A program made the position numbers and the translations under genes. A stretch of DNA of 64,000 nt from Aureispira sp. CCB-QB1. GTDB taxonomy: Bacteria > Bacteroidota > Bacteroidia > Chitinophagales > Saprospiraceae. Positions within the stretch are counted from its first letter, which is position 1, and every line of letters begins with the position of its first letter. The stretch spans positions 1-64,000 of the forward strand of contig NZ_JHBV01000044.1 in NCBI RefSeq assembly GCF_000724545.1, in the 5' to 3' direction. Below the pieces are notes generated by a model that worked only from the letters and a program-made list of their open reading frames with translations, was not told the DNA's origin and made no database searches. Below are positions 1 through 64,000 of this stretch, piece by piece.

Positions 1-318
1 TGTATAGATATTGAACACATCTTACAAATATAGTCTTCATTGTCTTTTTTTCTAACTTATCATACAATCTACATCACTACCTTAAATCGAACTAAAAAGA
101 TAGAAAAAAATATTCTTTTTGCTCAATTTTTTGTTTTTAATTCAAACAATAGTGGATTGAAAAGCTTGATTGTTATTGATAATCAGCAAGTTGTATTTTT
201 GTTGTGTTTTGGGTTAAGTATTTGGTTATCAGTGTTATAAGGGGTGCTTTTTTGTTTTTTTTGTCAAAAAAGTAAAAAAGCACCAAACAACTAATAGAAA
301 CAATATTTCTGCTTATTT
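1..318. other. AT-rich left-edge intergenic region
   Basis: No convincing gene is visible. A 66-codon open frame at 40-240 has low-complexity composition and no start context. The right half (about 150-296) holds modules of the intergenic repeat family seen elsewhere in this window: a GATAATCAGCAAGTTG block and a GTGCTTTTTT / AAAAAAGTAAAAAAGCAC hairpin. That hairpin lies just downstream of the minus-strand gene ending at 319 and could act as its terminator. Confidence 0.5.
150..296. repeat. Degenerate copy of the intergenic inverted-repeat family
   Basis: The segment carries the internal modules found in the full copy at 42674-42937 in the same order: TTGATAATCAGCAAGTTG, then a TTTTGGGTTAAG block, then GGTTATCAG, then a GTGCTTTTTT...AAAAAAGTAAAAAAGCAC stem. 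The outer TAGTTCGTTGA terminal repeats are absent, so this is a relic or a shorter variant. Confidence 0.45.
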
Positions 319-2373
319 TTATTTTCCTGTAAGCTTTTTGAGATAACGAATGGCAACAGGATCTTTGGGGTTGTACTGCAACACTTTTTGAAAATCAGCA
401 ATTGCTTTTTGGTTTTGTCTTAACTCAACATAAGATATCCCTCGATTGATGTGAGCAATAGGAGCTTGTTCAGGTGCATATTGTAGTGTTTTGGTATAAT
501 CTTCAATAGCTTTGTCATGAATTCTAAGAATACTATAAGATACACCACGATTGTAATAAGCGGTACCTCGTTCGGGGTCAAGTTCAATAGCCTTGGAATG
601 ATTAGAAACAGCTTTTTGAAAGTCACTATTGGCTTGTTGGGCCATCTGTTGAGCTTCTTGTTGTCTATTCTTTTTTTGCAATTGCCGAGCTTGTTCCTGT
701 TTCATACTTCCTCGCATTCCATAAATACTCCCAATACCTTCGTACACATCAGCTCGTTTGGAGCCAAGTTCTGTAGCTAATAAAAAATCTTGGAACGCTT
801 TGTTGAGGTATTTTTGTCGCTCTTGAAGGCTGGTTGCTTTGTCGGCTTGTTTACCATAATAATTGCCTCTAATACCTAGAGGCTGCGCCATAGTAGGTAA
901 CAATTTTTTGCCTTTTATAGTGTTTAAGTCAATAACATTTGTCCAAAGTTTGTCACTGTTTTGCCAAGTCTCGATTTGCGAAATGGTTGTAGGGATATAA
1001 GCACAGAATCCAATCGTCATAGCGATTAATATTCCTCTTTTGGTGTTTTGGGGCGCATGTTCAAAGATCAGCATGGCTAAGGCAAAAGCTAAACCAATGT
1101 AAGGCAAATAACTGTATCGATCAGCCATGATAACAGCGCCAACAGATATAAATTGAAGTACTAAAATAATTGTTATCAAATAAAAACCAATTCCCCAAGC
1201 AATACTTTTGCTGAATCTAAGGCTTGCTAAGGCTACCCCTAAAATCAACACAACCAAAAAGGGAGCTACTTTAAAGAACAGGCTATTGTCAAATGTTTGT
1301 TGATCTGGATAGGGGTAAAAAGCAGAGAGATTGGTTGGTGCAAAAAATTGGATGATGTATTGTATAAATCCATAAGAGGCGAACTGAAGGCGCTCGGATA
1401 ATTCAAAGGCACTAAAATCATTCATTGCCACAGCACTTGTACCTTTTTGTAAGAATCCTCCCAAATCGCCACCTGCCTGTACATTGGTTGCAATTAGCCC
1501 AAATACAATAGAGCTGATAAAAAAGGGAATGGTTGGAACTAATGCAGTGGGCTTAAACGTGTCTTTTAATGCTTCAGTAGGTGTTGTGGCTTGGTGATTC
1601 CAAAAATAAAGTAATAGCATAACCAAAGGAAATACGACGGCCATAGCTTTGGATAAACAAGAAAGAATAAAAAGTACAAAAGCAGTGTAAATCCATTTTT
1701 TTGCATTGGTTTGTAGAAATTTCCAATAACTCAATAATCCCAATAAAAAGAAAAAACTATAAAGCACGTCTTTGCGTTCGGATACCCAAGCTACAGACTC
1801 TACATGCATAGGATGCAAAGCAAATACAGCTGCTACAAAAATACTCACGGGAAGATTTTTTTTACTCATCTGATAAATTAGCAGCATGACAAAAATGCTA
1901 TTTAGAATATGTAAAACGATGTTCCAAAAAATAAAAGGACGTGCTGAAATTCCCTCTGGGCAGCTAGGACAAGCATTGTTATTCCAACGCATCGTCAAAA
2001 TAGTAATGGGATGATAATTTAGTGCTACGGCAGTTGTGAAAACATCTCCTATACTTGTTGTATGAGGATTGACGGTTGGGCTAATTGTTCGTTGACTTCC
2101 TTTTAGTTGAATAAAAGCGGCAATGTCTGTTGCAGAACGAACCAAATGATTTTCTGTGACATAAGTATAGTCGTCCCAATCGACAAATTCATTGTTTAAA
2201 GCACCTCTATAAACAAAAGCAGTGATGATCGCAAGTACTAAGGCAGCAGTGATAGGAGAAAAAATTCTTTCTTGTAGCTGCTTTTTTTTCTGTACGTTGT
2301 TTTTTGTCTTTGAGCTATGTTTCTCTTGATTATTAGAAGCTTTCTTTTTTTTATTCTTTTTGGAAGATGCCAT
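319..2373 (-). CDS. TMTC-like GT-C membrane protein with C-terminal TPR repeats
   Basis: The 684-residue product starts with a Lys/Asn-rich cytoplasmic tail (about residues 1-35). A hydrophobic segment follows, then a luminal/periplasmic loop with the acidic motif VDWDDYTYV, as in GT-C type glycosyltransferases. About ten further hydrophobic segments follow, including the family-typical stretch HPMHVESVAWVSERKDVLYS. The last ~170 residues form TPR-like repeats (AIELDPERGTAYYNRGVSYS, AIADFQKVLQYNPKDP). Known relatives (TMTC/PMT-like proteins with TPRs) transfer sugars from polyprenyl-phosphate donors to exported proteins or polymers; the substrate here is unknown. It is transcribed alone, divergently from tsaC. 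Confidence 0.75.
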   Translation of the reverse strand: MASSKKNKKKKASNNQEKHSSKTKNNVQKKKQLQERIFSPITAALVLAIITAFVYRGALNNEFVDWDDYTYVTENHLVRSATDIAAFIQLKGSQRTISPTVNPHTTSIGDVFTTAVALNYHPITILTMRWNNNACPSCPEGISARPFIFWNIVLHILNSIFVMLLIYQMSKKNLPVSIFVAAVFALHPMHVESVAWVSERKDVLYSFFFLLGLLSYWKFLQTNAKKWIYTAFVLFILSCLSKAMAVVFPLVMLLLYFWNHQATTPTEALKDTFKPTALVPTIPFFISSIVFGLIATNVQAGGDLGGFLQKGTSAVAMNDFSAFELSERLQFASYGFIQYIIQFFAPTNLSAFYPYPDQQTFDNSLFFKVAPFLVVLILGVALASLRFSKSIAWGIGFYLITIILVLQFISVGAVIMADRYSYLPYIGLAFALAMLIFEHAPQNTKRGILIAMTIGFCAYIPTTISQIETWQNSDKLWTNVIDLNTIKGKKLLPTMAQPLGIRGNYYGKQADKATSLQERQKYLNKAFQDFLLATELGSKRADVYEGIGSIYGMRGSMKQEQARQLQKKNRQQEAQQMAQQANSDFQKAVSNHSKAIELDPERGTAYYNRGVSYSILRIHDKAIEDYTKTLQYAPEQAPIAHINRGISYVELRQNQKAIADFQKVLQYNPKDPVAIRYLKKLTGK

Positions 2374-2819
2374 TGGTGTTGATTATAATAATGAAGAAGT
2401 TATTTAAAAGTAATAGTTTGTTGATTTAGAATTCTCTAAGTGTTGTCAAACTAGAATTAAATTACAACTAAGAACTAAAAATATACAACAATATGTTGAT
2501 TACAAAGTTTCTTTAAAAAAACAAAATAGTTTTATCTCGCTGTTTGTTATTTATACTTGCTTCAATAAATTGGAAGAAAAATAAAAGTATACTTTTTTAT
2601 TGCTTAACTTTGTTTGCCTATCAAAACAAATTTCTTCGTGAAAACGAAGGCTGTTTGGGAAGTTTTAAGATAGAAACTTTAAGAGTAATGTAAGAGGTTA
2701 AAAATAAAAAATAACAAAAACTACTATTGCTAACAATAATCCGTGTATTCTTCTAAGAGGGGATTGGGGAGACTACGAATTAAATGCGTTTTGGGCGGGT
2801 TGTTGATTAATTGAAAAAT
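2374..2819. other. Divergent intergenic region upstream of tsaC
   Basis: 446 bases between divergent genes, so promoters for both should lie here. A Bacteroidota-type -7 element TAACTTTG is at 2605-2612 on the plus strand, but no TTG is found about 19 bases upstream. If it is used, tsaC would have a leader of about 200 bases. No riboswitch or RNA gene was recognised in that leader. Confidence 0.3.
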
Positions 2820-3389
2820 ATGAATTTTACAAAGGAAGTTGCTCCACTTGTGGAAGCATTAAATGAAGGAAAGCTTATCTTGTATCCGACTGAAACCATC
2901 TGGGGAATTGGCTGTGATGCAACCAACGCAGAAGCTGTTAAGAAAATTGATGCACTCAAAAAACGAAAGGAAGGAAAAAACTACATTTTATTGGTGGATA
3001 ATGAGAGTCGTTTGTCAGAATATGTTGCCTATATTCCTCCCAAAGCGAGCAATTTGATTGCTTATCACACCAGACCACTAACAATTGTATACGATAAACC
3101 GAAGAACTTGCCAGATTCTTTGTTAGCAGAAGATGGTAGCATTGCTATACGAGTAACTTTAGATCCATTTTGCAAAGAATTAGTGAACGCTTTTGGGAAA
3201 CCTATTGTTTCCACATCGGCTAATATTAGTGGCAAACCATATCCCAAAACGTTTTTAGATATTGATAATGCTATTAAACGAGGAGTGGCTAGTATTGCAC
3301 AATACAAACAATACGAAGAAAGTGAAAATGCCCCTTCTGTTGTTGTAAAAGTTGTAGATGGGGAAGATTTGATTTTTTTGAGAAAGTAA
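2820..3389 (+). CDS. tsaC: L-threonylcarbamoyladenylate synthase (Sua5/YciO/YrdC family)
   Basis: This enzyme makes threonylcarbamoyl-AMP from threonine, bicarbonate and ATP, the first step of t6A37 modification of ANN-decoding tRNAs in the cytoplasm. The 189-residue protein is a single YrdC domain with LYPTETIWGIGCDA near the N-terminus, KKRKEGKNYILLV, and the Ser/Thr-rich PIVSTSANISGKPYPKT motif. The short length fits TsaC or the compact Bacteroidota Sua5 form without the C-terminal Sua5 domain. The ATG at 2820 is preferred over an in-frame TTG at 2811 because it places the family N-terminus correctly. cca follows 51 bases downstream. Confidence 0.9.
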   Translation: MNFTKEVAPLVEALNEGKLILYPTETIWGIGCDATNAEAVKKIDALKKRKEGKNYILLVDNESRLSEYVAYIPPKASNLIAYHTRPLTIVYDKPKNLPDSLLAEDGSIAIRVTLDPFCKELVNAFGKPIVSTSANISGKPYPKTFLDIDNAIKRGVASIAQYKQYEESENAPSVVVKVVDGEDLIFLRK

Positions 3390-3410
3390 AGGTTAGTTTT
3401 CTTACCTTTG
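3377..3410 (+). promoter_or_regulatory. Putative Bacteroidota sigma-A promoter for cca
   Basis: A -33-like TTTG at 3377-3380 is followed after 22 bases by TACCTTTG (3403-3410), an exact match to the Bacteroidota -7 consensus TAnnTTTG. It overlaps the end of tsaC and lies about 30 bases before the cca ATG at 3441. The spacer is slightly longer than usual (19-21), so the -33 assignment is uncertain. Confidence 0.4.
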
Positions 3411-3440
3411 CGACTCAATTTTGACTAACTAAAGAGGATA

Positions 3441-4859
3441 ATGCAAATCGAAATAAAGGAAAAGGAGCAAGAAATATTCGAGCTACTAAGTGAATCAGCT
3501 AAAGAACTCGGATTTCCTACCTATGTTATTGGGGGATATGTCAGAGATAGATTGCTTCAACGACCGTCTAAAGACATGGATATTGTCTGTGTGGGCAGCG
3601 GTATTGAGTTAGCTAAAAAATTAGCTACTAAATTACGTCCTAAACCTAAGGTTATAGTCTATAAACGTTTTGGAACGGCTATGTTGCATTTTAAAGACTT
3701 AGAACTGGAGTTTGTTGGAGCTAGGAAAGAATCTTATCGCCAAGATTCTCGCAAGCCTATTGTAGAAAATGGAACCTTGGAGGATGATCAAAATCGTCGG
3801 GATTTTACCATCAATGCCTTGGCTATTAGTTTGAATGATGAAGACTATGCCACATTAGTTGATCCTTTTGGAGGTCTACAAGATTTAAAAGAAAAACGCA
3901 TTGTTACTCCACTAGACCCTAATATTACATTTTCAGATGACCCTTTGAGAATGTTGAGAGCCATTCGCTTTGCCACGCAGCTCAATTTCGAAATTGATAA
4001 AACGACTTTGAAGGCAATTGCCGATCAGAAAGAACGAATTCAAATTATTTCGCAAGAACGGATTACCACCGAATTGCAGAAAATAATGGCTACTCCAAAA
4101 CCTTCTATTGGGTACAAACTTTTATTCGACACGGGATTGTTAAAATTAATCTTCCCTGCATTGCACGCTATGCATGGTGTTGATTATAAAAATGGACAAG
4201 GGCATAAAGATAATTTTTACCATACCTTACAGGTATTGGATAATGTGGCAAAAGTAAGTGATAATATCTGGTTGCGTTGGGTAGCTGTGTTGCATGATAT
4301 CGCCAAGCCGTTGACCAAACGATACATTGATGGACAAGGATGGACATTTCATGGTCACGAAGCTTTGGGGGCTCGTTTTGTACCTAAGTTTTTTAGAAGA
4401 ATGAAATTGCCAATGGGCAATGAAATGAAATATGTTCAAAAATTGGTTGGCTTGCATCAGCGCCCTGTGGTGTTGACCAAAGAAGAAATTACAGATTCCG
4501 CATTGCGTCGCTTGATGTTTGAAGCAGGAGAGGACATTGATGATTTGTTGCTGTTTTGTGGCGCTGATTCTACTTCAAAGTTTCAGTGGAAATTGGATAA
4601 GTATGCTAAGAACTTAAAAATTCTGACCAATAAGATTGCAGAGTTGGAAGAAAAAGATCGCTTGAGAAATTGGCAACCACCTATTTCAGGAGAAATTATT
4701 ATGGAAACATTTAATTTAAAACCTTGTCGAGAGGTGGGACAAATTAAAAATAGTATTCGAGAAGCTATTTTAGATGGTGCAATTCAAAACGATTATCAAG
4801 AGGCTTTTGATTTTATGTTGAAAAAAGGAAAAGAACTAGGATTAGAACCTAGTCACTAG
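3441..4859 (+). CDS. cca: CCA tRNA nucleotidyltransferase / HD-domain protein
   Basis: It adds or repairs the 3'-CCA end of tRNAs in the cytoplasm. The 472-residue protein has the class II head domain with VIGGYVRDRLL and the metal-binding KDMDIVC motif (about residues 30-55). RRDFTINALAISL and the LRMLRAIRFATQL neck motif follow, then an HD hydrolase domain around residues 260-370 containing HKDNFYHTLQVLD and VLHDIAKP. Bacteroidota Cca proteins commonly carry this HD domain. It is downstream of tsaC on the same strand, so two tRNA-maturation genes are adjacent. A separate promoter may lie in the tsaC 3' end. Confidence 0.92.
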   Translation: MQIEIKEKEQEIFELLSESAKELGFPTYVIGGYVRDRLLQRPSKDMDIVCVGSGIELAKKLATKLRPKPKVIVYKRFGTAMLHFKDLELEFVGARKESYRQDSRKPIVENGTLEDDQNRRDFTINALAISLNDEDYATLVDPFGGLQDLKEKRIVTPLDPNITFSDDPLRMLRAIRFATQLNFEIDKTTLKAIADQKERIQIISQERITTELQKIMATPKPSIGYKLLFDTGLLKLIFPALHAMHGVDYKNGQGHKDNFYHTLQVLDNVAKVSDNIWLRWVAVLHDIAKPLTKRYIDGQGWTFHGHEALGARFVPKFFRRMKLPMGNEMKYVQKLVGLHQRPVVLTKEEITDSALRRLMFEAGEDIDDLLLFCGADSTSKFQWKLDKYAKNLKILTNKIAELEEKDRLRNWQPPISGEIIMETFNLKPCREVGQIKNSIREAILDGAIQNDYQEAFDFMLKKGKELGLEPSH

Positions 4860-4887
4860 TATGTAAAATCTCTCTAGAAAATCACAA

Positions 4888-4988
4888 TAGTTTGTTGAAA
4901 CCACGAAGTAGCAGCGCAGCTAGCTAAGCTTGCCGAATAGGCTTATGCTAGTAGTGCAAAAGCCCAAGATGGAATAATCAACGAACTA
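4888..4988. repeat. Intergenic inverted-repeat element, copy A
   Basis: A 101-bp element bounded by TAGTTTGTTGA (4888-4898) and TCAACGAACTA (4978-4988), an inverted pair with one mismatch. The left TIR is followed by AACCACGAAGTAGCAGCGCA, a module shared with copies B, E and F. The right end lies 17 bases before the ATG at 5005. No ORF or transposase is inside. Confidence 0.7.
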
Positions 4989-5004
4989 CGAAAATCAAGG
5001 AACG

Positions 5005-5556
5005 ATGACTATTATGCAAGAAAAAAAAGCACTTCGAGCTGAAATTTTATTAAAAAGAAATAACATTCCTATAGAAAAAAAATCAGTTTATGATGCTCGG
5101 ATTGTTCGTGATTTAATGGCTTTAATTCAAGCTAGAAATTGTACCAATGTTCATGCTTACTTGCCAATGGGGGCGGAAATAAATATTTATCCATTGATAG
5201 AGAAGTTACTAGAACAAAAGACCAATGTGTATTGTCCTAAAACTTTGAAGAATCGAAAGTTGGAACACTTGAAACTGGAGGCTTTGGATAAATTAGAAGA
5301 AGGATTGTGGGGGACGAAACATCCTAATCAAAAATCTATCTATGAAGGAAGTTTTGATTTAATCTTAGTGCCTGGGTTGGCTTTTGATGCACATGGCAAT
5401 CGCTTGGGCTATGGTGGTGGATATTATGACAACTTCTTGAGTCAGCATCCTCATGCTTATAAAGTTGCATTGGCGTATCCTTTTCAAATTGTCGAAGCAG
5501 TGCCCACAGAAGCACACGATTTTAAAGTAGATACGGTTGTTTACCACGACTTGTAA
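5005..5556 (+). CDS. 5-formyltetrahydrofolate cyclo-ligase
   Basis: It converts 5-formyl-THF to 5,10-methenyl-THF with ATP in the cytoplasm. The 183-residue length is normal for the family. An N-terminal Arg/Lys-rich helix (KALRAEILLKRNNI) is followed by AYLPMGAEINIYPLIE and the signature RLGYGGGYYDNFL near residues 133-145, which forms the nucleotide-binding loop. A second in-frame ATG at 5014 is equally plausible as the start. The gene sits immediately after repeat copy A, so its promoter or leader probably overlaps that element. Confidence 0.9.
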   Translation: MTIMQEKKALRAEILLKRNNIPIEKKSVYDARIVRDLMALIQARNCTNVHAYLPMGAEINIYPLIEKLLEQKTNVYCPKTLKNRKLEHLKLEALDKLEEGLWGTKHPNQKSIYEGSFDLILVPGLAFDAHGNRLGYGGGYYDNFLSQHPHAYKVALAYPFQIVEAVPTEAHDFKVDTVVYHDL

Positions 5557-5912
5557 TGGATTGTTAACCGGAGCAACATTATTATGATTTGTCAAGTAGA
5601 AATTGGGGGATAAGGAGACGAATTGCTCAAAAATGGTAGGATAATCTTAAAAACCAAGGACGTACATTTTTTGCATCAATGTCTTTTTATGGTCTAAATA
5701 AGCCTTTTTATTCATAGAATTAGTCTAAATAATAAGCCCTGTGCAATTTTTCGCAAAAAAAATGTATTTTCGCAACCAAAGCCTTATATAAAGGTTATAT
5801 TGTAAAAATGTAGTTTACAATAGGATTTTTCTATTAGAAAATTCAAGTATAAATTACATGGAAATAGGAAAACCAATTAATTTTTAATCAGATAAAATCA
5901 TTTAATAGCACT
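5557..5912. other. Intergenic region upstream of aconitase
   Basis: 356 bases with no supported gene. TATTTTCG at about 5763-5770 is one mismatch from the Bacteroidota -7 consensus but has no clear TTG at the right distance. A leader of about 140 bases to the aconitase ATG would follow. No hairpin terminator for the upstream gene was recognised. Confidence 0.3.
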
Positions 5913-8189
5913 ATGGCATTTGACATTGATATGATTAAGAAGCATTATGCTTCTTTGCCTTCAAAAATTCAGGCTGCACGCGAAACTCTTAAAAAACCAC
6001 TGACTCTAGCTGAGAAAATCTTGTATGCTCATTTAAACGATGATTCTAAGATCCAAGATTATAAACGTGGCGAAGATTATGTATTCTTTTCTCCCGACCG
6101 TGTAGCGATGCAAGATGCTACTGCACAAATGGCTTTGTTGCAATTTATGATGGCAGGTAAAGACAAAGTTGCTGTACCTTCTACTGTTCACTGTGACCAC
6201 TTGATTCAAGCAAAAGTTGGTGCTGAAGATGATTTGGAAACAGCTAATGATAAAAATGCAGAGGTTTATGATTTTTTAAGCTCTGTTTCTGATAAATACG
6301 GTGTAGGCTTCTGGAAACCAGGCGCAGGTATTATTCACCAGATTGTATTAGAAAACTATGCTTTTCCTGGAGGTATGATGATTGGTACAGATTCTCATAC
6401 TGTAAATGCAGGAGGTTTGGGTATGGTTGCGATTGGTATTGGTGGTGCTGATGCTGTCGATGTAATGGCTGGACTTCCTTGGGAGCTTAAAATGCCTAAA
6501 TTAATTGGTGTAAAGTTAACTGGTAAATTAAGCGGTTGGACATCTCCTAAAGATGTTATCTTGAAAGTAGCGGGTATCGTAGGCGCCAAAGGAGGAACTG
6601 GATATATTGTAGAGTATTTTGGAGAAGGAGCTGTAAACATGTCTTGTACTGGTAAAGGTACAATTTGTAACATGGGAGCAGAAATCGGAGCGACTACGTC
6701 TACTTTTGGATACGACGATTCTATGAAGCGTTACTTAGAAGCTACAGAACGTGCAGATGTTGCTGCTTTGGCAGAAGGTGTTAAAGAACATTTGACAGGT
6801 GATGCTGAAGTTTATAATAATCCTCATCAGTATTTTGACCAAGTAATCGAGATTGATTTGGATACACTAGAGCCTCACTTGAATGGTCCATTTACACCAG
6901 ACCGTGCTTGGCCGATTTCTGAGTTTGCTAAAGCAGTAGAAGACAACGATTTCCCTTCTAAATTATCAGTTGGTTTAATTGGTTCTTGTACCAACTCTTC
7001 TTATGAAGATTTAACTCGTGCAGCGTCTATTGCTAGACAAGCAGCAGAAAAGAATTTAAAAGCAAAAGCAGAATTTACAGTAACACCAGGTTCTGAATTG
7101 GTTCGTTTTACAGCAGAGCGCGATGGTTTGTTGGACGATTTTGAGAAAATTGGAGCAATGGTTTTGGCGAATGCTTGTGGTCCTTGTATTGGTATGTGGG
7201 CACGTGTTGGCGCTGAAAAGAAAGAAAAAAATGCAATCATTCACTCGTTTAACCGTAACTTCGCTAAACGTGCAGATGGTAACCCAAATACACAAGCTTT
7301 TGTAGCGTCTCCAGAATTGGTGACTGCAATGACAATTGCTGGTGACATGAAGTTTAATCCTTTGACCGATACTTTGGTGAATGAAAATGGCGAAGAGGTA
7401 AAATTAGATCCTCCAAAAGGAGATGAGTTGCCTACGAAAGGGTTTGATGTAGAAGATGCTGGATATGTAGCACCTGCTGAAGATGGTTCTAATATTGAAG
7501 TAGTTGTTAATCCAGATTCTGAGCGCTTGCAATTGTTGACACCATTCAAGCCAATGAATCAAGAGGAATTGACAGGAATGCGTTTGTTGATCAAGGCAAA
7601 AGGAAAATGTACAACAGATCATATCTCTATGGCAGGACCTTGGTTAACTTACCGTGGGCATTTGGAGAATATCTCTCAAAACTGTTACATTGGTGCTGTT
7701 AACTACTTTAATGAAGAAACAAATAATGTAGCTAACTATGCAGATGGCAATGAGCCTACATTCATGCCTGTTCCTGATTCTGCTATCAAATACCAAAAAG
7801 CAGGTATTGGTACAGTTGTGTTTGGAGAAGATAACTTGGGAGAGGGATCGTCTCGTGAACATGCTGCCATGGAGCCTCGTTTCTTGGGTGTAAAAGCAGT
7901 TATTGTAAAATCTTTTGCTCGTATCCACCAAACTAACTTGAAAAAACAAGGTATGTTGGCATTGACATTTGTTGATCCTAACGACTATGATTTGGTTCGT
8001 CAAGACGATAAAGTAGACATCTTAGGATTTGATGACTTTGCAGAAGGAAAGAATATGACAGTTGTACTGCATCATGCAGATGGAACAGAGGATTCTTTTG
8101 AAGTAGAACACACATACAATGCTGCTCAAATTGAGTGGGTTAAGGCTGGTTCAGCTTTGAATAAAATTCGTAAAGATCAAGGTTTATAG
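5913..8189 (+). CDS. acn: Aconitate hydratase (mitochondrial-type)
   Basis: This TCA-cycle enzyme interconverts citrate and isocitrate through a [4Fe-4S] cluster in the cytoplasm. The 758-residue protein has the length and motifs of mitochondrial aconitase: [34 protein letters not shown] and ACGPCIGMW. The three cluster ligands fall at Cys359, Cys422 and Cys425, almost the same numbering as the mammalian mitochondrial enzyme. The mobile C-terminal swivel domain carries [17 protein letters not shown]. The gene stands alone with its own strong terminator. Confidence 0.96.
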
Positions 8190-8216
8190 TATTTTATAAA
8201 CTATCTAAAAAATACC

Positions 8217-8256
8217 GAAGCCTTTTACTCTTTTGAGTGAAAGGCTTCTTTTGTCT
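8217..8256 (+). terminator. Rho-independent terminator after aconitase
   Basis: A 14-bp stem (GAAGCCTTTTACTC paired with GAGTGAAAGGCTTC, one G-T pair) with a TTTT loop is followed by TTTTGTCTT. It lies 27 bases after the aconitase stop codon. Confidence 0.85.
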
Positions 8257-8280
8257 TAAAATGCTTGATTATTATCACAT

Positions 8281-8389
8281 TAGTTCGTTGAAACCACGCA
8301 GTAGCAGGGAACCAAGCTATGCGAGCTCACGACCGTAGGTAGTAACAAAGCTAACTAAAAGCGCAACGCTACTATTATCAATAATCTAC
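8281..8389. repeat. Intergenic inverted-repeat element, copy B
   Basis: It begins with TAGTTCGTTGAAACCACG at 8281 followed by the AGTAGCAG module, and ends in a degenerate TCAATAATCTACG. A CTCACGACCGTAGGTAG stretch inside matches copies E and F. It lies between the aconitase terminator and the convergent gene ending at 8401. Confidence 0.6.
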
Positions 8390-8400
8390 GAAAAAATATC

Positions 8401-9855
8401 TCAATAAACAAGTCGTTTAAGATTTGCCATTAGCCAATCTCGATTGGCAACGGAATGACAATTTTCTATTTCTTGTTGCAATCTTTCAATCGACTCTTGA
8501 ATTATAGGACGCTTAGTATATTCAATCGTTTCTTTAATTTTAAAGAGCTTTTTACTGAATTTCATTAAGTTGGAGGTTGATTTTTTTTGATAGTCAGCAA
8601 CTTGCTTACTCCTTCTTAGGTAGCTATGGCAGGCATCAATTAAGGCATAAAATGCTTCTCCTTCTTCTTTTTCGTAGTAAATTTTGAGCTGGATAATTTT
8701 GGTTCCTAAATAATAAGTAGGATTGATGAAATCAACATTATGCAAGGTTTGTAAAGCTTGATCATAGTCTTTTTTGCTGTGTTGCAAGGATGCGAGGTTA
8801 TATTTATAAACATTGTTGCGGACATCTAAAGGAAGCTTCTTTTTGTATTCTTCTATAAACTGCTCCGCCCAACTGTATTTTTCTAAGCGGACAGCTAAGG
8901 TAACAATGTTCTTATATTCTTGTGGCATTAAAAAGCCTCCTACAAAAATAGCTTCGGATTCTACTAGGTACAAATATATCTCTAACGTTTCTTCTAAATA
9001 AGTGGAGCCTTGTTGATTGATTTTTCCAATAGCATAATTGAGCGCATACCCATAGGTGCCCAAAATTTCGTCTTTGGTAAACTGGTGGGCATATTTTTTT
9101 AACAATTGAAGCAACATCCTGTAGTAAGTTTCCGTTGCTTCCGCTTGTTTTGTTAACATTCTAAAGATTGTATGATAAATTTGAATGATTGGGTCAAACT
9201 CTTTGGATTTATCTTGTAAATGTTCTTCAATCCCCTTCATAATAGACCATTGATAATGCGCTTGAATAACTTTATTTCGACTCGCCATGTCACAAGCCAT
9301 TTTTAGTTTTTCTAGGATAAAAAGATTGTCAAGCGAATCATTGGCTAGTTGCAAATTTTCATTATAACTTCGTCCGCCTTGCTCTACAAATAAATAGTCT
9401 AATTCTTTATGAAATTTATACTGACTTTCGTAATACGTTTGGTGATTCAGATGTTCTTTGGTTGATTGTTGCTTGTATCTTTTTTCTATAGAACGATAGT
9501 GTTTTTCCAGTTTATAATGTCGCAGCTTTTCTAATAATACAACCATCCGTTGGTTTTCCTTACTCTGAAGTGCATCATCTATTAAAAAATTGTGCAGTAG
9601 TGACAGCAATTGAGATGTTAAACGATGAAATTTTTTATTATCAAAAGCTTCTCCAGCAAAAATTTTATTGTAAATACGTGTTTTTTCTAATTTTTCAGGC
9701 TGAGCGAATGTTGGTGCGTACTTTAGCAGATACAAGCAAAGTTTGGTGGTTGCTTCATGTTTGTTAAAATAAGGAGATAAGGTATATTCCTTAAATCGAG
9801 TTAGCGTTCTGCTATCTAACTGTTGAAGTAAATCTAAAATTTTGGAATCTTGCAT
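8401..9855 (-). CDS. Hypothetical alpha-helical repeat protein
   Basis: The 484-residue product has no signal peptide or membrane segment, so it is probably cytoplasmic. It is Leu/Lys/Glu-rich and appears entirely helical, with TPR-like pairs in the C-terminal half (for example YKYNLASLQHSKKDYDQALQTLHNV). I do not recognise a catalytic domain; a scaffold or protein-binding role is the most that can be inferred. The N-terminus MQDSKILDLLQQLD supports the chosen start. It is monocistronic and convergent with aconitase. Confidence 0.6.
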   Translation of the reverse strand: MQDSKILDLLQQLDSRTLTRFKEYTLSPYFNKHEATTKLCLYLLKYAPTFAQPEKLEKTRIYNKIFAGEAFDNKKFHRLTSQLLSLLHNFLIDDALQSKENQRMVVLLEKLRHYKLEKHYRSIEKRYKQQSTKEHLNHQTYYESQYKFHKELDYLFVEQGGRSYNENLQLANDSLDNLFILEKLKMACDMASRNKVIQAHYQWSIMKGIEEHLQDKSKEFDPIIQIYHTIFRMLTKQAEATETYYRMLLQLLKKYAHQFTKDEILGTYGYALNYAIGKINQQGSTYLEETLEIYLYLVESEAIFVGGFLMPQEYKNIVTLAVRLEKYSWAEQFIEEYKKKLPLDVRNNVYKYNLASLQHSKKDYDQALQTLHNVDFINPTYYLGTKIIQLKIYYEKEEGEAFYALIDACHSYLRRSKQVADYQKKSTSNLMKFSKKLFKIKETIEYTKRPIIQESIERLQQEIENCHSVANRDWLMANLKRLVY

Positions 9856-10460
9856 AAAAAAATAAAACTTAGACTGGAAATAATAGGATAGAGCTAAGAG
9901 AATATTAAAAATAATGTATACAGGAGCAATATAAAGATAATATTATATTTTATTTTTTATTAATTGTCGGGTTTTTTAAAATGGATTTATTAACTTAAAA
10001 CATCTTTCAAGGATTATTAGAAATTAATTTTGGATTTTCATCAAAAATACAATGAAGTTGTGATTAAATTTTTTGAAAATCATATGATTATGTACTATTT
10101 GTTTGAGTAGAACGTATTCAGGAGTTATTAAAGCATAAGTAACTGTATGTAATGAAATAAGACTTTTAATAGAGTGTTGGTTTGGTATATTATAAAGAAT
10201 AAAAATCGGATAATAGTATAAAATAATTTTTTTATTGCAATGAATTTTAGCGCATCTTTGAATTGTGAAGAAAGTTAAAAGGAAAAATCCAAGGATGTAT
10301 TGCAAGTGCGGTGCGATATATTCTTGGGCCTTTTTAGTTTGTACATATATGAAAATGCTTTATTGGTTATGGAGTTTTGTTTGTAAAACAGTTAATTTTA
10401 ATAAAAAAAAGGTACAATAGGTTACCTTAATCCAATATAAACCATTAAAAAATAAATAAT
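9856..10460. other. Long AT-rich intergenic region
   Basis: About 600 bases between divergent genes. A 93-codon minus-strand open frame at 10024-10305 is low-complexity and not supported as a gene. No RNA gene was recognised. GGTACAATAGGTTACC at about 10409-10424 partly echoes the half-site of the palindrome that follows at 10461 and could be a second, weaker site for the same factor. Confidence 0.35.
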
Positions 10461-10492
10461 AACCTATTAGGATTGTACAATCCTAATAGGTT
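10461..10492. promoter_or_regulatory. Perfect 32-bp palindrome just upstream of a T9SS cargo gene
   Basis: AACCTATTAGGATTGT is followed without spacer by its exact reverse complement. The palindrome ends 19 bases before the ATG at 10512, so it could be an operator for a dimeric regulator, or in RNA a strong hairpin in the leader. It is not followed by a T-run, so a terminator is unlikely. Function is inferred from symmetry and position only. Confidence 0.6.
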
Positions 10493-10511
10493 AAACAGAA
10501 AAAACGAAACA

Positions 10512-12386
10512 ATGAAGCACATTTATTTTATATTAATTTTATTAATTCATTTGCTGTCTCTAAACAAGCTTAAAGCACAATGTGTCAATGATACCATTGC
10601 GCCAGTAGCTATTTGCAAAAATACATTGACAGTTTATTTGGATAGCTCTGGTACAGTAGAAGTACAGGCAAAGGATGTAGATGATAACAGTTTTGATAAT
10701 TGTGGAATAGAAAAATACCAGATTAATGGAGATACAGTACTTACTTTAAGTTGTCTTAACATAGGAAGTTCTGTGCCTGTATCTTTTGTTGTCAAAGATA
10801 CTACTGGTAATACCGATACTTGCAATACTTTTATTGTCGTGGTAGACAACCTACCTCCAGAACCTAACTGTGCTTCGATCGGAGCCATTTCTATCCCTTT
10901 GGGAATTTTGGGGACAGTGACATTTCCTTTGGGGCAAGCAATTGCTGGAAGTTCAGATAATTGCTCAATTGCCACAACATTAATTAACAACCAAGCAGGA
11001 ATACCTACATTGACTTGTGATGATGTTGGAATCTACCCTTATACTGTGCAAATGATTGATTCTAGTGGAAATGTGGGGTGGTGCCAATCACAAATTGAAG
11101 TGCTTTGGAGCATTACTTGTGGTTTTACAGCTCAACTAGATTCTCTAGGGCGAACCCAATGTGATACAGGAGCCTGTAATGGATATGCTGCTTTATCTAG
11201 CAATGGCGGAATTGGAATTGTCAATTATCTTTGGGAGGATGGTTCTACGGCAATCATTAGAAATGATTTGTGTGCAGGGGAGCATATTGTTGTTGCAACA
11301 GATTTATTAGGAAATGTTGACACATTAGTTTTTAATATTCGTTATGAAAGTGGGTGCGTCTGGCCTGGTGATACCGATGATAATACCAAAGCCAATAATT
11401 TTGATTTATTACCGATTGCCTTGGCATATGGAACATTGGGTGGGGCAAGAGCTGGAGCTAGTATTAATTGGACGGGACAGAGTAGCAGCGATTGGAACCT
11501 TCCATTGGCGTTACCTGTTTTGCCAGATTACAAGTTTATAGATTGTAATGGAGATGGTTTGATTGATTCTTCCGATGTAGAGGCCATTCGTTTAAATTAT
11601 GCTCAAAGTTATTCGCGGAATTCGGGTACAACAACAAACAGTATGTGGACAACTAGACAAGACCCACCAATCTATGTAGATTGCGATACGGTATACGAAG
11701 GAGATGTTCATTGTATGGGAGTCAATCTAGGGGAGCCTTCACGGGAAGCTATCAATGCTTATGCCATTGCTTTTACCATCAATTATGATCCTCTGTTGGT
11801 TCACTCGGCAACAATTAGTTATGGTAGTTCTTGGTTGGGGGCAGCACAAGAGTTGATTTCTGTAGAAAAAGATTATGCTGCACAAGGAAAGTTAGAAACA
11901 GCTGTTGGTCGAACAGATCAACAACCGTTGACTGGAAGTGGTCGATTGGGAACCGTTTGTTTTACAATTCGAGATGATATACTGAGAGTAAGTCAACCAG
12001 ATACTACGGTTATGCCTGTTGATATAGATGGAATTCGGTTTGTAGATGAGAACGGGAATGAAATGCCAACAGAACCAAGAGAAGGTTGTGTTACGATTGT
12101 CGAAGTTATGAATGATATTAACAATGTAAAAACGTTTAATAAAGAAAATCAAATTAACTTATACCCAAACCCAACGACAGGCTGGGTCAAAATTACTGGT
12201 CTCGAACAGCGTTTGCAAAAAATTACAGTTCGTACAGTTACAGGAGAGGTATTATTGTCTAAAACAGTTCAAAGCCAAGGAGATCTAGAATTAGATTTAA
12301 ATTATTTGCCAGAGGCTGTATACCTTGTATCTATGGAAACTTCAGATAAAATAATTAATAAAAGATTGTTAATTATAAGGGGATAA
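10512..12386 (+). CDS. Secreted HYR/dockerin-like protein with T9SS sorting domain
   Basis: The 624-residue protein starts with a signal peptide (MKHIYFILILLIHLLSLNKLKAQC). Two HYR-like Ig-fold domains follow (about residues 20-200, with DTIAPVAICKN and DNCGIEKYQING). A cohesin/dockerin-like section around 290-480 has DTDDNTKANNFDLLPIA and DCNGDGLIDSSDVEAIRLNY, the latter an EF-hand type calcium loop. The C-terminal ~80 residues (INLYPNPTTGWVKI...GVYLV-type ending) form a type A T9SS sorting domain. It is expected to cross the outer membrane through T9SS and be surface-attached or released. The ATG at 10512 is chosen over an upstream TTG at 10473 because the upstream codons lie in the palindrome and precede the signal peptide. 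Confidence 0.8.
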   Translation: MKHIYFILILLIHLLSLNKLKAQCVNDTIAPVAICKNTLTVYLDSSGTVEVQAKDVDDNSFDNCGIEKYQINGDTVLTLSCLNIGSSVPVSFVVKDTTGNTDTCNTFIVVVDNLPPEPNCASIGAISIPLGILGTVTFPLGQAIAGSSDNCSIATTLINNQAGIPTLTCDDVGIYPYTVQMIDSSGNVGWCQSQIEVLWSITCGFTAQLDSLGRTQCDTGACNGYAALSSNGGIGIVNYLWEDGSTAIIRNDLCAGEHIVVATDLLGNVDTLVFNIRYESGCVWPGDTDDNTKANNFDLLPIALAYGTLGGARAGASINWTGQSSSDWNLPLALPVLPDYKFIDCNGDGLIDSSDVEAIRLNYAQSYSRNSGTTTNSMWTTRQDPPIYVDCDTVYEGDVHCMGVNLGEPSREAINAYAIAFTINYDPLLVHSATISYGSSWLGAAQELISVEKDYAAQGKLETAVGRTDQQPLTGSGRLGTVCFTIRDDILRVSQPDTTVMPVDIDGIRFVDENGNEMPTEPREGCVTIVEVMNDINNVKTFNKENQINLYPNPTTGWVKITGLEQRLQKITVRTVTGEVLLSKTVQSQGDLELDLNYLPEAVYLVSMETSDKIINKRLLIIRG

Positions 12387-12953
12387 GTTGTTTTTTTTCT
12401 TTTATAAAATAATTTTTTTTTGTACATTTCATGAGAATTAGCGTCGAAGGAAAAGCTTTCGATGATGTGAGTAGATTTGTAAGTTGTTTTTAATGATTGT
12501 AAAACTACTTATGGGTGCGTTTTGCTTATTTTGATGCCCATCAAAATAGGTGGATTTATGTCAAAAAAAATGTCATACATTCATGAAGATTGGTCTTATG
12601 TTTGTTGATAATGACTTTACCATCTATTCCTGTTAATTTGAACTATAGTATTTAGGAATGATGCTCCAACTTTAGCCCAGTTGGAGCATTTCTTTTTTAT
12701 GCATTTTTTAGATTGTAGGCTAGGAATTTTATTCCAATGCAATCATTACTGATTAACCTTTCTCAAAAGTGCGCGAAGCCAAAAGATATTGCTATTTTAG
12801 GGGCTAAAGTTCATTTTTGACTAAGCATTAGACAGGATGTGTTACTTAAATTTCTGGCGAAGTATCTGTTGATTGTCTAGATAATTGTAAGTGTACAAAG
12901 CCGCAAAAATGAATACATAAATAAAAAGATAAATAGAAGAGAACGATAGAGAT
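12387..12953. other. Intergenic region containing a terminator hairpin
   Basis: 567 bases without a supported gene. A strong terminator stands at 12661-12697, 270 bases past the preceding stop codon, so either the upstream mRNA has a long 3' UTR or a small separate transcript ends there. No known RNA family was recognised. Confidence 0.4.
12661..12697 (+). terminator. Rho-independent terminator
   Basis: An 11-bp perfect stem, ATGCTCCAACT and AGTTGGAGCAT, with loop TTAGCCC, is followed by TTCTTTTTT. It is the only terminator seen between the T9SS gene and the RNase D-like gene. Confidence 0.8.
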
Positions 12954-14120
12954 ATGAAGAATTGGGAGTATGTAGATACCAACGAGATTTTGACAACATG
13001 CGTTGATTTTTTGAAACAACAAAAAGAAATAGCTATTGATTTGGAATTTGATAAAAACCGTTACCGATATGGTTTTAATCTTTGCTTAATTCAAATCTAT
13101 GCTGGAGGACGTTGTTTTATTGTAGACCCTTTGGTAGAAGGAGTTGTTTTAAAGGATTTGTACGCTGTAATTGAAGATCCTACGATAGAAAAAGTAGTGT
13201 ATTCATTTGGAGAAGATTTGAGGTTGTTTCATTCGTTAGGTTGCTTTCCTAAAAATACATTTGATATAGCAATTGCGATGCGTTTGCTAGACTATCCACC
13301 AGCTTCGCTCGCAGCAGCAGTGGATGAAATATTGGATATAGAAATTAGCAAATCTGCTCAGAAAAGCAACTGGTTTTTGAGACCTCTTTCTGAAAAACAA
13401 GTTAATTATGCCGCAAAAGATGTCCTGTATTTGTTAGAAATGAAGGAAATTCTAATCAAGATGGCAGAGGAAAAAGGTATTTTGGACTGGATAAAAGAAG
13501 AGAACGAAATAATTGATGGTGTTTCTTATGCTGATATTGATAACAACAATTACTTAAAAGAAAAGGATAAACACGGGCTGTCAGAATACGAATATTACCT
13601 GTTTAAGGGACTATTAGAATACCGAGAGAAAATAGCAGAAAAATACAATCGCCCTAGTTATCAAATTATTGATAAAGAATATTTGAGAGAATTGGCAGAA
13701 CGTCCCAAACAGATATATCGCTTTGAGAAAATTAGAGGTATTTATAAGAGCCTCAAAAATGATGCGTTTAAGAATGAACTCTGGGAAACGTATCAAGGCT
13801 TAGCAAAAGAAGCAGAGCGGGAAGGTTTATCCAAAACAGAAAAGGCTTTGAAGCGAATGAGCAGCGAATTATACCAAGCCAAAAAGAAAGAACGTGCGAT
13901 TCGTGATGAAGCCAAAAAGAAAGTCTTTAAACCAATTCAAAAATTAATAGCAGAAAACCATGGTGAAAATGTAGTTACTTACATTATGGGCAATCGCTTG
14001 ATGGATGAATTAGCACTAGGAAATTTAGATAATTTGAGGAAATATAAACGAGTATTAATCGAACGTTATGCAGATGAATTGGGAATAGATGTAAGCCCTT
14101 ATTTAACGGTCAAAACATAA
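12954..14120 (+). CDS. rnd: Ribonuclease D-like 3'-5' exonuclease with HRDC domain
   Basis: The 388-residue protein has a DEDDy exonuclease domain at about residues 1-165. ExoI is AIDLEFD (Asp29, Glu31), ExoII lies around FGEDLRLF, and ExoIII is YAAKDVLYLLEM, supplying the Tyr and Asp. A helical HRDC-type domain follows at about 210-290 (LFKGLLEYREKIAEKYNRP), then a Lys-rich helical tail with a second HRDC-like helical unit. RNase D trims 3' ends of tRNAs and other small RNAs in the cytoplasm. A terminator sits about 70 bases past the stop. DNA exonuclease activity cannot be ruled out from sequence. Confidence 0.85.
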   Translation: MKNWEYVDTNEILTTCVDFLKQQKEIAIDLEFDKNRYRYGFNLCLIQIYAGGRCFIVDPLVEGVVLKDLYAVIEDPTIEKVVYSFGEDLRLFHSLGCFPKNTFDIAIAMRLLDYPPASLAAAVDEILDIEISKSAQKSNWFLRPLSEKQVNYAAKDVLYLLEMKEILIKMAEEKGILDWIKEENEIIDGVSYADIDNNNYLKEKDKHGLSEYEYYLFKGLLEYREKIAEKYNRPSYQIIDKEYLRELAERPKQIYRFEKIRGIYKSLKNDAFKNELWETYQGLAKEAEREGLSKTEKALKRMSSELYQAKKKERAIRDEAKKKVFKPIQKLIAENHGENVVTYIMGNRLMDELALGNLDNLRKYKRVLIERYADELGIDVSPYLTVKT

Positions 14121-14191
14121 GGATTGCAACCACTAATAAAGATTACTCGTCCTTATTTAAAAGAGGAGTTTTTATCCTTAAGCAAAATTTT

Positions 14192-14219
14192 AGCCCATTT
14201 CACAAATGGGCTTTTTTAT
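14192..14219 (+). terminator. Rho-independent terminator in the leader of the next gene
   Basis: AGCCCATTT, loop CAC, AAATGGGCT, then TTTTTATT. It follows the RNase D-like gene but ends only about 22 bases before the ATG at 14242. It may be a plain terminator with a very short downstream leader, or an attenuator for the lipoprotein gene. Confidence 0.8.
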
Positions 14220-14241
14220 TGACCTAAAATTCGAAAGATCT

Positions 14242-15396
14242 ATGTCTAGATACTTTGTTCTTATCACGATATATAGCATGCTCTCAATGGCTTGCAACAA
14301 AACAAAAACAGCATCTACTGAACTGCCATTTGAGAAAACGTATGGAGGGAATTTAGTTGACTATGCCTCAGAAGCCATTTATAGCGATGGTTATATTTAT
14401 ATGGTGGGAACTTCAAAAAGTTTACAAAGTTCTTCGGGAGGATTGGCGCTGACTAAAATTGATGCGTTAGGAAATTTGGTTTTTGAAAAATCGTATGGAG
14501 GAACAATACTTGACTTTGGGACTAATATTGTAAAAACGTCAGATGGTAATTTGTTGCTATTAGGTATAACAAGTCTTCCAACTAATTCGGGAACACAAGT
14601 AGATATTTTGATCGTAAAAGTAGATGTTGATGGGAATACGATATGGAGCAGAACCTATGGTGATGCAACTCAGTTTGATGTTGCGGAAGGTTTAATCGAA
14701 ACTAGCAATGGAGATATTTTGGTGTTGGGGTCGGCTCACAATGGTTCTACCAATGATTTTAGGTTAACCTGTTTGAACAGCCAAGGCGATTGGAAATGGG
14801 AGAAAATTTATACAAGCCCTTATAATGATGAAGGGATTAATATCGCTAAAACAGAGCAAGACGAATACCTTTTGTTAGGAAGGCGTAAGGATGGAGACGA
14901 TGATTTTTACCTTTTAAAAGTGGATGAACAAGGGAATGTACTCTGGGAACAGAGCTACGGAACGCCTCAATATGAACAAGCTCATAGCATCCGAAAAACT
15001 TTAGATGGTCACTTCCTTTTGTGTGGTCATTCCTCTGGTATCGATCCTTTGCATAATTTATACGTAGCCAAGATCTCAACTGATGGAATCGTTGTATTTG
15101 AAGAACATTATGGTGGCGTAGCTCATGACGGAGGAACTAGTGCCATAGAATTGAGTAATGGCAATCTTTTGTTAGCAGGTGAAACAGATAGCTATGGCAA
15201 TGGAAGCAAAAGAGCTTTTTTACTAGAAACTAGTGCTGATGGGACGCTCATTCAAGAGCAAAGTTTTGGAGGCGATTTATCAGATAAATTTTCTACGGTG
15301 ATAGAAACAGAAAAAGCTTATTATTTAATCGGAGAAAGTGCTTCATTTTCTGAATCTGGGGATATAGATATGTATGTTGTAAAACGTTTGAAATAA
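14242..15396 (+). CDS. Lipoprotein with beta-propeller-like repeats
   Basis: The start at 14242 gives the lipoprotein signal peptide MSRYFVLITIYSMLSMACNK with a lipobox ending at Cys. An upstream in-frame ATG at 14206 lies inside the terminator hairpin and is rejected. The mature part holds about six or seven repeats of roughly 50 residues with the pattern Y-G-G...D...I..S-D-G-(N/Y)-(L/I)-x-(L/V)-x-G (GGTILDFGTNIVKTSDGNLL, NGDILVLGSAHN, DEYLLLGRRKDGDDD). This is consistent with one beta-propeller anchored to a membrane. No catalytic residues are recognisable; a binding role is inferred. Confidence 0.7.
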   Translation: MSRYFVLITIYSMLSMACNKTKTASTELPFEKTYGGNLVDYASEAIYSDGYIYMVGTSKSLQSSSGGLALTKIDALGNLVFEKSYGGTILDFGTNIVKTSDGNLLLLGITSLPTNSGTQVDILIVKVDVDGNTIWSRTYGDATQFDVAEGLIETSNGDILVLGSAHNGSTNDFRLTCLNSQGDWKWEKIYTSPYNDEGINIAKTEQDEYLLLGRRKDGDDDFYLLKVDEQGNVLWEQSYGTPQYEQAHSIRKTLDGHFLLCGHSSGIDPLHNLYVAKISTDGIVVFEEHYGGVAHDGGTSAIELSNGNLLLAGETDSYGNGSKRAFLLETSADGTLIQEQSFGGDLSDKFSTVIETEKAYYLIGESASFSESGDIDMYVVKRLK

Positions 15397-15405
15397 AAGC
15401 ATTCT

Positions 15406-17520
15406 TTATAAGTTAATGATACAAGCACCTTGGGTAGAAACATCTATAAAGTGAATACCTAGTTTTTGGCATTCTTTACTCCATTGTTGTATACGCCATC
15501 GGCTATTGGAGGCATCGAAAATGAGTGTTTTGTAAAAAAATAAATCCTCAATTTGTTGAATGCTCTTTAACTTGGGGTTGCCATGAATCAAAAGGTAATC
15601 TACCTCTAAAGGAGTATGACTATGATGATGAAGATGTTTGGGAGTGTATAAGCTCAACCGATGTTGCCTAAATTGCCCTTTGTACTGCTTATAATATAAG
15701 GTGTTTCTTTGAACACTATCTTCTAAAACATGGAACTGGTGATTAGATATACCCGCAGACCAAAGGTGATTTTGCTGGGCATATTGTACTTGTGGATTTC
15801 CAATTAAAGTAGAATCCATCCATGTGATGGCTTTAGTGCCATTAAGATAACTGATCAGTGTACTCTTGCGACTGTGGTAAATGCAAAGCTGGCGTTGTTG
15901 GATTTGTTGGTAATCTATCATTGCATGATAACCAAACAATAAAATAGTTAAAGTAAGTGGAATGATGGCTACTTTGAGTTGTCGATGAATCAATAAATAA
16001 ACAGTACTGATTAGGACAATATACCAAGTCCACATTTCCCAAGATTCTAACCAAAAGCCTTCCCAAACAGCACTTGGTAATTGTTGAATTAAAAAAATGA
16101 GGCTGTTCATTAAAAAAAGAAAACCATATAATAAATACCCTAATAGACTACTTAATAACGGTACCCAAGAGAAGCATAATAGAGCAATCCCTACACTGAG
16201 AATAATACCCGCAGTTGCGGCAACAACAATTCCAGAAAGCCAAAAAAAAGTTGGAAATTGATGGAAGTAATACAAACTAATAGGCAAAGTAGCAATTTGA
16301 GCAGCCAATGAAAGTGCAACACCATTCCAAAGCCAATCGCCTAATTTATTTTCAATATAGCAGCGTTTGTAGATTTTAGGGTACAAATAAAGAATGCCTA
16401 TCAGTGCAAGGTAAGAAAGTTGAAACCCGACTTGAAATAACATCAATGGATTGATTGTTAGAAGTACAAAAGCAGAAGCGGCTAATGCATTATAGGTATT
16501 AATTTTTCGATTTAGAGATTGCCCAATAAGAACAAAAGAAAACATTGTACAGGCTCTCAAAACGGAAGCAGAGGCACCTGTTAAGAGGGCAAAACTCCAT
16601 AGCAAAGTCAATAAAAGAAGGGTTTTAATTCGCAACCAGCGAACATCTGAACGCCGAATAAAACTAAACAAAAATGAAAGCAGCCCGACCAGAATTCCAA
16701 TGTGTAAACCAGAAACAGCTAAAACATGCATGGCACCAGTATCGGCGTAGGCATTTCGCAATGCTTGGTTTAATTCTTCCTTAGCACCAAGCAGTAAAGC
16801 AGAAGCAACAGCATATTCGTTAGGCGAAGGCAAATGTATCTTTAGTGTTTGAAGTAATTGGCTTCTTAAGCGATAAATAAAGTGGTAAAGCCAGTGTCCT
16901 TGTCCACTACCTATTCTTTTCCATTGATCGAAAGGCAAATAGGTTTGATGGTAAATATTTTGAGTAGCATAATAAGCCCGACTGTCAAAGGCTTTGGGAT
17001 TTAAAGGAGGGGATAATGTTTGTGGGGTGGCGTGAAAGGTGATAACGTCACCATATTGGAGTTTTGTGCTATTGGTATCTAATTGAAAATAAGCAATAAC
17101 TTTTCCTGTGCAGGGAGTCAAGGTTTTTATATTGCTTCCTTGTATAGATAAGTTCAGGGTTGCCTTAATACTTTTGGCATTGAGCTTAATAGGACTATCT
17201 ATGGTAGCAATATAAAGAGAATTAGTTGCTTTCCCGTTTAGAAATTGATCAAAGTGGATTGGAGAATTTCGAGCATCATAGGCATAGCTTACAAAATATC
17301 CAGCTTGTATTAGCAAAATAGAAAGCAGCATCCCCCAACCTCGTATGACAGAGACATTGGGCTTGGGTTTTAAGTGCAAGAGAAAAATACCCCCCAAAAG
17401 TAAGGCATAAATAGCAATTAGTATTTCCCATGGCACTGCTGTACCTAACCAATGGTAGGATATTATTCCTGACAAAAAGGGAATTAGCAATCGAAGAAAG
17501 GGAATTTGTTGCCAAGTCAT
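15406..17520 (-). CDS. comEC: ComEC/Rec2-family DNA uptake channel protein
   Basis: ComEC carries single-stranded DNA across the inner membrane during natural transformation. The 704-residue protein has N-terminal membrane segments and an OB-like DUF4131 region (about 1-220). A competence domain follows with the conserved MHVLAVSGLHIGILVGLLSF near residue 265 and about eight membrane helices to about residue 530. The ~170-residue C-terminus shows no HxHxDH, so the metallo-beta-lactamase domain of longer ComEC proteins is absent or degenerate, as is common in Bacteroidota. It converges on the propeller lipoprotein, with only 9 bases between stop codons. Confidence 0.88.
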   Translation of the reverse strand: MTWQQIPFLRLLIPFLSGIISYHWLGTAVPWEILIAIYALLLGGIFLLHLKPKPNVSVIRGWGMLLSILLIQAGYFVSYAYDARNSPIHFDQFLNGKATNSLYIATIDSPIKLNAKSIKATLNLSIQGSNIKTLTPCTGKVIAYFQLDTNSTKLQYGDVITFHATPQTLSPPLNPKAFDSRAYYATQNIYHQTYLPFDQWKRIGSGQGHWLYHFIYRLRSQLLQTLKIHLPSPNEYAVASALLLGAKEELNQALRNAYADTGAMHVLAVSGLHIGILVGLLSFLFSFIRRSDVRWLRIKTLLLLTLLWSFALLTGASASVLRACTMFSFVLIGQSLNRKINTYNALAASAFVLLTINPLMLFQVGFQLSYLALIGILYLYPKIYKRCYIENKLGDWLWNGVALSLAAQIATLPISLYYFHQFPTFFWLSGIVVAATAGIILSVGIALLCFSWVPLLSSLLGYLLYGFLFLMNSLIFLIQQLPSAVWEGFWLESWEMWTWYIVLISTVYLLIHRQLKVAIIPLTLTILLFGYHAMIDYQQIQQRQLCIYHSRKSTLISYLNGTKAITWMDSTLIGNPQVQYAQQNHLWSAGISNHQFHVLEDSVQRNTLYYKQYKGQFRQHRLSLYTPKHLHHHSHTPLEVDYLLIHGNPKLKSIQQIEDLFFYKTLIFDASNSRWRIQQWSKECQKLGIHFIDVSTQGACIINL

Positions 17521-18064
17521 AAGGGGAAGTGAATTTCAAGATCTGTAATTCTAGAATATTACTTCGTGGATTTTATTAGAAAGTATTACTAGAGGTAACA
17601 TATTTATTATTGAAAGGTATAAAAATCTATGGATACTACCTAGTTGTGACCTTGTATTCTTTCCTTTTTATGTGACTAAAACTTAGAAAGAACTGCCTCT
17701 TACTCATTTTTGTTGCCGAATACTCACTAGGGGCTAAGATAATAATGCTTGACTGTATCTTTTTTCCTGTTACAGGGGTTTAATGAGATATAAAACAATT
17801 CGAAACCTAAAAAAAGATCGTTATTTGAGCTGTTTGTTAGTGCTTGATTATTAATGTGCTATGTGGGTTGAAAAAGCATAGTGCTAAATTAAAAAAGTAC
17901 AAAGTAGAGATTTCAATAAGTGCTATAAAGGAATACTTTGTTGCCTTTTCAGCTTGATTATCAGCTTTTAGTGTTAAAAATAATAAAATCATATCCTTTT
18001 GATAATCAGTTTGATGTGATTATTGAGAGAGTAATGATAAAGATAACCATAAAATATTCTAATT
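17521..18064. other. Divergent intergenic region with a partial repeat element
   Basis: 544 bases without a supported gene. At about 17948-18030 it carries TTGATTATCAGC and TTTGATAATCAGTTTGATGTG, which match the central hairpin module of repeat copy E (22242-22463) in inverted orientation, without the outer TIRs. A short open frame at 17938-18126 overlaps the next gene's signal peptide out of frame and is rejected. Confidence 0.4.
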
Positions 18065-19270
18065 ATGAAAAGTATATCATTGAGTATTGCGGCATTGATG
18101 TTATGGACATTGGTAAGTTGTTCTGACAATAGTCAGAAACCAACTTCTGACATCATACAACATCCTACCATTGATGCGTCTCTAGCAGAACATGAAGTAG
18201 AAATGGTTGCGCTAGCGGATGAGTCTATAGAAGGAAAAAATAAAGAAAATGAGTCGAAGACGATAGAAAAAAAGAAAGTGAATGAAAAACCACAAAAAAG
18301 TATTCAAGAATTGACGAAGGAAGTGGTTCAGTTAGAGGAGCAAGGAGGAGATGATGAAGGAAATGCGATTACTTATTATACTTATGGAGAGGCTTTGGTT
18401 GATATGAAAAAGTACGATGAGGCAATCGAAATGTATAAGGAAGCGGAGCAGCTTGGTTATGAGGATTTAAAAACATTGTATTATAAAATAGCAAGAACAT
18501 ATGCTTTGAATGATGATTCTTATGGTTCCATGGAAGATTATTTGATAAGTGCTAGAAAAGAAGGGTTTAGAAATTATCGTGCTTTGTTATATGATTCGGC
18601 TTTTAAGAATTGGAGAGAAGAATATGACTTTATGTATTTGTACAATGATTTATTTGGTACTAATCAAAAAGCAATGTTTAAGGCATTTGTAACCTTTGCA
18701 CCAAAGAAAAGGTTGGTTCAAGATTATATAATGAGCCCTAAAGAGTTATATGAAAATACAAATTATGAGTATCGATCAAAAATGGGCTACTATGAAAATC
18801 GTCCTGCTATCAGTGGCTTTTTTGAAAATTTTGTAGAAGGTGTTTCGGATGATATGTTTAGTAGGGAAGGAGGAGATAATTATCGTTATGAAATGATGTT
18901 AGAAGAAGCGGCGTACTTTGCCGTTATTTACAGTGTGGAGGAACAATGGTCAGAATATATCTTGCCTAAGAAATATCGCTTGGTAACTTATGATTTAAAA
19001 GGAAATAAAATTTCAGAATTAGATATAGCAAAACGAGGATCGTTAAAGACTTGCAAGGGATTTGTACTACATCCCAATCATAGTTTGGTCGTCACCGATT
19101 ATGAAGTGGAATGGAAAAAAGGCGCAAAAAAGCACTTAGGGAATGCTGAGCATTACTTGAATTACAAAAATTTGAAGGAAAGTAAAGCTGTTGCGACTAA
19201 AACGTATCAAATCACTACAACAGGGCGTATCGTTGAAACAGAAGGTATGGCTTCTGTAGAAATGCGATAA
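18065..19270 (+). CDS. TPR-containing lipoprotein, paralogous family member 1
   Basis: The 401-residue product has the signal MKSISLSIAALMLWTLVSC with lipobox Cys19. A charged Glu/Lys-rich linker (about 45-85) and one or two TPR motifs (YGEALVDMKKYDEAIEMYKEA) follow. The C-terminal domain is shared with the next gene: YSVEEQWSEYILPKKYRLVT, then a KRGSLKTC motif and WKKGAKKH. The shared domain continues in weaker form in the genes at 21002 and 22492. I do not recognise a known family. It is probably an outer-membrane or periplasmic lipoprotein of unknown function. Confidence 0.65.
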   Translation: MKSISLSIAALMLWTLVSCSDNSQKPTSDIIQHPTIDASLAEHEVEMVALADESIEGKNKENESKTIEKKKVNEKPQKSIQELTKEVVQLEEQGGDDEGNAITYYTYGEALVDMKKYDEAIEMYKEAEQLGYEDLKTLYYKIARTYALNDDSYGSMEDYLISARKEGFRNYRALLYDSAFKNWREEYDFMYLYNDLFGTNQKAMFKAFVTFAPKKRLVQDYIMSPKELYENTNYEYRSKMGYYENRPAISGFFENFVEGVSDDMFSREGGDNYRYEMMLEEAAYFAVIYSVEEQWSEYILPKKYRLVTYDLKGNKISELDIAKRGSLKTCKGFVLHPNHSLVVTDYEVEWKKGAKKHLGNAEHYLNYKNLKESKAVATKTYQITTTGRIVETEGMASVEMR

Positions 19271-19297
19271 CTTACACTAAAAAATGCACCAAAAAGG

Positions 19298-19350
19298 GAG
19301 TTTCTTGCATCTACTTATTAAAGAGTAGAAGCAGGAAGCTTTCTTTTATT
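19298..19350 (+). terminator. Probable terminator after paralog 1
   Basis: AGTTTCTTGCATCTACT pairs imperfectly with AGTAGAAGCAGGAAGCT around an ATTAAAG loop and is followed by TTCTTTTATT. It has several mismatches or wobbles. Confidence 0.55.
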
Positions 19351-19376
19351 ATTTCATAAACTATTCTAATAAACAT

Positions 19377-19536
19377 TACTCCGTTGAAAAATCGTATTAG
19401 TTTGATTATCAGCAAGATGCACTTTTATTAGCCTTTGCACTAAAAGACTGGTAATCAAACTAATACAAGATGCTTTTTTACGTTTTTACTTCGTGAGCCT
19501 ACGGGTTCGTAGAAAAACTAAAAAATCAACGGAGTA
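19377..19536. repeat. Intergenic inverted-repeat element, copy C
   Basis: A 160-bp element with perfect terminal inverted repeats TACTCCGTTGA / TCAACGGAGTA. Inside are a hairpin GTATTAGTTTGATTATC...GGTAATCAAACTAATAC and a CTTCGTGAGCCTACGGGTTC module. It is nearly identical to copy D (21723-21882), also 160 bp. Its right end is 12 bases before the ATG at 19549, so it must contain or overlap the leader of that gene. Confidence 0.85.
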
Positions 19537-19548
19537 TTAAATAAAATA

Positions 19549-20832
19549 ATGCCCATGAAAATGAATCTATATGTTTGTGCATTGTCAATCAGTGTATTGG
19601 TAAGCTGTTCGGATACTGTCACTAAAAAATCTGAAATTAAACAATATCCAATAGTACTGGATGAGGTAAGTGAAAAAAGTGTTACAGTAGCATCCAGATC
19701 TCCCAATGTACACATTGCTGTTCAAGAGTCTCAACCCTTATCGCCACAATTGGTGCTTCTAAGCAAAGAGGTAGAACCTGCACCACCACCTCCTCCTGAG
19801 CCTGAGCCAGAACCTGAGTGGGAAATTCTTCTTCCGCCAGAAACGATGGAAGAAAAGTGGCAACGGATTGTTCAAGGAGCGGTTGGTACGGGTAGGTACG
19901 CTTGGGAAAATGCTAGATTTTGCCAAACTTATGGGAATACATTGGTAGAACAAGGGCGTTATCAAGAGGCTATTGTTGCTTATGAGAAGGCAATAGAAAT
20001 AGACTATCCATACAAGGGAGATTGTTATTGGAAAATAGCAAGAGTTTATGGATTACAAGGTAAAGATGTTTACGAAATAGATAACTATTTACTTAAAAGA
20101 AAAAGAAAGTACAGCCTACTTAAACAAACGAAGGAATTGAAAAACTACGAATTCTTATTGCAAGACACGGCTTTTCAGGCTTACAGAAAATGGGAACGTT
20201 TTTGGAATTCGTATGATCAATTGTTTAAAGGCAATAAATTGGCCATGTTTGAAGCATTTAAGTATTCTGCTCCCGAAGCCCATACGGTAGGTACTTATGA
20301 TTTGGGACCCACCAACTTGTTTGAAGCGGTCAATGCTAAGTATGATGATTATCAGCTATATGAAAAAGAACATCCTATTGTGTATGGCTATTTTGATGCT
20401 TTTGTAAAAGAGGCTCGATATAGAGCTTTTAGCCGAAGTGGGCGAAATTTGTGTCGATTTGAAATGTGTATGGCACAAGAAAATTACTTCTTAGTTGTAT
20501 ACAGTGTGGAGGAGAGTTGGTCAGAGTATATTTTGCCTAAAAAATATTATTTAGTCACCTATAACAAGCAAGGGGATAAAATCTCGGAACTAGAAGTTGC
20601 CAAACGTGGTTCCTTAAAAACATGCAAGGCTTTTGTGCTAAATGCTGACAATAGTTTTGTTGTTACGAATTATGCTATCAAGTGGAAAAAAGGTACCAAG
20701 CAGCAATGGAGAAATAAGAATTTTTATAATCAGACACATCTCAAAAAAACAATTGCTAAATCCAGCCAAGCTTATGAGATTACGATTTCTGGTCGAGTTA
20801 TAGAAGCTGGAGGCTCAATAAGTATGCGATAG
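19549..20832 (+). CDS. TPR-containing lipoprotein, paralogous family member 2
   Basis: The 427-residue protein starts with a lipoprotein signal (MKMNLYVCALSISVLVSC from an alternative ATG at 19555). A Pro/Glu-rich spacer (APPPPPEPEPEPEWE, about residues 80-95) follows, then TPR-like LVEQGRYQEAIVAYEKAIEI. The C-terminal domain closely matches its upstream paralog (YSVEESWSEYILPKKYYLVT, KRGSLKTC, WKKGTKQQ). The spacer probably spans the periplasm or cell wall. Function is unknown. It is flanked on the left by repeat copy C. Confidence 0.65.
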   Translation: MPMKMNLYVCALSISVLVSCSDTVTKKSEIKQYPIVLDEVSEKSVTVASRSPNVHIAVQESQPLSPQLVLLSKEVEPAPPPPPEPEPEPEWEILLPPETMEEKWQRIVQGAVGTGRYAWENARFCQTYGNTLVEQGRYQEAIVAYEKAIEIDYPYKGDCYWKIARVYGLQGKDVYEIDNYLLKRKRKYSLLKQTKELKNYEFLLQDTAFQAYRKWERFWNSYDQLFKGNKLAMFEAFKYSAPEAHTVGTYDLGPTNLFEAVNAKYDDYQLYEKEHPIVYGYFDAFVKEARYRAFSRSGRNLCRFEMCMAQENYFLVVYSVEESWSEYILPKKYYLVTYNKQGDKISELEVAKRGSLKTCKAFVLNADNSFVVTNYAIKWKKGTKQQWRNKNFYNQTHLKKTIAKSSQAYEITISGRVIEAGGSISMR

Positions 20833-20971
20833 TTGAATAAATAACACCTAAGTGATACATAATCAGGTTTGTATGGGGTGTATTTGGGTTTGGCATAGCC
20901 TTTGACATTTTAATACGTGTTTATAGTTGACTGATATATAAGAGGTGTAAGCAAGAACAAGAACTCAAACA

Positions 20972-20986
20972 ATTAACGAACTACTA
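20972..20986. repeat. Solo right-end terminal repeat of the intergenic element
   Basis: ATTAACGAACTACTA matches the right terminal repeat of copies A and F. No left half is recognisable. It ends 15 bases before the ATG at 21002, the same geometry as the full copies A, C and E. Confidence 0.4.
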
Positions 20987-21001
20987 AAAAATCATATCCT
21001 T

Positions 21002-21682
21002 ATGCAATTACTAAAAATAAGTTTCATTCTAAGTTTAGTAACAAGCTTATGCTCTTTTGCTTATTATTCTACCTACGAGGATGGTCGAGAGCGTTTGTAC
21101 AAAGATTTTCTCAGTAAATTTGAGCAAATAAACTTGCCCAATACCATTACTTTAGAAGCCTATATTGTTACGAACGAAATGACTCCTCAAAAACGCAAAA
21201 AACAATTAGAAAAACTAGAAAGTAAAACAGAACTAAATAAGGTTTTAACGAAAGACTACGATGCTTTTATTCCTGGAATTGGGCGAGGTATGATGAGCCG
21301 AATGGGACCTAGTACTTATAAGGCTGAACTAGCTTTGGCAACGAGTGGTAAGTATAGTGCTGTGATTTATAGCGAATCTCGTGCTTTTGATGGAGGTGCT
21401 AAGTCATATCTATTAGCGACCTTTGATGGAAAAGGAAATCCGATAGCAACACGTTATTTAGGATATTCGGGACTAGAGGAACAAACAGAATTGACCATTA
21501 CAGAAAGAATGGAATTGACAACAAAACGCATAGTTTTAGAAGGAGAATCTAAACGTTATGATGAGAAGGATGTTAAAAAGATGTTTATTACCCCCAAAGG
21601 AGAAATTTTAGTACATGAAGAGACAAAATCTATGGATGAAATAGAACCTGTTCAACAAAAAGCAATCCTTAAATTTTCTTAG
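21002..21682 (+). CDS. Exported protein, paralogous family member 3
   Basis: The 226-residue protein has an N-terminal signal peptide (MQLLKISFILSLVTSLCSFA) without a lipobox in the standard place. Its central part aligns with the C-terminal domain of the two lipoproteins upstream: MSRMGPSTYKAELALA, then AVIYSESR, then SYLLATFDGKGNPIA. It lacks the TPR part. No known family was recognised. It is probably periplasmic. Confidence 0.6.
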   Translation: MQLLKISFILSLVTSLCSFAYYSTYEDGRERLYKDFLSKFEQINLPNTITLEAYIVTNEMTPQKRKKQLEKLESKTELNKVLTKDYDAFIPGIGRGMMSRMGPSTYKAELALATSGKYSAVIYSESRAFDGGAKSYLLATFDGKGNPIATRYLGYSGLEEQTELTITERMELTTKRIVLEGESKRYDEKDVKKMFITPKGEILVHEETKSMDEIEPVQQKAILKFS

Positions 21683-21722
21683 GTACATACTTTATAAATT
21701 TTAAACAATTTCTTTTACTCAT

Positions 21723-21882
21723 TACTCCGTTGAAAAATCGTATTAGTTTGATTATCAGCAAGATGTGTTTTTATTAACCTTTACACTAAAAGACTGGTAA
21801 TCAAACTAATACAAGATGCTTTTTTACGTTTTTACTTCGTGAGCCTACGGGTTCGTAGAAAAAATAAAAAATCAACGGAGTA
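21723..21882. repeat. Intergenic inverted-repeat element, copy D
   Basis: 160 bp, bounded by TACTCCGTTGA and TCAACGGAGTA. It matches copy C base for base except for a handful of substitutions, for example GATGTGTTTTTATTAACC versus GATGCACTTTTATTAGCC. The length and order of internal hairpins are the same. Confidence 0.85.
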
Positions 21883-21892
21883 TTATTTACTA

Positions 21893-21924
21893 AAAGGTAG
21901 TTCTTAATTGAGCTGCCTTTTTTT
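21893..21924 (+). terminator. Rho-independent terminator
   Basis: AAAGGTAGTTC pairs with GAGCTGCCTTT (two G-T pairs) around TTAATT and runs into TTTTT. It lies beyond repeat copy D, so the mRNA of the gene ending at 21682 would include the repeat in its 3' UTR. Confidence 0.7.
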
Positions 21925-22241
21925 ATGAATGGTTTGAAGGTGCAGAAAAATTATAATCCATTTTTGGGGGATATGTGAATGTTAAAGCGACTGTTTTTTG
22001 TAGTATGAGCGCACTTATTAGTTTGTGAAACTCATGAACAATACTTTTGCGCTACTAGGTGAAACGATTAGAAATTAAAAAAAGAAAGGTTTTAATACAA
22101 TAGAAAACAAGGTTTGGAGGTTTTAGAATAGTAGATTGATTTCAACCCAACAAAAGAAAATACATGGCGAAACTATACTTGTTACATACTTAATTGAATT
22201 ATTAACACAGAATCGAAAAAATACCGTGTGTTATTATTTAG

Positions 22242-22463
22242 TAGTTCGTGGATTAGCTGCGCTGCTACTGCGTGGTACTTCGTGAGCGCTTCGCTTTTAG
22301 TTAGCTCCCTGCGGTCGTGAGAGCGCAAGCTTAGTTTTTTAGCTTTTTTGTGAAAAACTAAAAAAGCATCTTTACATCAGTTTGATTATCAATTCTTTAA
22401 GGAATCAAGCAGCGAAAGTGTACTCTATTGATAATCAAACTGATGCGATTTTCCTACGAACTA
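22242..22463. repeat. Intergenic inverted-repeat element, copy E
   Basis: About 222 bp from TAGTTCGTGGA (22242) to ACGAACTATTGA. It carries the GCTGCGCTGCTACTGCGTGG module in the opposite orientation to copies A, B and F, GAGCGCTTCGCTTTTAG, an AGCTTTTTTGTG / AAAAAAGC hairpin, and a TCAGTTTGATTATCA...TGATAATCAAACTGA hairpin. The right end is 28 bases before the ATG at 22492. Confidence 0.7.
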
Positions 22464-22491
22464 TTGATGATTCTAATCAAAAACATCAGTT

Positions 22492-23202
22492 ATGCAAGTA
22501 TTAAAAATGGGTTTAGTTGGAGCAGCACTATTGTTCTTATCATCGTTTGGAATAAATTCAGAAGCGGGAACAAGGAAAGTAAGTGCTAAATATCGGGCAG
22601 CACAATACGAACAATTTTTAGAAAAATTTGAAACGGTTGAATCGCTGCAAGAAATTCTTTTGGATGTGCGGATTCACCAGCCTTTGCCTGTGAGCGAAGC
22701 AGAATTTAAGGCAGTGAATTTGGATCGAATGGAAGTTCGAAAAGTTATTGAGAGTCGAATGTTACTGCCAGATTTTGATTTATTTTTGCCAGAGATTAGC
22801 CACAAAAGAAAAGGAGGGTTGCGCCCCAATACGTATGAGGCAGAATATTTAGTCAAGAGAACGAAAAAATTTGATCTAGTGATTTATAGTTCGTATGATG
22901 ATGCGCGTCGTTATCATAAAAACTATTACTTGGCTACTTTTAATAAAAAAGGAGTTATCTTAGCCAAAGAACCAATTGGTATGAGTAATCAATATGTATA
23001 TACTGCCGCAAAACTAAATCATCATTGGTTAACAAGTACGTCCGTTCTTGATGGTCAAGAGTTGCCTTTGAGTATTAAAAAAGTTAAAATTGAGCGAAAG
23101 GGGAATGTTAATGTATTGGGCGAAGTACATCCTTACCTAGATGCTGCTATAGATAAATTTAAAAATGAAACACCGAAAAATTACAGATTAAGAGTAGAGT
23201 AA
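22492..23202 (+). CDS. Exported protein, paralogous family member 4
   Basis: The 236-residue product has a signal peptide (MQVLKMGLVGAALLFLSSFG). It is collinear with the gene at 21002: an N-terminal KYRAAQYEQFLEKFE segment, LLPDFDLFLPEI, then the shared core NTYEAEYL, LVIYSSYDDAR and NYYLATFNKKGVILA. No enzymatic motif is visible. It is likely periplasmic and of unknown function. It is followed by a strong terminator. Confidence 0.6.
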   Translation: MQVLKMGLVGAALLFLSSFGINSEAGTRKVSAKYRAAQYEQFLEKFETVESLQEILLDVRIHQPLPVSEAEFKAVNLDRMEVRKVIESRMLLPDFDLFLPEISHKRKGGLRPNTYEAEYLVKRTKKFDLVIYSSYDDARRYHKNYYLATFNKKGVILAKEPIGMSNQYVYTAAKLNHHWLTSTSVLDGQELPLSIKKVKIERKGNVNVLGEVHPYLDAAIDKFKNETPKNYRLRVE

Positions 23203-23267
23203 ATACCCCCTCTCTTTTGTATATTTTACTTGTAATCTGAAATCTGTTTTAGTCCTAAAAACAGTGG

Positions 23268-23295
23268 AAGGCAGCTTTTGAGCTGCCTTTTTTTT
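23268..23295 (+). terminator. Rho-independent terminator after paralog 4
   Basis: AAGGCAGCT, loop TTTG, AGCTGCCTT, then a run of T to 23295. Confidence 0.9.
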
Positions 23296-23344
23296 GAAAT
23301 ATAAGTGGCAGAAAAGCACCTAATTTTATAGGAGGATTACAAAT

Positions 23345-24700
23345 CTAATCATCTAATATGTCTTCTAAAACATCATCCCAAGGATTGTCAAATTCGTCTG
23401 CTTCTGCTACTTTTTTCATATCACTTTCTAAATCTGTTACTTGAAGAATAATGATACCGATTATAAAAAAGAGGGTCATAAACAGCATACTATTTCTCAT
23501 AGAACCAGTAATTTGATTGATAAAGCCAAAGGCAAAACTACCGATTACAATGGCTAATTTCTCTGTGATGTCAAAAAAGCTAAAGAACGAAGCCGTGTCT
23601 TTGGTCGCTTTAGGGATTAACCTAGAATAAGTAGAGCGAGAAATAGATTGTACACCTCCCATTCCTAATCCTAAAATTCCAGCTAAAATATAAAAGCCAA
23701 CTTTAATGGTAAGGAAATAACAAACAATACAAATGCCTACCCATATGACCAAAATAGTACTAATAGCAAAGCGGCTACCTTTTTTGCTTGATACCCAAGA
23801 AAAGAAATAAGCACCAACAATAGCCAAAATTTGAAGAATGAGTACAACAACAATCATTTCAACAAAGGTAATGTCCATAACTTGAGAAGCAAATAAAGGA
23901 GCTAAAAGCATGACGGTTAATACGCCCATACTGTAGAAGAAGAAGGAAAGTAAGAACTTTTTCATTGTTGGTCTAGCCTTGACTTGCACAAATACTTTTC
24001 GGAGTTCTTTGATGCCACGTCCTAAGACTTGGGAAGACATTTTATTTCCTGTAGGTTGATCCTTTAGGTGATAAAAAGCAATTTGAGCAAAGCCTAACCA
24101 CCAAAGTCCTACCAACAAAAAACCAAATTTGGTAGCAGTATTCACGCCATCAAAGCCAAATGTGTCTGGGAAAATGATGAACAGGAGATTAATGATTAAT
24201 AAAATAACACTTCCAATATAACCAAAAGTAAAGCCTCTTGCACTAACACTATCCATTCTATCAGGGGTTGCTATCTCAGGCAGAAAACCATTATAAAAAA
24301 CCAAAGATCCTGCATAACCTACACTAGCTAATACCGAACACATAATTCCGTACTCGATATTGGGACCATCAAAAAAATACAAACCCATACAAGAGGCAGC
24401 CCCCAAGTAGGTGAAAAATTGCATGAACCGCTTTTTTCCACCAATATAATCCGCAATGCCAGACAAAATAGGAGAGGTAATGACAATGACTAAAAAGGAA
24501 AAAGAGATAGCATAAGTAAACAAAACAGAACTGGAGATTTTAATCCCAAAAAATGGAACAATTTCGCCTCCAAATGCCGCTTCTGTAACACTTTCGTAGT
24601 ATTTAGGAAAAATAGCCGTGGTAACAATTAAATTATAAACAGAGTTTGCCCAATCATAAGAAGACCAAGCATTGATGAGTTTTTTGCTATTTTTTTCCAT
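23345..24700 (-). CDS. MFS transporter, Atg22/UMF1 family
   Basis: The 451-residue inner-membrane protein has about 12 hydrophobic helices. It opens with the family signature AWSSYDWANSVYNLIVTTAIFPKYYES, and SRSTYSRLIPKATKDTASFF lies in the second half, as in Atg22-like (UMF1) transporters. Yeast Atg22 exports amino acids from the vacuole; the bacterial substrate is unknown. The acidic C-terminal tail (DEFDNPWDDVLEDILDD) is cytoplasmic. It is convergent with paralog 4, with the terminator between them. Confidence 0.85.
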   Translation of the reverse strand: MEKNSKKLINAWSSYDWANSVYNLIVTTAIFPKYYESVTEAAFGGEIVPFFGIKISSSVLFTYAISFSFLVIVITSPILSGIADYIGGKKRFMQFFTYLGAASCMGLYFFDGPNIEYGIMCSVLASVGYAGSLVFYNGFLPEIATPDRMDSVSARGFTFGYIGSVILLIINLLFIIFPDTFGFDGVNTATKFGFLLVGLWWLGFAQIAFYHLKDQPTGNKMSSQVLGRGIKELRKVFVQVKARPTMKKFLLSFFFYSMGVLTVMLLAPLFASQVMDITFVEMIVVVLILQILAIVGAYFFSWVSSKKGSRFAISTILVIWVGICIVCYFLTIKVGFYILAGILGLGMGGVQSISRSTYSRLIPKATKDTASFFSFFDITEKLAIVIGSFAFGFINQITGSMRNSMLFMTLFFIIGIIILQVTDLESDMKKVAEADEFDNPWDDVLEDILDD

Positions 24701-25274
24701 ATCTATGTTCGTGCTGTTGGTGTGCAGTGTCTTTTTTTAGGACAAGATAATAATAAGGTGGAAAGAAATTCATTTTCGAGTAGACTAAAATAAGATGTGT
24801 TATTTTTCTAGCTATTGAAGTAGGCATATTAGGGAATAAAAATAAAAGGAATAGGCAAGGCTGTTGGTGTGAACAAAACAATAGAAAAAGAGGAGTTCAA
24901 AAGGGACATAAATGGATTTTTGTAGTGCTTTAAAATAACATTTTGGCTATTAATTTGCACTGTTTTTTTGGCAGGAAAAATGTATTTTAGTTTAAAGCCT
25001 TAGTATGTAATATTGTTATATGTAAATTGATTTAAACCATTAATAGTCAAAACTTAATTGCCCATCAAGGTGTTTGGTTATTTCTCAATTGTTTTGGTTT
25101 TATTCAATAGAATTAACAGACTGCTAAATTTAGATAAGTGCAGGTGCAGCGTAAAATGATAAGCAATCTTAGGAAAGATGACCATCTGTAGGTTGTTGTT
25201 TATTTAGAACAGACACTTGTTATGAGTAAGACAATGGAATTCGTCCCTTTCATATTCTTGTAAAATAAAAAATT
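24701..25274. other. Divergent intergenic region
   Basis: 574 AT-rich bases between divergent genes. No clear TTG-N19-TAnnTTTG promoter, RNA gene or repeat copy was found. A 64-codon minus-strand open frame at 24687-24881 overlaps the MFS start out of frame and is rejected. Confidence 0.35.
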
Positions 25275-26141
25275 ATGCAAATTAAAATTAACCTTATTGT
25301 TTACAACAGATTGTATCTCCTTATTAGTGTTTTATTCTTAACGGCTTGCCAAGGAAATAAAGAAATTAGAAAAGAGGAAAATAAAAAGCTGCTGGTTGGA
25401 TTTGTTAATGAGACTGATGTAGGAATTGATTATTATCGTTCTATAAAAAGTAATGTAGCTCGTTTACAAGCATTTATGGCAGGGAAATTTGTTCAACAAG
25501 ATATTGTATACTTAGATTCTTTTCTTGATAGTCTAAAAAATATAGTCAATGCAGAAGCAGAAAATACAAGCATAACAAAATTAACACAAGGCATGTATTC
25601 TACCTGGCTAGTGAATGATAATAATGACAGTGTCGTATTGTATAGTTTTCCAGTAGGTGACCCTCGTAAAGTTGGTTACTGGCTTTATCATTATCAAGTG
25701 CTAACAAGTTTGCCAGATGACCCCATTTATGAAGTTTTTGAAGAATTGATCGAAATAGATAGGGACACAATTGAGAGTTATTTTTATGCTTCTCCAAAAG
25801 ACTTTGACCCTTCTTTAAAAGAGTTGTTAAAAAACTATACAGCCGAATTTAAGAGTATTAACTTGAGGAAGTTAAAACAATTGGAGGATAAAGAGAGACC
25901 AATTGAAAATGGGAAATTTTACTTGAGGCAAAACCCTATTTTTTTCAAAAGCGAAACTTATGTTACAAATCATTCATTAGATAGCCCCGTATGTGAGAAG
26001 GATATTTATGAATTGCATCCTAAATATTATTATTATCATACGATTGCCTACACCGATTCAACACGTAAAACAGTTGCTGGTGTTTATCCAGGAAGGTTCT
26101 TAAAAGAAGGTGCATTTATAGATAAATCGCTTCGTCAGTAG
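25275..26141 (+). CDS. Lipoprotein, possibly CpcT/CpeT-like
   Basis: The 288-residue protein has a signal with lipobox Cys (LISVLFLTACQGN). The mature part begins with LQAFMAGKFVQQD and continues with a segment where a YSFPVGDPRKVGYWLYHYQV strand pattern precedes LPDDPIYEVFEELIEIDRDT. This resembles the CpcT/CpeT chromophore-lyase-like fold, which is widespread in non-phototrophic Bacteroidota without known bilin substrates. The resemblance is from pattern only, so the family call is tentative. It is probably attached to a membrane facing the periplasm. Confidence 0.45.
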   Translation: MQIKINLIVYNRLYLLISVLFLTACQGNKEIRKEENKKLLVGFVNETDVGIDYYRSIKSNVARLQAFMAGKFVQQDIVYLDSFLDSLKNIVNAEAENTSITKLTQGMYSTWLVNDNNDSVVLYSFPVGDPRKVGYWLYHYQVLTSLPDDPIYEVFEELIEIDRDTIESYFYASPKDFDPSLKELLKNYTAEFKSINLRKLKQLEDKERPIENGKFYLRQNPIFFKSETYVTNHSLDSPVCEKDIYELHPKYYYYHTIAYTDSTRKTVAGVYPGRFLKEGAFIDKSLRQ

Positions 26142-26168
26142 GGTGAATGTTTTATACGAAAAAATTAA

Positions 26169-26218
26169 ATGTTGAATTCTAGTGTAAATAGCACTGTTTT
26201 ACATTTAGAATTCAACAT
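26169..26218. terminator. Bidirectional terminator between convergent genes
   Basis: ATGTTGAATTCTAGTGTAAA pairs almost completely with TTTACATTTAGAATTCAACAT, forming a stem of about 20 bp. It lies between stop codons at 26141 (+) and 26233 (-). Confidence 0.75.
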
Positions 26219-26232
26219 CCCATATTGGTATT

Positions 26233-27588
26233 TTATCGAGTCGAGTTCATGCCCCCACCAGAACCATAGTCGCCAGTAAATTCACCAAAGGAATAAGCAT
26301 TAGCTGGTACTTCATAATTGCTAGGTACGACATAGGCTACCACCTTGCTTGTTGAGTAAGACTTGATGTTGACAGCATTTCTTTGATTGCCTCCAAGTAA
26401 CAATACCTCTTCTCCTTTTTTACCAACCACAAAGCCGACATGACCTTTCCACCCAGGACCAGCACCATCCCAATCGATGACTGCGATGGCTCCATAGGCA
26501 GGTTTCCCTAGATTTTTACCATATTTTTTCCAAGAAATAGCCATTGCACTATTGGTACCTCCTTGACCTGCTTTTTTCATCACCCAATTAACAAAAGAAG
26601 AGCACCAAGGCGTTTCATCATTTTTTATATTACCTTTTACAGAAGCATGGTATTCTAAAACTCTAGGATTGTGCTTCTTCTTACTAGTATTTTCTTTGAC
26701 ACCTTTTTCTCCTTCTGCTATTTTTATCCAATTGGGTTTATTCAAAGGACCTGTATTGGAATTAATATCATCGCTACTAATAGGTTTTCCATTGCCAACC
26801 AAGAGCTTAAATGTTTTTCCATCAGGTTCTACAAGACCATCGCTAAATCCATTAAGATTAATGCTTTGAAACTTTTTGATGGCACTAATTGTAAGTGGTC
26901 CACATATACCAAGACCGATAAGTTTTCCACCTTTCTTTTTGAGCAATTCTTGGACTATCTTAACATCTTCCTTGTCGTTAACACCTTTTTTGCCAACGGA
27001 ATTTTTGATGGATGATAAATCTAAATCTTTATTGTCTTTATTATCTTTATCAATAGGGGTATATGCATTAAGTTTTTTCCAAGTATTATCGTTGGGGGTG
27101 ATAATCCCTGTGTCTGCTTCTTCTACTTTTTGTTGAAAATTTTTAATTGCTTTAATTGTTTTGGGACCACATATTCCAGAGCCTTTTAAGGGGGCATTAT
27201 TTTTTTCTCTAAGCAAATTTTGAACAAGGCTTACGTCACTTTTTTTATTATCACCTTTGCGCCCAACCGAGCCACTAATACTTTTACTTGATGTTGGTTC
27301 ATTTACTAACGTATGATCTACCGTGTCATCCTTGGTGCTAGACCAGTCTTTTATCCCTTCTTGGTGAGATTGCAAAGCATTTTTAATTCGTTCACTAGAG
27401 CTTAATGCTTTTTCTTTTGCCTCTATTTTATTGGCAATTTTTTTTAGACTAGTATTAAGCTTATTAAGTTTGAGTTGTTCATTTGAGTCAATCTGCCCAT
27501 CTGCCATAAATAGCTTTTCATAATATCGAATGGTATCTTCATACTTTCGTATTGTTTCGCGCAACTTTGCTAGTTTTTGAAGTTTCAT
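26233..27588 (-). CDS. Double peptidoglycan-binding plus CHAP-type (TIGR02594-like) hydrolase
   Basis: The 451-residue protein opens with a charged coiled coil (1-75) carrying DGQIDSNEQ, an EF-hand-like loop. Two peptidoglycan-binding domains follow at about 105-173 (SVGRKGDNKKSDVSLVQNLL, GICGPKTIKAIKNFQ) and 192-263. A cysteine amidase/peptidase domain at about 285-425 has Cys329 in TPWCSSFVNW and His383 in WKGHVGFVVG as the likely catalytic pair. No signal peptide is present, so it may be delivered by a contractile or other dedicated machine, or act on cell lysis. It probably cleaves peptide or amide bonds in peptidoglycan. Confidence 0.8.
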   Translation of the reverse strand: MKLQKLAKLRETIRKYEDTIRYYEKLFMADGQIDSNEQLKLNKLNTSLKKIANKIEAKEKALSSSERIKNALQSHQEGIKDWSSTKDDTVDHTLVNEPTSSKSISGSVGRKGDNKKSDVSLVQNLLREKNNAPLKGSGICGPKTIKAIKNFQQKVEEADTGIITPNDNTWKKLNAYTPIDKDNKDNKDLDLSSIKNSVGKKGVNDKEDVKIVQELLKKKGGKLIGLGICGPLTISAIKKFQSINLNGFSDGLVEPDGKTFKLLVGNGKPISSDDINSNTGPLNKPNWIKIAEGEKGVKENTSKKKHNPRVLEYHASVKGNIKNDETPWCSSFVNWVMKKAGQGGTNSAMAISWKKYGKNLGKPAYGAIAVIDWDGAGPGWKGHVGFVVGKKGEEVLLLGGNQRNAVNIKSYSTSKVVAYVVPSNYEVPANAYSFGEFTGDYGSGGGMNSTR

Positions 27589-27888
27589 AGCTACTTTTTT
27601 TGAATGTTATTGAGTGTCTGTTCTAAATTGGATAGATTTTGAGGGCTAAAATAAATCGTTGGAATAGGTGTTAGTATGAAAGTGTGATTTTAATAGGTTG
27701 TCTATTAGGTAAATATAACTTTTTTTATTGAAAAAAAAACTACTTTTTGCTTCTTTACAATAAGAAAAGTAATGAGAAAAAATGGTTTTGTAGCCATTGT
27801 TAAATAACCTAGAATTAAACTTAAACAGTGGCAAATGGTGTTGTTTTTGAGGCAGGATTATTATTCTAAAAATAATAAATCATTTATT
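27589..27888. other. Divergent intergenic region
   Basis: 300 bases, strongly AT-rich. No promoter consensus, repeat or RNA gene was recognised. A plus-strand in-frame ATG at 27835 precedes the next gene but adds a hydrophilic extension in front of its signal peptide. Confidence 0.3.
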
Positions 27889-28290
27889 ATGCGAAATGCA
27901 ATACAATTTTTGGGGTTGGTATATCTTAGCATTGCATTAGTGGCCTGTAGAGTTGCGGAAGAGGATATAATAGGCACTTGGACAACTTCCGATGGCGGTA
28001 CAATTACATTTAATGCAGACAGGACAGGAATAACAGTTAATTCACCTTATTTTGATTTTGCCTGTGGAGCAATTAATGGTGCTCCTATAAGTGTTGTTGA
28101 TACTTTTGAGTGGTGGATTGAGTCAGAAGGCACTAGGTCTAGTTTGTGGTTGGACATACCTAACCCAGCAACATTTCCGACTTGTGAGCCTAGTTTAAAG
28201 CATCCTATTCAATTCAATGGAAATAATAGAATACGAGTAGGACCTCATATCCCTGGAGTTTTAGAAGATAACTTAGAGTTATCTAGGTAG
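27889..28290 (+). CDS. Small lipoprotein with lipocalin-like start
   Basis: The 133-residue product from ATG 27889 has the signal MRNAIQFLGLVYLSIALVAC. EDIIGTWTTSDGGTITFNAD follows, the typical opening of lipocalin-like or META-type beta-barrel lipoproteins in Bacteroidota. Two later Cys residues (FACGAIN, FPTCEPS) could form a disulphide. The start 18 codons upstream is rejected because it precedes the signal peptide. The exact family is uncertain. Confidence 0.6.
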   Translation: MRNAIQFLGLVYLSIALVACRVAEEDIIGTWTTSDGGTITFNADRTGITVNSPYFDFACGAINGAPISVVDTFEWWIESEGTRSSLWLDIPNPATFPTCEPSLKHPIQFNGNNRIRVGPHIPGVLEDNLELSR

Positions 28291-28346
28291 CCACAATACG
28301 GCAAATAATAGCACAGCTAACAATTATAGATTGTACTATCTAAATT

Positions 28347-29339
28347 TTATGGGGCGACAATCAAATTTATTAACTCTATTCGTTTTTTTTCAGACATACC
28401 ATAGTTAGGAGTGGGCCAACCGAGAGATTGATAATATTCAATGGTTTTGGCAATACTCTCTGTCCAGCCTTTTAGTTGAAACTTAAAATCGGTTTTTAAT
28501 TTTTGATTCGAAAAGGTAAAATAATCTCCATTAATCCATAAAGGCATGGTTGTCCATTCTGCAATTTGTTGAGCATTCAAAACGTCAGCTGTGGCATTGA
28601 TTCTATTGGGGTTTTTATCAAGTAATAAGCAAGCCGTATCCACTATTTTCTTGATAGACGCACACTCTTGACTCATGACATTATAGATTGTGTTGTGTTT
28701 GGAGATGCTCAAGGCTTCTACAACACTTTGTATCAAGTCGTCAATATAGGTAATGGAAAATAAAGAACTGCCACAATTGGGCAGCAAAAGCTCTTGGTGG
28801 TGCTGCACTTGATACAACCAGTAATACAAACGATCGGTATAATCGTATGCCCCGTAGACGAGCCCAGGTCGTAGGCTAATATAATCTACTCCCGATTGTG
28901 CTAATAATGTTTCGCAAGCTACCTTCTTTTCGCCATAAGCATCGGGTAGAGGTGTTGTTTTTTGCGTTTCAGAACAAGACAAAAGTGAACCATTTTCAGG
29001 TGTTGGCTGCTCTGATTTATGACTGTTGTCATAAACAGAACAAGTAGAAATGAAAATATATCGTTTCAATTTTGTTTTATTAATATTAGATAAAACAGCA
29101 TCTAGCGAAGCAGGGTAGTAGCAAGACAAATCAATAATATAATCCCAGTTTTGTTGACCAATTTTTTGAATATCATTCGTGTTTCTGTCGCCAACAATAC
29201 GCTTTAACTCAGGAAAAAGCGTTGCATTCGTCTTTCCCCTGTTAAATAAAGTAACAGAATACTGCGGATGATTTTTAAGCTGTTCAAGTAAATTTCGACC
29301 TATAAAATTAGGACCTCCAATGATTAATAATTCCTGCAT
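28347..29339 (-). CDS. NAD-dependent epimerase/dehydratase family protein
   Basis: The 330-residue protein has an N-terminal Rossmann nucleotide-binding motif (LIIGGPNFIGRNLLEQL), DYIIDLSCYYP, a Ser near ISTCSVYD, and the catalytic YGEKKVACE (YxxxK). It belongs to the extended short-chain dehydrogenases acting on NDP-sugars, close to the subgroup of isoflavone-reductase/CSP41-like proteins. The substrate cannot be told. It starts 67 bases after the last gene of the bpX operon on the same strand and may be co-transcribed, though its function looks unrelated. Confidence 0.8.
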   Translation of the reverse strand: MQELLIIGGPNFIGRNLLEQLKNHPQYSVTLFNRGKTNATLFPELKRIVGDRNTNDIQKIGQQNWDYIIDLSCYYPASLDAVLSNINKTKLKRYIFISTCSVYDNSHKSEQPTPENGSLLSCSETQKTTPLPDAYGEKKVACETLLAQSGVDYISLRPGLVYGAYDYTDRLYYWLYQVQHHQELLLPNCGSSLFSITYIDDLIQSVVEALSISKHNTIYNVMSQECASIKKIVDTACLLLDKNPNRINATADVLNAQQIAEWTTMPLWINGDYFTFSNQKLKTDFKFQLKGWTESIAKTIEYYQSLGWPTPNYGMSEKKRIELINLIVAP

Positions 29340-29406
29340 CTTTATTATGATTTTAAAACGGATTGGCAGTTGTTAGTGGCGTTTTCTTTGGCAAAGAAAA
29401 CCAATA

Positions 29407-31158
29407 TTAACGCCGCTTGCTACTGTACCTTAAAATATCTTGACTAAGGTTTTTATTATCTTTATCAAAAGCAACCAACTCTTGGATGATATTGGGATTA
29501 AAAGTCGCTTGCTCTGAAATTATTTCATGTGCAATAGTTTGAATAAAAGGACTCAATGTATTCCCTTTTTTAAATTCACATTTGATAGCCCGTAAAAAAA
29601 TAGGGGCATTTTTAGGGGTAACATCATGCTGATAAATTGATGCTATTGCTGCTTTTAATGTTGCTAAGTCTTTGATGTTTTTAAAATAGTTATTCAAACA
29701 ATTAAAAGCATCGGATTTATTCTGCCAGCCCATTAACAACAACGATTGAGCACGAGCCACATTTTCTATCTTATTTTGGGCTAGAAAAGCAGCCTTTAGA
29801 TAACGCCCTTTTTGTTTGTGTTCTTCAATGACCTTATCATAATAAAATAAAGCATCTTCCTTCTTATTCAATTCAAGATAAAGATCCCCTACTAGTTCAT
29901 ATTTTTGTAATTCTTTATACAACTCAATGGCTTTGGGAAGCATATTTCCATGATGATAACATCTAGCAGCGCTTTCTTTGTCGTTGCAATGCTTCAAATA
30001 GACAGAAGCAGCTTCTTGGTAAAAGTGCCCCATTTCTAAGGTTTTAGCCGCTTTATCATAGTCTTTTAGCAGTTTTAAGTAAATAAATGCCGCTTTTCTA
30101 TATTTCTTTTCTTGAATGAGTTGTACGGCTGTTTCACGATATTGTTCTTGTAATTGATAGAAACCTTTGTCTCCAAGAGGCGCGCTACCGCCTAAGTTAG
30201 TAGCATTAATTTGACGACCAAATAGAGAAAAATTGTCCCAACGTTGAGATAAACTCCAAGTACCACCAACGTAACTGCTGCCTCTGCTCATACCTGTATG
30301 GTCTAAAGGAATGGCATATTTCAAAGCTTCTTCAGGATTGTTTTTTAACAAATCTAAAAGTTTATCTAGTTCTTTTTGGTTTCGTTTTTCCAACGCCTCG
30401 TATTCTTTCTGTAAGGCATCCGACCAAGTTTGCCCTTCTGTCCCAGAAATTTTGTTCCGAAAAGACTCCAAGGCACCCATCAAGCCACTTTTTTCAGTAT
30501 TCCCTTCCTCATGTTGTTTAAATAGTCGTCTCAATAAAAAAAGACGGGCTTTCTCTGAGGCATTAAGGGGAGCGTCTAAAGGTTTGCCTTCCGAAAAATT
30601 GAGTGACTCCAATTGTTGAAGCAGATCTTCGGGAGAGAGGGCATAAACTTGAAACGTTTTGATGTCTTGTGGTATAACAATAGAAGAAGCAGGTCGTTTA
30701 ATTTTAGGAGTTCGAGCTTTTGGTAATTCAATAAATGTTGTCCAGTTAATAGGATCAAACAGTTCTACCATGCCGAAGTCAGGATGCATTACATAGGGTT
30801 TTGATAAGAGCAAAGCATCCAATTCCTTTGCTGTTAAAGAAGGGAATAAAGATGTTTTTTCTGGGATAAATAATCGCTGATGGATGCATTGACAATATTG
30901 ATTGGCACCAGCTTCTATTTTACTCAAATCTTTGGAAGAAACGAGTAAACAGCCCCAAATACTATTAGGGATTGTATTAGGAATAGGATAGACAACGATA
31001 TTAGAAAGCAAAAAGCCCATGCGTTCGATCTCTTGAATCCAGTAGGTAGGAGACGGTCCTTTGATCAAAATTCCTTGAATTGGATAGGTATTATACTTGC
31101 TCTGTTTTATTTGTAAATTCATAGTATAAGGACTAAACATGTGATTGAATAGTTTCAA
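29407..31158 (-). CDS. bpX-type protein with TPR-like repeats (MoxR ternary system)
   Basis: The 583-residue protein has an N-terminal domain of about 150 residues (YPIQGILIKGPSPTYWIQEI, WGCLLVSSKD, HPDFGMVELFDPINW). This resembles the bpX6-type domain of MoxR-vWA-beta-propeller ternary systems. A helical middle follows, then an array of TPR-like repeats at about 350-500 (YRKAAFIYLKLLKDYDKAA, NKKEDALFYYDKVIEEHKQK). The chosen start overlaps the upstream gene by 26 bases; a later ATG at 31122 avoids the overlap. It is the last system gene in the operon. A scaffold or target-recognition role is inferred. Confidence 0.6.
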   Translation of the reverse strand: MKLFNHMFSPYTMNLQIKQSKYNTYPIQGILIKGPSPTYWIQEIERMGFLLSNIVVYPIPNTIPNSIWGCLLVSSKDLSKIEAGANQYCQCIHQRLFIPEKTSLFPSLTAKELDALLLSKPYVMHPDFGMVELFDPINWTTFIELPKARTPKIKRPASSIVIPQDIKTFQVYALSPEDLLQQLESLNFSEGKPLDAPLNASEKARLFLLRRLFKQHEEGNTEKSGLMGALESFRNKISGTEGQTWSDALQKEYEALEKRNQKELDKLLDLLKNNPEEALKYAIPLDHTGMSRGSSYVGGTWSLSQRWDNFSLFGRQINATNLGGSAPLGDKGFYQLQEQYRETAVQLIQEKKYRKAAFIYLKLLKDYDKAAKTLEMGHFYQEAASVYLKHCNDKESAARCYHHGNMLPKAIELYKELQKYELVGDLYLELNKKEDALFYYDKVIEEHKQKGRYLKAAFLAQNKIENVARAQSLLLMGWQNKSDAFNCLNNYFKNIKDLATLKAAIASIYQHDVTPKNAPIFLRAIKCEFKKGNTLSPFIQTIAHEIISEQATFNPNIIQELVAFDKDNKNLSQDILRYSSKRR

Positions 31159-33463
31159 TAAAAGGTTGTATAAACGTCTCCCAAAACTTTTGGGTATTCA
31201 TAATATTAGAACTGCCCGAATTAGAACTCCTTTTGTAATAATCATTTCCTGCAAAACAATCTTTAGTACCAATTCCTAGCGCTGCATCAATAGTCATAGG
31301 GACGTAAATTGTTGGAAGGCTTCTGTCACTACTATTCAACGTAATAACACCTAGAGAAGTGATATGAACCTCACTACCATCTTTAAATGCAAATATATGT
31401 TTGTTGAGATTGTTAATTGCACTGTATGGCTGTTGTGTGGGAACCGATAGTTCTAATTTTATAACACCATAAGGGTTTAATAATAAGGTATGTTTCTTAT
31501 TAAATACCAATTGTCCATTTTTATTAATTTCAACAGTTTTAATATTTTTGAGAACACTAGGAGTTGGATTTAAGTAGTTTACTTGACGGGTTAAATTTCC
31601 AAGTTCTTTTCGTCGGTCGTCATATAGTTCAAAAAAATTAGTAGGTTGCTCTACTGTTGTCAGCATCTTTTTGGCATAAAAATCAACCGACCAACAAGTG
31701 TTTTGAGCAACATAGTAAAATACATCATTGTAAAATAAAAATTCCTTTCTGGAGTCATAAGCCCAAGCTTCAAAATGTGTTTGTTTCATCACTTTGGTTT
31801 GACAATTGATTAGAGACAAGGTTTTATTTTGAAGATCAAGTACTAGTAATACATAACTTCCATCTGACATTAGTCCAATTTCATAAACACCTGATGAAAA
31901 GGGTAGGCGTTCATACATCAATTCCCACCCTTTTTGATTGTAATTATTGTCAATACCTCCAAACCAAAGCAAGCTTTTGTCCAAATTGACCATAAACACT
32001 TGGTCGTCGGTTGTAGATAGAATCTGTTTGTAGTTACTCGGCTGAGGAATTAAAATAGGACAGCAGTGAGCGACCTTATCGTTTGGTTGGATTAGTTTTG
32101 TTGGTTTTTCCCATAACTTCTCTAATGGTAATTGTATTGTTTGCAGATGTTTTTTTACTTTTTTTTGATTTTTATAAACTTTGATTTGCCCCGTTGAATT
32201 GGGGTGAATCCAAAACTGAAAATATCTTTCAAAAGAGTTGATAGCTTGTTTGAAATCACTGCTTTTACTGGCTTCTTGGACGCCAATATATATGATTTCC
32301 GTTTGCTTGGTTTGTATTTCTTTCTTTAAAAAGTCACTTAACCCACTAGAACAATCCAAGGAAGTATCTATCCATTGAAGGCTATCAATAATCGCATCTA
32401 TAGAATGGAATGCAATGGATTGATACCCTAAGCGGCCACCAACAGCAAATGCTTTGCAATTCGTCTTATTTTTAGGATGATAAGCCAGTGCCAATAAAAT
32501 GGCATACGCTATCGTTTTGGGAGTTCCCCAATTTTTTAAGGAAACATCAATTAACACAACACGTTCTAAATAATTGCTAGATGGAGGTGCTTCTCTTTGT
32601 AGATACAAGGCTTCATTATTCGCCAAACGAGATAAAAAGGATAGGTCATCGTATGCAAATTCAGAAATTAGTAAACGATCAAAATTACCTTTATTCGTAA
32701 TGTCCGAAATGCCACCCAAAGGTTGTTGATTGGGAATAAATTGTTTGAAGGGCAAATTTAAACCCGACCATAAATATTTAATCAGCGTAGCTACAAAAAA
32801 AGTATCTATATTTTCTGTTAATTGCTCTAGCAAGATGTCTATAGAGGTGTTGTTAGTATCCTCAAGAATGTTTGCATCAATATCTGGCAAATCAGCAATA
32901 GCATCTAAAATGCTTTGGGAAGTAGGAAATTGAGCATTGAGCTGCCTAAAAACTCTAAAGTCTTTGTATAGAGCATCAGAATTAAAAGGCTTTTCTTGAC
33001 TTTGAATCAAGTGAGGAAACTTTTCTTTGTGTTGCCAATGCTCTCTTAATATTTGTGTTGCTTTTTTTAAAGACAAATGATTGTGACTATTCTTAAAAAT
33101 AGTTTGTAGCAGCTGAATGCGTTTATTCCCTGTTTTGTACGTTGGATGTATTGCCTCTACTTTAATAAAAAAATCAAAAGCTTGTTGTTCAATACTGTTG
33201 TTGTTTTCTTTTTGAGGAGTAACTTTTTTTAATAAACCTTTGATGTGCTCTAAATCATTTTTAGCGGTAGGATTAGTTGCTATGAGCATAAATAGCAAGG
33301 CCCCAAAAGGCGGTGTGCCTGTTGGGCTAATATATTCAAGTACTTCTAGTACAAATGCTTTGTAGGCAATTGTGCTTCCGTTGGGTATGGCAATGACTTC
33401 GGTATGATCCTCCCATTGCCAGAAGTAATTTCTATAGGCTTGAAAATAAGCTTGTAATCTCAT
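31133..33463 (-). CDS. vWA-like/beta-propeller protein of the MoxR ternary system
   Basis: The 776-residue protein has an N-terminal helical part and a vWA-like domain from about residue 295 (YLERVVLIDVSLKNWG). There the MIDAS motif DxSxS reads Asp306-Val-Ser308-Leu-Lys310, so the third position is lost. The C-terminal ~300 residues contain repeated strand-rich segments (SLLWFGGIDN, MSDGSYVLLVLDLQNKTLSL, CWSVDFYAKK), consistent with a beta-propeller. MoxR AAA+ proteins normally work with vWA partners as chaperones. The degenerate MIDAS suggests a structural rather than metal-dependent contact. Confidence 0.65.
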   Translation of the reverse strand: MRLQAYFQAYRNYFWQWEDHTEVIAIPNGSTIAYKAFVLEVLEYISPTGTPPFGALLFMLIATNPTAKNDLEHIKGLLKKVTPQKENNNSIEQQAFDFFIKVEAIHPTYKTGNKRIQLLQTIFKNSHNHLSLKKATQILREHWQHKEKFPHLIQSQEKPFNSDALYKDFRVFRQLNAQFPTSQSILDAIADLPDIDANILEDTNNTSIDILLEQLTENIDTFFVATLIKYLWSGLNLPFKQFIPNQQPLGGISDITNKGNFDRLLISEFAYDDLSFLSRLANNEALYLQREAPPSSNYLERVVLIDVSLKNWGTPKTIAYAILLALAYHPKNKTNCKAFAVGGRLGYQSIAFHSIDAIIDSLQWIDTSLDCSSGLSDFLKKEIQTKQTEIIYIGVQEASKSSDFKQAINSFERYFQFWIHPNSTGQIKVYKNQKKVKKHLQTIQLPLEKLWEKPTKLIQPNDKVAHCCPILIPQPSNYKQILSTTDDQVFMVNLDKSLLWFGGIDNNYNQKGWELMYERLPFSSGVYEIGLMSDGSYVLLVLDLQNKTLSLINCQTKVMKQTHFEAWAYDSRKEFLFYNDVFYYVAQNTCWSVDFYAKKMLTTVEQPTNFFELYDDRRKELGNLTRQVNYLNPTPSVLKNIKTVEINKNGQLVFNKKHTLLLNPYGVIKLELSVPTQQPYSAINNLNKHIFAFKDGSEVHITSLGVITLNSSDRSLPTIYVPMTIDAALGIGTKDCFAGNDYYKRSSNSGSSNIMNTQKFWETFIQPFIETIQSHV

Positions 33464-33495
33464 GGTTTTGTGTTGGCGTTTGCGATGCTTTGTGT

Positions 33496-34224
33496 TTAAG
33501 TACGAATGGATATTGTTTTTCGATAAGAACTTAAAGAGAGTGTTTGAATAAATGAGGACTCAATGCAATAATAATTGCTATCTGTAGACCAAACAATCCA
33601 GTCATCTGAATTAGGTACAATATTATGTTGAATATTTTGAGCTAAAGTAGGGTAATTAAAATCATAACCAGCAGGAATCAGAAATTGCCCTGACTTCCAA
33701 TAAACAGCTCCTTGTATGGGCAAAAAAGGAATTCCGAAAAGGAGTGCTTTATCCTCAATGATACACCATTTTAGTGGCTTCAACCGAATGGCAGAGCTGG
33801 TTTTGATAAACCTACCCAAATCCTCTATGTGCGACAACAAAGCAAAGCCCTCTTGTTCTTTGTTAGAGGGAACGATTTGAATGCTGATTTTTTCAGAGGT
33901 TCCAAAGTAATTATGATTCAAAGTAGGCAACTGTATAGGCAATGCTCTTTGTATCGGTGTCCACAAAATTTGAGGTATAGAACAATGCGGAAGCAAACTA
34001 CCCATCAAAGATAATTGCTGTTCCTGTTCATAATAAGCGACATGAAAAGGAATAGATTTGATCGCAACAGAATTTACTTGTTCTATGGTTAGTTCCTTAA
34101 TCCATACGAAATCTGCTTCGTAACCAAGTTTTAAATTGTCCCAATGTCGGATATTTGCCAAAAATTCTATTTGGTTTTTAGGAATTCGTAAGTAATTTAC
34201 AATGTCTGAAGCATGCTTTTCCAT
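33496..34224 (-). CDS. bpX-type accessory protein of the MoxR ternary system
   Basis: The 242-residue product has no signal or membrane segment. It is beta-rich, with Trp-containing turns (FVWIKELTIEQV, WCIIEDKALLFGIPFLPI, DDWIVWSTDSNYY) and a GAVYWKSGQFLIPAGYDF stretch. Its place between moxR and the vWA gene matches the small bpX-associated component of these ternary systems; which bpX subclass it belongs to cannot be decided by eye. It overlaps the end of moxR by 28 bases, which suggests translational coupling. Confidence 0.55.
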   Translation of the reverse strand: MEKHASDIVNYLRIPKNQIEFLANIRHWDNLKLGYEADFVWIKELTIEQVNSVAIKSIPFHVAYYEQEQQLSLMGSLLPHCSIPQILWTPIQRALPIQLPTLNHNYFGTSEKISIQIVPSNKEQEGFALLSHIEDLGRFIKTSSAIRLKPLKWCIIEDKALLFGIPFLPIQGAVYWKSGQFLIPAGYDFNYPTLAQNIQHNIVPNSDDWIVWSTDSNYYCIESSFIQTLSLSSYRKTISIRT

Positions 34225-35327
34225 AAGTCCTCAATTTTGTTTTGAATATGGGTTTTGTGAGCTTGATCTTGTACCCAATTGCACCGAGTTTGAAGGTGCC
34301 TTAACTGGTCTTTAATAAGGTTTTTTTCTTCAAAAGAAAGCCCTTCGTTTTGCCATTTTTGATTCAAATCCAACACTTCCGCTAGTAATTTCTCTGGGTT
34401 AGGTATTTGGTTAAAATGAGCTTGTGGATGCGCTTGCGGATGTGTTTCTTTTTCTATTAATGCATCTACAATACCAGCTAATACTTCTACTTGTTCTTCT
34501 GTATCCCAAATATATTTTACCACCCAAAGGTCGGACAAAATAGCAGCTTTACGTCCACTGATTAGGGCACTTGCGGCTAGTAGATTCTGAAGCTTGACAG
34601 CACGGCGGTCAGATACCTTGATACCTGCATTTCGCAAATGATGAATCAATTGGATAAAATCTTGACGAATTGGACTTAAATCGACTGTTTTAGCTTCGTT
34701 TTGAAGTTCTTGAATGCTTTGAGGGCTAATAAATGGACGTTGTACCGTAGTCTTGTTTTCAAGTTTCCAGCCTGCTGTTAATACAGCATCTAATAGGTCA
34801 GGTGCAACATAGTGACATTGAATCCTCAATAAGAAACGATCCAGTAAGGCATTTAATGCTTCATCTTCTGGCAATTGATTGCTAGCCCCAACAAACATTA
34901 GAGTAGGCAAAGGTTTGGTCTCTTTTCCTCTGCGAAAAACCTTTTCGTTCAAAGCCATTAATAAGCTATTTAAAATAGCAGAGTTGGCGTTAAAAATTTC
35001 ATCTAAAAAGACAACAGAAGCCTCAGGGAGCATTCCTTCTGTGTTGGTCACAAGGTCGCCTTCTTTTAATTTTCGAATATCGAAAGGACCAAAAATTTCA
35101 TTGGGTTCTGTAAAGCGGGTAAGCAAGTATTCAAAGTTCTTGCCTCCTTCGATACAGTTTGCTAAACTACGTATAATAGCACTTTTGGCAGTTCCTGGAG
35201 GTCCCAAAAGAAAAGCATTTTCTTTGGCAACTAGGGCGATCCCTAATAGATCAATAATAGCATCTTTACCTACAAAGGTGTTTTTTACAAATCGAAGGAC
35301 ATGGTTTAGTTGTTCTATATGGTTCAT
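34197..35327 (-). CDS. MoxR-family AAA+ ATPase
   Basis: The 376-residue protein has Walker A GPPGTAKS (42-49), the MoxR-typical LLTRFTEPNEIFGPFDI after it, Walker B VVFLDE (105-110), sensor Asn150 in VGASNQLPE, and an arginine-finger region LLDRFLLR. The C-terminal lid and helical extension run to the end. MoxR ATPases act with vWA proteins as chaperones that remodel or insert cofactors in targets. In bpX ternary systems they are thought to power a conflict or regulatory response. It is the second gene of the operon. A decayed second copy of part of this gene lies at 38015-38115. Confidence 0.9.
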   Translation of the reverse strand: MNHIEQLNHVLRFVKNTFVGKDAIIDLLGIALVAKENAFLLGPPGTAKSAIIRSLANCIEGGKNFEYLLTRFTEPNEIFGPFDIRKLKEGDLVTNTEGMLPEASVVFLDEIFNANSAILNSLLMALNEKVFRRGKETKPLPTLMFVGASNQLPEDEALNALLDRFLLRIQCHYVAPDLLDAVLTAGWKLENKTTVQRPFISPQSIQELQNEAKTVDLSPIRQDFIQLIHHLRNAGIKVSDRRAVKLQNLLAASALISGRKAAILSDLWVVKYIWDTEEQVEVLAGIVDALIEKETHPQAHPQAHFNQIPNPEKLLAEVLDLNQKWQNEGLSFEEKNLIKDQLRHLQTRCNWVQDQAHKTHIQNKIEDLWKSMLQTL

Positions 35328-35407
35328 TATAGTTGTATATAATTAATTAAAAATTAGAGATTTGAAATGATAAAATCATTATGCATTAGTCAATGAATGG
35401 CTCTCAA

Positions 35408-36037
35408 TTATGAATGGCTAAACTTTAGATCGCTCCAAAATAATTGGCTATGCCAACCTAGGCTAGCTTGAATTCCTGCTTTGAAAATAGCTAATTCTGC
35501 TAAGGAATGAACTTTGCGTTCAATAATTCTATCAATATACAGTTGATATAAGCACGGACTTTGGGGTATGGTACTAAAATTTATATTTGTATACTCTATC
35601 GAGTAACCAATTGCAGAGTAGTGCCAGATGCTTATAATATTTTCTAAAATATCAACTAAGGGATCTTCGGCGTCAATAATCTTTAATTTCGTAATAATTG
35701 AAGGAATAAAACGTAAGCACAAGTCAGCAGATAAAATAGCAGATGGAGTAATTACACCTTCAAAAGAAGGAAATAAGGAGACCAATTCTTTAGGCTGGTT
35801 TTCTCTGTATAAAATGAGTTGCGAAGCAAAGTAAACTGTTTTAGCTGCCCAAAGTGCGGCTTGAGGATGAAAATCAGGCGTTTCATGAGGATATGAAATG
35901 CTTTCTTCTTGATATTCTGTTTCTAAAAAATAAATAACATCTTCTACTTCACTATCTTGTACACTCAATAAATTGCCATATAACATGACTTCTTCTTGTC
36001 GCAGATTGAGTAGCATTTTTAGAAATAAATTGGTCAT
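35408..36037 (-). CDS. Hypothetical protein leading the MoxR operon
   Basis: The 209-residue protein starting with MTNLFLKMLLNLRQEEVMLY has no recognised domain. It is helical, without signal peptide, and contains ETPDFHPQAALWAAKTVYFA and SLAELAIFKAGIQASLGWHS. A longer frame to 36250 exists, but its extra 71 residues are hydrophobic, low-complexity and lie in what looks like promoter DNA; the duplicated 109-bp segment ends within the codons just after this ATG, which supports 36037. It is 80 bases upstream of moxR, so it is probably part of the ternary system. Confidence 0.6.
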   Translation of the reverse strand: MTNLFLKMLLNLRQEEVMLYGNLLSVQDSEVEDVIYFLETEYQEESISYPHETPDFHPQAALWAAKTVYFASQLILYRENQPKELVSLFPSFEGVITPSAILSADLCLRFIPSIITKLKIIDAEDPLVDILENIISIWHYSAIGYSIEYTNINFSTIPQSPCLYQLYIDRIIERKVHSLAELAIFKAGIQASLGWHSQLFWSDLKFSHS

Positions 36038-36138
36038 TTTGATAAGGTTTAGTTTAGCTAGAGTAAAGTAAGGTTGTTTGAGTGTTAATATCGTTAATGA
36101 GCAAATTATTATAATACAAAATAAGAAAAAAAAGTTCC
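36030..36138. repeat. 109-bp direct repeat, copy 1 (promoter of MoxR operon)
   Basis: It is identical to 38135-38243, with no mismatch seen over 109 bases. It covers the first codons (ATGACCAA) of the gene ending at 35408 and about 100 bases upstream, so it should hold the operon promoter and leader. Confidence 0.9.
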
Positions 36139-36340
36139 CCGAATAAAGAAGGATTATGTAGGCTGTGCAAGTAGAGGTGGAAATAAGTTGGTGTAAAATT
36201 GCTGATAAACAATACTCGTTAAAAGCTCTTTTATTTCGTTTGATAATCAAAGTTTTATGTGTTAAAGTAGGCTATTATTATCTGATAAGCTCAATATTAT
36301 GTATTTTAGAATGTTGAATGTTTAGTGTATATTAGTTTAG

Positions 36341-36369
36341 TTGTTGTCGGTTTGCAAAAAGTATATTTG
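36341..36369 (+). promoter_or_regulatory. Putative Bacteroidota promoter for the T9SS gene at 36570
   Basis: TTG (36341-36343), an 18-base spacer, then TATATTTG (36362-36369), matching TAnnTTTG. It implies a leader of about 190 bases. That leader contains TTTAGCTGCGCTGCTACTTC (from 36486), an isolated module of the intergenic repeat family. Confidence 0.5.
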
Positions 36370-36569
36370 TAATCATTTTTAAACCAAGTAAATGATCTGT
36401 TTGCTGAAAATTCAGAAGTTTTAAGGGGTGTGTCATCTGGTTATTTACCAGTGATAAAAAATTATAGTTAAAAAAGAAGGTTGTTTAGCTGCGCTGCTAC
36501 TTCGTGGTTTATATAATTTTTCTGAATGATTACATATATGTATTTATACATTATTAAACAAGATTAACT

Positions 36570-38003
36570 ATGCATAGATTACCTATAGAATTGGGACTTT
36601 TGTTATTGATTTTGAACATTTCTACTGCCTTTGCTCAAAATTGGACACCTATCTCAATCACTGGCAAAACGAATTATAAAGCTCATAACTTGAGTATTTA
36701 TCCTATACAAGCCTATTCTCTTGTAGATTTATATTATGTACCCACCTCGATTGTGTTTCGAACAATAGAAGTGGATAGTGTGCAACAAGTGAATGGTTTA
36801 ACAAATTATTTTTTCAATGATGTTTCTTTTTTGGCAGCTGGAGTTGGTATCAAAGCTCACCAACCTAATTTTTTAGAGCGCAAGATGGTCTCAGGGGGAG
36901 GAGGTGTTTATAATTTTTATGATCCAGATACACTTGTTCTCAATACACAAGCAAGTATAAATGACAGTTGGACCTATAATCAAAATACTCAAAATATAGC
37001 AACCGTGACCAATATTGTTCAAGATACTGTTTTGGGACAAGTGGACTCTATCAAAGTAATTCATTTATCTTTAGGTGATAGTATTTTACTATCTAAAAAT
37101 CATGGAATTGTATACTTTCCAGATACTTCGGATCTCTATTACACATTAGCTGGAATTGAGTATACACCCACTAATTTTATTGGACAACAAATGCCAAGTA
37201 CTTCGAATACCTATGATTATGAAGTGGGGGATGTCTTGGTGTATGAGTCGAGAACTGTATACATCAACTCTAGTTCATTATTACGAGAGAAATATACTGT
37301 GTTATCAAAATCAGGTAACAATTATACATTTCGAAAAGAATCTTTCCAAAAAAACAATAATTATGGTAATCAGTCAATAACAACTGCTGTAGGAACAACC
37401 TCCCTATTGCCCTATTATCATGACGAAGAACTTGTTTCTAATGGGGAGATTATGGCTTCTAATTATCCTCAAGAGTATAGGTTGTGTGTCATTACAGAAG
37501 ATAGAGCAGGTAAAGCAATTAAAAAAGTTACACCATTTAGACTTAGCAATTACAGCCCCAATCCTGGTATCTATAATATCATTTCAAGTTCTAAGAGTAG
37601 ATTCTTTGCCTCTGGTCTGGGCTTTTTATATGATGAGGAATCTAATCACTTAGGTAGTTTTGAAAATCAACTTGTTGCATACGTAAAAGATGGTGTCTTA
37701 GTAGGAGATACTACTACATTATCCTCTTTAGTACCCATTACTAAGATAGAAAAACTTCCAATAGAAGTTAAGACGTTTCCACAACCAACAGATGTACTCC
37801 TTAATATTGAATTAGATGGTAGCGCTTTGGAACTTGGTCAAGTTCAATTACTGAATTCAGCAGGGCAATTAGTGCTTGAGTGCGCTTATAAAGGGGAAAA
37901 TATCTTTAGTATTGATGTGACAGGAGTAGAGCAAGGTATCTACATCTTGAAAATTATAACGGATGAAAAATATGCCACTAAGAAAGTAGTCATTGGACAC
38001 TAA
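36570..38003 (+). CDS. Secreted protein with T9SS sorting domain
   Basis: The 477-residue protein starts with a signal peptide (MHRLPIELGLLLLILNISTAFAQN) and has a beta-rich mature region without a recognised catalytic domain. Its C-terminal ~80 residues have the type A T9SS pattern: FPQPTDVLLNIELDG, VQLLNSAGQLVLE, GIYILKIITDEKYATKKVVI. It should be exported across the outer membrane. It sits alone between the live MoxR operon and the ghost copy of that operon, whose moxR-like sequence begins only 12 bases after this stop codon. Confidence 0.75.
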   Translation: MHRLPIELGLLLLILNISTAFAQNWTPISITGKTNYKAHNLSIYPIQAYSLVDLYYVPTSIVFRTIEVDSVQQVNGLTNYFFNDVSFLAAGVGIKAHQPNFLERKMVSGGGGVYNFYDPDTLVLNTQASINDSWTYNQNTQNIATVTNIVQDTVLGQVDSIKVIHLSLGDSILLSKNHGIVYFPDTSDLYYTLAGIEYTPTNFIGQQMPSTSNTYDYEVGDVLVYESRTVYINSSSLLREKYTVLSKSGNNYTFRKESFQKNNNYGNQSITTAVGTTSLLPYYHDEELVSNGEIMASNYPQEYRLCVITEDRAGKAIKKVTPFRLSNYSPNPGIYNIISSSKSRFFASGLGFLYDEESNHLGSFENQLVAYVKDGVLVGDTTTLSSLVPITKIEKLPIEVKTFPQPTDVLLNIELDGSALELGQVQLLNSAGQLVLECAYKGENIFSIDVTGVEQGIYILKIITDEKYATKKVVIGH

Positions 38004-38014
38004 AATTATAAGCT

Positions 38015-38115
38015 TGGTTAAAGCGAGCTTGTGGAATGCGTTTTCCATTAATACTTCTACTTGTTCTTTTCTGTATCCCAAATATACTTTACCACTCAAA
38101 GATCAGATAAAATAG
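38015..38115 (-). pseudogene. Decayed moxR fragment
   Basis: This matches moxR 34407-34543 with internal deletions. TTGGTTAAA, GAGCTTGTGGA and TGCG are shared first. Then 67 bases (38049-38115) align to 34479-34543 with about five transitions and a 2-base insertion that breaks the frame. The surviving piece encodes only part of the MoxR C-terminal lid. It is joined after about 20 bases to the duplicated operon promoter. Confidence 0.8.
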
Positions 38116-38134
38116 TTATTTAGTGGTCACTATT

Positions 38135-38243
38135 TTGGTCATTTTGATAAGGTTTAGTTTAGCTAGAGTAAAGTAAGGTTGTTTGAGTGTTAATATCGTT
38201 AATGAGCAAATTATTATAATACAAAATAAGAAAAAAAAGTTCC
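38135..38243. repeat. 109-bp direct repeat, copy 2 (orphan promoter segment)
   Basis: It is identical to 36030-36138. In minus-strand reading it carries the promoter/leader and the first codons ATGACCAA, after which the gene is missing and moxR relic sequence follows. A further GATTATGTAGG after a short gap is also shared with the region beyond 36138. Confidence 0.9.
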
Positions 38244-38321
38244 TTGGAGATTATGTAGGTATATCATTTTATTGGTGATAATTTCTACTACTAAGACAAA
38301 GTAGCAGCACAACTAACTACT

Positions 38322-38354
38322 AAAAAAAAGACGCCAAGAAAAAATCTTGGCGTC
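38322..38354 (-). terminator. Rho-independent terminator of the T9SS protease gene
   Basis: A perfect 10-bp stem, GACGCCAAGA and TCTTGGCGTC (38330-38354), has eight A on its left on the plus strand, which is a T-run after the hairpin in minus-strand reading. It lies 37 bases beyond the protease stop codon. Confidence 0.85.
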
Positions 38355-38390
38355 TGTTGTGTTGCTGCTGTGTTAAGAAAAAATATCCCT

Positions 38391-40697
38391 TTATTGTTTG
38401 ATAACCTTTCTAACAAGCTGTTTTTTATCGTTTGCAAACGTAATAAAATAAACTCCACGATTTAAATCATTCAACACAACCGTTTTATTTTGGAGCGTGC
38501 CAGTTTTTACAATTTGACCTTGTAAATTCACCAATGTATAATTCGTAAGCCCTTCAATATTGGTTTGAATTTGTAGTTGATCTGTAAATGGATTAGGTGA
38601 CACGTTTAAGAAGGTTCCTTGTACTTTTTCAACGTTGCTAACATCGACACTAGCACTTTCGTTGCTATTGACACAGAAGTTCTTTGTCTCTGTACTGCTA
38701 AAACTTCCTCCAGAAGCTAAAACAGTTCCGCTTGACGCATTGCTAAGAGAATAAGAACCATTACCGTATGCACAACACATACCATCTCCATAAGAGTCAT
38801 TAACAGTTAGTGTGTAACAACCAGCTGGCAAACATTGATTGATGTTGAGCGTAGAGCCATCTGCTTGGTTAGGATAAGTACCTCCAGAAGCAACAGTAGC
38901 ACCAGCACTATTTTTGATGTTCCAGCTTGTTTCTTCTGGATAATTATCAAACTTGAGAGTCAAGCGAGTATCGATACAAGTTGGAGTAGCCGTACCTGAT
39001 ATAGAGAATGCATCTACAGCCATGTCTCCTTGCCAAGTTGTTCCTGTTGTACCATTAAATCGTAACTTTAACTCTGTTTCGGAAGTATAACTGTTTAGAC
39101 TGACAGTAGCTGTTTGCCAAGAATTTCCTTGGTTACCTGCTTTAGACCAAATTGTAGTCCAAGAAGTTCCATTAGTGCTTGCTTCTAGTTTTAAATTTCC
39201 CATTGCAGCAGCACCATACATATGATACTTGAAGGTTAAGCTAGGAGAACTCAAGCCGGATAAGTCAAAACAAGGGCTATTTAAGATAGCTTGTTTGCTA
39301 GAGTAGTTTGGAGAAGATGATTCCATATAAACATAGTAACTACCGCTACTTGCAGCACTTGGTCCTGTATTAGAAGAAGGTGTGCCACCTGAATTGCGAC
39401 TCCAGTTAAAGTCATCACCACTTGCTTGTGTCCAAGCACCAAAGTTGGTTTCAAAACTTTCAGTATATGGGAAAGAACTTATGGTTGAACTACAATTGGC
39501 TGGTGGATTGGTGCCTCCATCAACACCACAATTAGGCATGTCATTACCAATGTGTGCGATTAACTTATCGCTTCTACCACTAGAACCGTTGGTACAGCCA
39601 CCTGTATTGTGAATGGCAACTACTAAATTAGAATTATAATCCAAAACAGGAGATCCAGAACTACCACCTTCTGTATCAGCATAATAACGAATGCCATTAG
39701 TTGTCACGGTATTAACTTGTGCATTACCATTGGCATCACCTCCTTGGTCTGTTTTTACTGTAATCTCTTTGCGTCTACCTCCTGGATGCCCTACGATGTA
39801 AATGCGATCATTTACAGAAGGTGCAACAGAACTCAAGCTTAAATAGCCGTAGGTGCTAGTTGGATTATTTGGAAGTTTTAGTAACGTATAATCTAGTGTA
39901 GAACTAGTTTTGATAAATGTAGAAGAAGATGCGACAACATCAGAAGTGGAATTACCAGAGCCATTACAATTAGTATGATGATAATTGAACATAAAATCAG
40001 TGTTAGCTGCCGCAGAAGCCGTGCCAACACAGTGATTATTTGTCATCAAATGACCATCACAACCTAGTAACCAACCTGTACAAAGACTAGAGCCATTGAT
40101 TAATAATCGGCAAACAGCCCGGCCTTTGGTGTACATGGTTGTTCCATTATAGCAAATGATAGGTTCTTTTTCGTCACCACCACAAATTGATTTTTCTGCT
40201 AAGATAGCATCAATCTTTTCTTGTGGATAGCCATAAGCAACTCGTGCTATGTCAAAACCGTAGTAGTTGGACGCATTTTGAGCATGGAGACGAACAATAA
40301 TACGCTCGTCAAATAAAACTTTGGTCCAAAAATCACTGATCGTATTTAGCTGAGTATCAATGATTTTACCTTGACCACCATAAATGATAGATTCTCCAAT
40401 ATTAGGAGCTGTAATCTCTACATAATCACCTGGCGCTAAGTTGAAATTTTTAAAGTATAATTTGATGTAAGAAGCTTGTTTGGAATAGAACTCTTTTTCG
40501 AAGATAATCCCTGTTGTACCAGTTGCATTGTAAGGATGTTGAGTCTGTATGTTTAATGCTTCCTCATCTCCAATTTTGAGTGGTTTGCTAGGTCGATCGA
40601 GATGGTTTTGAGAGGAGTGGTTAGATCCTGTAAGTGGGCTTTGGGCGTAGGTAAGACTACTAATGAATAGTAGGAAAAATAATAAATTTTTCATCAT
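38391..40697 (-). CDS. T9SS-secreted trypsin-like serine protease with MAM-like domain
   Basis: The 768-residue precursor has a signal peptide (MMKNLLFFLLFISSLTYAQS) and an N-terminal beta domain to about 160. A chymotrypsin-fold protease follows with His222 (LMTNNHCVG), Asp269 (TLDYTLLKL) and Ser347 (EGGSSGSPVL). A MAM-like jelly-roll at about 405-575 (ESFETNFGAW) comes next, then a Cys-containing domain with DSYGDGMCCAYGNGSYS (about 580-690). The T9SS type A sorting domain ends in YFITFANDKKQLVRKVIKQ. It is probably an extracellular protease. It is transcribed alone with its own terminator. Confidence 0.88.
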   Translation of the reverse strand: MMKNLLFFLLFISSLTYAQSPLTGSNHSSQNHLDRPSKPLKIGDEEALNIQTQHPYNATGTTGIIFEKEFYSKQASYIKLYFKNFNLAPGDYVEITAPNIGESIIYGGQGKIIDTQLNTISDFWTKVLFDERIIVRLHAQNASNYYGFDIARVAYGYPQEKIDAILAEKSICGGDEKEPIICYNGTTMYTKGRAVCRLLINGSSLCTGWLLGCDGHLMTNNHCVGTASAAANTDFMFNYHHTNCNGSGNSTSDVVASSSTFIKTSSTLDYTLLKLPNNPTSTYGYLSLSSVAPSVNDRIYIVGHPGGRRKEITVKTDQGGDANGNAQVNTVTTNGIRYYADTEGGSSGSPVLDYNSNLVVAIHNTGGCTNGSSGRSDKLIAHIGNDMPNCGVDGGTNPPANCSSTISSFPYTESFETNFGAWTQASGDDFNWSRNSGGTPSSNTGPSAASSGSYYVYMESSSPNYSSKQAILNSPCFDLSGLSSPSLTFKYHMYGAAAMGNLKLEASTNGTSWTTIWSKAGNQGNSWQTATVSLNSYTSETELKLRFNGTTGTTWQGDMAVDAFSISGTATPTCIDTRLTLKFDNYPEETSWNIKNSAGATVASGGTYPNQADGSTLNINQCLPAGCYTLTVNDSYGDGMCCAYGNGSYSLSNASSGTVLASGGSFSSTETKNFCVNSNESASVDVSNVEKVQGTFLNVSPNPFTDQLQIQTNIEGLTNYTLVNLQGQIVKTGTLQNKTVVLNDLNRGVYFITFANDKKQLVRKVIKQ

Positions 40698-41386
40698 AAA
40701 TAGTTTTAATTAAAACAGAAAGTGTGTGTAGCGTACTACCAAGGGGGATGTCGTATTGGGGAATATTAAATCCTTTGTTTATCTGTTGTGAGGGTGTTTG
40801 GATAGATTGATGTTAACTAGTGTTTTTCAATTGAATCATTTGAAATTGTTTTAAGTAGAATGAGGAAAATTTTGAATAAGTATTATGGTGTTTGTGTTTT
40901 GTATCTATGTTGTTATTTGTAATTATACACATTAAAAATCATAAAAAGTAAAATTTAATTTTGTTATTAGGTTTTAAGTCGAAACCTAATTTCGTTTAAA
41001 AAAGGAGTTAGATTTAATATATTTAGGGGTAATATTTGAAGTGTTAAGTTTTTTATTTTGATTAGTCTTGTTATTTGAAATAAAATTTTGTTTAAGCTTG
41101 GTTTTATATCCGTTATTAAAATTTTCTTAACATATAATTAAGAGTTTAAAAAGTTTTCTAAATCTGTAAAACGTAGTGTTATTTTAGTTATGTATTATCT
41201 ATTGAAAAATAAAGAGTAAGGTTTTTTGTGGTTTTAAACCCAAGCTTTTGACTTATTTAACTGTACAGCTACATTGCGGTTTCGAGAGACTATTGTTGGC
41301 TAAAACTGGAAATAAAAAAGAAGTCTTACCGCTAATTGGTGGCAAGACTTCTTCTTAATAGAGAGGAGGTATAGATGTAAAGGATG
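40698..41386. other. AT-rich intergenic region
   Basis: 689 bases. It holds the terminator at 41318-41353 and presumably the promoter of the protease gene near 40700-40850. No ORF, repeat copy or RNA gene was recognised in the middle. Confidence 0.4.
41318..41353 (-). terminator. Rho-independent terminator of the DoxX operon
   Basis: AGAAGTCTTACC pairs with GGCAAGACTTCT (one mismatch), with an A-run on the left that becomes a T-run in minus-strand reading. It is 34 bases beyond the stop at 41387. Confidence 0.75.
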
Positions 41387-41596
41387 TTATCTTTTGCGAT
41401 CTACTTTGCTAATGAAAAAAAAGAAGACAATAGCTGATATACCATAAAAGACCATAAACGCAGGATCTCTCTTGGCAAATTCTAATTTTAATCCAAAAAG
41501 ATCTAAATAAACAATCAAAGTATACAAAAGAACTTCTATTCCAATAAATAATAAAAACAAGGTAACAAAGTGGCGGCTATCGTTAGAGTTGCTCAT
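41387..41596 (-). CDS. Small two-helix membrane protein
   Basis: The 69-residue protein has two hydrophobic segments (about 10-32 and 46-62) joined by a short charged loop, and a basic C-terminus (KVDRKR), so both ends are probably cytoplasmic. No family was recognised. It is 74 bases downstream of the DoxX gene and upstream of a terminator, so it is likely the last cistron of that operon. Confidence 0.55.
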   Translation of the reverse strand: MSNSNDSRHFVTLFLLFIGIEVLLYTLIVYLDLFGLKLEFAKRDPAFMVFYGISAIVFFFFISKVDRKR

Positions 41597-41670
41597 AAAT
41601 AGTAAATCTTAATTTATTTTAATAGTGTGCCAAAGCCATACTATTTAGTATAGCAAATTATCGTATGAAG

Positions 41671-42102
41671 TTAAAGTGAACGACTATGGTTAATATAATA
41701 ATCGATAGAAAACCGATCCCATTGACTAGGCAGCAACAATAGAGCAATTAAAAGCATCGCACGGTACATAACATGAGACAAATCCCAAATGGGTTCTGCG
41801 TAGCCATGTCCAAATGTTACAAGAACCAAAACAGATGCTAGAGCATATAAGGCATAATCTCGTTTTAAACCAATCACAAGCAACAACCCTCCTATAAGTT
41901 CTACATAAGAAGTATAATAAGCTGTTCCTAACAACAGGAATTTAGGAATACTAGCATAGGCTTGAGTAGCAAATGCCATTTGATAAATGCCGTCTACTGT
42001 ATAGGTAAATACCTTGCCGTATCCTTGCATTAAAAAGATAAAACCCAATAATAAGCGCAATGTTAACACAGCAACTTGCTGATTAAGAGGAACAGTTTGC
42101 AT
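41671..42102 (-). CDS. DoxX family membrane protein
   Basis: The 143-residue protein has four hydrophobic helices. The DoxX pattern LTLRLLLGFIFLMQGYGKVF is at the N-terminus, followed by YVELIGGLLLVIGLKRDYA and LPSQWDRFSIDY. DoxX-like proteins are inner-membrane components linked to quinone-dependent redox or thiosulphate oxidation in some organisms, but most are uncharacterised. The start codon is 11 bases after the stop of the upstream lipoprotein gene, so the two are co-transcribed. Confidence 0.8.
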   Translation of the reverse strand: MQTVPLNQQVAVLTLRLLLGFIFLMQGYGKVFTYTVDGIYQMAFATQAYASIPKFLLLGTAYYTSYVELIGGLLLVIGLKRDYALYALASVLVLVTFGHGYAEPIWDLSHVMYRAMLLIALLLLPSQWDRFSIDYYINHSRSL

Positions 42103-42113
42103 GGAATGTTTTT

Positions 42114-42497
42114 TTATAAGTCAATGGTTTCTGGACCTTTGTGAAGGTAAATGTGACACTCATCTCCTCCAATAATGTAGGCTTGCTCCACAATAATAGA
42201 ACCATTCGAGAAACCAACAAAATGAAAGCTATCTTTTTTGTTGACTAAATTACTATGATAAGCATCAGTTATAACAGGATAAAAACTATCGGACTCATTC
42301 GGATCTTCATATTTAAGGGTATCCCCATCTGATATTCTAATGGTATAGTAGCGATCGAGTTGCTGACCATTGATGCCTACATCTATACTTTTGTAAATAG
42401 TACTGCAGATGATATCATCCTGTGGTTGAGTAGGGGCACAAGAAATGAGTTGATAAAATCCTATTATTAGGAAGGAAAAGAAGAAAAATCGTTTCAT
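42114..42497 (-). CDS. Small lipoprotein
   Basis: The 127-residue product has the signal MKRFFFFSFLIIGFYQLISC with the lipobox LISC at Cys20. The mature part is acidic and beta-rich, with GDTLKYEDPNESDSFYPV. No family was recognised. It is the first gene of the three-gene minus-strand operon with DoxX and the small membrane protein. Confidence 0.6.
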   Translation of the reverse strand: MKRFFFFSFLIIGFYQLISCAPTQPQDDIICSTIYKSIDVGINGQQLDRYYTIRISDGDTLKYEDPNESDSFYPVITDAYHSNLVNKKDSFHFVGFSNGSIIVEQAYIIGGDECHIYLHKGPETIDL

Positions 42498-42673
42498 AAA
42501 GTTGTGTGTGTTTATTTTTACTAATGTAATTTACGGGACACTCATTTAGACTAAAGCCAAAAGGCTAGAGCAATGGTGTCTCTACTTAAAACAACAAAAT
42601 GAAAGCGGTCTTTGTTCTTGGTAAAAAGGAGCTTGTCCTTGTTTATAGATGTTTTAATGTTTTGTAATAACAA

Positions 42674-42937
42674 TAGTTCGTTGAAACCACGCAGTAGCAG
42701 CGAAGCTAAACTTTATTATTTTGATAATCAACAAGTTACAGTTTTACTGTATTTTGTGTTAAAAATTTGATTATCAACTGCGCAGCACTCACGAAGTACC
42801 ACGAAGTAGCAGCGCAGCTAAACTAATATAAATGTGCTTTTTTATCTTTTTGGTAAAAAAGTAAACAACTAAGCGATAGCGATCTCACGACCGCAGGGAG
42901 CTACCACGAAGTAGCACCGCAGGTAATCAACGAACTA
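42674..42937. repeat. Intergenic inverted-repeat element, copy F
   Basis: 264 bp, the longest copy, with perfect TIRs TAGTTCGTTGA / TCAACGAACTA. In order it contains AACCACGCAGTAGCAGCG, a TTTGATAATCAACAAGTT...TTTGATTATCAACT hairpin, CACGAAGTACCACGAAGTAG, a GTGCTTTTTTATC / GGTAAAAAAGTAAAC stem, CTCACGACCGCAGGGAGC and another CCACGAAGTAGCACCGCAG. It fills most of the 465-base gap 42498-42962. Confidence 0.85.
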
Positions 42938-42962
42938 CTATAATAAAAGAAGATGGATATAT

Positions 42963-43679
42963 TTAATCCAAAAACTCTAATGCAGCTCTCAAACGTTCAG
43001 GTTTGCCTACATCAAACCAATAATCTTGGTTGTGAGGATAGGCTATGATTTTGTGTTTGTCTGCTAAATTGAGGTATGTTTCTATAATAGAAAATTTGCC
43101 TTTTTGTGTCATCAAATTGAGCAAAGAAGGACGAATAATGTGTATGCCACTAAAGGCATACGATTGAATTTTTTGTGCAGGGCGAACATGTCGAATGGCT
43201 TTTGTTTTGGTGTTTGTCCAACCACACAGTTCTTGCTGTTCGTTGAACAACAAATAGCGGGAACTTTCTCTATTCCGTGTTGCTAGTGTTGCTAAAGCCT
43301 CGTGCTGCTGGTGATGGCGGAGCATAGTCGATAAATTGATGTTAGAAAGTACATCGACATTGTAAATAACAACGGCTTCTTCTTCTTCAAAATGTGCTTT
43401 AGCTTTTAACAAGCCTCCACCTGTTTCCAACAGTGCTGCTCGTTCATCTGAAATAGAAATACAACAACCAAAATTCTGATGTACCTCCAATTCTTTTAGT
43501 ACCTTTTCACCAAAATGATGAATGTTAATGACAATATCTATGATCCCAAAAGATTTTAAATGTTCTACAGCATGTTGTAAAAGTGTTTTTCCATGGACTT
43601 TTACCAAAGCTTTGGGGCGGTCATTGGTTAAGGGGCGAAGGCGAGTACCCAAACCTGCTGCAAATAGCATTGCTTTCAT
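42963..43679 (-). CDS. Sugar-phosphate nucleotidyltransferase
   Basis: The 238-residue protein has the pyrophosphorylase signature AAGLGTRLRPLTNDRPKALV at the N-terminus, NVDVLSN for the metal-binding Asp, and a FDVGKPERLRAALEF ending. It has no C-terminal left-handed beta-helix. This is the size and form of MurU-type (N-acetylmuramate-1-phosphate) or mannose-1-phosphate nucleotidyltransferases; the sugar cannot be told by eye. It is cytoplasmic and monocistronic. Confidence 0.85.
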   Translation of the reverse strand: MKAMLFAAGLGTRLRPLTNDRPKALVKVHGKTLLQHAVEHLKSFGIIDIVINIHHFGEKVLKELEVHQNFGCCISISDERAALLETGGGLLKAKAHFEEEEAVVIYNVDVLSNINLSTMLRHHQQHEALATLATRNRESSRYLLFNEQQELCGWTNTKTKAIRHVRPAQKIQSYAFSGIHIIRPSLLNLMTQKGKFSIIETYLNLADKHKIIAYPHNQDYWFDVGKPERLRAALEFLD

Positions 43680-43857
43680 AATATCTCTTTAACAATTTTA
43701 TAAACTTTACCAATATCTTTTGCTAATTATTTTAGCCAATCCTATTCTTATTTTAATGCCTTATTTGGAGACATCATGCAAAAATCATGGCTTTATCATG
43801 CAATCAAAAAATTGCAAAATACTAAAAAATAGGACAGTGTAAAAGTATTGTTTAAAC

Positions 43858-43887
43858 TTGAATATGTGTTCAATTTTGTTATATTTG
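43858..43887 (+). promoter_or_regulatory. Bacteroidota-type promoter for the PLP enzyme gene
   Basis: TTG (43858-43860), exactly 19 bases, then TATATTTG (43880-43887): a full match to TTG-N19-TAnnTTTG. The leader to the ATG at 44074 would be about 180 bases. It contains a 29-codon open frame (43944-44033) preceded by AAGGAG. Confidence 0.65.
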
Positions 43888-44073
43888 TTTAGCCAATATT
43901 CTTGCTGTTTAATAACAGGTCGAAACCAAGGAGCCATAGCAAAATGAAACTGGATTCGTCCCTTTATGGGAACAACACATGCTCGCTAGATTATGATTTA
44001 GAGTTGTGTGGTCTCACAAAATTACCACATTAAAGCATTAAAATTAAAAAAAATAAATAATAGATTGATCAAA

Positions 44074-45546
44074 ATGGAAGTAAAGACCAATAAGATTTCG
44101 ATTCCTCAAAAAGGTTTATCGACAGAAGAAATACTAAGCGAGCTAAAAGCTATGAAAAAGAATGATGTGCCTTGGGATTCAGGGAAAGTGCTCGCTTATG
44201 TTTATGAACCCAAAAAAGAAACGGAAAACTTGACAAAAGAGGCTTATAAGATGTACCTCATTGAAAATGGTTTGGATCCAACAGCATTCCCAAGCTTATT
44301 AAGGCTTGAAAATGATTTGATTGGGATGGCAAAAGATTTGTTAGGAGGAGATGATGAAGTAGTCGGAAACTTTACCTCAGGCGGTACAGAAAGTATTATA
44401 CTGGCTGTTAAAACGGCAAGAGACTATTTTAGAGCCAATCGACCAGAAATCCAAGTGCCAGAACTAATTATAGGAGAAACGGCACATGCAGCTTTCCACA
44501 AAGCGGGACATTATTTGGGGGTAAAAGTCGTCATGGTTCCTGTTGATAAAGACACTTTGAAAGTAGATCCGAAACTGGTTGAAGCAGCGATTACAGAAAA
44601 CACCATTCTAATTGTTGGGTCGGCACCTTCTTATGCTCATGGGGTAATTGATCCCATAGAAGAACTTGCAGCGATGGCAAAATCTAGAAATATTTTATGC
44701 CATGTTGATGCTTGTGTTGGTGGCTTTTACTTACCTTTTGCCCGCAAGGCAGGCTATGATGTTCCTCCTTTTGATTTTAGTGTCGATGGTGTAACCTCTA
44801 TGTCAGCGGATTTTCACAAATATGGATATGCTGCTAAGGGAGCTTCTTGTATTCTGCAAAAAAATAGAGATTTGAGACGGCATCAAATTTTTGCTTGTTC
44901 TAGCTGGTCTGGTTACACAGTGATTAATCCAACCGTATTGTCTAGCAAGACAGGTGGTCCTTTGGCTGGTGCTTGGGCAACCCTAAATCATATTGGACAG
45001 GAGGGATACATTGATATTGTCAAAGGTTGTCAAGAAGCTACTAAGTTATGTCGAGAAGGTATTGCAGCAATTCCAGAGTTAGAAGTAATGGGGGATCCTG
45101 ACATCAATTTAGTAGCAATTGTTTCTACCGATCCTAAAATTAATGTTTTTGCTATTAGTGACTGGATGGCAAAAAGGGGGTGGCATATTCAAGTTCAATT
45201 AGCCGCTAATTGTTCTAAAGAAGCATTGCATTTGAGTATTAATCGAGCGAACGTAGCACATATTCCAGAATTATTAAAAGAATTTAAATCAGCGATTGCA
45301 GCATTAAAAGAAAAACAAGCACCTGAAATGGCATTGGATCCAGCTATGTTGGCGCCTATGTTTGATAATATGAATGCTGAAACGTTTGACAATCTAGCAG
45401 AAATGCTTGGTTTAGGAGGTGGAGAAGAAGGGGCAGGCTTGCCTGATAATTTAGAAATGATTAATAATATTCTAAATCAACTGCCTGTCCAACAGCGCAA
45501 TGTTTTGCTAACAGAGTTTATGAATAAGCTGTTTAGTGCTATTTAA
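44074..45546 (+). CDS. PLP-dependent decarboxylase, sphingosine-1-phosphate lyase-like
   Basis: The 490-residue protein belongs to the group II decarboxylase / S1P-lyase fold. GNFTSGGTESIILAVKTARD binds the PLP phosphate, HVDACVGGFYLPFA holds the Asp, and SADFHKYGYAAKG carries the Schiff-base Lys249. Known relatives cleave phosphorylated sphingoid bases to an aldehyde and phosphoethanolamine, which fits the sphingolipids of Bacteroidota, though amino-acid decarboxylases share the fold. A C-terminal extension of about 80 residues after KEKQAPEMAL is unusual for the family. A GTG frame to 44008 is rejected because the ATG opens the family-like N-terminus. Confidence 0.8.
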   Translation: MEVKTNKISIPQKGLSTEEILSELKAMKKNDVPWDSGKVLAYVYEPKKETENLTKEAYKMYLIENGLDPTAFPSLLRLENDLIGMAKDLLGGDDEVVGNFTSGGTESIILAVKTARDYFRANRPEIQVPELIIGETAHAAFHKAGHYLGVKVVMVPVDKDTLKVDPKLVEAAITENTILIVGSAPSYAHGVIDPIEELAAMAKSRNILCHVDACVGGFYLPFARKAGYDVPPFDFSVDGVTSMSADFHKYGYAAKGASCILQKNRDLRRHQIFACSSWSGYTVINPTVLSSKTGGPLAGAWATLNHIGQEGYIDIVKGCQEATKLCREGIAAIPELEVMGDPDINLVAIVSTDPKINVFAISDWMAKRGWHIQVQLAANCSKEALHLSINRANVAHIPELLKEFKSAIAALKEKQAPEMALDPAMLAPMFDNMNAETFDNLAEMLGLGGGEEGAGLPDNLEMINNILNQLPVQQRNVLLTEFMNKLFSAI

Positions 45547-45564
45547 GGATTAAATTTTGTGATA

Positions 45565-45615
45565 TTTACTACTGAATGCTTGATAATATTCGTCAGTCAA
45601 GCATTCAATAGTAAT
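45565..45615. terminator. Bidirectional terminator between convergent genes
   Basis: TTACTACTGAATGCTTGA pairs with TCAAGCATTCAATAGTAA (one mismatch), flanked by A/T-rich DNA. It lies between stop codons at 45546 (+) and 45626 (-). Confidence 0.75.
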
Positions 45616-45625
45616 ATTGTAAGCA

Positions 45626-48600
45626 CTACTTTATAATCACATCTATCGCTTCAGAATGTGCCGTAAACTCAGGGGCATACATAGATTGAATTGTTGTAAT
45701 CCCATTAGAAAATTGCCCCTTGTGGACGGCACGAAGGGTATATTCAAAAGTATATGCTCCTTTCTTTAACTCTCTAAAAAAGAAATTGCTAGAGGCATCT
45801 TTGGTCATTTGATAATAGCCTATGCCATTCTGATAATGATAACGACTGAGAACATTGGTCGGTTCAAAACCGGCTGCACGCATATCTTTTAGGTGTAAAT
45901 ATTCCATCGTTTGCCCTACTTCCAACTCAATTTTTACCAAAATCAAATCTCCTGGTTTTATGTCTGTTGTTTGAATTGGTGTGTGAACAACACCTGTTGT
46001 ACTTGGCGTTTGCAAGAACAGCTCTTTTTTTATCTTTAGAGGTGTTTCTTGAAAAGTGCGGATGTTTTCAAATTGCTCAAAGTATTGCCAATAAGCAGCA
46101 CCCAAAGCAGGCGTATTATTTTTATTGGTAATGCTTATGATTGCCATGTCTTTGTTGATCGAGTCAGAAGGCCAAGTTTTTTGAAAATAACCTGTTCCTA
46201 ATTCTTGATCCATAGTTGTGGACGAAAAGGATTCTTTTCCAATTTGAATGTCCAAACCAATTGAATGGTCTAACCAATTGTTGCCAGACATCAGCAAAGC
46301 GTAACAAGCGGTAGTAGTCGCTTTTGTACTAGCCCAAGCAGCTCCTTTTTTCTGGCGCAATAACCAAAGCTTTAGTAAGTAGACAGCAGCATCGTCTTTG
46401 GCTACTTCTTCAAATAGCTCAATCATAATGGCTTGCGTTTCTATTGGCAATTGATGCGAATAAAATCCCCATGGTTGCGTCCAATACATCCCTTGTGTTG
46501 AATCTATAATAGCTTGATTTTTTAAGCTGTCGGCAATCATTTGCGCATATTTACTTTGAGGACGGATGCGATGAGCAGCCAAAGCCAGTAAGCCTTGTTG
46601 ATAAATAGATTTATTGCGCCAATGCAACTTAGCTTGTTCCAAATAGTACTGAATGCTTTGAGCCAAAGCAGAGTCTTTTTGAATACTTGTAGCATCCCAA
46701 AAGAAACTTTTTGTATGTAAATATTGAATGGCAGAAGGACTCAGATTATCTTCCAAGCGCATGGCATCAGAATCTGGTTTAACTTGTTTGTTGTTTTGAT
46801 AATAATGTGCTAACTGCTGGTACTGTTGGATGATTTGTTGGTCTGTATAATCCAATGCTTTTTTCAGCATTTGTTGAATCGCTTTGTTTTTAGACCATGC
46901 ATTAGCACCCAATTGTTCTAATTTTGCCAACCCACTAAGAATATACTGTGTTATAAATGGACTGGAATGCCCTCCCTTAAACCAAGAAAAACCACCATCT
47001 TCCGATTGACGTTCTAGCAATTGGCGGCGGACTTTTTCAAACTCTTTAGCCATACGACTTAGTTTTAACAGCTGCCCCAAGTATTTTTGTCGCTCAGCAC
47101 TTGAATTCGATTGGAGCACCCAAGGCGTTTCTTCTAGTAAAACCGATTTCAAAGTGGGATTATTCAGCAATTTATCCAAACTAGAACTAGGAACATCTTT
47201 TGCTGCCCAAGTTTCAAATAGCTTTTCGAGTTTAGGGTTTTCAGTAATAATTTTCGTAGCCAAACTATTCGCATAAAACCTTGAAAACAATTGTTCTGAA
47301 CACTCATAAGGATATTCTATCAAATAAGGTAATGATAAAAGAGCTTCCCAAGCAGGGTTTGTGCTCATCTCTAAAGTAAATCGGTGTTGTTGTAAGGTAG
47401 TAGAAGCGTTGTGCTTCAAACCTTTAAAGACAACGTTTTGTTTTTGCTGTCCATGCGCCAAAATCGGCAAACTTTCCAAAACCAAGGTTTTATTACTAAT
47501 AACAGGCAACTGATTTTGTTCGCCATCTGAAAAATTATCAGCCTTTGCGATTATCTTATACAAAACAGGGTTAGTCCAGTCCTGCGGAACTTTTAAGGTC
47601 CAGTGAACTTTGGTAACAGCTTCTTGTTTTAAATCAAATGATTGAATGGTATTGATATGCTCAAACTGGACATCAATAGGAGCATTGGTCAGCGCATCAA
47701 AAAGCTGTAACGTCACTTTTCCAGCTAGTGGCTCTTGGCTTAGATTAGCAACTTTGGTGCTGATGTCAACCATATCCCCTTGACGCAGAAAACGGGGCGT
47801 GTTAGGCATGACCATTAACTTTTTTTGTGTGACCAGTTCTTTGTGACTAAGGGTCGTTTTTAAGTCTTTTGTATGCGCCAAGAGCCTGAATTTCCAGCTT
47901 GAAAGCGCCTCACTCATCTTAAATTTAATGCTAATACTACCTGTACTATCTGTATTTAGATGCGGGTAGAAGAAAACAGATTCTTTTAAGTCGGAGCGTA
48001 TTTCGACGTTGTTGAAGTTAGCAGACAAACTGTTTCGAGTTGCACCCCCTACATTATTGCTAGGAGAGAGCAATATAGCACCATTGGCATCACCATACTC
48101 GGCGGGAATTCCCGACGTAAAATTTGCAGAGCCCTCCAACTCATAACACATAATTATATTTCCATCATTGTATGTTAGTTGTGTGAATTCCTGTCGTTCC
48201 ATAGTAGCGATTTCCTTTTCCGCCAATTCCAAAACAGGAATAATAATATTTCGACCATGGGCATCAACAGGATAATAAGGCAAAGAATTAGGCTCTAAAT
48301 CTTGTTCATTCGGAATGCCATCACCATCTGCGTCCTTCGGCGTTGGGGGATGAGCATACCAAAATTGATTGAATTTTAGAAAAGAAGCAGTTGCATTGAT
48401 ATTGGGATCAACAATGGCGTAGGATTTGAGCGTAGGAAGCTGCCAGTTGGGCGATTGAGATACCTTAAATGTTCTTTGTTTGATATTATCTTTGCTGGAC
48501 CAATCCTCTAAACTTCTGTAATAAGAATTTTGATACACATCGAAATGCCAAGAATGGCTTGTTAGATGGTCTAAGGAACTATCGTACATAGAAGCTAGTA

Positions 48601-51600
48601 TTTCACTGGCAACTACCTCTCCATTAGGGCTAGTTATTTTTATAGTCCATTCTTCTTCTTGACCAGGTAGTAAATTGTCTCTAAAGGACAAATATTCTAT
48701 GGTTAAATCTTTATTGCTCCAAGGTACTTGAATGTAATTTTCAAAATCATGAAAACGATTATTATAAATAGACAGCAATCGGTAGTGCAAATTACCTCGA
48801 TGTTTCTCATTAAGTACAATAGGAACTTTTTGATAGGCTTGAGGTTGTAACCAACGGTATTCGTGTACTTTTTCATAGTTCTCTAGTTCTAGCAGAATAT
48901 GGGCATCGTCAAAGTAAGAACCAACCTCCAGTAGAATGGTATCTTGGGGTTCTCCAATCAAAAAACTATCTTTATTATAATGCAATAAAGCAACATTGTA
49001 AGTAGGAGAAGGGAAGGTATCTTGTAGGTTAAAATAACGAATCTCTTCTTGAGCTAAGACAAGGCTGCTGTCTTGATAAATAAAGCGAATGCGATATAAG
49101 CCTGTCGCCCAATTTAAGGTATTCAGTTGCCATTCTTTGGATGCCGCATGGACTTGGTCTTTATAAATAGTATCCAATACGACCCAATTGGCTTTGTGGC
49201 GTTGGTTGTCATAAGCTTCGTAGAGAGGGAAATCTTTCTCAAATGCTGCGACAGTAGTGATCGTTGTATCAGGGATATTCCACAGCCTATTGATATAAGG
49301 ATGCTTGGGAGTACTTAATTGCTCTATAACTAAATAAGTTTGAATTGAAACAGGCTGCTTAGAAGTAGAAGAACCTTGTTGTTTAGTGGCTTTGTAGTTG
49401 GCTATAGTTGAAGTCGAATGACGAACAATATTGGATTCATGGGCAAAAACAACATCTATAGAAGAATCATTTGAAGTTGAAAGGAAATAGTTGAGATTTT
49501 TTTGTGAAGTGTGCGTGGAACATTCAATGGTTTCGCCAGTTAAATCTACGATTGTCCCATGAAAGGAATAATCACTTTGATAGATCAAGGAATCTTTCTC
49601 TTTGTCAATTAACAATCGAACATAAAAGTTGCCCTTAGCATCAATCAAAGCAGTAGCTACTTTTAACGTATCTTGATATTCTTTTAGAATAGAATACTGA
49701 ATTTTTGCATCCATCAAAGGCATTCCAGAAAAAGTTTTAGCTGTTCCGACTACAACTAAAGTATCCCTATATTCACCAAGTACAACAAAGCTCTCAACTT
49801 TTGTTTGCAGTGTTGGTTTTTTGTATTCTTCAACATCGAAATAAACCTTATTCCTGCTCAAAGAGTCCTGCAGATGCATTTCCCCCAATAAAATACTATT
49901 CGGTATTCTAAATTGACCGCTATAAGCGCCATATTCATTGGTGGTAATGATTTGACTGGCTATTTTTTGTTGATTAGCATCATAGAAATGGATGGTTGTT
50001 TTTTGGCGGGGTAGAATATCACTAGTGCCATCGGTATTAAACTGAGTAAGAATGCCTTTGTATTGAATGTTTTGTCTCGGTCGATAAATAGGTTTGTCTG
50101 TAAAGAGGTAGGTTTTTTTACCTTTTTTTAGGCGACTGTAGTCATTGTATCTTAGCTGATGATCGTCTAGCCACAATTGGTCTTTGCCTTTTTTAATTCG
50201 AATGGAGTAAGGTTTTGTACGGTTTAAATGAGTCGTTAGATGCCCTTGGTTGTTGCTGTATTGGGTGTCAATTTTTTTCCAATCTTTATCTAAAAACTGA
50301 ACTTTTGCTTGCTCAATAGGCGCGCCATTTTTTCGATTAACAATAAAAAACTCATTAATAGACTGTCCTTTTTGAGGGCGCGCTCTAGCGATAAATGCCA
50401 AATCAGAAACTTGGAAATAAGCATAAACCAATCCATTTTTTTGATAAGAAAAATCAGCTTTGTGAGACATAATAAGTAGGTAAGCACCAGCTTTTTGAGC
50501 AGGAACCTTTATTTCAACAGAATGGTTTTTGAAATCATTTGACAACGGAATTTGCTCTTCCCAAGTATGACTATAATGAGATGCTATTTTAGCAATATAG
50601 GCACTCCAAATGGAATCGCGGGTTGTTGGTTTTGCTAATAAATCTAACTGGGCTTTTTCCTTGTAATAATGGTCAGGTAAAGGCAATAATTTGCAATAGA
50701 CTTTGTCAATATTTTTGCTCGTAACTTTAACTAAAATATTTTGTTGAGTTGGAGTCACTGCCTCTATGGACAGACTTAATTCTTTTTGTAGAATCTGATT
50801 CAATAGCGCTTGGCAATTTTTTGCTCCAACGGAGTTAGGAAAGCGCTGAATGGCTGCTTGACAGATATCGTGCGCCTTTTTTATATTCCAGCGATTATTA
50901 TAAATACTGTTTCTAAATTGAGGGTAATGATAACCATAAGGATTAAATAAGTCTTTGGCAACTTCATAACTAATCATGGTACCCATAGGAACATCTGCGT
51001 ATGTTTGTTCCATTTCTAGCAAGCGAGTTAGGTAATAGCTGTTGTGTTTTTTTATTCCTTCATAATTATAATTTAATCCAAAGACCATTCGCTCCAAGTC
51101 AAATTTGGCAAGTAGATTGCGTTGGTTATGCTTCAAATAATGGCGTAGAAGCACTTGGTATAATTTATAGATTTGAATTCTTTTAGCGTGCTCATCATCA
51201 ACTGTAAAATCAAAATGAATGAAATCTTCTACACGAACAAATGCCAAAGAATCACGAAAAGGATAGTGTTTTTTTGTCTTTTTATAAGTTGTATATGTCG
51301 ATTGATGGGTAAGGTAATCAATCGCATTATCAACCAGTAAATCATAGAGTGAGTAGTTGGGAAGCGTATTGGTTATGGTGTCAAGCCCTAGCAAAACCAC
51401 ATAATTATGTGCCCAAACATTTTTGGGTGCTGTTGATGCTATTGCGGACAGTAGGTAACGGCTGGTTTCTTCTTGATAAAGACGCAGCATATTATCAATA
51501 GAATCTTGCACAGGATCAGGATCAGAATCTAGGGTATAGTTGCCTGTCGCATTCCAAATAACCCTTCTAGCTTTAGGGCGGATATTATTACAAACATAAA

Positions 51601-51622
51601 AATCACGTTGATACTTGATCAA
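45626..51622 (-). CDS. Alpha-2-macroglobulin family protein, main part of a split gene
   Basis: This frame of 1,998 residues holds a TPR-like helical N-terminal part and a run of MG beta-domains with IYRPRQNIQYKGILTQF. A DADGDGIPNEQDLEPN loop lies in the linker before EIRSDLKESVFFYPHL. The thioester motif Cys-Ser-Glu-Gln (YPYECSEQLF) is at 47291-47302, and the C-terminal receptor-like domain ends in APEFTAHSEAIDVIIK. Bacterial macroglobulins trap proteases in the periplasm. The signal peptide lies in a separate upstream frame (51721-52155) because of a 143-bp tandem duplication, so this product alone would not be exported. Joined, the gene would be 2,128 residues. Confidence 0.85.
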   Translation of the reverse strand: MIKYQRDFYVCNNIRPKARRVIWNATGNYTLDSDPDPVQDSIDNMLRLYQEETSRYLLSAIASTAPKNVWAHNYVVLLGLDTITNTLPNYSLYDLLVDNAIDYLTHQSTYTTYKKTKKHYPFRDSLAFVRVEDFIHFDFTVDDEHAKRIQIYKLYQVLLRHYLKHNQRNLLAKFDLERMVFGLNYNYEGIKKHNSYYLTRLLEMEQTYADVPMGTMISYEVAKDLFNPYGYHYPQFRNSIYNNRWNIKKAHDICQAAIQRFPNSVGAKNCQALLNQILQKELSLSIEAVTPTQQNILVKVTSKNIDKVYCKLLPLPDHYYKEKAQLDLLAKPTTRDSIWSAYIAKIASHYSHTWEEQIPLSNDFKNHSVEIKVPAQKAGAYLLIMSHKADFSYQKNGLVYAYFQVSDLAFIARARPQKGQSINEFFIVNRKNGAPIEQAKVQFLDKDWKKIDTQYSNNQGHLTTHLNRTKPYSIRIKKGKDQLWLDDHQLRYNDYSRLKKGKKTYLFTDKPIYRPRQNIQYKGILTQFNTDGTSDILPRQKTTIHFYDANQQKIASQIITTNEYGAYSGQFRIPNSILLGEMHLQDSLSRNKVYFDVEEYKKPTLQTKVESFVVLGEYRDTLVVVGTAKTFSGMPLMDAKIQYSILKEYQDTLKVATALIDAKGNFYVRLLIDKEKDSLIYQSDYSFHGTIVDLTGETIECSTHTSQKNLNYFLSTSNDSSIDVVFAHESNIVRHSTSTIANYKATKQQGSSTSKQPVSIQTYLVIEQLSTPKHPYINRLWNIPDTTITTVAAFEKDFPLYEAYDNQRHKANWVVLDTIYKDQVHAASKEWQLNTLNWATGLYRIRFIYQDSSLVLAQEEIRYFNLQDTFPSPTYNVALLHYNKDSFLIGEPQDTILLEVGSYFDDAHILLELENYEKVHEYRWLQPQAYQKVPIVLNEKHRGNLHYRLLSIYNNRFHDFENYIQVPWSNKDLTIEYLSFRDNLLPGQEEEWTIKITSPNGEVVASEILASMYDSSLDHLTSHSWHFDVYQNSYYRSLEDWSSKDNIKQRTFKVSQSPNWQLPTLKSYAIVDPNINATASFLKFNQFWYAHPPTPKDADGDGIPNEQDLEPNSLPYYPVDAHGRNIIIPVLELAEKEIATMERQEFTQLTYNDGNIIMCYELEGSANFTSGIPAEYGDANGAILLSPSNNVGGATRNSLSANFNNVEIRSDLKESVFFYPHLNTDSTGSISIKFKMSEALSSWKFRLLAHTKDLKTTLSHKELVTQKKLMVMPNTPRFLRQGDMVDISTKVANLSQEPLAGKVTLQLFDALTNAPIDVQFEHINTIQSFDLKQEAVTKVHWTLKVPQDWTNPVLYKIIAKADNFSDGEQNQLPVISNKTLVLESLPILAHGQQKQNVVFKGLKHNASTTLQQHRFTLEMSTNPAWEALLSLPYLIEYPYECSEQLFSRFYANSLATKIITENPKLEKLFETWAAKDVPSSSLDKLLNNPTLKSVLLEETPWVLQSNSSAERQKYLGQLLKLSRMAKEFEKVRRQLLERQSEDGGFSWFKGGHSSPFITQYILSGLAKLEQLGANAWSKNKAIQQMLKKALDYTDQQIIQQYQQLAHYYQNNKQVKPDSDAMRLEDNLSPSAIQYLHTKSFFWDATSIQKDSALAQSIQYYLEQAKLHWRNKSIYQQGLLALAAHRIRPQSKYAQMIADSLKNQAIIDSTQGMYWTQPWGFYSHQLPIETQAIMIELFEEVAKDDAAVYLLKLWLLRQKKGAAWASTKATTTACYALLMSGNNWLDHSIGLDIQIGKESFSSTTMDQELGTGYFQKTWPSDSINKDMAIISITNKNNTPALGAAYWQYFEQFENIRTFQETPLKIKKELFLQTPSTTGVVHTPIQTTDIKPGDLILVKIELEVGQTMEYLHLKDMRAAGFEPTNVLSRYHYQNGIGYYQMTKDASSNFFFRELKKGAYTFEYTLRAVHKGQFSNGITTIQSMYAPEFTAHSEAIDVIIK

Positions 51623-51872
51623 TAAATCTGCTAGATGAGCATAAAGTAAGGCATTAACAATAGAGTCTTTGCTTTGGTCTATTTGGGCGAGTAATTTAGG
51701 TTTTAAAGCATCAATTACCGTTAAATAACATTACAAACATAAAAATCACGTTGATACTTGATCAATAAATCTGCTAGATGAGCATAAAGTAAGGCATTAA
51801 CAATAGAGTCTTTGCTTTGGTCTATTTGGGCGAGTAATTTAGGTTTTAAAGCATCAATTACCGTTAAATAAC
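51587..51872. repeat. Exact 143-bp tandem duplication inside a macroglobulin gene
   Basis: Unit 1 is 51587-51729 and unit 2 is 51730-51872; I see no difference between them. 143 is not divisible by three, so the duplication shifts the frame. Removing one unit leaves 6,387 bases from 52155 to 45626, divisible by three, and joins HLADLLIKYQRDFYVCN to NIRPKARRV in one frame. Confidence 0.95.
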
Positions 51873-52155
51873 AAAGGTGCTTTCTATGGCTACTATCTTG
51901 GAGTCCTAACTCTAGTTCTACTTCATATTTACTTCTAAACAAAAATGCTTTTACATAATGGGCTCTAGCACTTAAATCAATTGTATCGTGTCGAGATTGT
52001 TCCATTAATTGATTTAATAAAGGAATAGCAGGTTTTAAATCTCTATAATGTTCCAAAGAATCAATCTTAGCCCATTGCTGAGTGTAAGAGTTGGTTTGTG
52101 CAAAAGAGGCGTTTAGAAAGGATAGCAAAAATAACGTAACGATTAAAGGTTTCAT
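51721..52155 (-). pseudogene. N-terminal fragment of the split macroglobulin gene
   Basis: 144 residues with a signal peptide (MKPLIVTLFLLSFLNASFAQ) and the helical N-terminus of the macroglobulin family (SYTQQWAKIDSLEHYRDLKP). It ends prematurely with YQRDFYVCNVI where the tandem duplication shifts the frame; the same YQRDFYVCN recurs at the start of the downstream frame. As read, it would give a short secreted fragment. Collapse of the duplication would restore the full gene. Confidence 0.85.
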
Positions 52156-52190
52156 AGGTAAAAGTTTAGGATGCTATTTATAATAATATT

Positions 52191-52221
52191 GAAGCACTGG
52201 AAAGTGTTTCTCCAGTGCTTC
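52191..52221 (-). terminator. Hairpin after the middle macroglobulin gene
   Basis: A perfect 11-bp stem, GAAGCACTGGA and TCCAGTGCTTC, lies 30 bases past the stop at 52251 in minus-strand reading. It lacks a strong T-run, so it may be a weak terminator or a processing/stability hairpin in a polycistronic mRNA. Confidence 0.5.
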
Positions 52222-52244
52222 TAATTGATCTTATTGTTGTTAGT

Positions 52245-54659
52245 TTACTTTTACTCAACAGAGACTCGAACGCCCTCAGAGTGAGCCGTAAATTCAGGGG
52301 CATACATACATTGAATGGTGGTGATTCCATTGGAGAAATCACCTTTGTGATTGACTCGCAAAGGATATTCAAAGACATAAGTACCTTTAGATAAATAACT
52401 AAAGAAGAAGTTGGTCGAAGCATCTCTAGTACTTTCGTAATAGCCCAAACCTCCTTGGTATTTATACTGACTCAAGACATTGGTTGGTTCTAAACCAGCT
52501 GCTCTCATATCCTTCATGTGAACATATTCCATATCTCGATCAACCATCAATTCAATGCGAACTTTAATCAAGTCTCCAGGTTCTAAGGTTTGGCTATCAA
52601 TAGGTTTTAAGACAGGACCTCGATCGGTGTTAATTTGTTTGAACAGTTTCTTATTCAACGTCAAAGGTGTTTCTTTGAAATGCGTAATCTTGTCTAAATT
52701 CTCGAAGTATTGCCAGTACAAAGCTCCCCAAGCCACGACATTGTTTGGATTTTTGACCTTGATGTTTGCCATATCGTTGGTAATTTCATCTGCTTTCCAA
52801 GAAGTTTTAAAATACCCCGTTCCTGCTTCTTTCTTGATTTGAGATTGATCCAATTTTTTGTTGCCCAAAGTAATTTCAATTTCTTGGTCGTCCATCAACC
52901 AATTGTCACCGGACATGAGCAACGCATAACAAGCGGCGGCAGTAGCTTTGGTCGTTTTCCAATGAGTTGTCTGCTTGGCTTTTAGCAACCAAACTTTCAA
53001 ATCTTCTACTGCCTTAGCATCTTTAGCTACAACATCAAAGACCTCAATCATCAAGGCATGGGTTTCGATGGGCAGTTGATACCAAAAGTAACCCGATGGA
53101 TACTTCCAATACATGCCCATTTCATCGCTATTCAAGGCATTTTCTTTGGCAGCTGCAACAATTTTTTGAGGCGTTTCTAAGTCGGTTCCTTTTCTGTGGA
53201 AACCTAAGGCTAACAGTCCTTGCATATACATGGACTTATTTCTCCAATATTTTAGAGCTTGTCCTTCGTAGTACTGTATGGCTTCTAAAGTAGTTTTATT
53301 GGTAATTTTTTGCTCTAAAAAGAAGGTTCTAGCATAAAAATAATGAATGACCATTTGTCCTAGATGATCTTGCTCTAAGTACTCTTTTTCATTCTTGCTT
53401 CGTTTTGCCCATTTGAGCAATTCTTTGTAATGTCGAGCTAGCTCCACATCAATGTAGTCAACCGCTCGTTGAATCATTTTCGCCATCTTAGGATCAGATT
53501 GAATATCCTTGACCCCCAATTTATCTAGATGACCCATACCTTCTACAATATATTGGGTGATGTACCAGCTATCTCGACCACCAGGCATCCAACTAAAACC
53601 ACCGTTTGCCAATTGACGATCCGCCATTTTGTCCCTAGCTTTTGTCAATTCATTCGCCATACGATTAAGATCAAAAAGTACCCCAATATTTTTCTTTTGA
53701 GTCGCTTCACTTTGCGCTGCCAAAACCCAAGGCGTTTCTTCTAATAAAGCATATTTAAGTTCCTCATTTTTAGCCAAATTACTTTTTAAAGCATCGGTAT
53801 CAATATTTTTCCATTGATCAAAGACTCGTTTCACCTTGGGGTGTGCATTGGCAACATCAGAAGCCAAACTGTTGGCATAATAACGAGAGAAAATTTGTTC
53901 GGTACACTCATAAGGATATTCCATCAAATAAGGCAAAGATTGAATGGCATACCAAGCAGGGTTTTGTGTGAATTCTAAGGTCAGTTGATGGTGTTGGAGC
54001 GTTTTTGATTGACTGGCTTGAGCCATTCTATCAAAGGTGAATTTTTTAGTTTGTTTTCCTCGAACAGGGAGTGGTTGTGTTTCGGTGACCAACATACGAT
54101 TGGTCAGCACAGGAATAGCGGCTTCTTCGCCATCGGAGAAATCACCCGCTTTAGCAACGACTCGATGCGTAACAGGTGTGTTCCAACCATCAGGAATGTT
54201 GAGTTTCCAAGCCAAAGGGGTGGATTGTCCCGCTTGAGCATCAAAAGAAAGCGTAGCTTGAGTATTACCAAAAGCAGCATCAATAGGTTGCATGCTAATC
54301 GCATCAAAGAGTTGTAATTGAGCCTTACCCTTCATGGCTTTTTCAGTCAAGTTGCTGACCTTAGCTGTAAAGTAAATTTCATCCTTTTCTCTAAAGAACC
54401 GAGGGGCATTGGGAACAACCATCAAGTCTTTTTGAGTGACGACAGATTTGGTGTCAGAGACAAAAGCCAACTCCTTGGTATGCCCAAAGAGCATGAATTT
54501 CCATTTGGTTAAGGCTTCGTTCATCGTGAATTTAATGATGATATTTCCATCTTTATCGGTCATTAAATCAGGATAAAAGAAAACAGTTTCATTTAAGTTA
54601 GTACGAACGTTTATATCTCCAAAATCTTCTTCAGGAGCCTGCTCTGGTGCTTCAGGCTT
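52245..54659. repeat. Near-identical 2.4-kb block, copy 1 (macroglobulin 3' half)
   Basis: This aligns without gaps to 58518-60932 at a constant offset of 6,273 bases. I count about 18 substitutions in 2,415 bases by eye, clustered near the 5' (linker) side; long stretches (about 52,500-53,270 and 53,300-53,930) are identical. Identity starts 6 bases outside the stop codon and ends abruptly at the linker. Confidence 0.92.
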
Positions 54660-57600
54660 AGCTGTAATTTGGTCGTTAGAAACGACTGTTTTATCTTGTT
54701 CTGCATTCATAAAACCATCTGCTTCGACTTCTTCCATTTCTACAGAACTATCCATGATAGGAGCGCCCAATTTTGAACCTTCTTTTTTGGATCTCATGCG
54801 TCCTTTAGGACTGGCACTTTTATAAACCCGATTGCCACGAGAATAATCATATTCATAGAAAGAAAAACCATTCCAATCCAGTGTAGGGTAGGTTCTAGAT
54901 GCACCCGATTTGTAGGTATTCCAGTCATGTTGTAGCAAGGCAGAACCCACCGTAGTAAACGAATTATAACCTTGTAAACTTAAACTCCTGTAGGAACTAG
55001 GATGAATATTGAAGTACCAAGAATTAGCACTAAAAGCATCTAAGGAGGCATCATACATACCCGCTAGAAATTCGGCGGCAACTTTATCTCCTTTATGACC
55101 AGAAATTTTAATCTTCCATTCTTCTTTTTGACCAGGATATAGTTTGTCACGGAATGTAGCGTATTCAACTTTTAAATCTTTGTTGCTCCAAGGAACATAA
55201 ATCGTTCCTCCAGAGCTGTAAAAACGACCATCTTGAATGCTTGTTAGATGAAAATGTAGGTTGCCACGATGTTTTTCTTCTATTGAAAGACTACGAATGA
55301 TTCTTCCTTTGGGTTGAATCCATTCTCGATGTATAATTTGATGATCATGTTCTATCTCATACAATACATAAGCAGCCTTTTCGTAAGTGCCAAAATCTAT
55401 ATTGATACTAGTGTCTGGTTCAGCAGTAAAAGAACTTTGAGCGAGAAACAAAGCATTGTTGAGCGGTGTTTTTTTAGCTTTATTGCTATACAATGTAAAA
55501 AACTTTCGAATCTCAATCGGAGCACCGTATTTATCTTTAGTTTTAAGCGTAACTCTATAACGTCCTTGTTTCCAATTGTTGACGTTTTTTAGCTCTAATT
55601 TTTTTGATTGTTTCGTATCAAAAGAAGTCCTTAAAACTTCTTTAGAGACCGACCAGTTGTTGGGCTCGTCCTCATTTTTGAAAGCATACAAAGGAAACTT
55701 TTTCTTAAAGCTTTCTTTGTCCATGTTTTCATAGTCAGGTTTAGACCACAAACGATTCTTGTAAATAATATTGGGTGTTTTCAATTGTTCAATGACAATT
55801 TCTCCTTGTGCTGCTTCAAATTGATAGTTAAGGTTTTGTGTGTTAATGCCAAAAGAAGACGTGTTTTCTCTGTTGACATTTTCGGGGATAGACAAACTAA
55901 CATCCAAAGCAATATAACCTACTCGAACGGTAGATTGTGTCGTATGTGTCTCTCCTGTAATGTCGGTTACAGTAGCATGTACGGTATATTGAAATTCAGG
56001 ATTTTTATCTTTTGGAATAGAGCGATCTGCTATTGCTTCAAAAGCAATTTCATATTCTCCTTTTTCATTGGTTGTTGTTTCTCCAAAAGTGATCTCTTGT
56101 TGTTCTCTATTAAACGGAATGTACCAACCCCAACGCCAATTCCAATAAGGAAAACGAGCTTGGCGAACCACACGATATTGCACTTTGGCACCATCAATAT
56201 TATTACCTGCATAGGCTTTGGCGTGCCCTTGAACATGAACCGTATCGCCAATTTTGTAGGACTCCTTGATGGGCAGAGCAACGACTTCAAACTTAGGACG
56301 CTTGTATTCTTCAACTCTAAAATACTTTGTACTGTGGCTATGACTATCTTCCAAGTACATTTGACCCAACAAGCCACCTTTAGGAGCAGTGAATGAGCCA
56401 CTAAAAGAACCATATTCATTGGTGGTTACCGTTACATCGGCTACTTTTTGTCGGTTGGCATCGTAAAAGGTAATGATTCGTTGTTGATTGGGGACAATTT
56501 TTTGATCTTTGCCATCTGTCATATGACTCAAGACCAAGCCCTTGAAGTAGACCAATTGTCCTGGGCGATAAATTGCTCTATCCAAAAAGAAATGTGTTGT
56601 CTGTTTTTGATAAGGAGCATTAGGATCATGGTTGTAGTAAGAGTCGTCGAGAAATAAAACATCCTCTTTTTGGGATAATTTAATGAAATAAGAACTTTGG
56701 TAATAACCATTTTTAGTTTGTAATCCTTGACTACTAATTAAACCATTTTTATCACTATCAGTCGTGTGTGCACGAATGGTTTCGTAACGTCTTAAAAGGC
56801 TATTGTATTTGGATACATAAAATTCTGCACGAACGCCTTCTAAAGGCATACCTGTTGTTCTATTCGTTACATAAAAACTATAATTTCCGTCATTTTGACG
56901 CGCTACAAGACTCATATTAGATACAAAGAAAGAACTATAGGCAATGCCATTTTCTTTGTAGGAAAAATCTTCATCCGCAGAGACTGCAATAATATAACGA
57001 CCATTAGATAGTTTGGGAATTTCAAACTCAATGGTGTGATTTTGATAATCCCCCTCATCTTTAATCTCCAAAGACCATTGGTAAGTGCTGGATAATTTGC
57101 GCAAATATGCAGCACGTTTTTCGCCATACTTTTCATTCAAAGTAGTGTGTTGAGCTTTTGTAATCGGAATGGCTCTAAAGTATACTTTTTGTAGATTTTT
57201 GTAACTTAACAGAGCTAAGATAGGGGCATCAATCGCATTAATCTTTTCTACATTCAGAGACATATTCTTCTGCTGAATACTGCCGATTAGAGCTTCGCAG
57301 TGAGAAGCACCGTAAGACTTGGGGTATTGCTCTATTGCTTTTTGGCAAATTTCGTATGCTTTTTTGATATCCCAACGATATTGCTCGGTTGGAGAAGGTT
57401 GGTATTTTTGTCCTTGATTATAATAATAAGTAGCAATTTGAAAAGCAATTTCAGCGGCAACTTCTTGTTTTTTGTATTGTTGATGAAGTGCTTCTAAACG
57501 ATCTAAATAAAGTAAGTTTTTATCATTTAAAATAGATTTGTTTAAAACATAACGCAATCGTCTAAGTTCTAAATCAATATAAGCTTTGGGGTCTTTGTCA

Positions 57601-58415
57601 TCAACATGAAAGGCTAATGCTTCTTGATACAAACGCAAGGTTTGAAATTCCGAGGCAAGGCTATCTTTAGCTTTTAGTGTTGTATTAATAAAACTTGACC
57701 CATCGGCAAAATGTACTTTAGAATCCAAATAAAACTTAAAGGCAGGTTTCGTTAAATAGTATTTCTCAGACTCAAAAAAATCAAGGGCGCGATGAACAAG
57801 AAAATCATAGAGCGTTGGGCGTAGTCCCTCTACATTAAAAGAACTGTAGGTGATGGCTTCAAAATCTTTTATAGCCAACGTTTTGGTCTCATCATAAGTG
57901 ATGCTTTGGTGGTACAATTCAAAGCATTTTTCTGTAATCCTAGCAACATCCCAAGTCCGAATATCTTCTTGTTTAAAATCTGCTGTTTTGGTTCGGTTTT
58001 GAAACTTGTACAAATGTTGGTTGAGATAACGGTCGTACATTTCAGCTACCATCGATAACAAAATAGGCTTGATTGGAGCTGTGGCTGTTTTTGCTTCTTC
58101 TTGAAAACGATAAATGGCTTTGATCAAACCATCTTCTTCTAAGCGTGCCTGATATTTATTAATAAATAAAAGGGCTTTGATTAACTGCGCCGTTTGGGCA
58201 GGATTTTCAGCGTCTTTTTTAATTTGAGTATAGAGCTTTTGAGTTTCTTCTAGTGCAGACTTGGTCAAACCATCATACTCTAATTTGTTGATGGCTTCCC
58301 AAGCTTTGGGATAATTATTCATTGTTGTCTTATTTGGTTTTTGTGCAAATAGGTTGATAGATAATGCAACCGTTATAAAGGCACAGATAATTCCCCAATA
58401 TTTATTTTTTTGCAT
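52251..58415 (-). CDS. Alpha-2-macroglobulin family protein, middle paralog
   Basis: From the ATG at 58415 the product is 2,054 residues with a signal peptide (MQKNKYWGIICAFITVALSINLFAQ). An N-terminal helical/TPR-like region runs to about 400. MG domains follow, with AIYRPGQLVYFKGLVLS near 615, then a disordered Glu/Lys/Pro-rich linker (about 1,190-1,255) where a bait region is expected, then INVRTNLNETVFFYPDL. The thioester Cys1504-Thr-Glu-Gln (YPYECTEQIF) and terpenoid-cyclase-like helical domain follow, then a C-terminal MG domain. Bait cleavage by a protease would trigger thioester coupling. The last 2.4 kb is nearly identical to the next paralog. An in-frame start at 58478 is rejected because it precedes the signal peptide. 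Confidence 0.9.
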   Translation of the reverse strand: MQKNKYWGIICAFITVALSINLFAQKPNKTTMNNYPKAWEAINKLEYDGLTKSALEETQKLYTQIKKDAENPAQTAQLIKALLFINKYQARLEEDGLIKAIYRFQEEAKTATAPIKPILLSMVAEMYDRYLNQHLYKFQNRTKTADFKQEDIRTWDVARITEKCFELYHQSITYDETKTLAIKDFEAITYSSFNVEGLRPTLYDFLVHRALDFFESEKYYLTKPAFKFYLDSKVHFADGSSFINTTLKAKDSLASEFQTLRLYQEALAFHVDDKDPKAYIDLELRRLRYVLNKSILNDKNLLYLDRLEALHQQYKKQEVAAEIAFQIATYYYNQGQKYQPSPTEQYRWDIKKAYEICQKAIEQYPKSYGASHCEALIGSIQQKNMSLNVEKINAIDAPILALLSYKNLQKVYFRAIPITKAQHTTLNEKYGEKRAAYLRKLSSTYQWSLEIKDEGDYQNHTIEFEIPKLSNGRYIIAVSADEDFSYKENGIAYSSFFVSNMSLVARQNDGNYSFYVTNRTTGMPLEGVRAEFYVSKYNSLLRRYETIRAHTTDSDKNGLISSQGLQTKNGYYQSSYFIKLSQKEDVLFLDDSYYNHDPNAPYQKQTTHFFLDRAIYRPGQLVYFKGLVLSHMTDGKDQKIVPNQQRIITFYDANRQKVADVTVTTNEYGSFSGSFTAPKGGLLGQMYLEDSHSHSTKYFRVEEYKRPKFEVVALPIKESYKIGDTVHVQGHAKAYAGNNIDGAKVQYRVVRQARFPYWNWRWGWYIPFNREQQEITFGETTTNEKGEYEIAFEAIADRSIPKDKNPEFQYTVHATVTDITGETHTTQSTVRVGYIALDVSLSIPENVNRENTSSFGINTQNLNYQFEAAQGEIVIEQLKTPNIIYKNRLWSKPDYENMDKESFKKKFPLYAFKNEDEPNNWSVSKEVLRTSFDTKQSKKLELKNVNNWKQGRYRVTLKTKDKYGAPIEIRKFFTLYSNKAKKTPLNNALFLAQSSFTAEPDTSINIDFGTYEKAAYVLYEIEHDHQIIHREWIQPKGRIIRSLSIEEKHRGNLHFHLTSIQDGRFYSSGGTIYVPWSNKDLKVEYATFRDKLYPGQKEEWKIKISGHKGDKVAAEFLAGMYDASLDAFSANSWYFNIHPSSYRSLSLQGYNSFTTVGSALLQHDWNTYKSGASRTYPTLDWNGFSFYEYDYSRGNRVYKSASPKGRMRSKKEGSKLGAPIMDSSVEMEEVEADGFMNAEQDKTVVSNDQITAKPEAPEQAPEEDFGDINVRTNLNETVFFYPDLMTDKDGNIIIKFTMNEALTKWKFMLFGHTKELAFVSDTKSVVTQKDLMVVPNAPRFFREKDEIYFTAKVSNLTEKAMKGKAQLQLFDAISMQPIDAAFGNTQATLSFDAQAGQSTPLAWKLNIPDGWNTPVTHRVVAKAGDFSDGEEAAIPVLTNRMLVTETQPLPVRGKQTKKFTFDRMAQASQSKTLQHHQLTLEFTQNPAWYAIQSLPYLMEYPYECTEQIFSRYYANSLASDVANAHPKVKRVFDQWKNIDTDALKSNLAKNEELKYALLEETPWVLAAQSEATQKKNIGVLFDLNRMANELTKARDKMADRQLANGGFSWMPGGRDSWYITQYIVEGMGHLDKLGVKDIQSDPKMAKMIQRAVDYIDVELARHYKELLKWAKRSKNEKEYLEQDHLGQMVIHYFYARTFFLEQKITNKTTLEAIQYYEGQALKYWRNKSMYMQGLLALGFHRKGTDLETPQKIVAAAKENALNSDEMGMYWKYPSGYFWYQLPIETHALMIEVFDVVAKDAKAVEDLKVWLLKAKQTTHWKTTKATAAACYALLMSGDNWLMDDQEIEITLGNKKLDQSQIKKEAGTGYFKTSWKADEITNDMANIKVKNPNNVVAWGALYWQYFENLDKITHFKETPLTLNKKLFKQINTDRGPVLKPIDSQTLEPGDLIKVRIELMVDRDMEYVHMKDMRAAGLEPTNVLSQYKYQGGLGYYESTRDASTNFFFSYLSKGTYVFEYPLRVNHKGDFSNGITTIQCMYAPEFTAHSEGVRVSVE

Positions 58416-58470
58416 AATGTTTATTTTTAAGTTTAGGTATTGGGTCGTGTGATTTTGATATTTTAATTGA

Positions 58471-58506
58471 TTAGGCAATTTGAAAACGATATTCCAAATT
58501 GCCTAA
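58471..58506 (-). terminator. Hairpin after the right-hand macroglobulin gene
   Basis: A perfect 12-bp stem, TTAGGCAATTTG and CAAATTGCCTAA, lies between the stop at 58524 and the next gene's ATG at 58415. No strong T-run follows on the minus strand, so termination may be partial and the macroglobulin genes may form an operon. Confidence 0.55.
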
Positions 58507-58517
58507 TAGAAATAGCC

Positions 58518-60932
58518 TTACTTTTACTCAACAGAGACTCGAACGCCCTCAGAGTGAGCCGTAAATTCAGGGGCATACATACATTGAATGGTGGTGATTC
58601 CATTGGAGAAATCACCTTTGTGATTGACTCGCAAAGGATATTCAAAGACATAAGTACCTTTAGATAAATAACTAAAGAAGAAGTTGGTCGAAGCATCTCT
58701 AGTACTTTCGTAGTAGCCCAAACCTCCTTGGTATTTATACTGACTCAAGACATTGGTTGGTTCTAAACCGGCTGCTCTCATATCCTTCATGTGAACATAT
58801 TCCATATCTCGATCAACCATCAATTCAATGCGAACTTTAATCAAGTCTCCAGGTTCTAAGGTTTGGCTATCAATAGGTTTTAAGACAGGACCTCGATCGG
58901 TGTTAATTTGTTTGAACAGTTTCTTATTCAACGTCAAAGGTGTTTCTTTGAAATGCGTAATCTTGTCTAAATTCTCGAAGTATTGCCAGTACAAAGCTCC
59001 CCAAGCCACGACATTGTTTGGATTTTTGACCTTGATGTTTGCCATATCGTTGGTAATTTCATCTGCTTTCCAAGAAGTTTTAAAATACCCCGTTCCTGCT
59101 TCTTTCTTGATTTGAGATTGATCCAATTTTTTGTTGCCCAAAGTAATTTCAATTTCTTGGTCGTCCATCAACCAATTGTCACCGGACATGAGCAACGCAT
59201 AACAAGCGGCGGCAGTAGCTTTGGTCGTTTTCCAATGAGTTGTCTGCTTGGCTTTTAGCAACCAAACTTTCAAATCTTCTACTGCCTTAGCATCTTTAGC
59301 TACAACATCAAAGACCTCAATCATCAAGGCATGGGTTTCGATGGGCAGTTGATACCAAAAGTAACCCGATGGATACTTCCAATACATGCCCATTTCATCG
59401 CTATTCAAGGCATTTTCTTTGGCAGCTGCAACAATTTTTTGAGGCGTTTCTAAGTCGGTTCCTTTTCTGTGGAAACCTAAGGCTAACAGTCCTTGCATAT
59501 ACATGGACTTATTTCTCCAATATTTTAGAGCTTGTCCTTCGTAGTACTGGATGGCTTCCAAAGTAGTTTTATTGGTAATTTTTTGCTCTAAAAAGAAGGT
59601 TCTAGCATAAAAATAATGAATGACCATTTGTCCTAGATGATCTTGCTCTAAGTACTCTTTTTCATTCTTGCTTCGTTTTGCCCATTTGAGCAATTCTTTG
59701 TAATGTCGAGCTAGCTCCACATCAATGTAGTCAACCGCTCGTTGAATCATTTTCGCCATCTTAGGATCAGATTGAATATCCTTGACCCCCAATTTATCTA
59801 GATGACCCATACCTTCTACAATATATTGGGTGATGTACCAGCTATCTCGACCACCAGGCATCCAACTAAAACCACCGTTTGCCAATTGACGATCCGCCAT
59901 TTTGTCCCTAGCTTTTGTCAATTCATTCGCCATACGATTAAGATCAAAAAGTACCCCAATATTTTTCTTTTGAGTCGCTTCACTTTGCGCTGCCAAAACC
60001 CAAGGCGTTTCTTCTAATAAAGCATATTTAAGTTCCTCATTTTTAGCCAAATTACTTTTTAAAGCATCGGTATCAATATTTTTCCATTGATCAAAGACTC
60101 GTTTCACCTTGGGGTGTGCATTGGCAACATCAGAAGCCAAACTGTTGGCATAATAACGAGAGAAAATTTGTTCGGTACACTCATAAGGATATTCCATCAA
60201 ATAAGGCAAGGATTGAATGGCATACCAAGCAGGGTTTTGCGTGAATTCTAAGGTCAGTTGATGGTGTTGGAGCGTTTTTGATTGACTGGCTTGAGCCATT
60301 CTATCAAAGGTGAATTTTTTAGTTTGTTTTCCTCGAACAGGGAGCGGTTGTGTTTCGGTGACCAACATGCGATTGGTCAGCACAGGAATAGCAGCTTCTT
60401 CGCCATCGGAGAAATCACCCGCTTTAGCAACGACTCGATGCGTAACAGGTGTGTTCCAACCATCAGGAATGTTGAGTTTCCAAGCCAAAGGGGTGGATTG
60501 TCCCGCTTGAGCATCAAAAGAAAGCGTAGCTTGAGTATTACCAAAAGCAGCATCAATAGGTTGCATGCTAATCGCATCAAAGAGTTGTAATTGAGCCTTA
60601 CCCTTCATGGCTTTTTCAGTCAAGTTGTTGACCTTAGCTGTAAAGTAAATTTTATCATTTTCTCTAAAGAATCGAGGGGCATTGGGAACAACCATCAAGT
60701 CTTTTTGAGTGACGACAGATTTGGTGTCAGAGACAAAAGCCAACTCCTTGGTATGCCCAAAAAGCATGAATTTCCATTTGGTTAAGGCTTCGTTCATTGT
60801 GAATTTAATGATGATATTTCCATCTTTATCGGTCATTAAATCAGGATAAAAGAAAACAGTTTCATTTAAGTTGGTACGAACATTTATATCTCCAAAATCT
60901 TCTTCAGGAGCCTGCTCTAGTGCTTCAGGCTT
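58518..60932. repeat. Near-identical 2.4-kb block, copy 2 (macroglobulin 3' half)
   Basis: Partner of 52245-54659. Upstream of 60932 in gene direction, the linker sequence (60933-61110) is unrelated to that of the middle paralog. Homology then resumes at clearly lower identity through the MG domains. Confidence 0.92.
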
Positions 60933-63900
60933 GTTCGTTGCTAATTGTTGTTCGTTGACACTAGAATCTTTAGGTCTAAAATCGGCAATGGTAGCAGAAG
61001 AAGGAGTTGGAGGGGCAGGAGCTCGATTCATAGACTTCTCTCTAATTCCACCAGATTGCACTTCTTCTACAACTTCAACATCTTCAGATTCAAATACCTC
61101 ATCATAGCGACCACCTCTAGCGTAGTCCCATTCATAAAAAGAAAATCCATTCCAATTAAATGTTTTGTAGGTTCTAGATTGACCATAACTGTATGCATTC
61201 CAGTTTGACCCTAATAAACTTGAGCCTACATAGTAGAAATTTTGATTTCCTTGAAGTGACATATTGCGATAACTCGTAGGGTGAATAGTCATGTTCCAAG
61301 AGTTAGCAGCAAAAGCATCTAAAGAGGCATCATACATACCCGCTAAAAATTCAGCCGCAACTTTATCTCCTTTATGACCTGAGATTTTAATTTTCCATTC
61401 TTCTTTTTGCCCAGGATATAACTTGTCACGGAATGTAGCGTATTCGACTTTTAAATCTTTATTGCTCCAAGGAACATAAATGGTTCCTCCCGAAGTATAC
61501 AAACGATTGCTTTGTGTGCTTGTTAGGTGAAAGTGTAAATTGCCACGATGTTTTTCTTCTATAGCAATCTCAACTTTTGTTCTTCCTTTGGGTTGAATCC
61601 ATTCTTTTTTTACAATTTGATTATCATGTTCTACCTCATATAAAACATAAGCAGCTTTGTTATGCGCACCAAAATCCAATGTTACCGTTTCCCCAGGTTC
61701 TTTCGTAAAAGAAGTTTGGGCTACAAATAAGGCATTATTGACAGGAGTTGTTTTTTCTTTAGAGCTATAAAGCGTAAAGAATCGAACCAATTCAATTGCT
61801 TTTCCGTATTTGTCTTGGGTTTTTAGAGTGACCTTATAAGCACCTTGCGTCCATTTTTGGATCTTTTTAAGGTCGAGTTCTTTGGATTTTTCTGTGTCAA
61901 AAGCTGTTTTTAAAACTTCTTTGGCAACGTTCCATTTTTGTTGCTCGTCCTCGTTTTTATAAGCATAATGAGGAAATTTCTCTTGGAATTTCTCTGCGGT
62001 TAAAATAGTATAATAATCAGGCTTAGCCCAAAAACGATTGCTATAAACAGTTTTAGGTGTTTGTAGCTGTTCGATGACAATAGAACCTTTAGCAGCTTCA
62101 AATTCGGCATTTAAATTTTTACTGTTAATGATAAATGCTTCGGCATTTTCTCTATCTACATTTTCAGGAATAGACAAACTAATATCTAAAGCAATATAAC
62201 CAACTTTGACGGTTGTTTGCACCGTATGCGTTTCGCCTGTAATATCGGTAACTGTAGCATAAACGGTGTAGTTAAATTGCGGGTTTTTATCTTTGGGAAT
62301 AGAACGATCGGCTAAAGCCTTAAAGGTGATTTCATATTCTCCTTTTTCGTTGGTAGTTGTTTCTCCAAAAGCAATTTCTTGAACCTCTTGATTGAATGGG
62401 ATATACCATCCCCAACGCCAGTTCCAGTATGGAAAGTTAGCCTTTCTTACAACACGATATTGAACTTTGGCACCATCAATATTATTACCAGCATAAGCTT
62501 TGGCGTGCCCTTGAACTTTTACAGAATCATTTATTTTGAAAGATTCTTTTACGGGCAATGCAATGACTTCAAATTTAGGTCTTTTGTATTCTTCTACTCG
62601 AAAATACTTGTTGCTATTGTTTTGGGTATCTTCAATTCGCATTTGCCCTGTTAAACCACTCGAAGGAGCTGTGAAAGAACCATTAAAAGAGCCATAGTCG
62701 TTGGTCGTAACTTTTGCTTCGGCTATTTTTTGATAATTGGCATCATAAAAGACAATGGTACGGGCTTGGTTTGGAACAATTTTAGGATTTTTTCCATTCG
62801 TCATACGTTTTAAAACCAATCCTTTGAAATAAACAATTTGACCTGGTCTATAAATCGCTCTATCCAAAAAGAAGGTTGTAAATTCTTGTTCATAGGGTTC
62901 GCTATTATTATAATTATAATAAGAATCGTCTAAGAACAACTCGTCATCTTCGTGTGTAAGTTTAACAAAAAAAGAATTGTTATAATATGAATTTTTAGCT
63001 TTAAAGTTGGTGGTCTGAAAATAACCATTTTTATCACTTTGGGCATTGCCAGCTTTGACAGTTTCGTATCGACGCAACAAACTATTGTAGGTAGAAACAT
63101 AAAACTCAGCTTTTACATCAGAAAGTGGCTTGCCAGTTACTCTATCTGTTAGATAAAATGTTTGTTTTCCATCTTCTGATCGAGTGCTAAAGCTGATGTT
63201 AGAAACATGAAAAAGACTATAAGCAATGCCATTTTCTGAGTATGAAAAATCTTCATTGGCAGAGGCAGCAATGAGGTAACGTCCGTTTCTTAATTTGGGA
63301 ATACTAAATTCAACGCTGTGTTGTTGATAATCCCCTTCATCCTTGAGTTCGTTAGACCATTTATAAGCACCTGAAAGATTTTTTAGATAGGCAGCCCTAG
63401 CCTTTCCGTATTTGCTATTAAAAGCATCGTATTGTGCCTTGGTAATTGGGATAGCTCTAAAATAGAGTTTAGAAAGGTTTTTGTAAGTAATCAGACCTAA
63501 AGTGGGTTGATTGATAGGATTTACTTTTTCTACATTCAGTGAGATGCTTTTGCTTTTGATCGTTGCCATTAAGTTCTTGCAATGAGAAGCGCCGTAAGAC
63601 GAAGGGAAAGCTTTTACCGCTTTTTCGCAAATTTCATATGCCTTTTTTATATCCCAACGATATTGCTCGGTTGGAGAAGGTTGGTATTTTTGCCCTTGAC
63701 GATGATAATGCATGGCAATTTTATAGGCAATCTCTGTAGAAATTGCTTGATCTTTGTGTTTTTTAAACAAAGCTTCCAAACGTTCTATATACAATATCTC
63801 TTTGTCGTTTCGAATGGATTTGTTTTTAACAAACTCTAGGCGTTTTAAGTCCAAATCAATTAAAGCTCTAGGGTTGTCCAAATGGAAAGCCAAGCCTTTT

Positions 63901-64000
63901 TGAAATAAAATGAGCGCTTGAAAATTAGCAGAAAGACTATCTTTGGCAGTTAAACTACGTTTAGAAAATTCAGCAGCACCAGCAAAATCTTCTTCTGAGT
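58524..64000 (-). CDS. Alpha-2-macroglobulin family protein, right-hand paralog (5' end beyond window)
   Basis: The frame stays open to the right edge, past a TTG at 63893: the codons before it read SEEDFAGAAEFSKRSLTAKD, matching the middle paralog. So the N-terminus and signal peptide lie outside the window. Visible are the helical N-terminal part, MG domains (AIYRPGQIVYFKGLVLKR), and a linker with SGGIREKSMNRAPAPPTPSS that differs from the middle paralog. NVRTNLNETVFFYPDL follows, then the CTEQ thioester at 60168-60179 and the C-terminal domain. It is probably a periplasmic or surface protease trap like its neighbour. Confidence 0.9.
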   Translation of the reverse strand, partial: SEEDFAGAAEFSKRSLTAKDSLSANFQALILFQKGLAFHLDNPRALIDLDLKRLEFVKNKSIRNDKEILYIERLEALFKKHKDQAISTEIAYKIAMHYHRQGQKYQPSPTEQYRWDIKKAYEICEKAVKAFPSSYGASHCKNLMATIKSKSISLNVEKVNPINQPTLGLITYKNLSKLYFRAIPITKAQYDAFNSKYGKARAAYLKNLSGAYKWSNELKDEGDYQQHSVEFSIPKLRNGRYLIAASANEDFSYSENGIAYSLFHVSNISFSTRSEDGKQTFYLTDRVTGKPLSDVKAEFYVSTYNSLLRRYETVKAGNAQSDKNGYFQTTNFKAKNSYYNNSFFVKLTHEDDELFLDDSYYNYNNSEPYEQEFTTFFLDRAIYRPGQIVYFKGLVLKRMTNGKNPKIVPNQARTIVFYDANYQKIAEAKVTTNDYGSFNGSFTAPSSGLTGQMRIEDTQNNSNKYFRVEEYKRPKFEVIALPVKESFKINDSVKVQGHAKAYAGNNIDGAKVQYRVVRKANFPYWNWRWGWYIPFNQEVQEIAFGETTTNEKGEYEITFKALADRSIPKDKNPQFNYTVYATVTDITGETHTVQTTVKVGYIALDISLSIPENVDRENAEAFIINSKNLNAEFEAAKGSIVIEQLQTPKTVYSNRFWAKPDYYTILTAEKFQEKFPHYAYKNEDEQQKWNVAKEVLKTAFDTEKSKELDLKKIQKWTQGAYKVTLKTQDKYGKAIELVRFFTLYSSKEKTTPVNNALFVAQTSFTKEPGETVTLDFGAHNKAAYVLYEVEHDNQIVKKEWIQPKGRTKVEIAIEEKHRGNLHFHLTSTQSNRLYTSGGTIYVPWSNKDLKVEYATFRDKLYPGQKEEWKIKISGHKGDKVAAEFLAGMYDASLDAFAANSWNMTIHPTSYRNMSLQGNQNFYYVGSSLLGSNWNAYSYGQSRTYKTFNWNGFSFYEWDYARGGRYDEVFESEDVEVVEEVQSGGIREKSMNRAPAPPTPSSATIADFRPKDSSVNEQQLATNKPEALEQAPEEDFGDINVRTNLNETVFFYPDLMTDKDGNIIIKFTMNEALTKWKFMLFGHTKELAFVSDTKSVVTQKDLMVVPNAPRFFRENDKIYFTAKVNNLTEKAMKGKAQLQLFDAISMQPIDAAFGNTQATLSFDAQAGQSTPLAWKLNIPDGWNTPVTHRVVAKAGDFSDGEEAAIPVLTNRMLVTETQPLPVRGKQTKKFTFDRMAQASQSKTLQHHQLTLEFTQNPAWYAIQSLPYLMEYPYECTEQIFSRYYANSLASDVANAHPKVKRVFDQWKNIDTDALKSNLAKNEELKYALLEETPWVLAAQSEATQKKNIGVLFDLNRMANELTKARDKMADRQLANGGFSWMPGGRDSWYITQYIVEGMGHLDKLGVKDIQSDPKMAKMIQRAVDYIDVELARHYKELLKWAKRSKNEKEYLEQDHLGQMVIHYFYARTFFLEQKITNKTTLEAIQYYEGQALKYWRNKSMYMQGLLALGFHRKGTDLETPQKIVAAAKENALNSDEMGMYWKYPSGYFWYQLPIETHALMIEVFDVVAKDAKAVEDLKVWLLKAKQTTHWKTTKATAAACYALLMSGDNWLMDDQEIEITLGNKKLDQSQIKKEAGTGYFKTSWKADEITNDMANIKVKNPNNVVAWGALYWQYFENLDKITHFKETPLTLNKKLFKQINTDRGPVLKPIDSQTLEPGDLIKVRIELMVDRDMEYVHMKDMRAAGLEPTNVLSQYKYQGGLGYYESTRDASTNFFFSYLSKGTYVFEYPLRVNHKGDFSNGITTIQCMYAPEFTAHSEGVRVSVE

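Follow-up and report, generated by a model that had tools for sequence, protein, structure and literature searches.

How two neighbouring genes can be nearly identical over one half and clearly different over most of the other is the question raised by a pair of macroglobulin genes in the marine bacterium Aureispira sp. CCB-QB1, together with whether the region at the bait position has been kept different by selection. The window analysed here is a stretch of 64,000 nucleotides (contig NZ_JHBV01000044.1, positions 1 to 64,000). Genes A and B very probably encode thioester protease traps in which the trap module and a short upstream stretch have been converted between the copies, while distinctness has been preserved in a bait island and across most of the first half.

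Organization of the macroglobulin genes

Genes A and B lie in tandem with a third, diverged member of the family.

52251..58478, minus strand: gene A, alpha-2-macroglobulin-like protein; open reading frame of 2075 amino acids, downstream member of the pair
58524..64000 (runs past the end of the window), minus strand: gene B, paralog of gene A
53895..53906, minus strand: CTEQ thioester motif of gene A
60168..60179, minus strand: CTEQ thioester motif of gene B
45626..51622, minus strand: gene C, third, diverged macroglobulin, next in tandem
51721..52155, minus strand: N-terminal piece of gene C, separate in the window genome

The probable start of gene A is an internal ATG, giving a protein of 2054 amino acids, and gene B is whole within the contig (locus L021, 7528-13737). 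Gene C is a single open frame of 2134 amino acids in strain G156 and is split in the window genome; its second half shares 47% protein identity with that of gene A, and its comparison with genes A and B gave no sign of conversion. The A/B pair is also present in G156 (two contigs; labelled as the same species) and in G003 (three contigs; another species), which makes an assembly artefact unlikely. Five of the nine genomes of the genus Aureispira show no pair (one of the five being cut by a contig end), suggesting that two traps are dispensable across the genus.

The MG2, A2M and C-terminal MG domains (PF01835, PF00207 and PF17973) were found above cut-off in A and in the part of B that lies in the window. 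The CXEQ thioester motif occurs as CTEQ in both proteins, and in a 46-row alignment its Glu and Gln are invariant and its Cys nearly so. Motifs matched by eye in the C-terminal lock, Met-Tyr (columns 1177-1178) and Asp-x-Arg (columns 1109 and 1111), are invariant, and the Glu of the EXMY motif is replaced by Gln in the A/B family; the roles of the EXMY and RDDR region motifs are described in the available text of PMC4498604. The Pfam bait domain PF07703 (A2M_BRD) gave no match in A up to an E-value of 1 or in the window part of B at 0.001, and L117, a separate macroglobulin of the same genome, does match it. A search of NCBIfam assigned no family to either protein of the pair (B as far as it lies in the window), to gene C, to L117 or to the small upstream protein. 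Inspected by eye, the N-terminus of B has no Cys and that of A has a single one, residue 11, which is not preceded by the small residue normally found there. The N-terminal part is modelled as a helical array (model residues 35-380), for which a known fold was considered and rejected, the best matches (Z about 10) being to unlike helical proteins and within noise.

Genes A and B very probably encode periplasmic or secreted thioester traps of the alpha-2-macroglobulin superfamily. By analogy with the family, a cut by a protease in the disordered bait would release an end that pushes the thioester domain off the C-terminal domain, so exposing the thioester for covalent bonding to the protease. 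Less surely, the cell may hold a single trap mechanism behind two different triggers.

Homogenization of the second half

Comparison of gene A with gene B by blastn gave a single block of 2,409 bp with 99.25% identity, 18 mismatches and no gaps.

52251..54659, minus strand: homogenised tract of gene A (blastn, alignment)
58524..60932, minus strand: homogenised tract of gene B (blastn, alignment)

Upstream of the tract identity is 73.6% over 2,640 alignment columns by blastn and about 70% in the codon alignment. The block of about 99% identity reported in the preliminary description is therefore real, but its edge does not lie directly before NVRTNLNETVFF, as had been thought, since in both linkers the final 15 or so residues (KPEA[P/L]EQAPEEDFGDI) still belong to the tract. 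Starting at the acidic end of the linker, the tract extends to the stop codon and covers the bait end, the second portion of the MG domain that carries the bait, MG7, CUB, the thioester domain and the C-terminal MG domain; in the window genome the identity extends 6 nt beyond the stop codon.

Over the second half, A and B differ by 0.029 synonymous differences per site in G000 and 0.056 in G003, and the corresponding values are 0.71-0.72 for G000-G003 orthologs and about 0.6-0.7 between species overall. Because synonymous sites are alike between the copies and near saturation between species, the likeness of the second halves reflects recurrent gene conversion rather than constraint. The second half of G006 offers 67 comparable codons only, and A and B are less alike there (0.148 synonymous differences per site). 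There is next to no chance that purifying selection acting on the thioester half, or a collapsed assembly, accounts for the likeness in place of conversion. The second half is better conserved as protein even in the unconverted G105 pair (0.73 versus 0.49 at the amino acid level), as purifying selection would have it, but purifying selection alone is ruled out by the synonymous sites, and the second halves of the G105 and G221 pairs reach only 0.74 and 0.80 nucleotide identity, respectively; collapse is ruled out by three agreeing assemblies and by genuine A/B differences. The latter two pairs (a tandem pair in G105, two genes on separate contigs in G221) lie outside Aureispira and are not homogenised, so that among the matches listed homogenization is known only in Aureispira.

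Phylogenetic trees of the two halves are in conflict. The first-half tree (15 rows) contains an A clade of 4 rows and a B clade of 5 rows, each with support of 100/99, and grouping by genome is rejected (AU p 3.5e-29 and 6.9e-47). The second-half tree (14 rows, LG+G4) unites A and B of G003 (100/100) as well as the four G000/G156 rows (100/100), with G000 A and B set apart from G156 (97/94), and here grouping by A or B is rejected (p 4.8e-65 and 2.1e-53). The tandem duplication that gave rise to A and B would predate the split of at least four Aureispira species, and repeated conversion within genomes has kept the module from the acidic bait end to the stop codon near-identical.

Conversion is also ongoing within a species, as the strain pair G000/G156 shows. 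Sites that are the same within a strain and different between strains were counted as concerted, and the reverse as paralog-specific; the last 2,412 nt contain 60 variable sites, of which 24 are concerted, 5 are paralog-specific and 31 are changes in a single copy. The strains differ at 41 and 38 of 2,412 nt in the second half, compared with 9 of 3,597 and 24 of 3,558 nt in the first half. Since the second half varies more between strains, the trap is constant in the sense of being alike between copies, not of evolving slowly. Together with the site counts around the bait given below, the synonymous sites, the tree conflict and the strain-pair sites strongly support the earlier proposal that the thioester half undergoes gene conversion.

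The bait region and its flanks

Apart from their homogenised ends, the linkers that precede the A2M domain are part of a longer region that has escaped homogenization.

54612..54851, minus strand: bait-position linker of gene A, 80 amino acids; about the last 15 residues inside the homogenised tract
60885..61130, minus strand: bait-position linker of gene B, 82 amino acids
54852..55031, minus strand: pre-bait segment of gene A, paralog-specific like the bait
61131..61310, minus strand: pre-bait segment of gene B
55032..55196, minus strand: upstream converted stretch of gene A, first part of the bait-bearing MG domain
61311..61475, minus strand: upstream converted stretch of gene B

Placement of the linker at the bait position is supported by the start of the Pfam A2M domain, by a structure model and by a profile alignment with human A2M that is weak alone. 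The A2M domain begins at residue 1298 of the gene A protein, directly after the linker. In the model of residues 882-2075 of A (mean pLDDT of 79.7), the linker (model residues 306-402) is the sole long stretch below 50 pLDDT; the alignment of the ECAM fragment 4ziu, whose first domain is MG7, begins at model residue 469, and those of several complement alpha chains begin at 413-416. The human A2M profile has a value of 9e-5 for the whole sequence and is weak across the bait (i-Evalue 7.6). Together these findings support the linker as a predicted disordered bait within the MG domain that precedes MG7 (MG6 in human and MG8 in bacterial numbering). A linker polarity with basic residues first and acidic residues last was rejected as a rule; the first half of the linker carries the more positive charge in 36 of the 46 relatives (p 4e-5, Wilcoxon test), which is a tendency only.

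As the preliminary description had noted, the linkers of A and B differ, with a nucleotide identity of 0.30 over 44 aligned codons; identities range from 0.30 to 0.43 between paralogs and from 0.37 to 0.49 between orthologs. The linkers are the fastest region between species: in five ortholog pairs they show 0.50-0.62 non-synonymous changes per site, as against 0.11-0.18 for the first half. The dN/dS of the linkers is unusable since synonymous sites are saturated between species and the linkers align poorly. Between the two strains, one amino acid is changed in the linker of A and two in that of B, all in the acidic tail. That the bait actively diversifies, as suggested earlier, is a possibility only. 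The linkers of A and B contain 11 and 8 Lys/Arg residues, respectively, and since both hold common cleavage residues many proteases could cut either one.

Approximately 165 bp shortly upstream of the bait region are partly homogenised between A and B, a feature that had previously been overlooked. The pre-bait segment and the linker form a 140-residue bait island, which the short converted stretch leaves bracketed by conversion. Between G000 and G003 the ratio of concerted to orthologous sites is 18:1 in the upstream stretch, 8:25 in the island and 453:0 in the second half, and the contrast between island and flank points the same way in both comparisons with G006. The flanks of the bait are converted on both sides in three species, and no bait replacement was found in the four genomes that carry both copies. 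By these site patterns, A or B identity is retained in the bait island and across most of the first half. The first 700 columns are A- or B-specific (orthologous to concerted sites of 128:62, 202:54 and 145:62), and G003 has conversion within the first half too, at columns about 720-900. The bait shares its distinctness with most of the first half.

Possible reasons for the distinct baits

There is an even chance that the pattern reflects a barrier of heterology, with conversion occurring wherever the copies are similar enough and the fast, indel-rich linker and diverged first half blocking strand exchange. The abrupt border next to the bait would then be a by-product, with no adaptive role for the bait. 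The tract edges match the drops in identity, the upstream converted stretch stops where similarity falls, and the linkers of orthologs are nearly as unlike as those of paralogs, all of which fits such a barrier; the lack of any bait replacement in the four two-copy genomes, when three species show conversion to either side of the bait, does not. Repair can in principle replace unlike inserts between matching arms, so some conversions spanning the bait might be expected, an argument that weighs against the barrier but is not decisive. It is improbable that the genes are instead kept apart for the sake of their first halves, meaning the helical N-terminus together with the first MG domains, which might for instance engage different partners, with the bait being incidental. 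The A/B specificity of the first 700 columns and the helical array that has no strong structural match would suit this explanation, which leaves the converted flanks around an unconverted bait island unexplained and has to accommodate the conversion inside the first half of G003.

The preliminary description favored a cassette of traps with different protease specificities; in its adaptive form, selection for these specificities would purge conversions that equalise the baits. This is plausible but unproven, and has somewhat less than an even chance of being correct. It is consistent with an island that remains of A or B descent between converting flanks and with the bait being the fastest region, and animals vary the bait around a constant trap through alternative splicing (available text of PMC7016707). 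Against selection for different specificities stand the unusable dN/dS, the near identity of the linkers between the two strains and the presence of common cleavage residues in both linkers.

Comparison with known systems

The best structural matches of the A model include the E. coli and Salmonella A2Ms. E. coli YfhM/ECAM and Salmonella SaA2M belong to the Type I bacterial A2Ms as defined in the available text of PMC5764988. Like these proteins, A and B have a CXEQ thioester, an MG array, a bait in the MG domain preceding MG7 and a C-terminal MG domain with a conserved Met-Tyr. They differ from them in having no lipobox recognised by eye, in their helical N-terminal part and in having no A2M_BRD match; moreover, a Pfam scan of eight adjacent proteins showed no PBP1c domain.

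An example of gene conversion among adjacent genes for thioester proteins is provided by TEP1 and adjoining TEP loci of Anopheles (PMC2576239), where, according to the available text, it made thioester-region alleles divergent, whereas in Aureispira the thioester half is kept alike and the bait is spared. Alternatively spliced bait exons in invertebrate A2M/TEP genes provide a constant trap with several baits (PMC7016707, available text); there, one gene is involved, in contrast to the two tandem genes homogenised by conversion in Aureispira. Among the matches listed from a search of titles and abstract openings, chiefly of freely accessible papers, bacterial macroglobulin gene conversion was not described. 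Concerted evolution is common to tandem paralogs in general and involves the same process and tree conflict as in A and B; what is new is the protein family and the spared bait island.

It is tempting, though somewhat unlikely, to view the pair as a bacterial counterpart of bait-exon splicing, in which conversion flanking a protected bait spreads improvements of the trap to both copies and selection keeps two triggers. Aureispira has a predatory life style, and if this view is true the two triggers might be for prey proteases and for the bacterium's own secreted proteases. Bait regions decide which proteases trigger a macroglobulin, and nature seldom offers a comparison in which the trap is constant. 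A and B provide one, a single cell having two baits combined with one and the same thioester half; this would allow bait function to be read without engineering and mirrors, in a bacterium, the spliced baits of invertebrates. Annotators and tree builders are warned that the history preserved in the second half of these proteins is one of conversion and not of descent.

Organization of the macroglobulin locus

Three macroglobulin-like genes lie in tandem on the minus strand at the end of the window and are transcribed in the order B, A, C.

58524 to past the window end (-): gene B, truncated by the window end, full-length in the contig
52251-58478 (-): gene A
45626-52155 (-): gene C, third macroglobulin, split in the window genome into a 144-aa piece and a 1998-aa ORF

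Pfam MG2, A2M and bMG10 domains were found in A and B, both of which carry a CTEQ thioester motif, and the N-termini as judged by eye suggest that both proteins reside in the periplasm or outside the cell. Gene C is unbroken in G156, a second strain of the same species, as a single open frame of 2134 aa (L112 801-7202). A separate macroglobulin of the window genome (L117 8607-14147) has a CVEQ motif and matches the Pfam bait domain PF07703, which brings the genome to at least four macroglobulin genes. The same window also encodes a trypsin-like peptidase (38391-40697) that carries both a MAM domain and a type IX secretion tail. In each of the eight compared Aureispira loci that have this flank, a small gene coding for some 180-200 aa, with a common ending (like NKYHLIEAAGFL), precedes B or the lone macroglobulin gene (13750-14346 in L021, the locus holding complete B). 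Its N-terminus resembles a lipoprotein signal by eye, and the L021 copy has no Pfam or NCBIfam match.

Gene conversion of the second half

A and B share 2,409 bp at 99.25% identity versus 73.6% upstream (blastn). The break falls within the linker, some 15 residues from its end, where KPEA[P/L]EQAPEEDFGDI, followed by NVRTN, is common to both copies, and identity ends 6 nt past the stop codon in the window genome and G156 and about 8 nt short of it in G003, which belongs to a different Aureispira species. This gene pair recurs in G003, and there too the second halves (end of the bait to the stop codon) are almost the same in both copies yet distinct from their counterparts in the window genome (G000). 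Synonymous differences per site in the second half are 0.029 and 0.056 within the window genome and G003 but 0.71-0.72 between them (0.59-0.65 for the remaining species pairs); first-half values are 0.66-0.70 in all eight comparisons. The third pair, in G006, gives 0.148 for the second half on only 67 comparable codons. The first-half tree (15 rows) separates A from B with support of 100/99 for each clade, while the second-half tree (14 rows, omitting A of G006, which is cut by a contig end, and retaining the incomplete G004 and G006 B) groups the genes by genome at 100/100; the opposite grouping is rejected in each. Between the window genome and G156, the last 2,412 nt contain 60 variable sites, comprising 24 concerted within strain, five paralog-specific and 31 single-copy changes, and the 24 concerted sites imply that exchange continued after the strains split. 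These comparisons bear out the proposal of the preliminary description that the thioester half is homogenised by gene conversion. None of the three ingredients (macroglobulins, diverse baits, conversion) is new; among the papers listed by the literature searches, none, as judged by title and abstract opening, gives an account of bait-sparing conversion between bacterial macroglobulin genes.

Position of the linker

The linker had also been placed at the bait position, and Pfam, the predicted structure and structural alignments agree on this. The Pfam A2M model starts at residue 1298 of A, immediately past the linker. In the predicted model of A (ORF residues 882-2075; mean pLDDT 79.7), the sole long stretch with pLDDT below 50 is 306-402 (ORF residues 1187-1283). 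The alignment to an E. coli A2M fragment whose first domain is MG7 starts at model residue 469, and those to several complement alpha chains start at residues 413-416; these starting points argue that the linker is an insert within the bait-bearing MG domain, as modelled. Whole-model TM-scores are low (0.20-0.35, query-normalised, among the 50 matches listed), and single domains match better than the domain arrangement. A profile of 46 relatives aligns the segment after the linker with TVRKYFPETW of human A2M, a match that is weak alone (i-Evalue 7.6); the human segment comes after the human bait region. The bait-bearing domain is MG6 in human and MG8 in bacterial numbering (PMC4498604).

A bait island between converted flanks

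Site patterns indicate that the bait island, consisting of the linker and the pre-bait segment, is bracketed by conversion on both sides. Sites were scored as concerted where copies agree within but not between genomes, and as orthologous where orthologs agree. For G000 and G003 the concerted:orthologous ratio is 62:128 in the first 700 columns, 18:1 in the 62 columns preceding the pre-bait segment, 8:25 in the island and 453:0 in the second half; conversion is also seen at columns ~720-900 in G003. The upstream stretch and island give 7:0 and 9:36 for G000 and G006, and 18:0 and 5:26 for G003 and G006. Fisher p values for island versus upstream stretch are 1.1e-6 (G000/G003), 8.6e-5 (G000/G006) and 2.9e-9 (G003/G006), which serve as guides only since neighbouring sites are non-independent. 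Although the bait aligns poorly, the pre-bait segment, which is almost free of gaps, agrees on its own (1:16, 3:22 and 3:20) with the whole island.

Function of the tract and cause of its edges

In E. coli A2M, a disordered end released by bait cleavage docks on the C-terminal MG domain and displaces the thioester domain, which exposes the thioester (PMC4498604). By analogy, the A and B traps likely work by the same route. The homogenised tract spans the bait end, thioester domain and C-terminal domain, in which a Met-Tyr pair and Asp-x-Arg are invariant in 46 of 46 rows; it comprises the parts that need to work together after the bait is cut, and may coincide with a functional module.

A heterology barrier alone is a sufficient cause of the edges. 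That selection for distinct baits maintains a cassette of traps is plausible but less likely than not. Between species the bait is the fastest region (0.50-0.62 non-synonymous differences per site within the A and B clades versus 0.11-0.18 in the first half), a rate as compatible with weak constraint as with selection. The linkers of the two strains differ at one and two residues, each of them in the acidic tail, with one and two nucleotide differences in the 240 nt preceding the tract. The second half changes most between strains (41 and 38 of 2,412 nt versus 9 of 3,597 and 24 of 3,558 in the first half).

As divergence, these strain differences are 1.6-1.7% in the homogenised half and 0.25-0.67% in the first half. 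Within the last 2,412 nt, eight changes common to both copies fall within 19 nt, a cluster that looks as if imported from an outside donor.

Distribution and relatives

These macroglobulins occur in all nine Aureispira genomes examined and have a match in 259 of 298 genomes of the taxonomic family. The two genes A and B sit side by side in G000, G156 and G003. A pair is also likely in G006, judging from fragments on two contigs, of which one has a C-terminal end and then an A-type gene and the other a B-type gene. A single gene was seen in G001, G002, G005 and G007, and one gene, cut by a contig end, in G004. Homogenisation is absent from the copies of G105 and G221, two further genomes with several genes that were compared. 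In G001 no gene A was seen, and by eye the B-type gene directly abuts sequence resembling the start of gene C (L003 7063-7316), an arrangement in a 560-contig draft that is consistent with loss of A by recombination between homogenised second halves.

In some flavobacterial relatives a TonB-dependent receptor plug (PF07715) lies inside the bait-position linker (L078 11780-15460, E 2e-8; L082 11510-15193, E 1e-8), and in another a plug domain was recognised there by eye (L089 11192-14836). The PF07715 matches predict a folded module at the place where the bait is expected.
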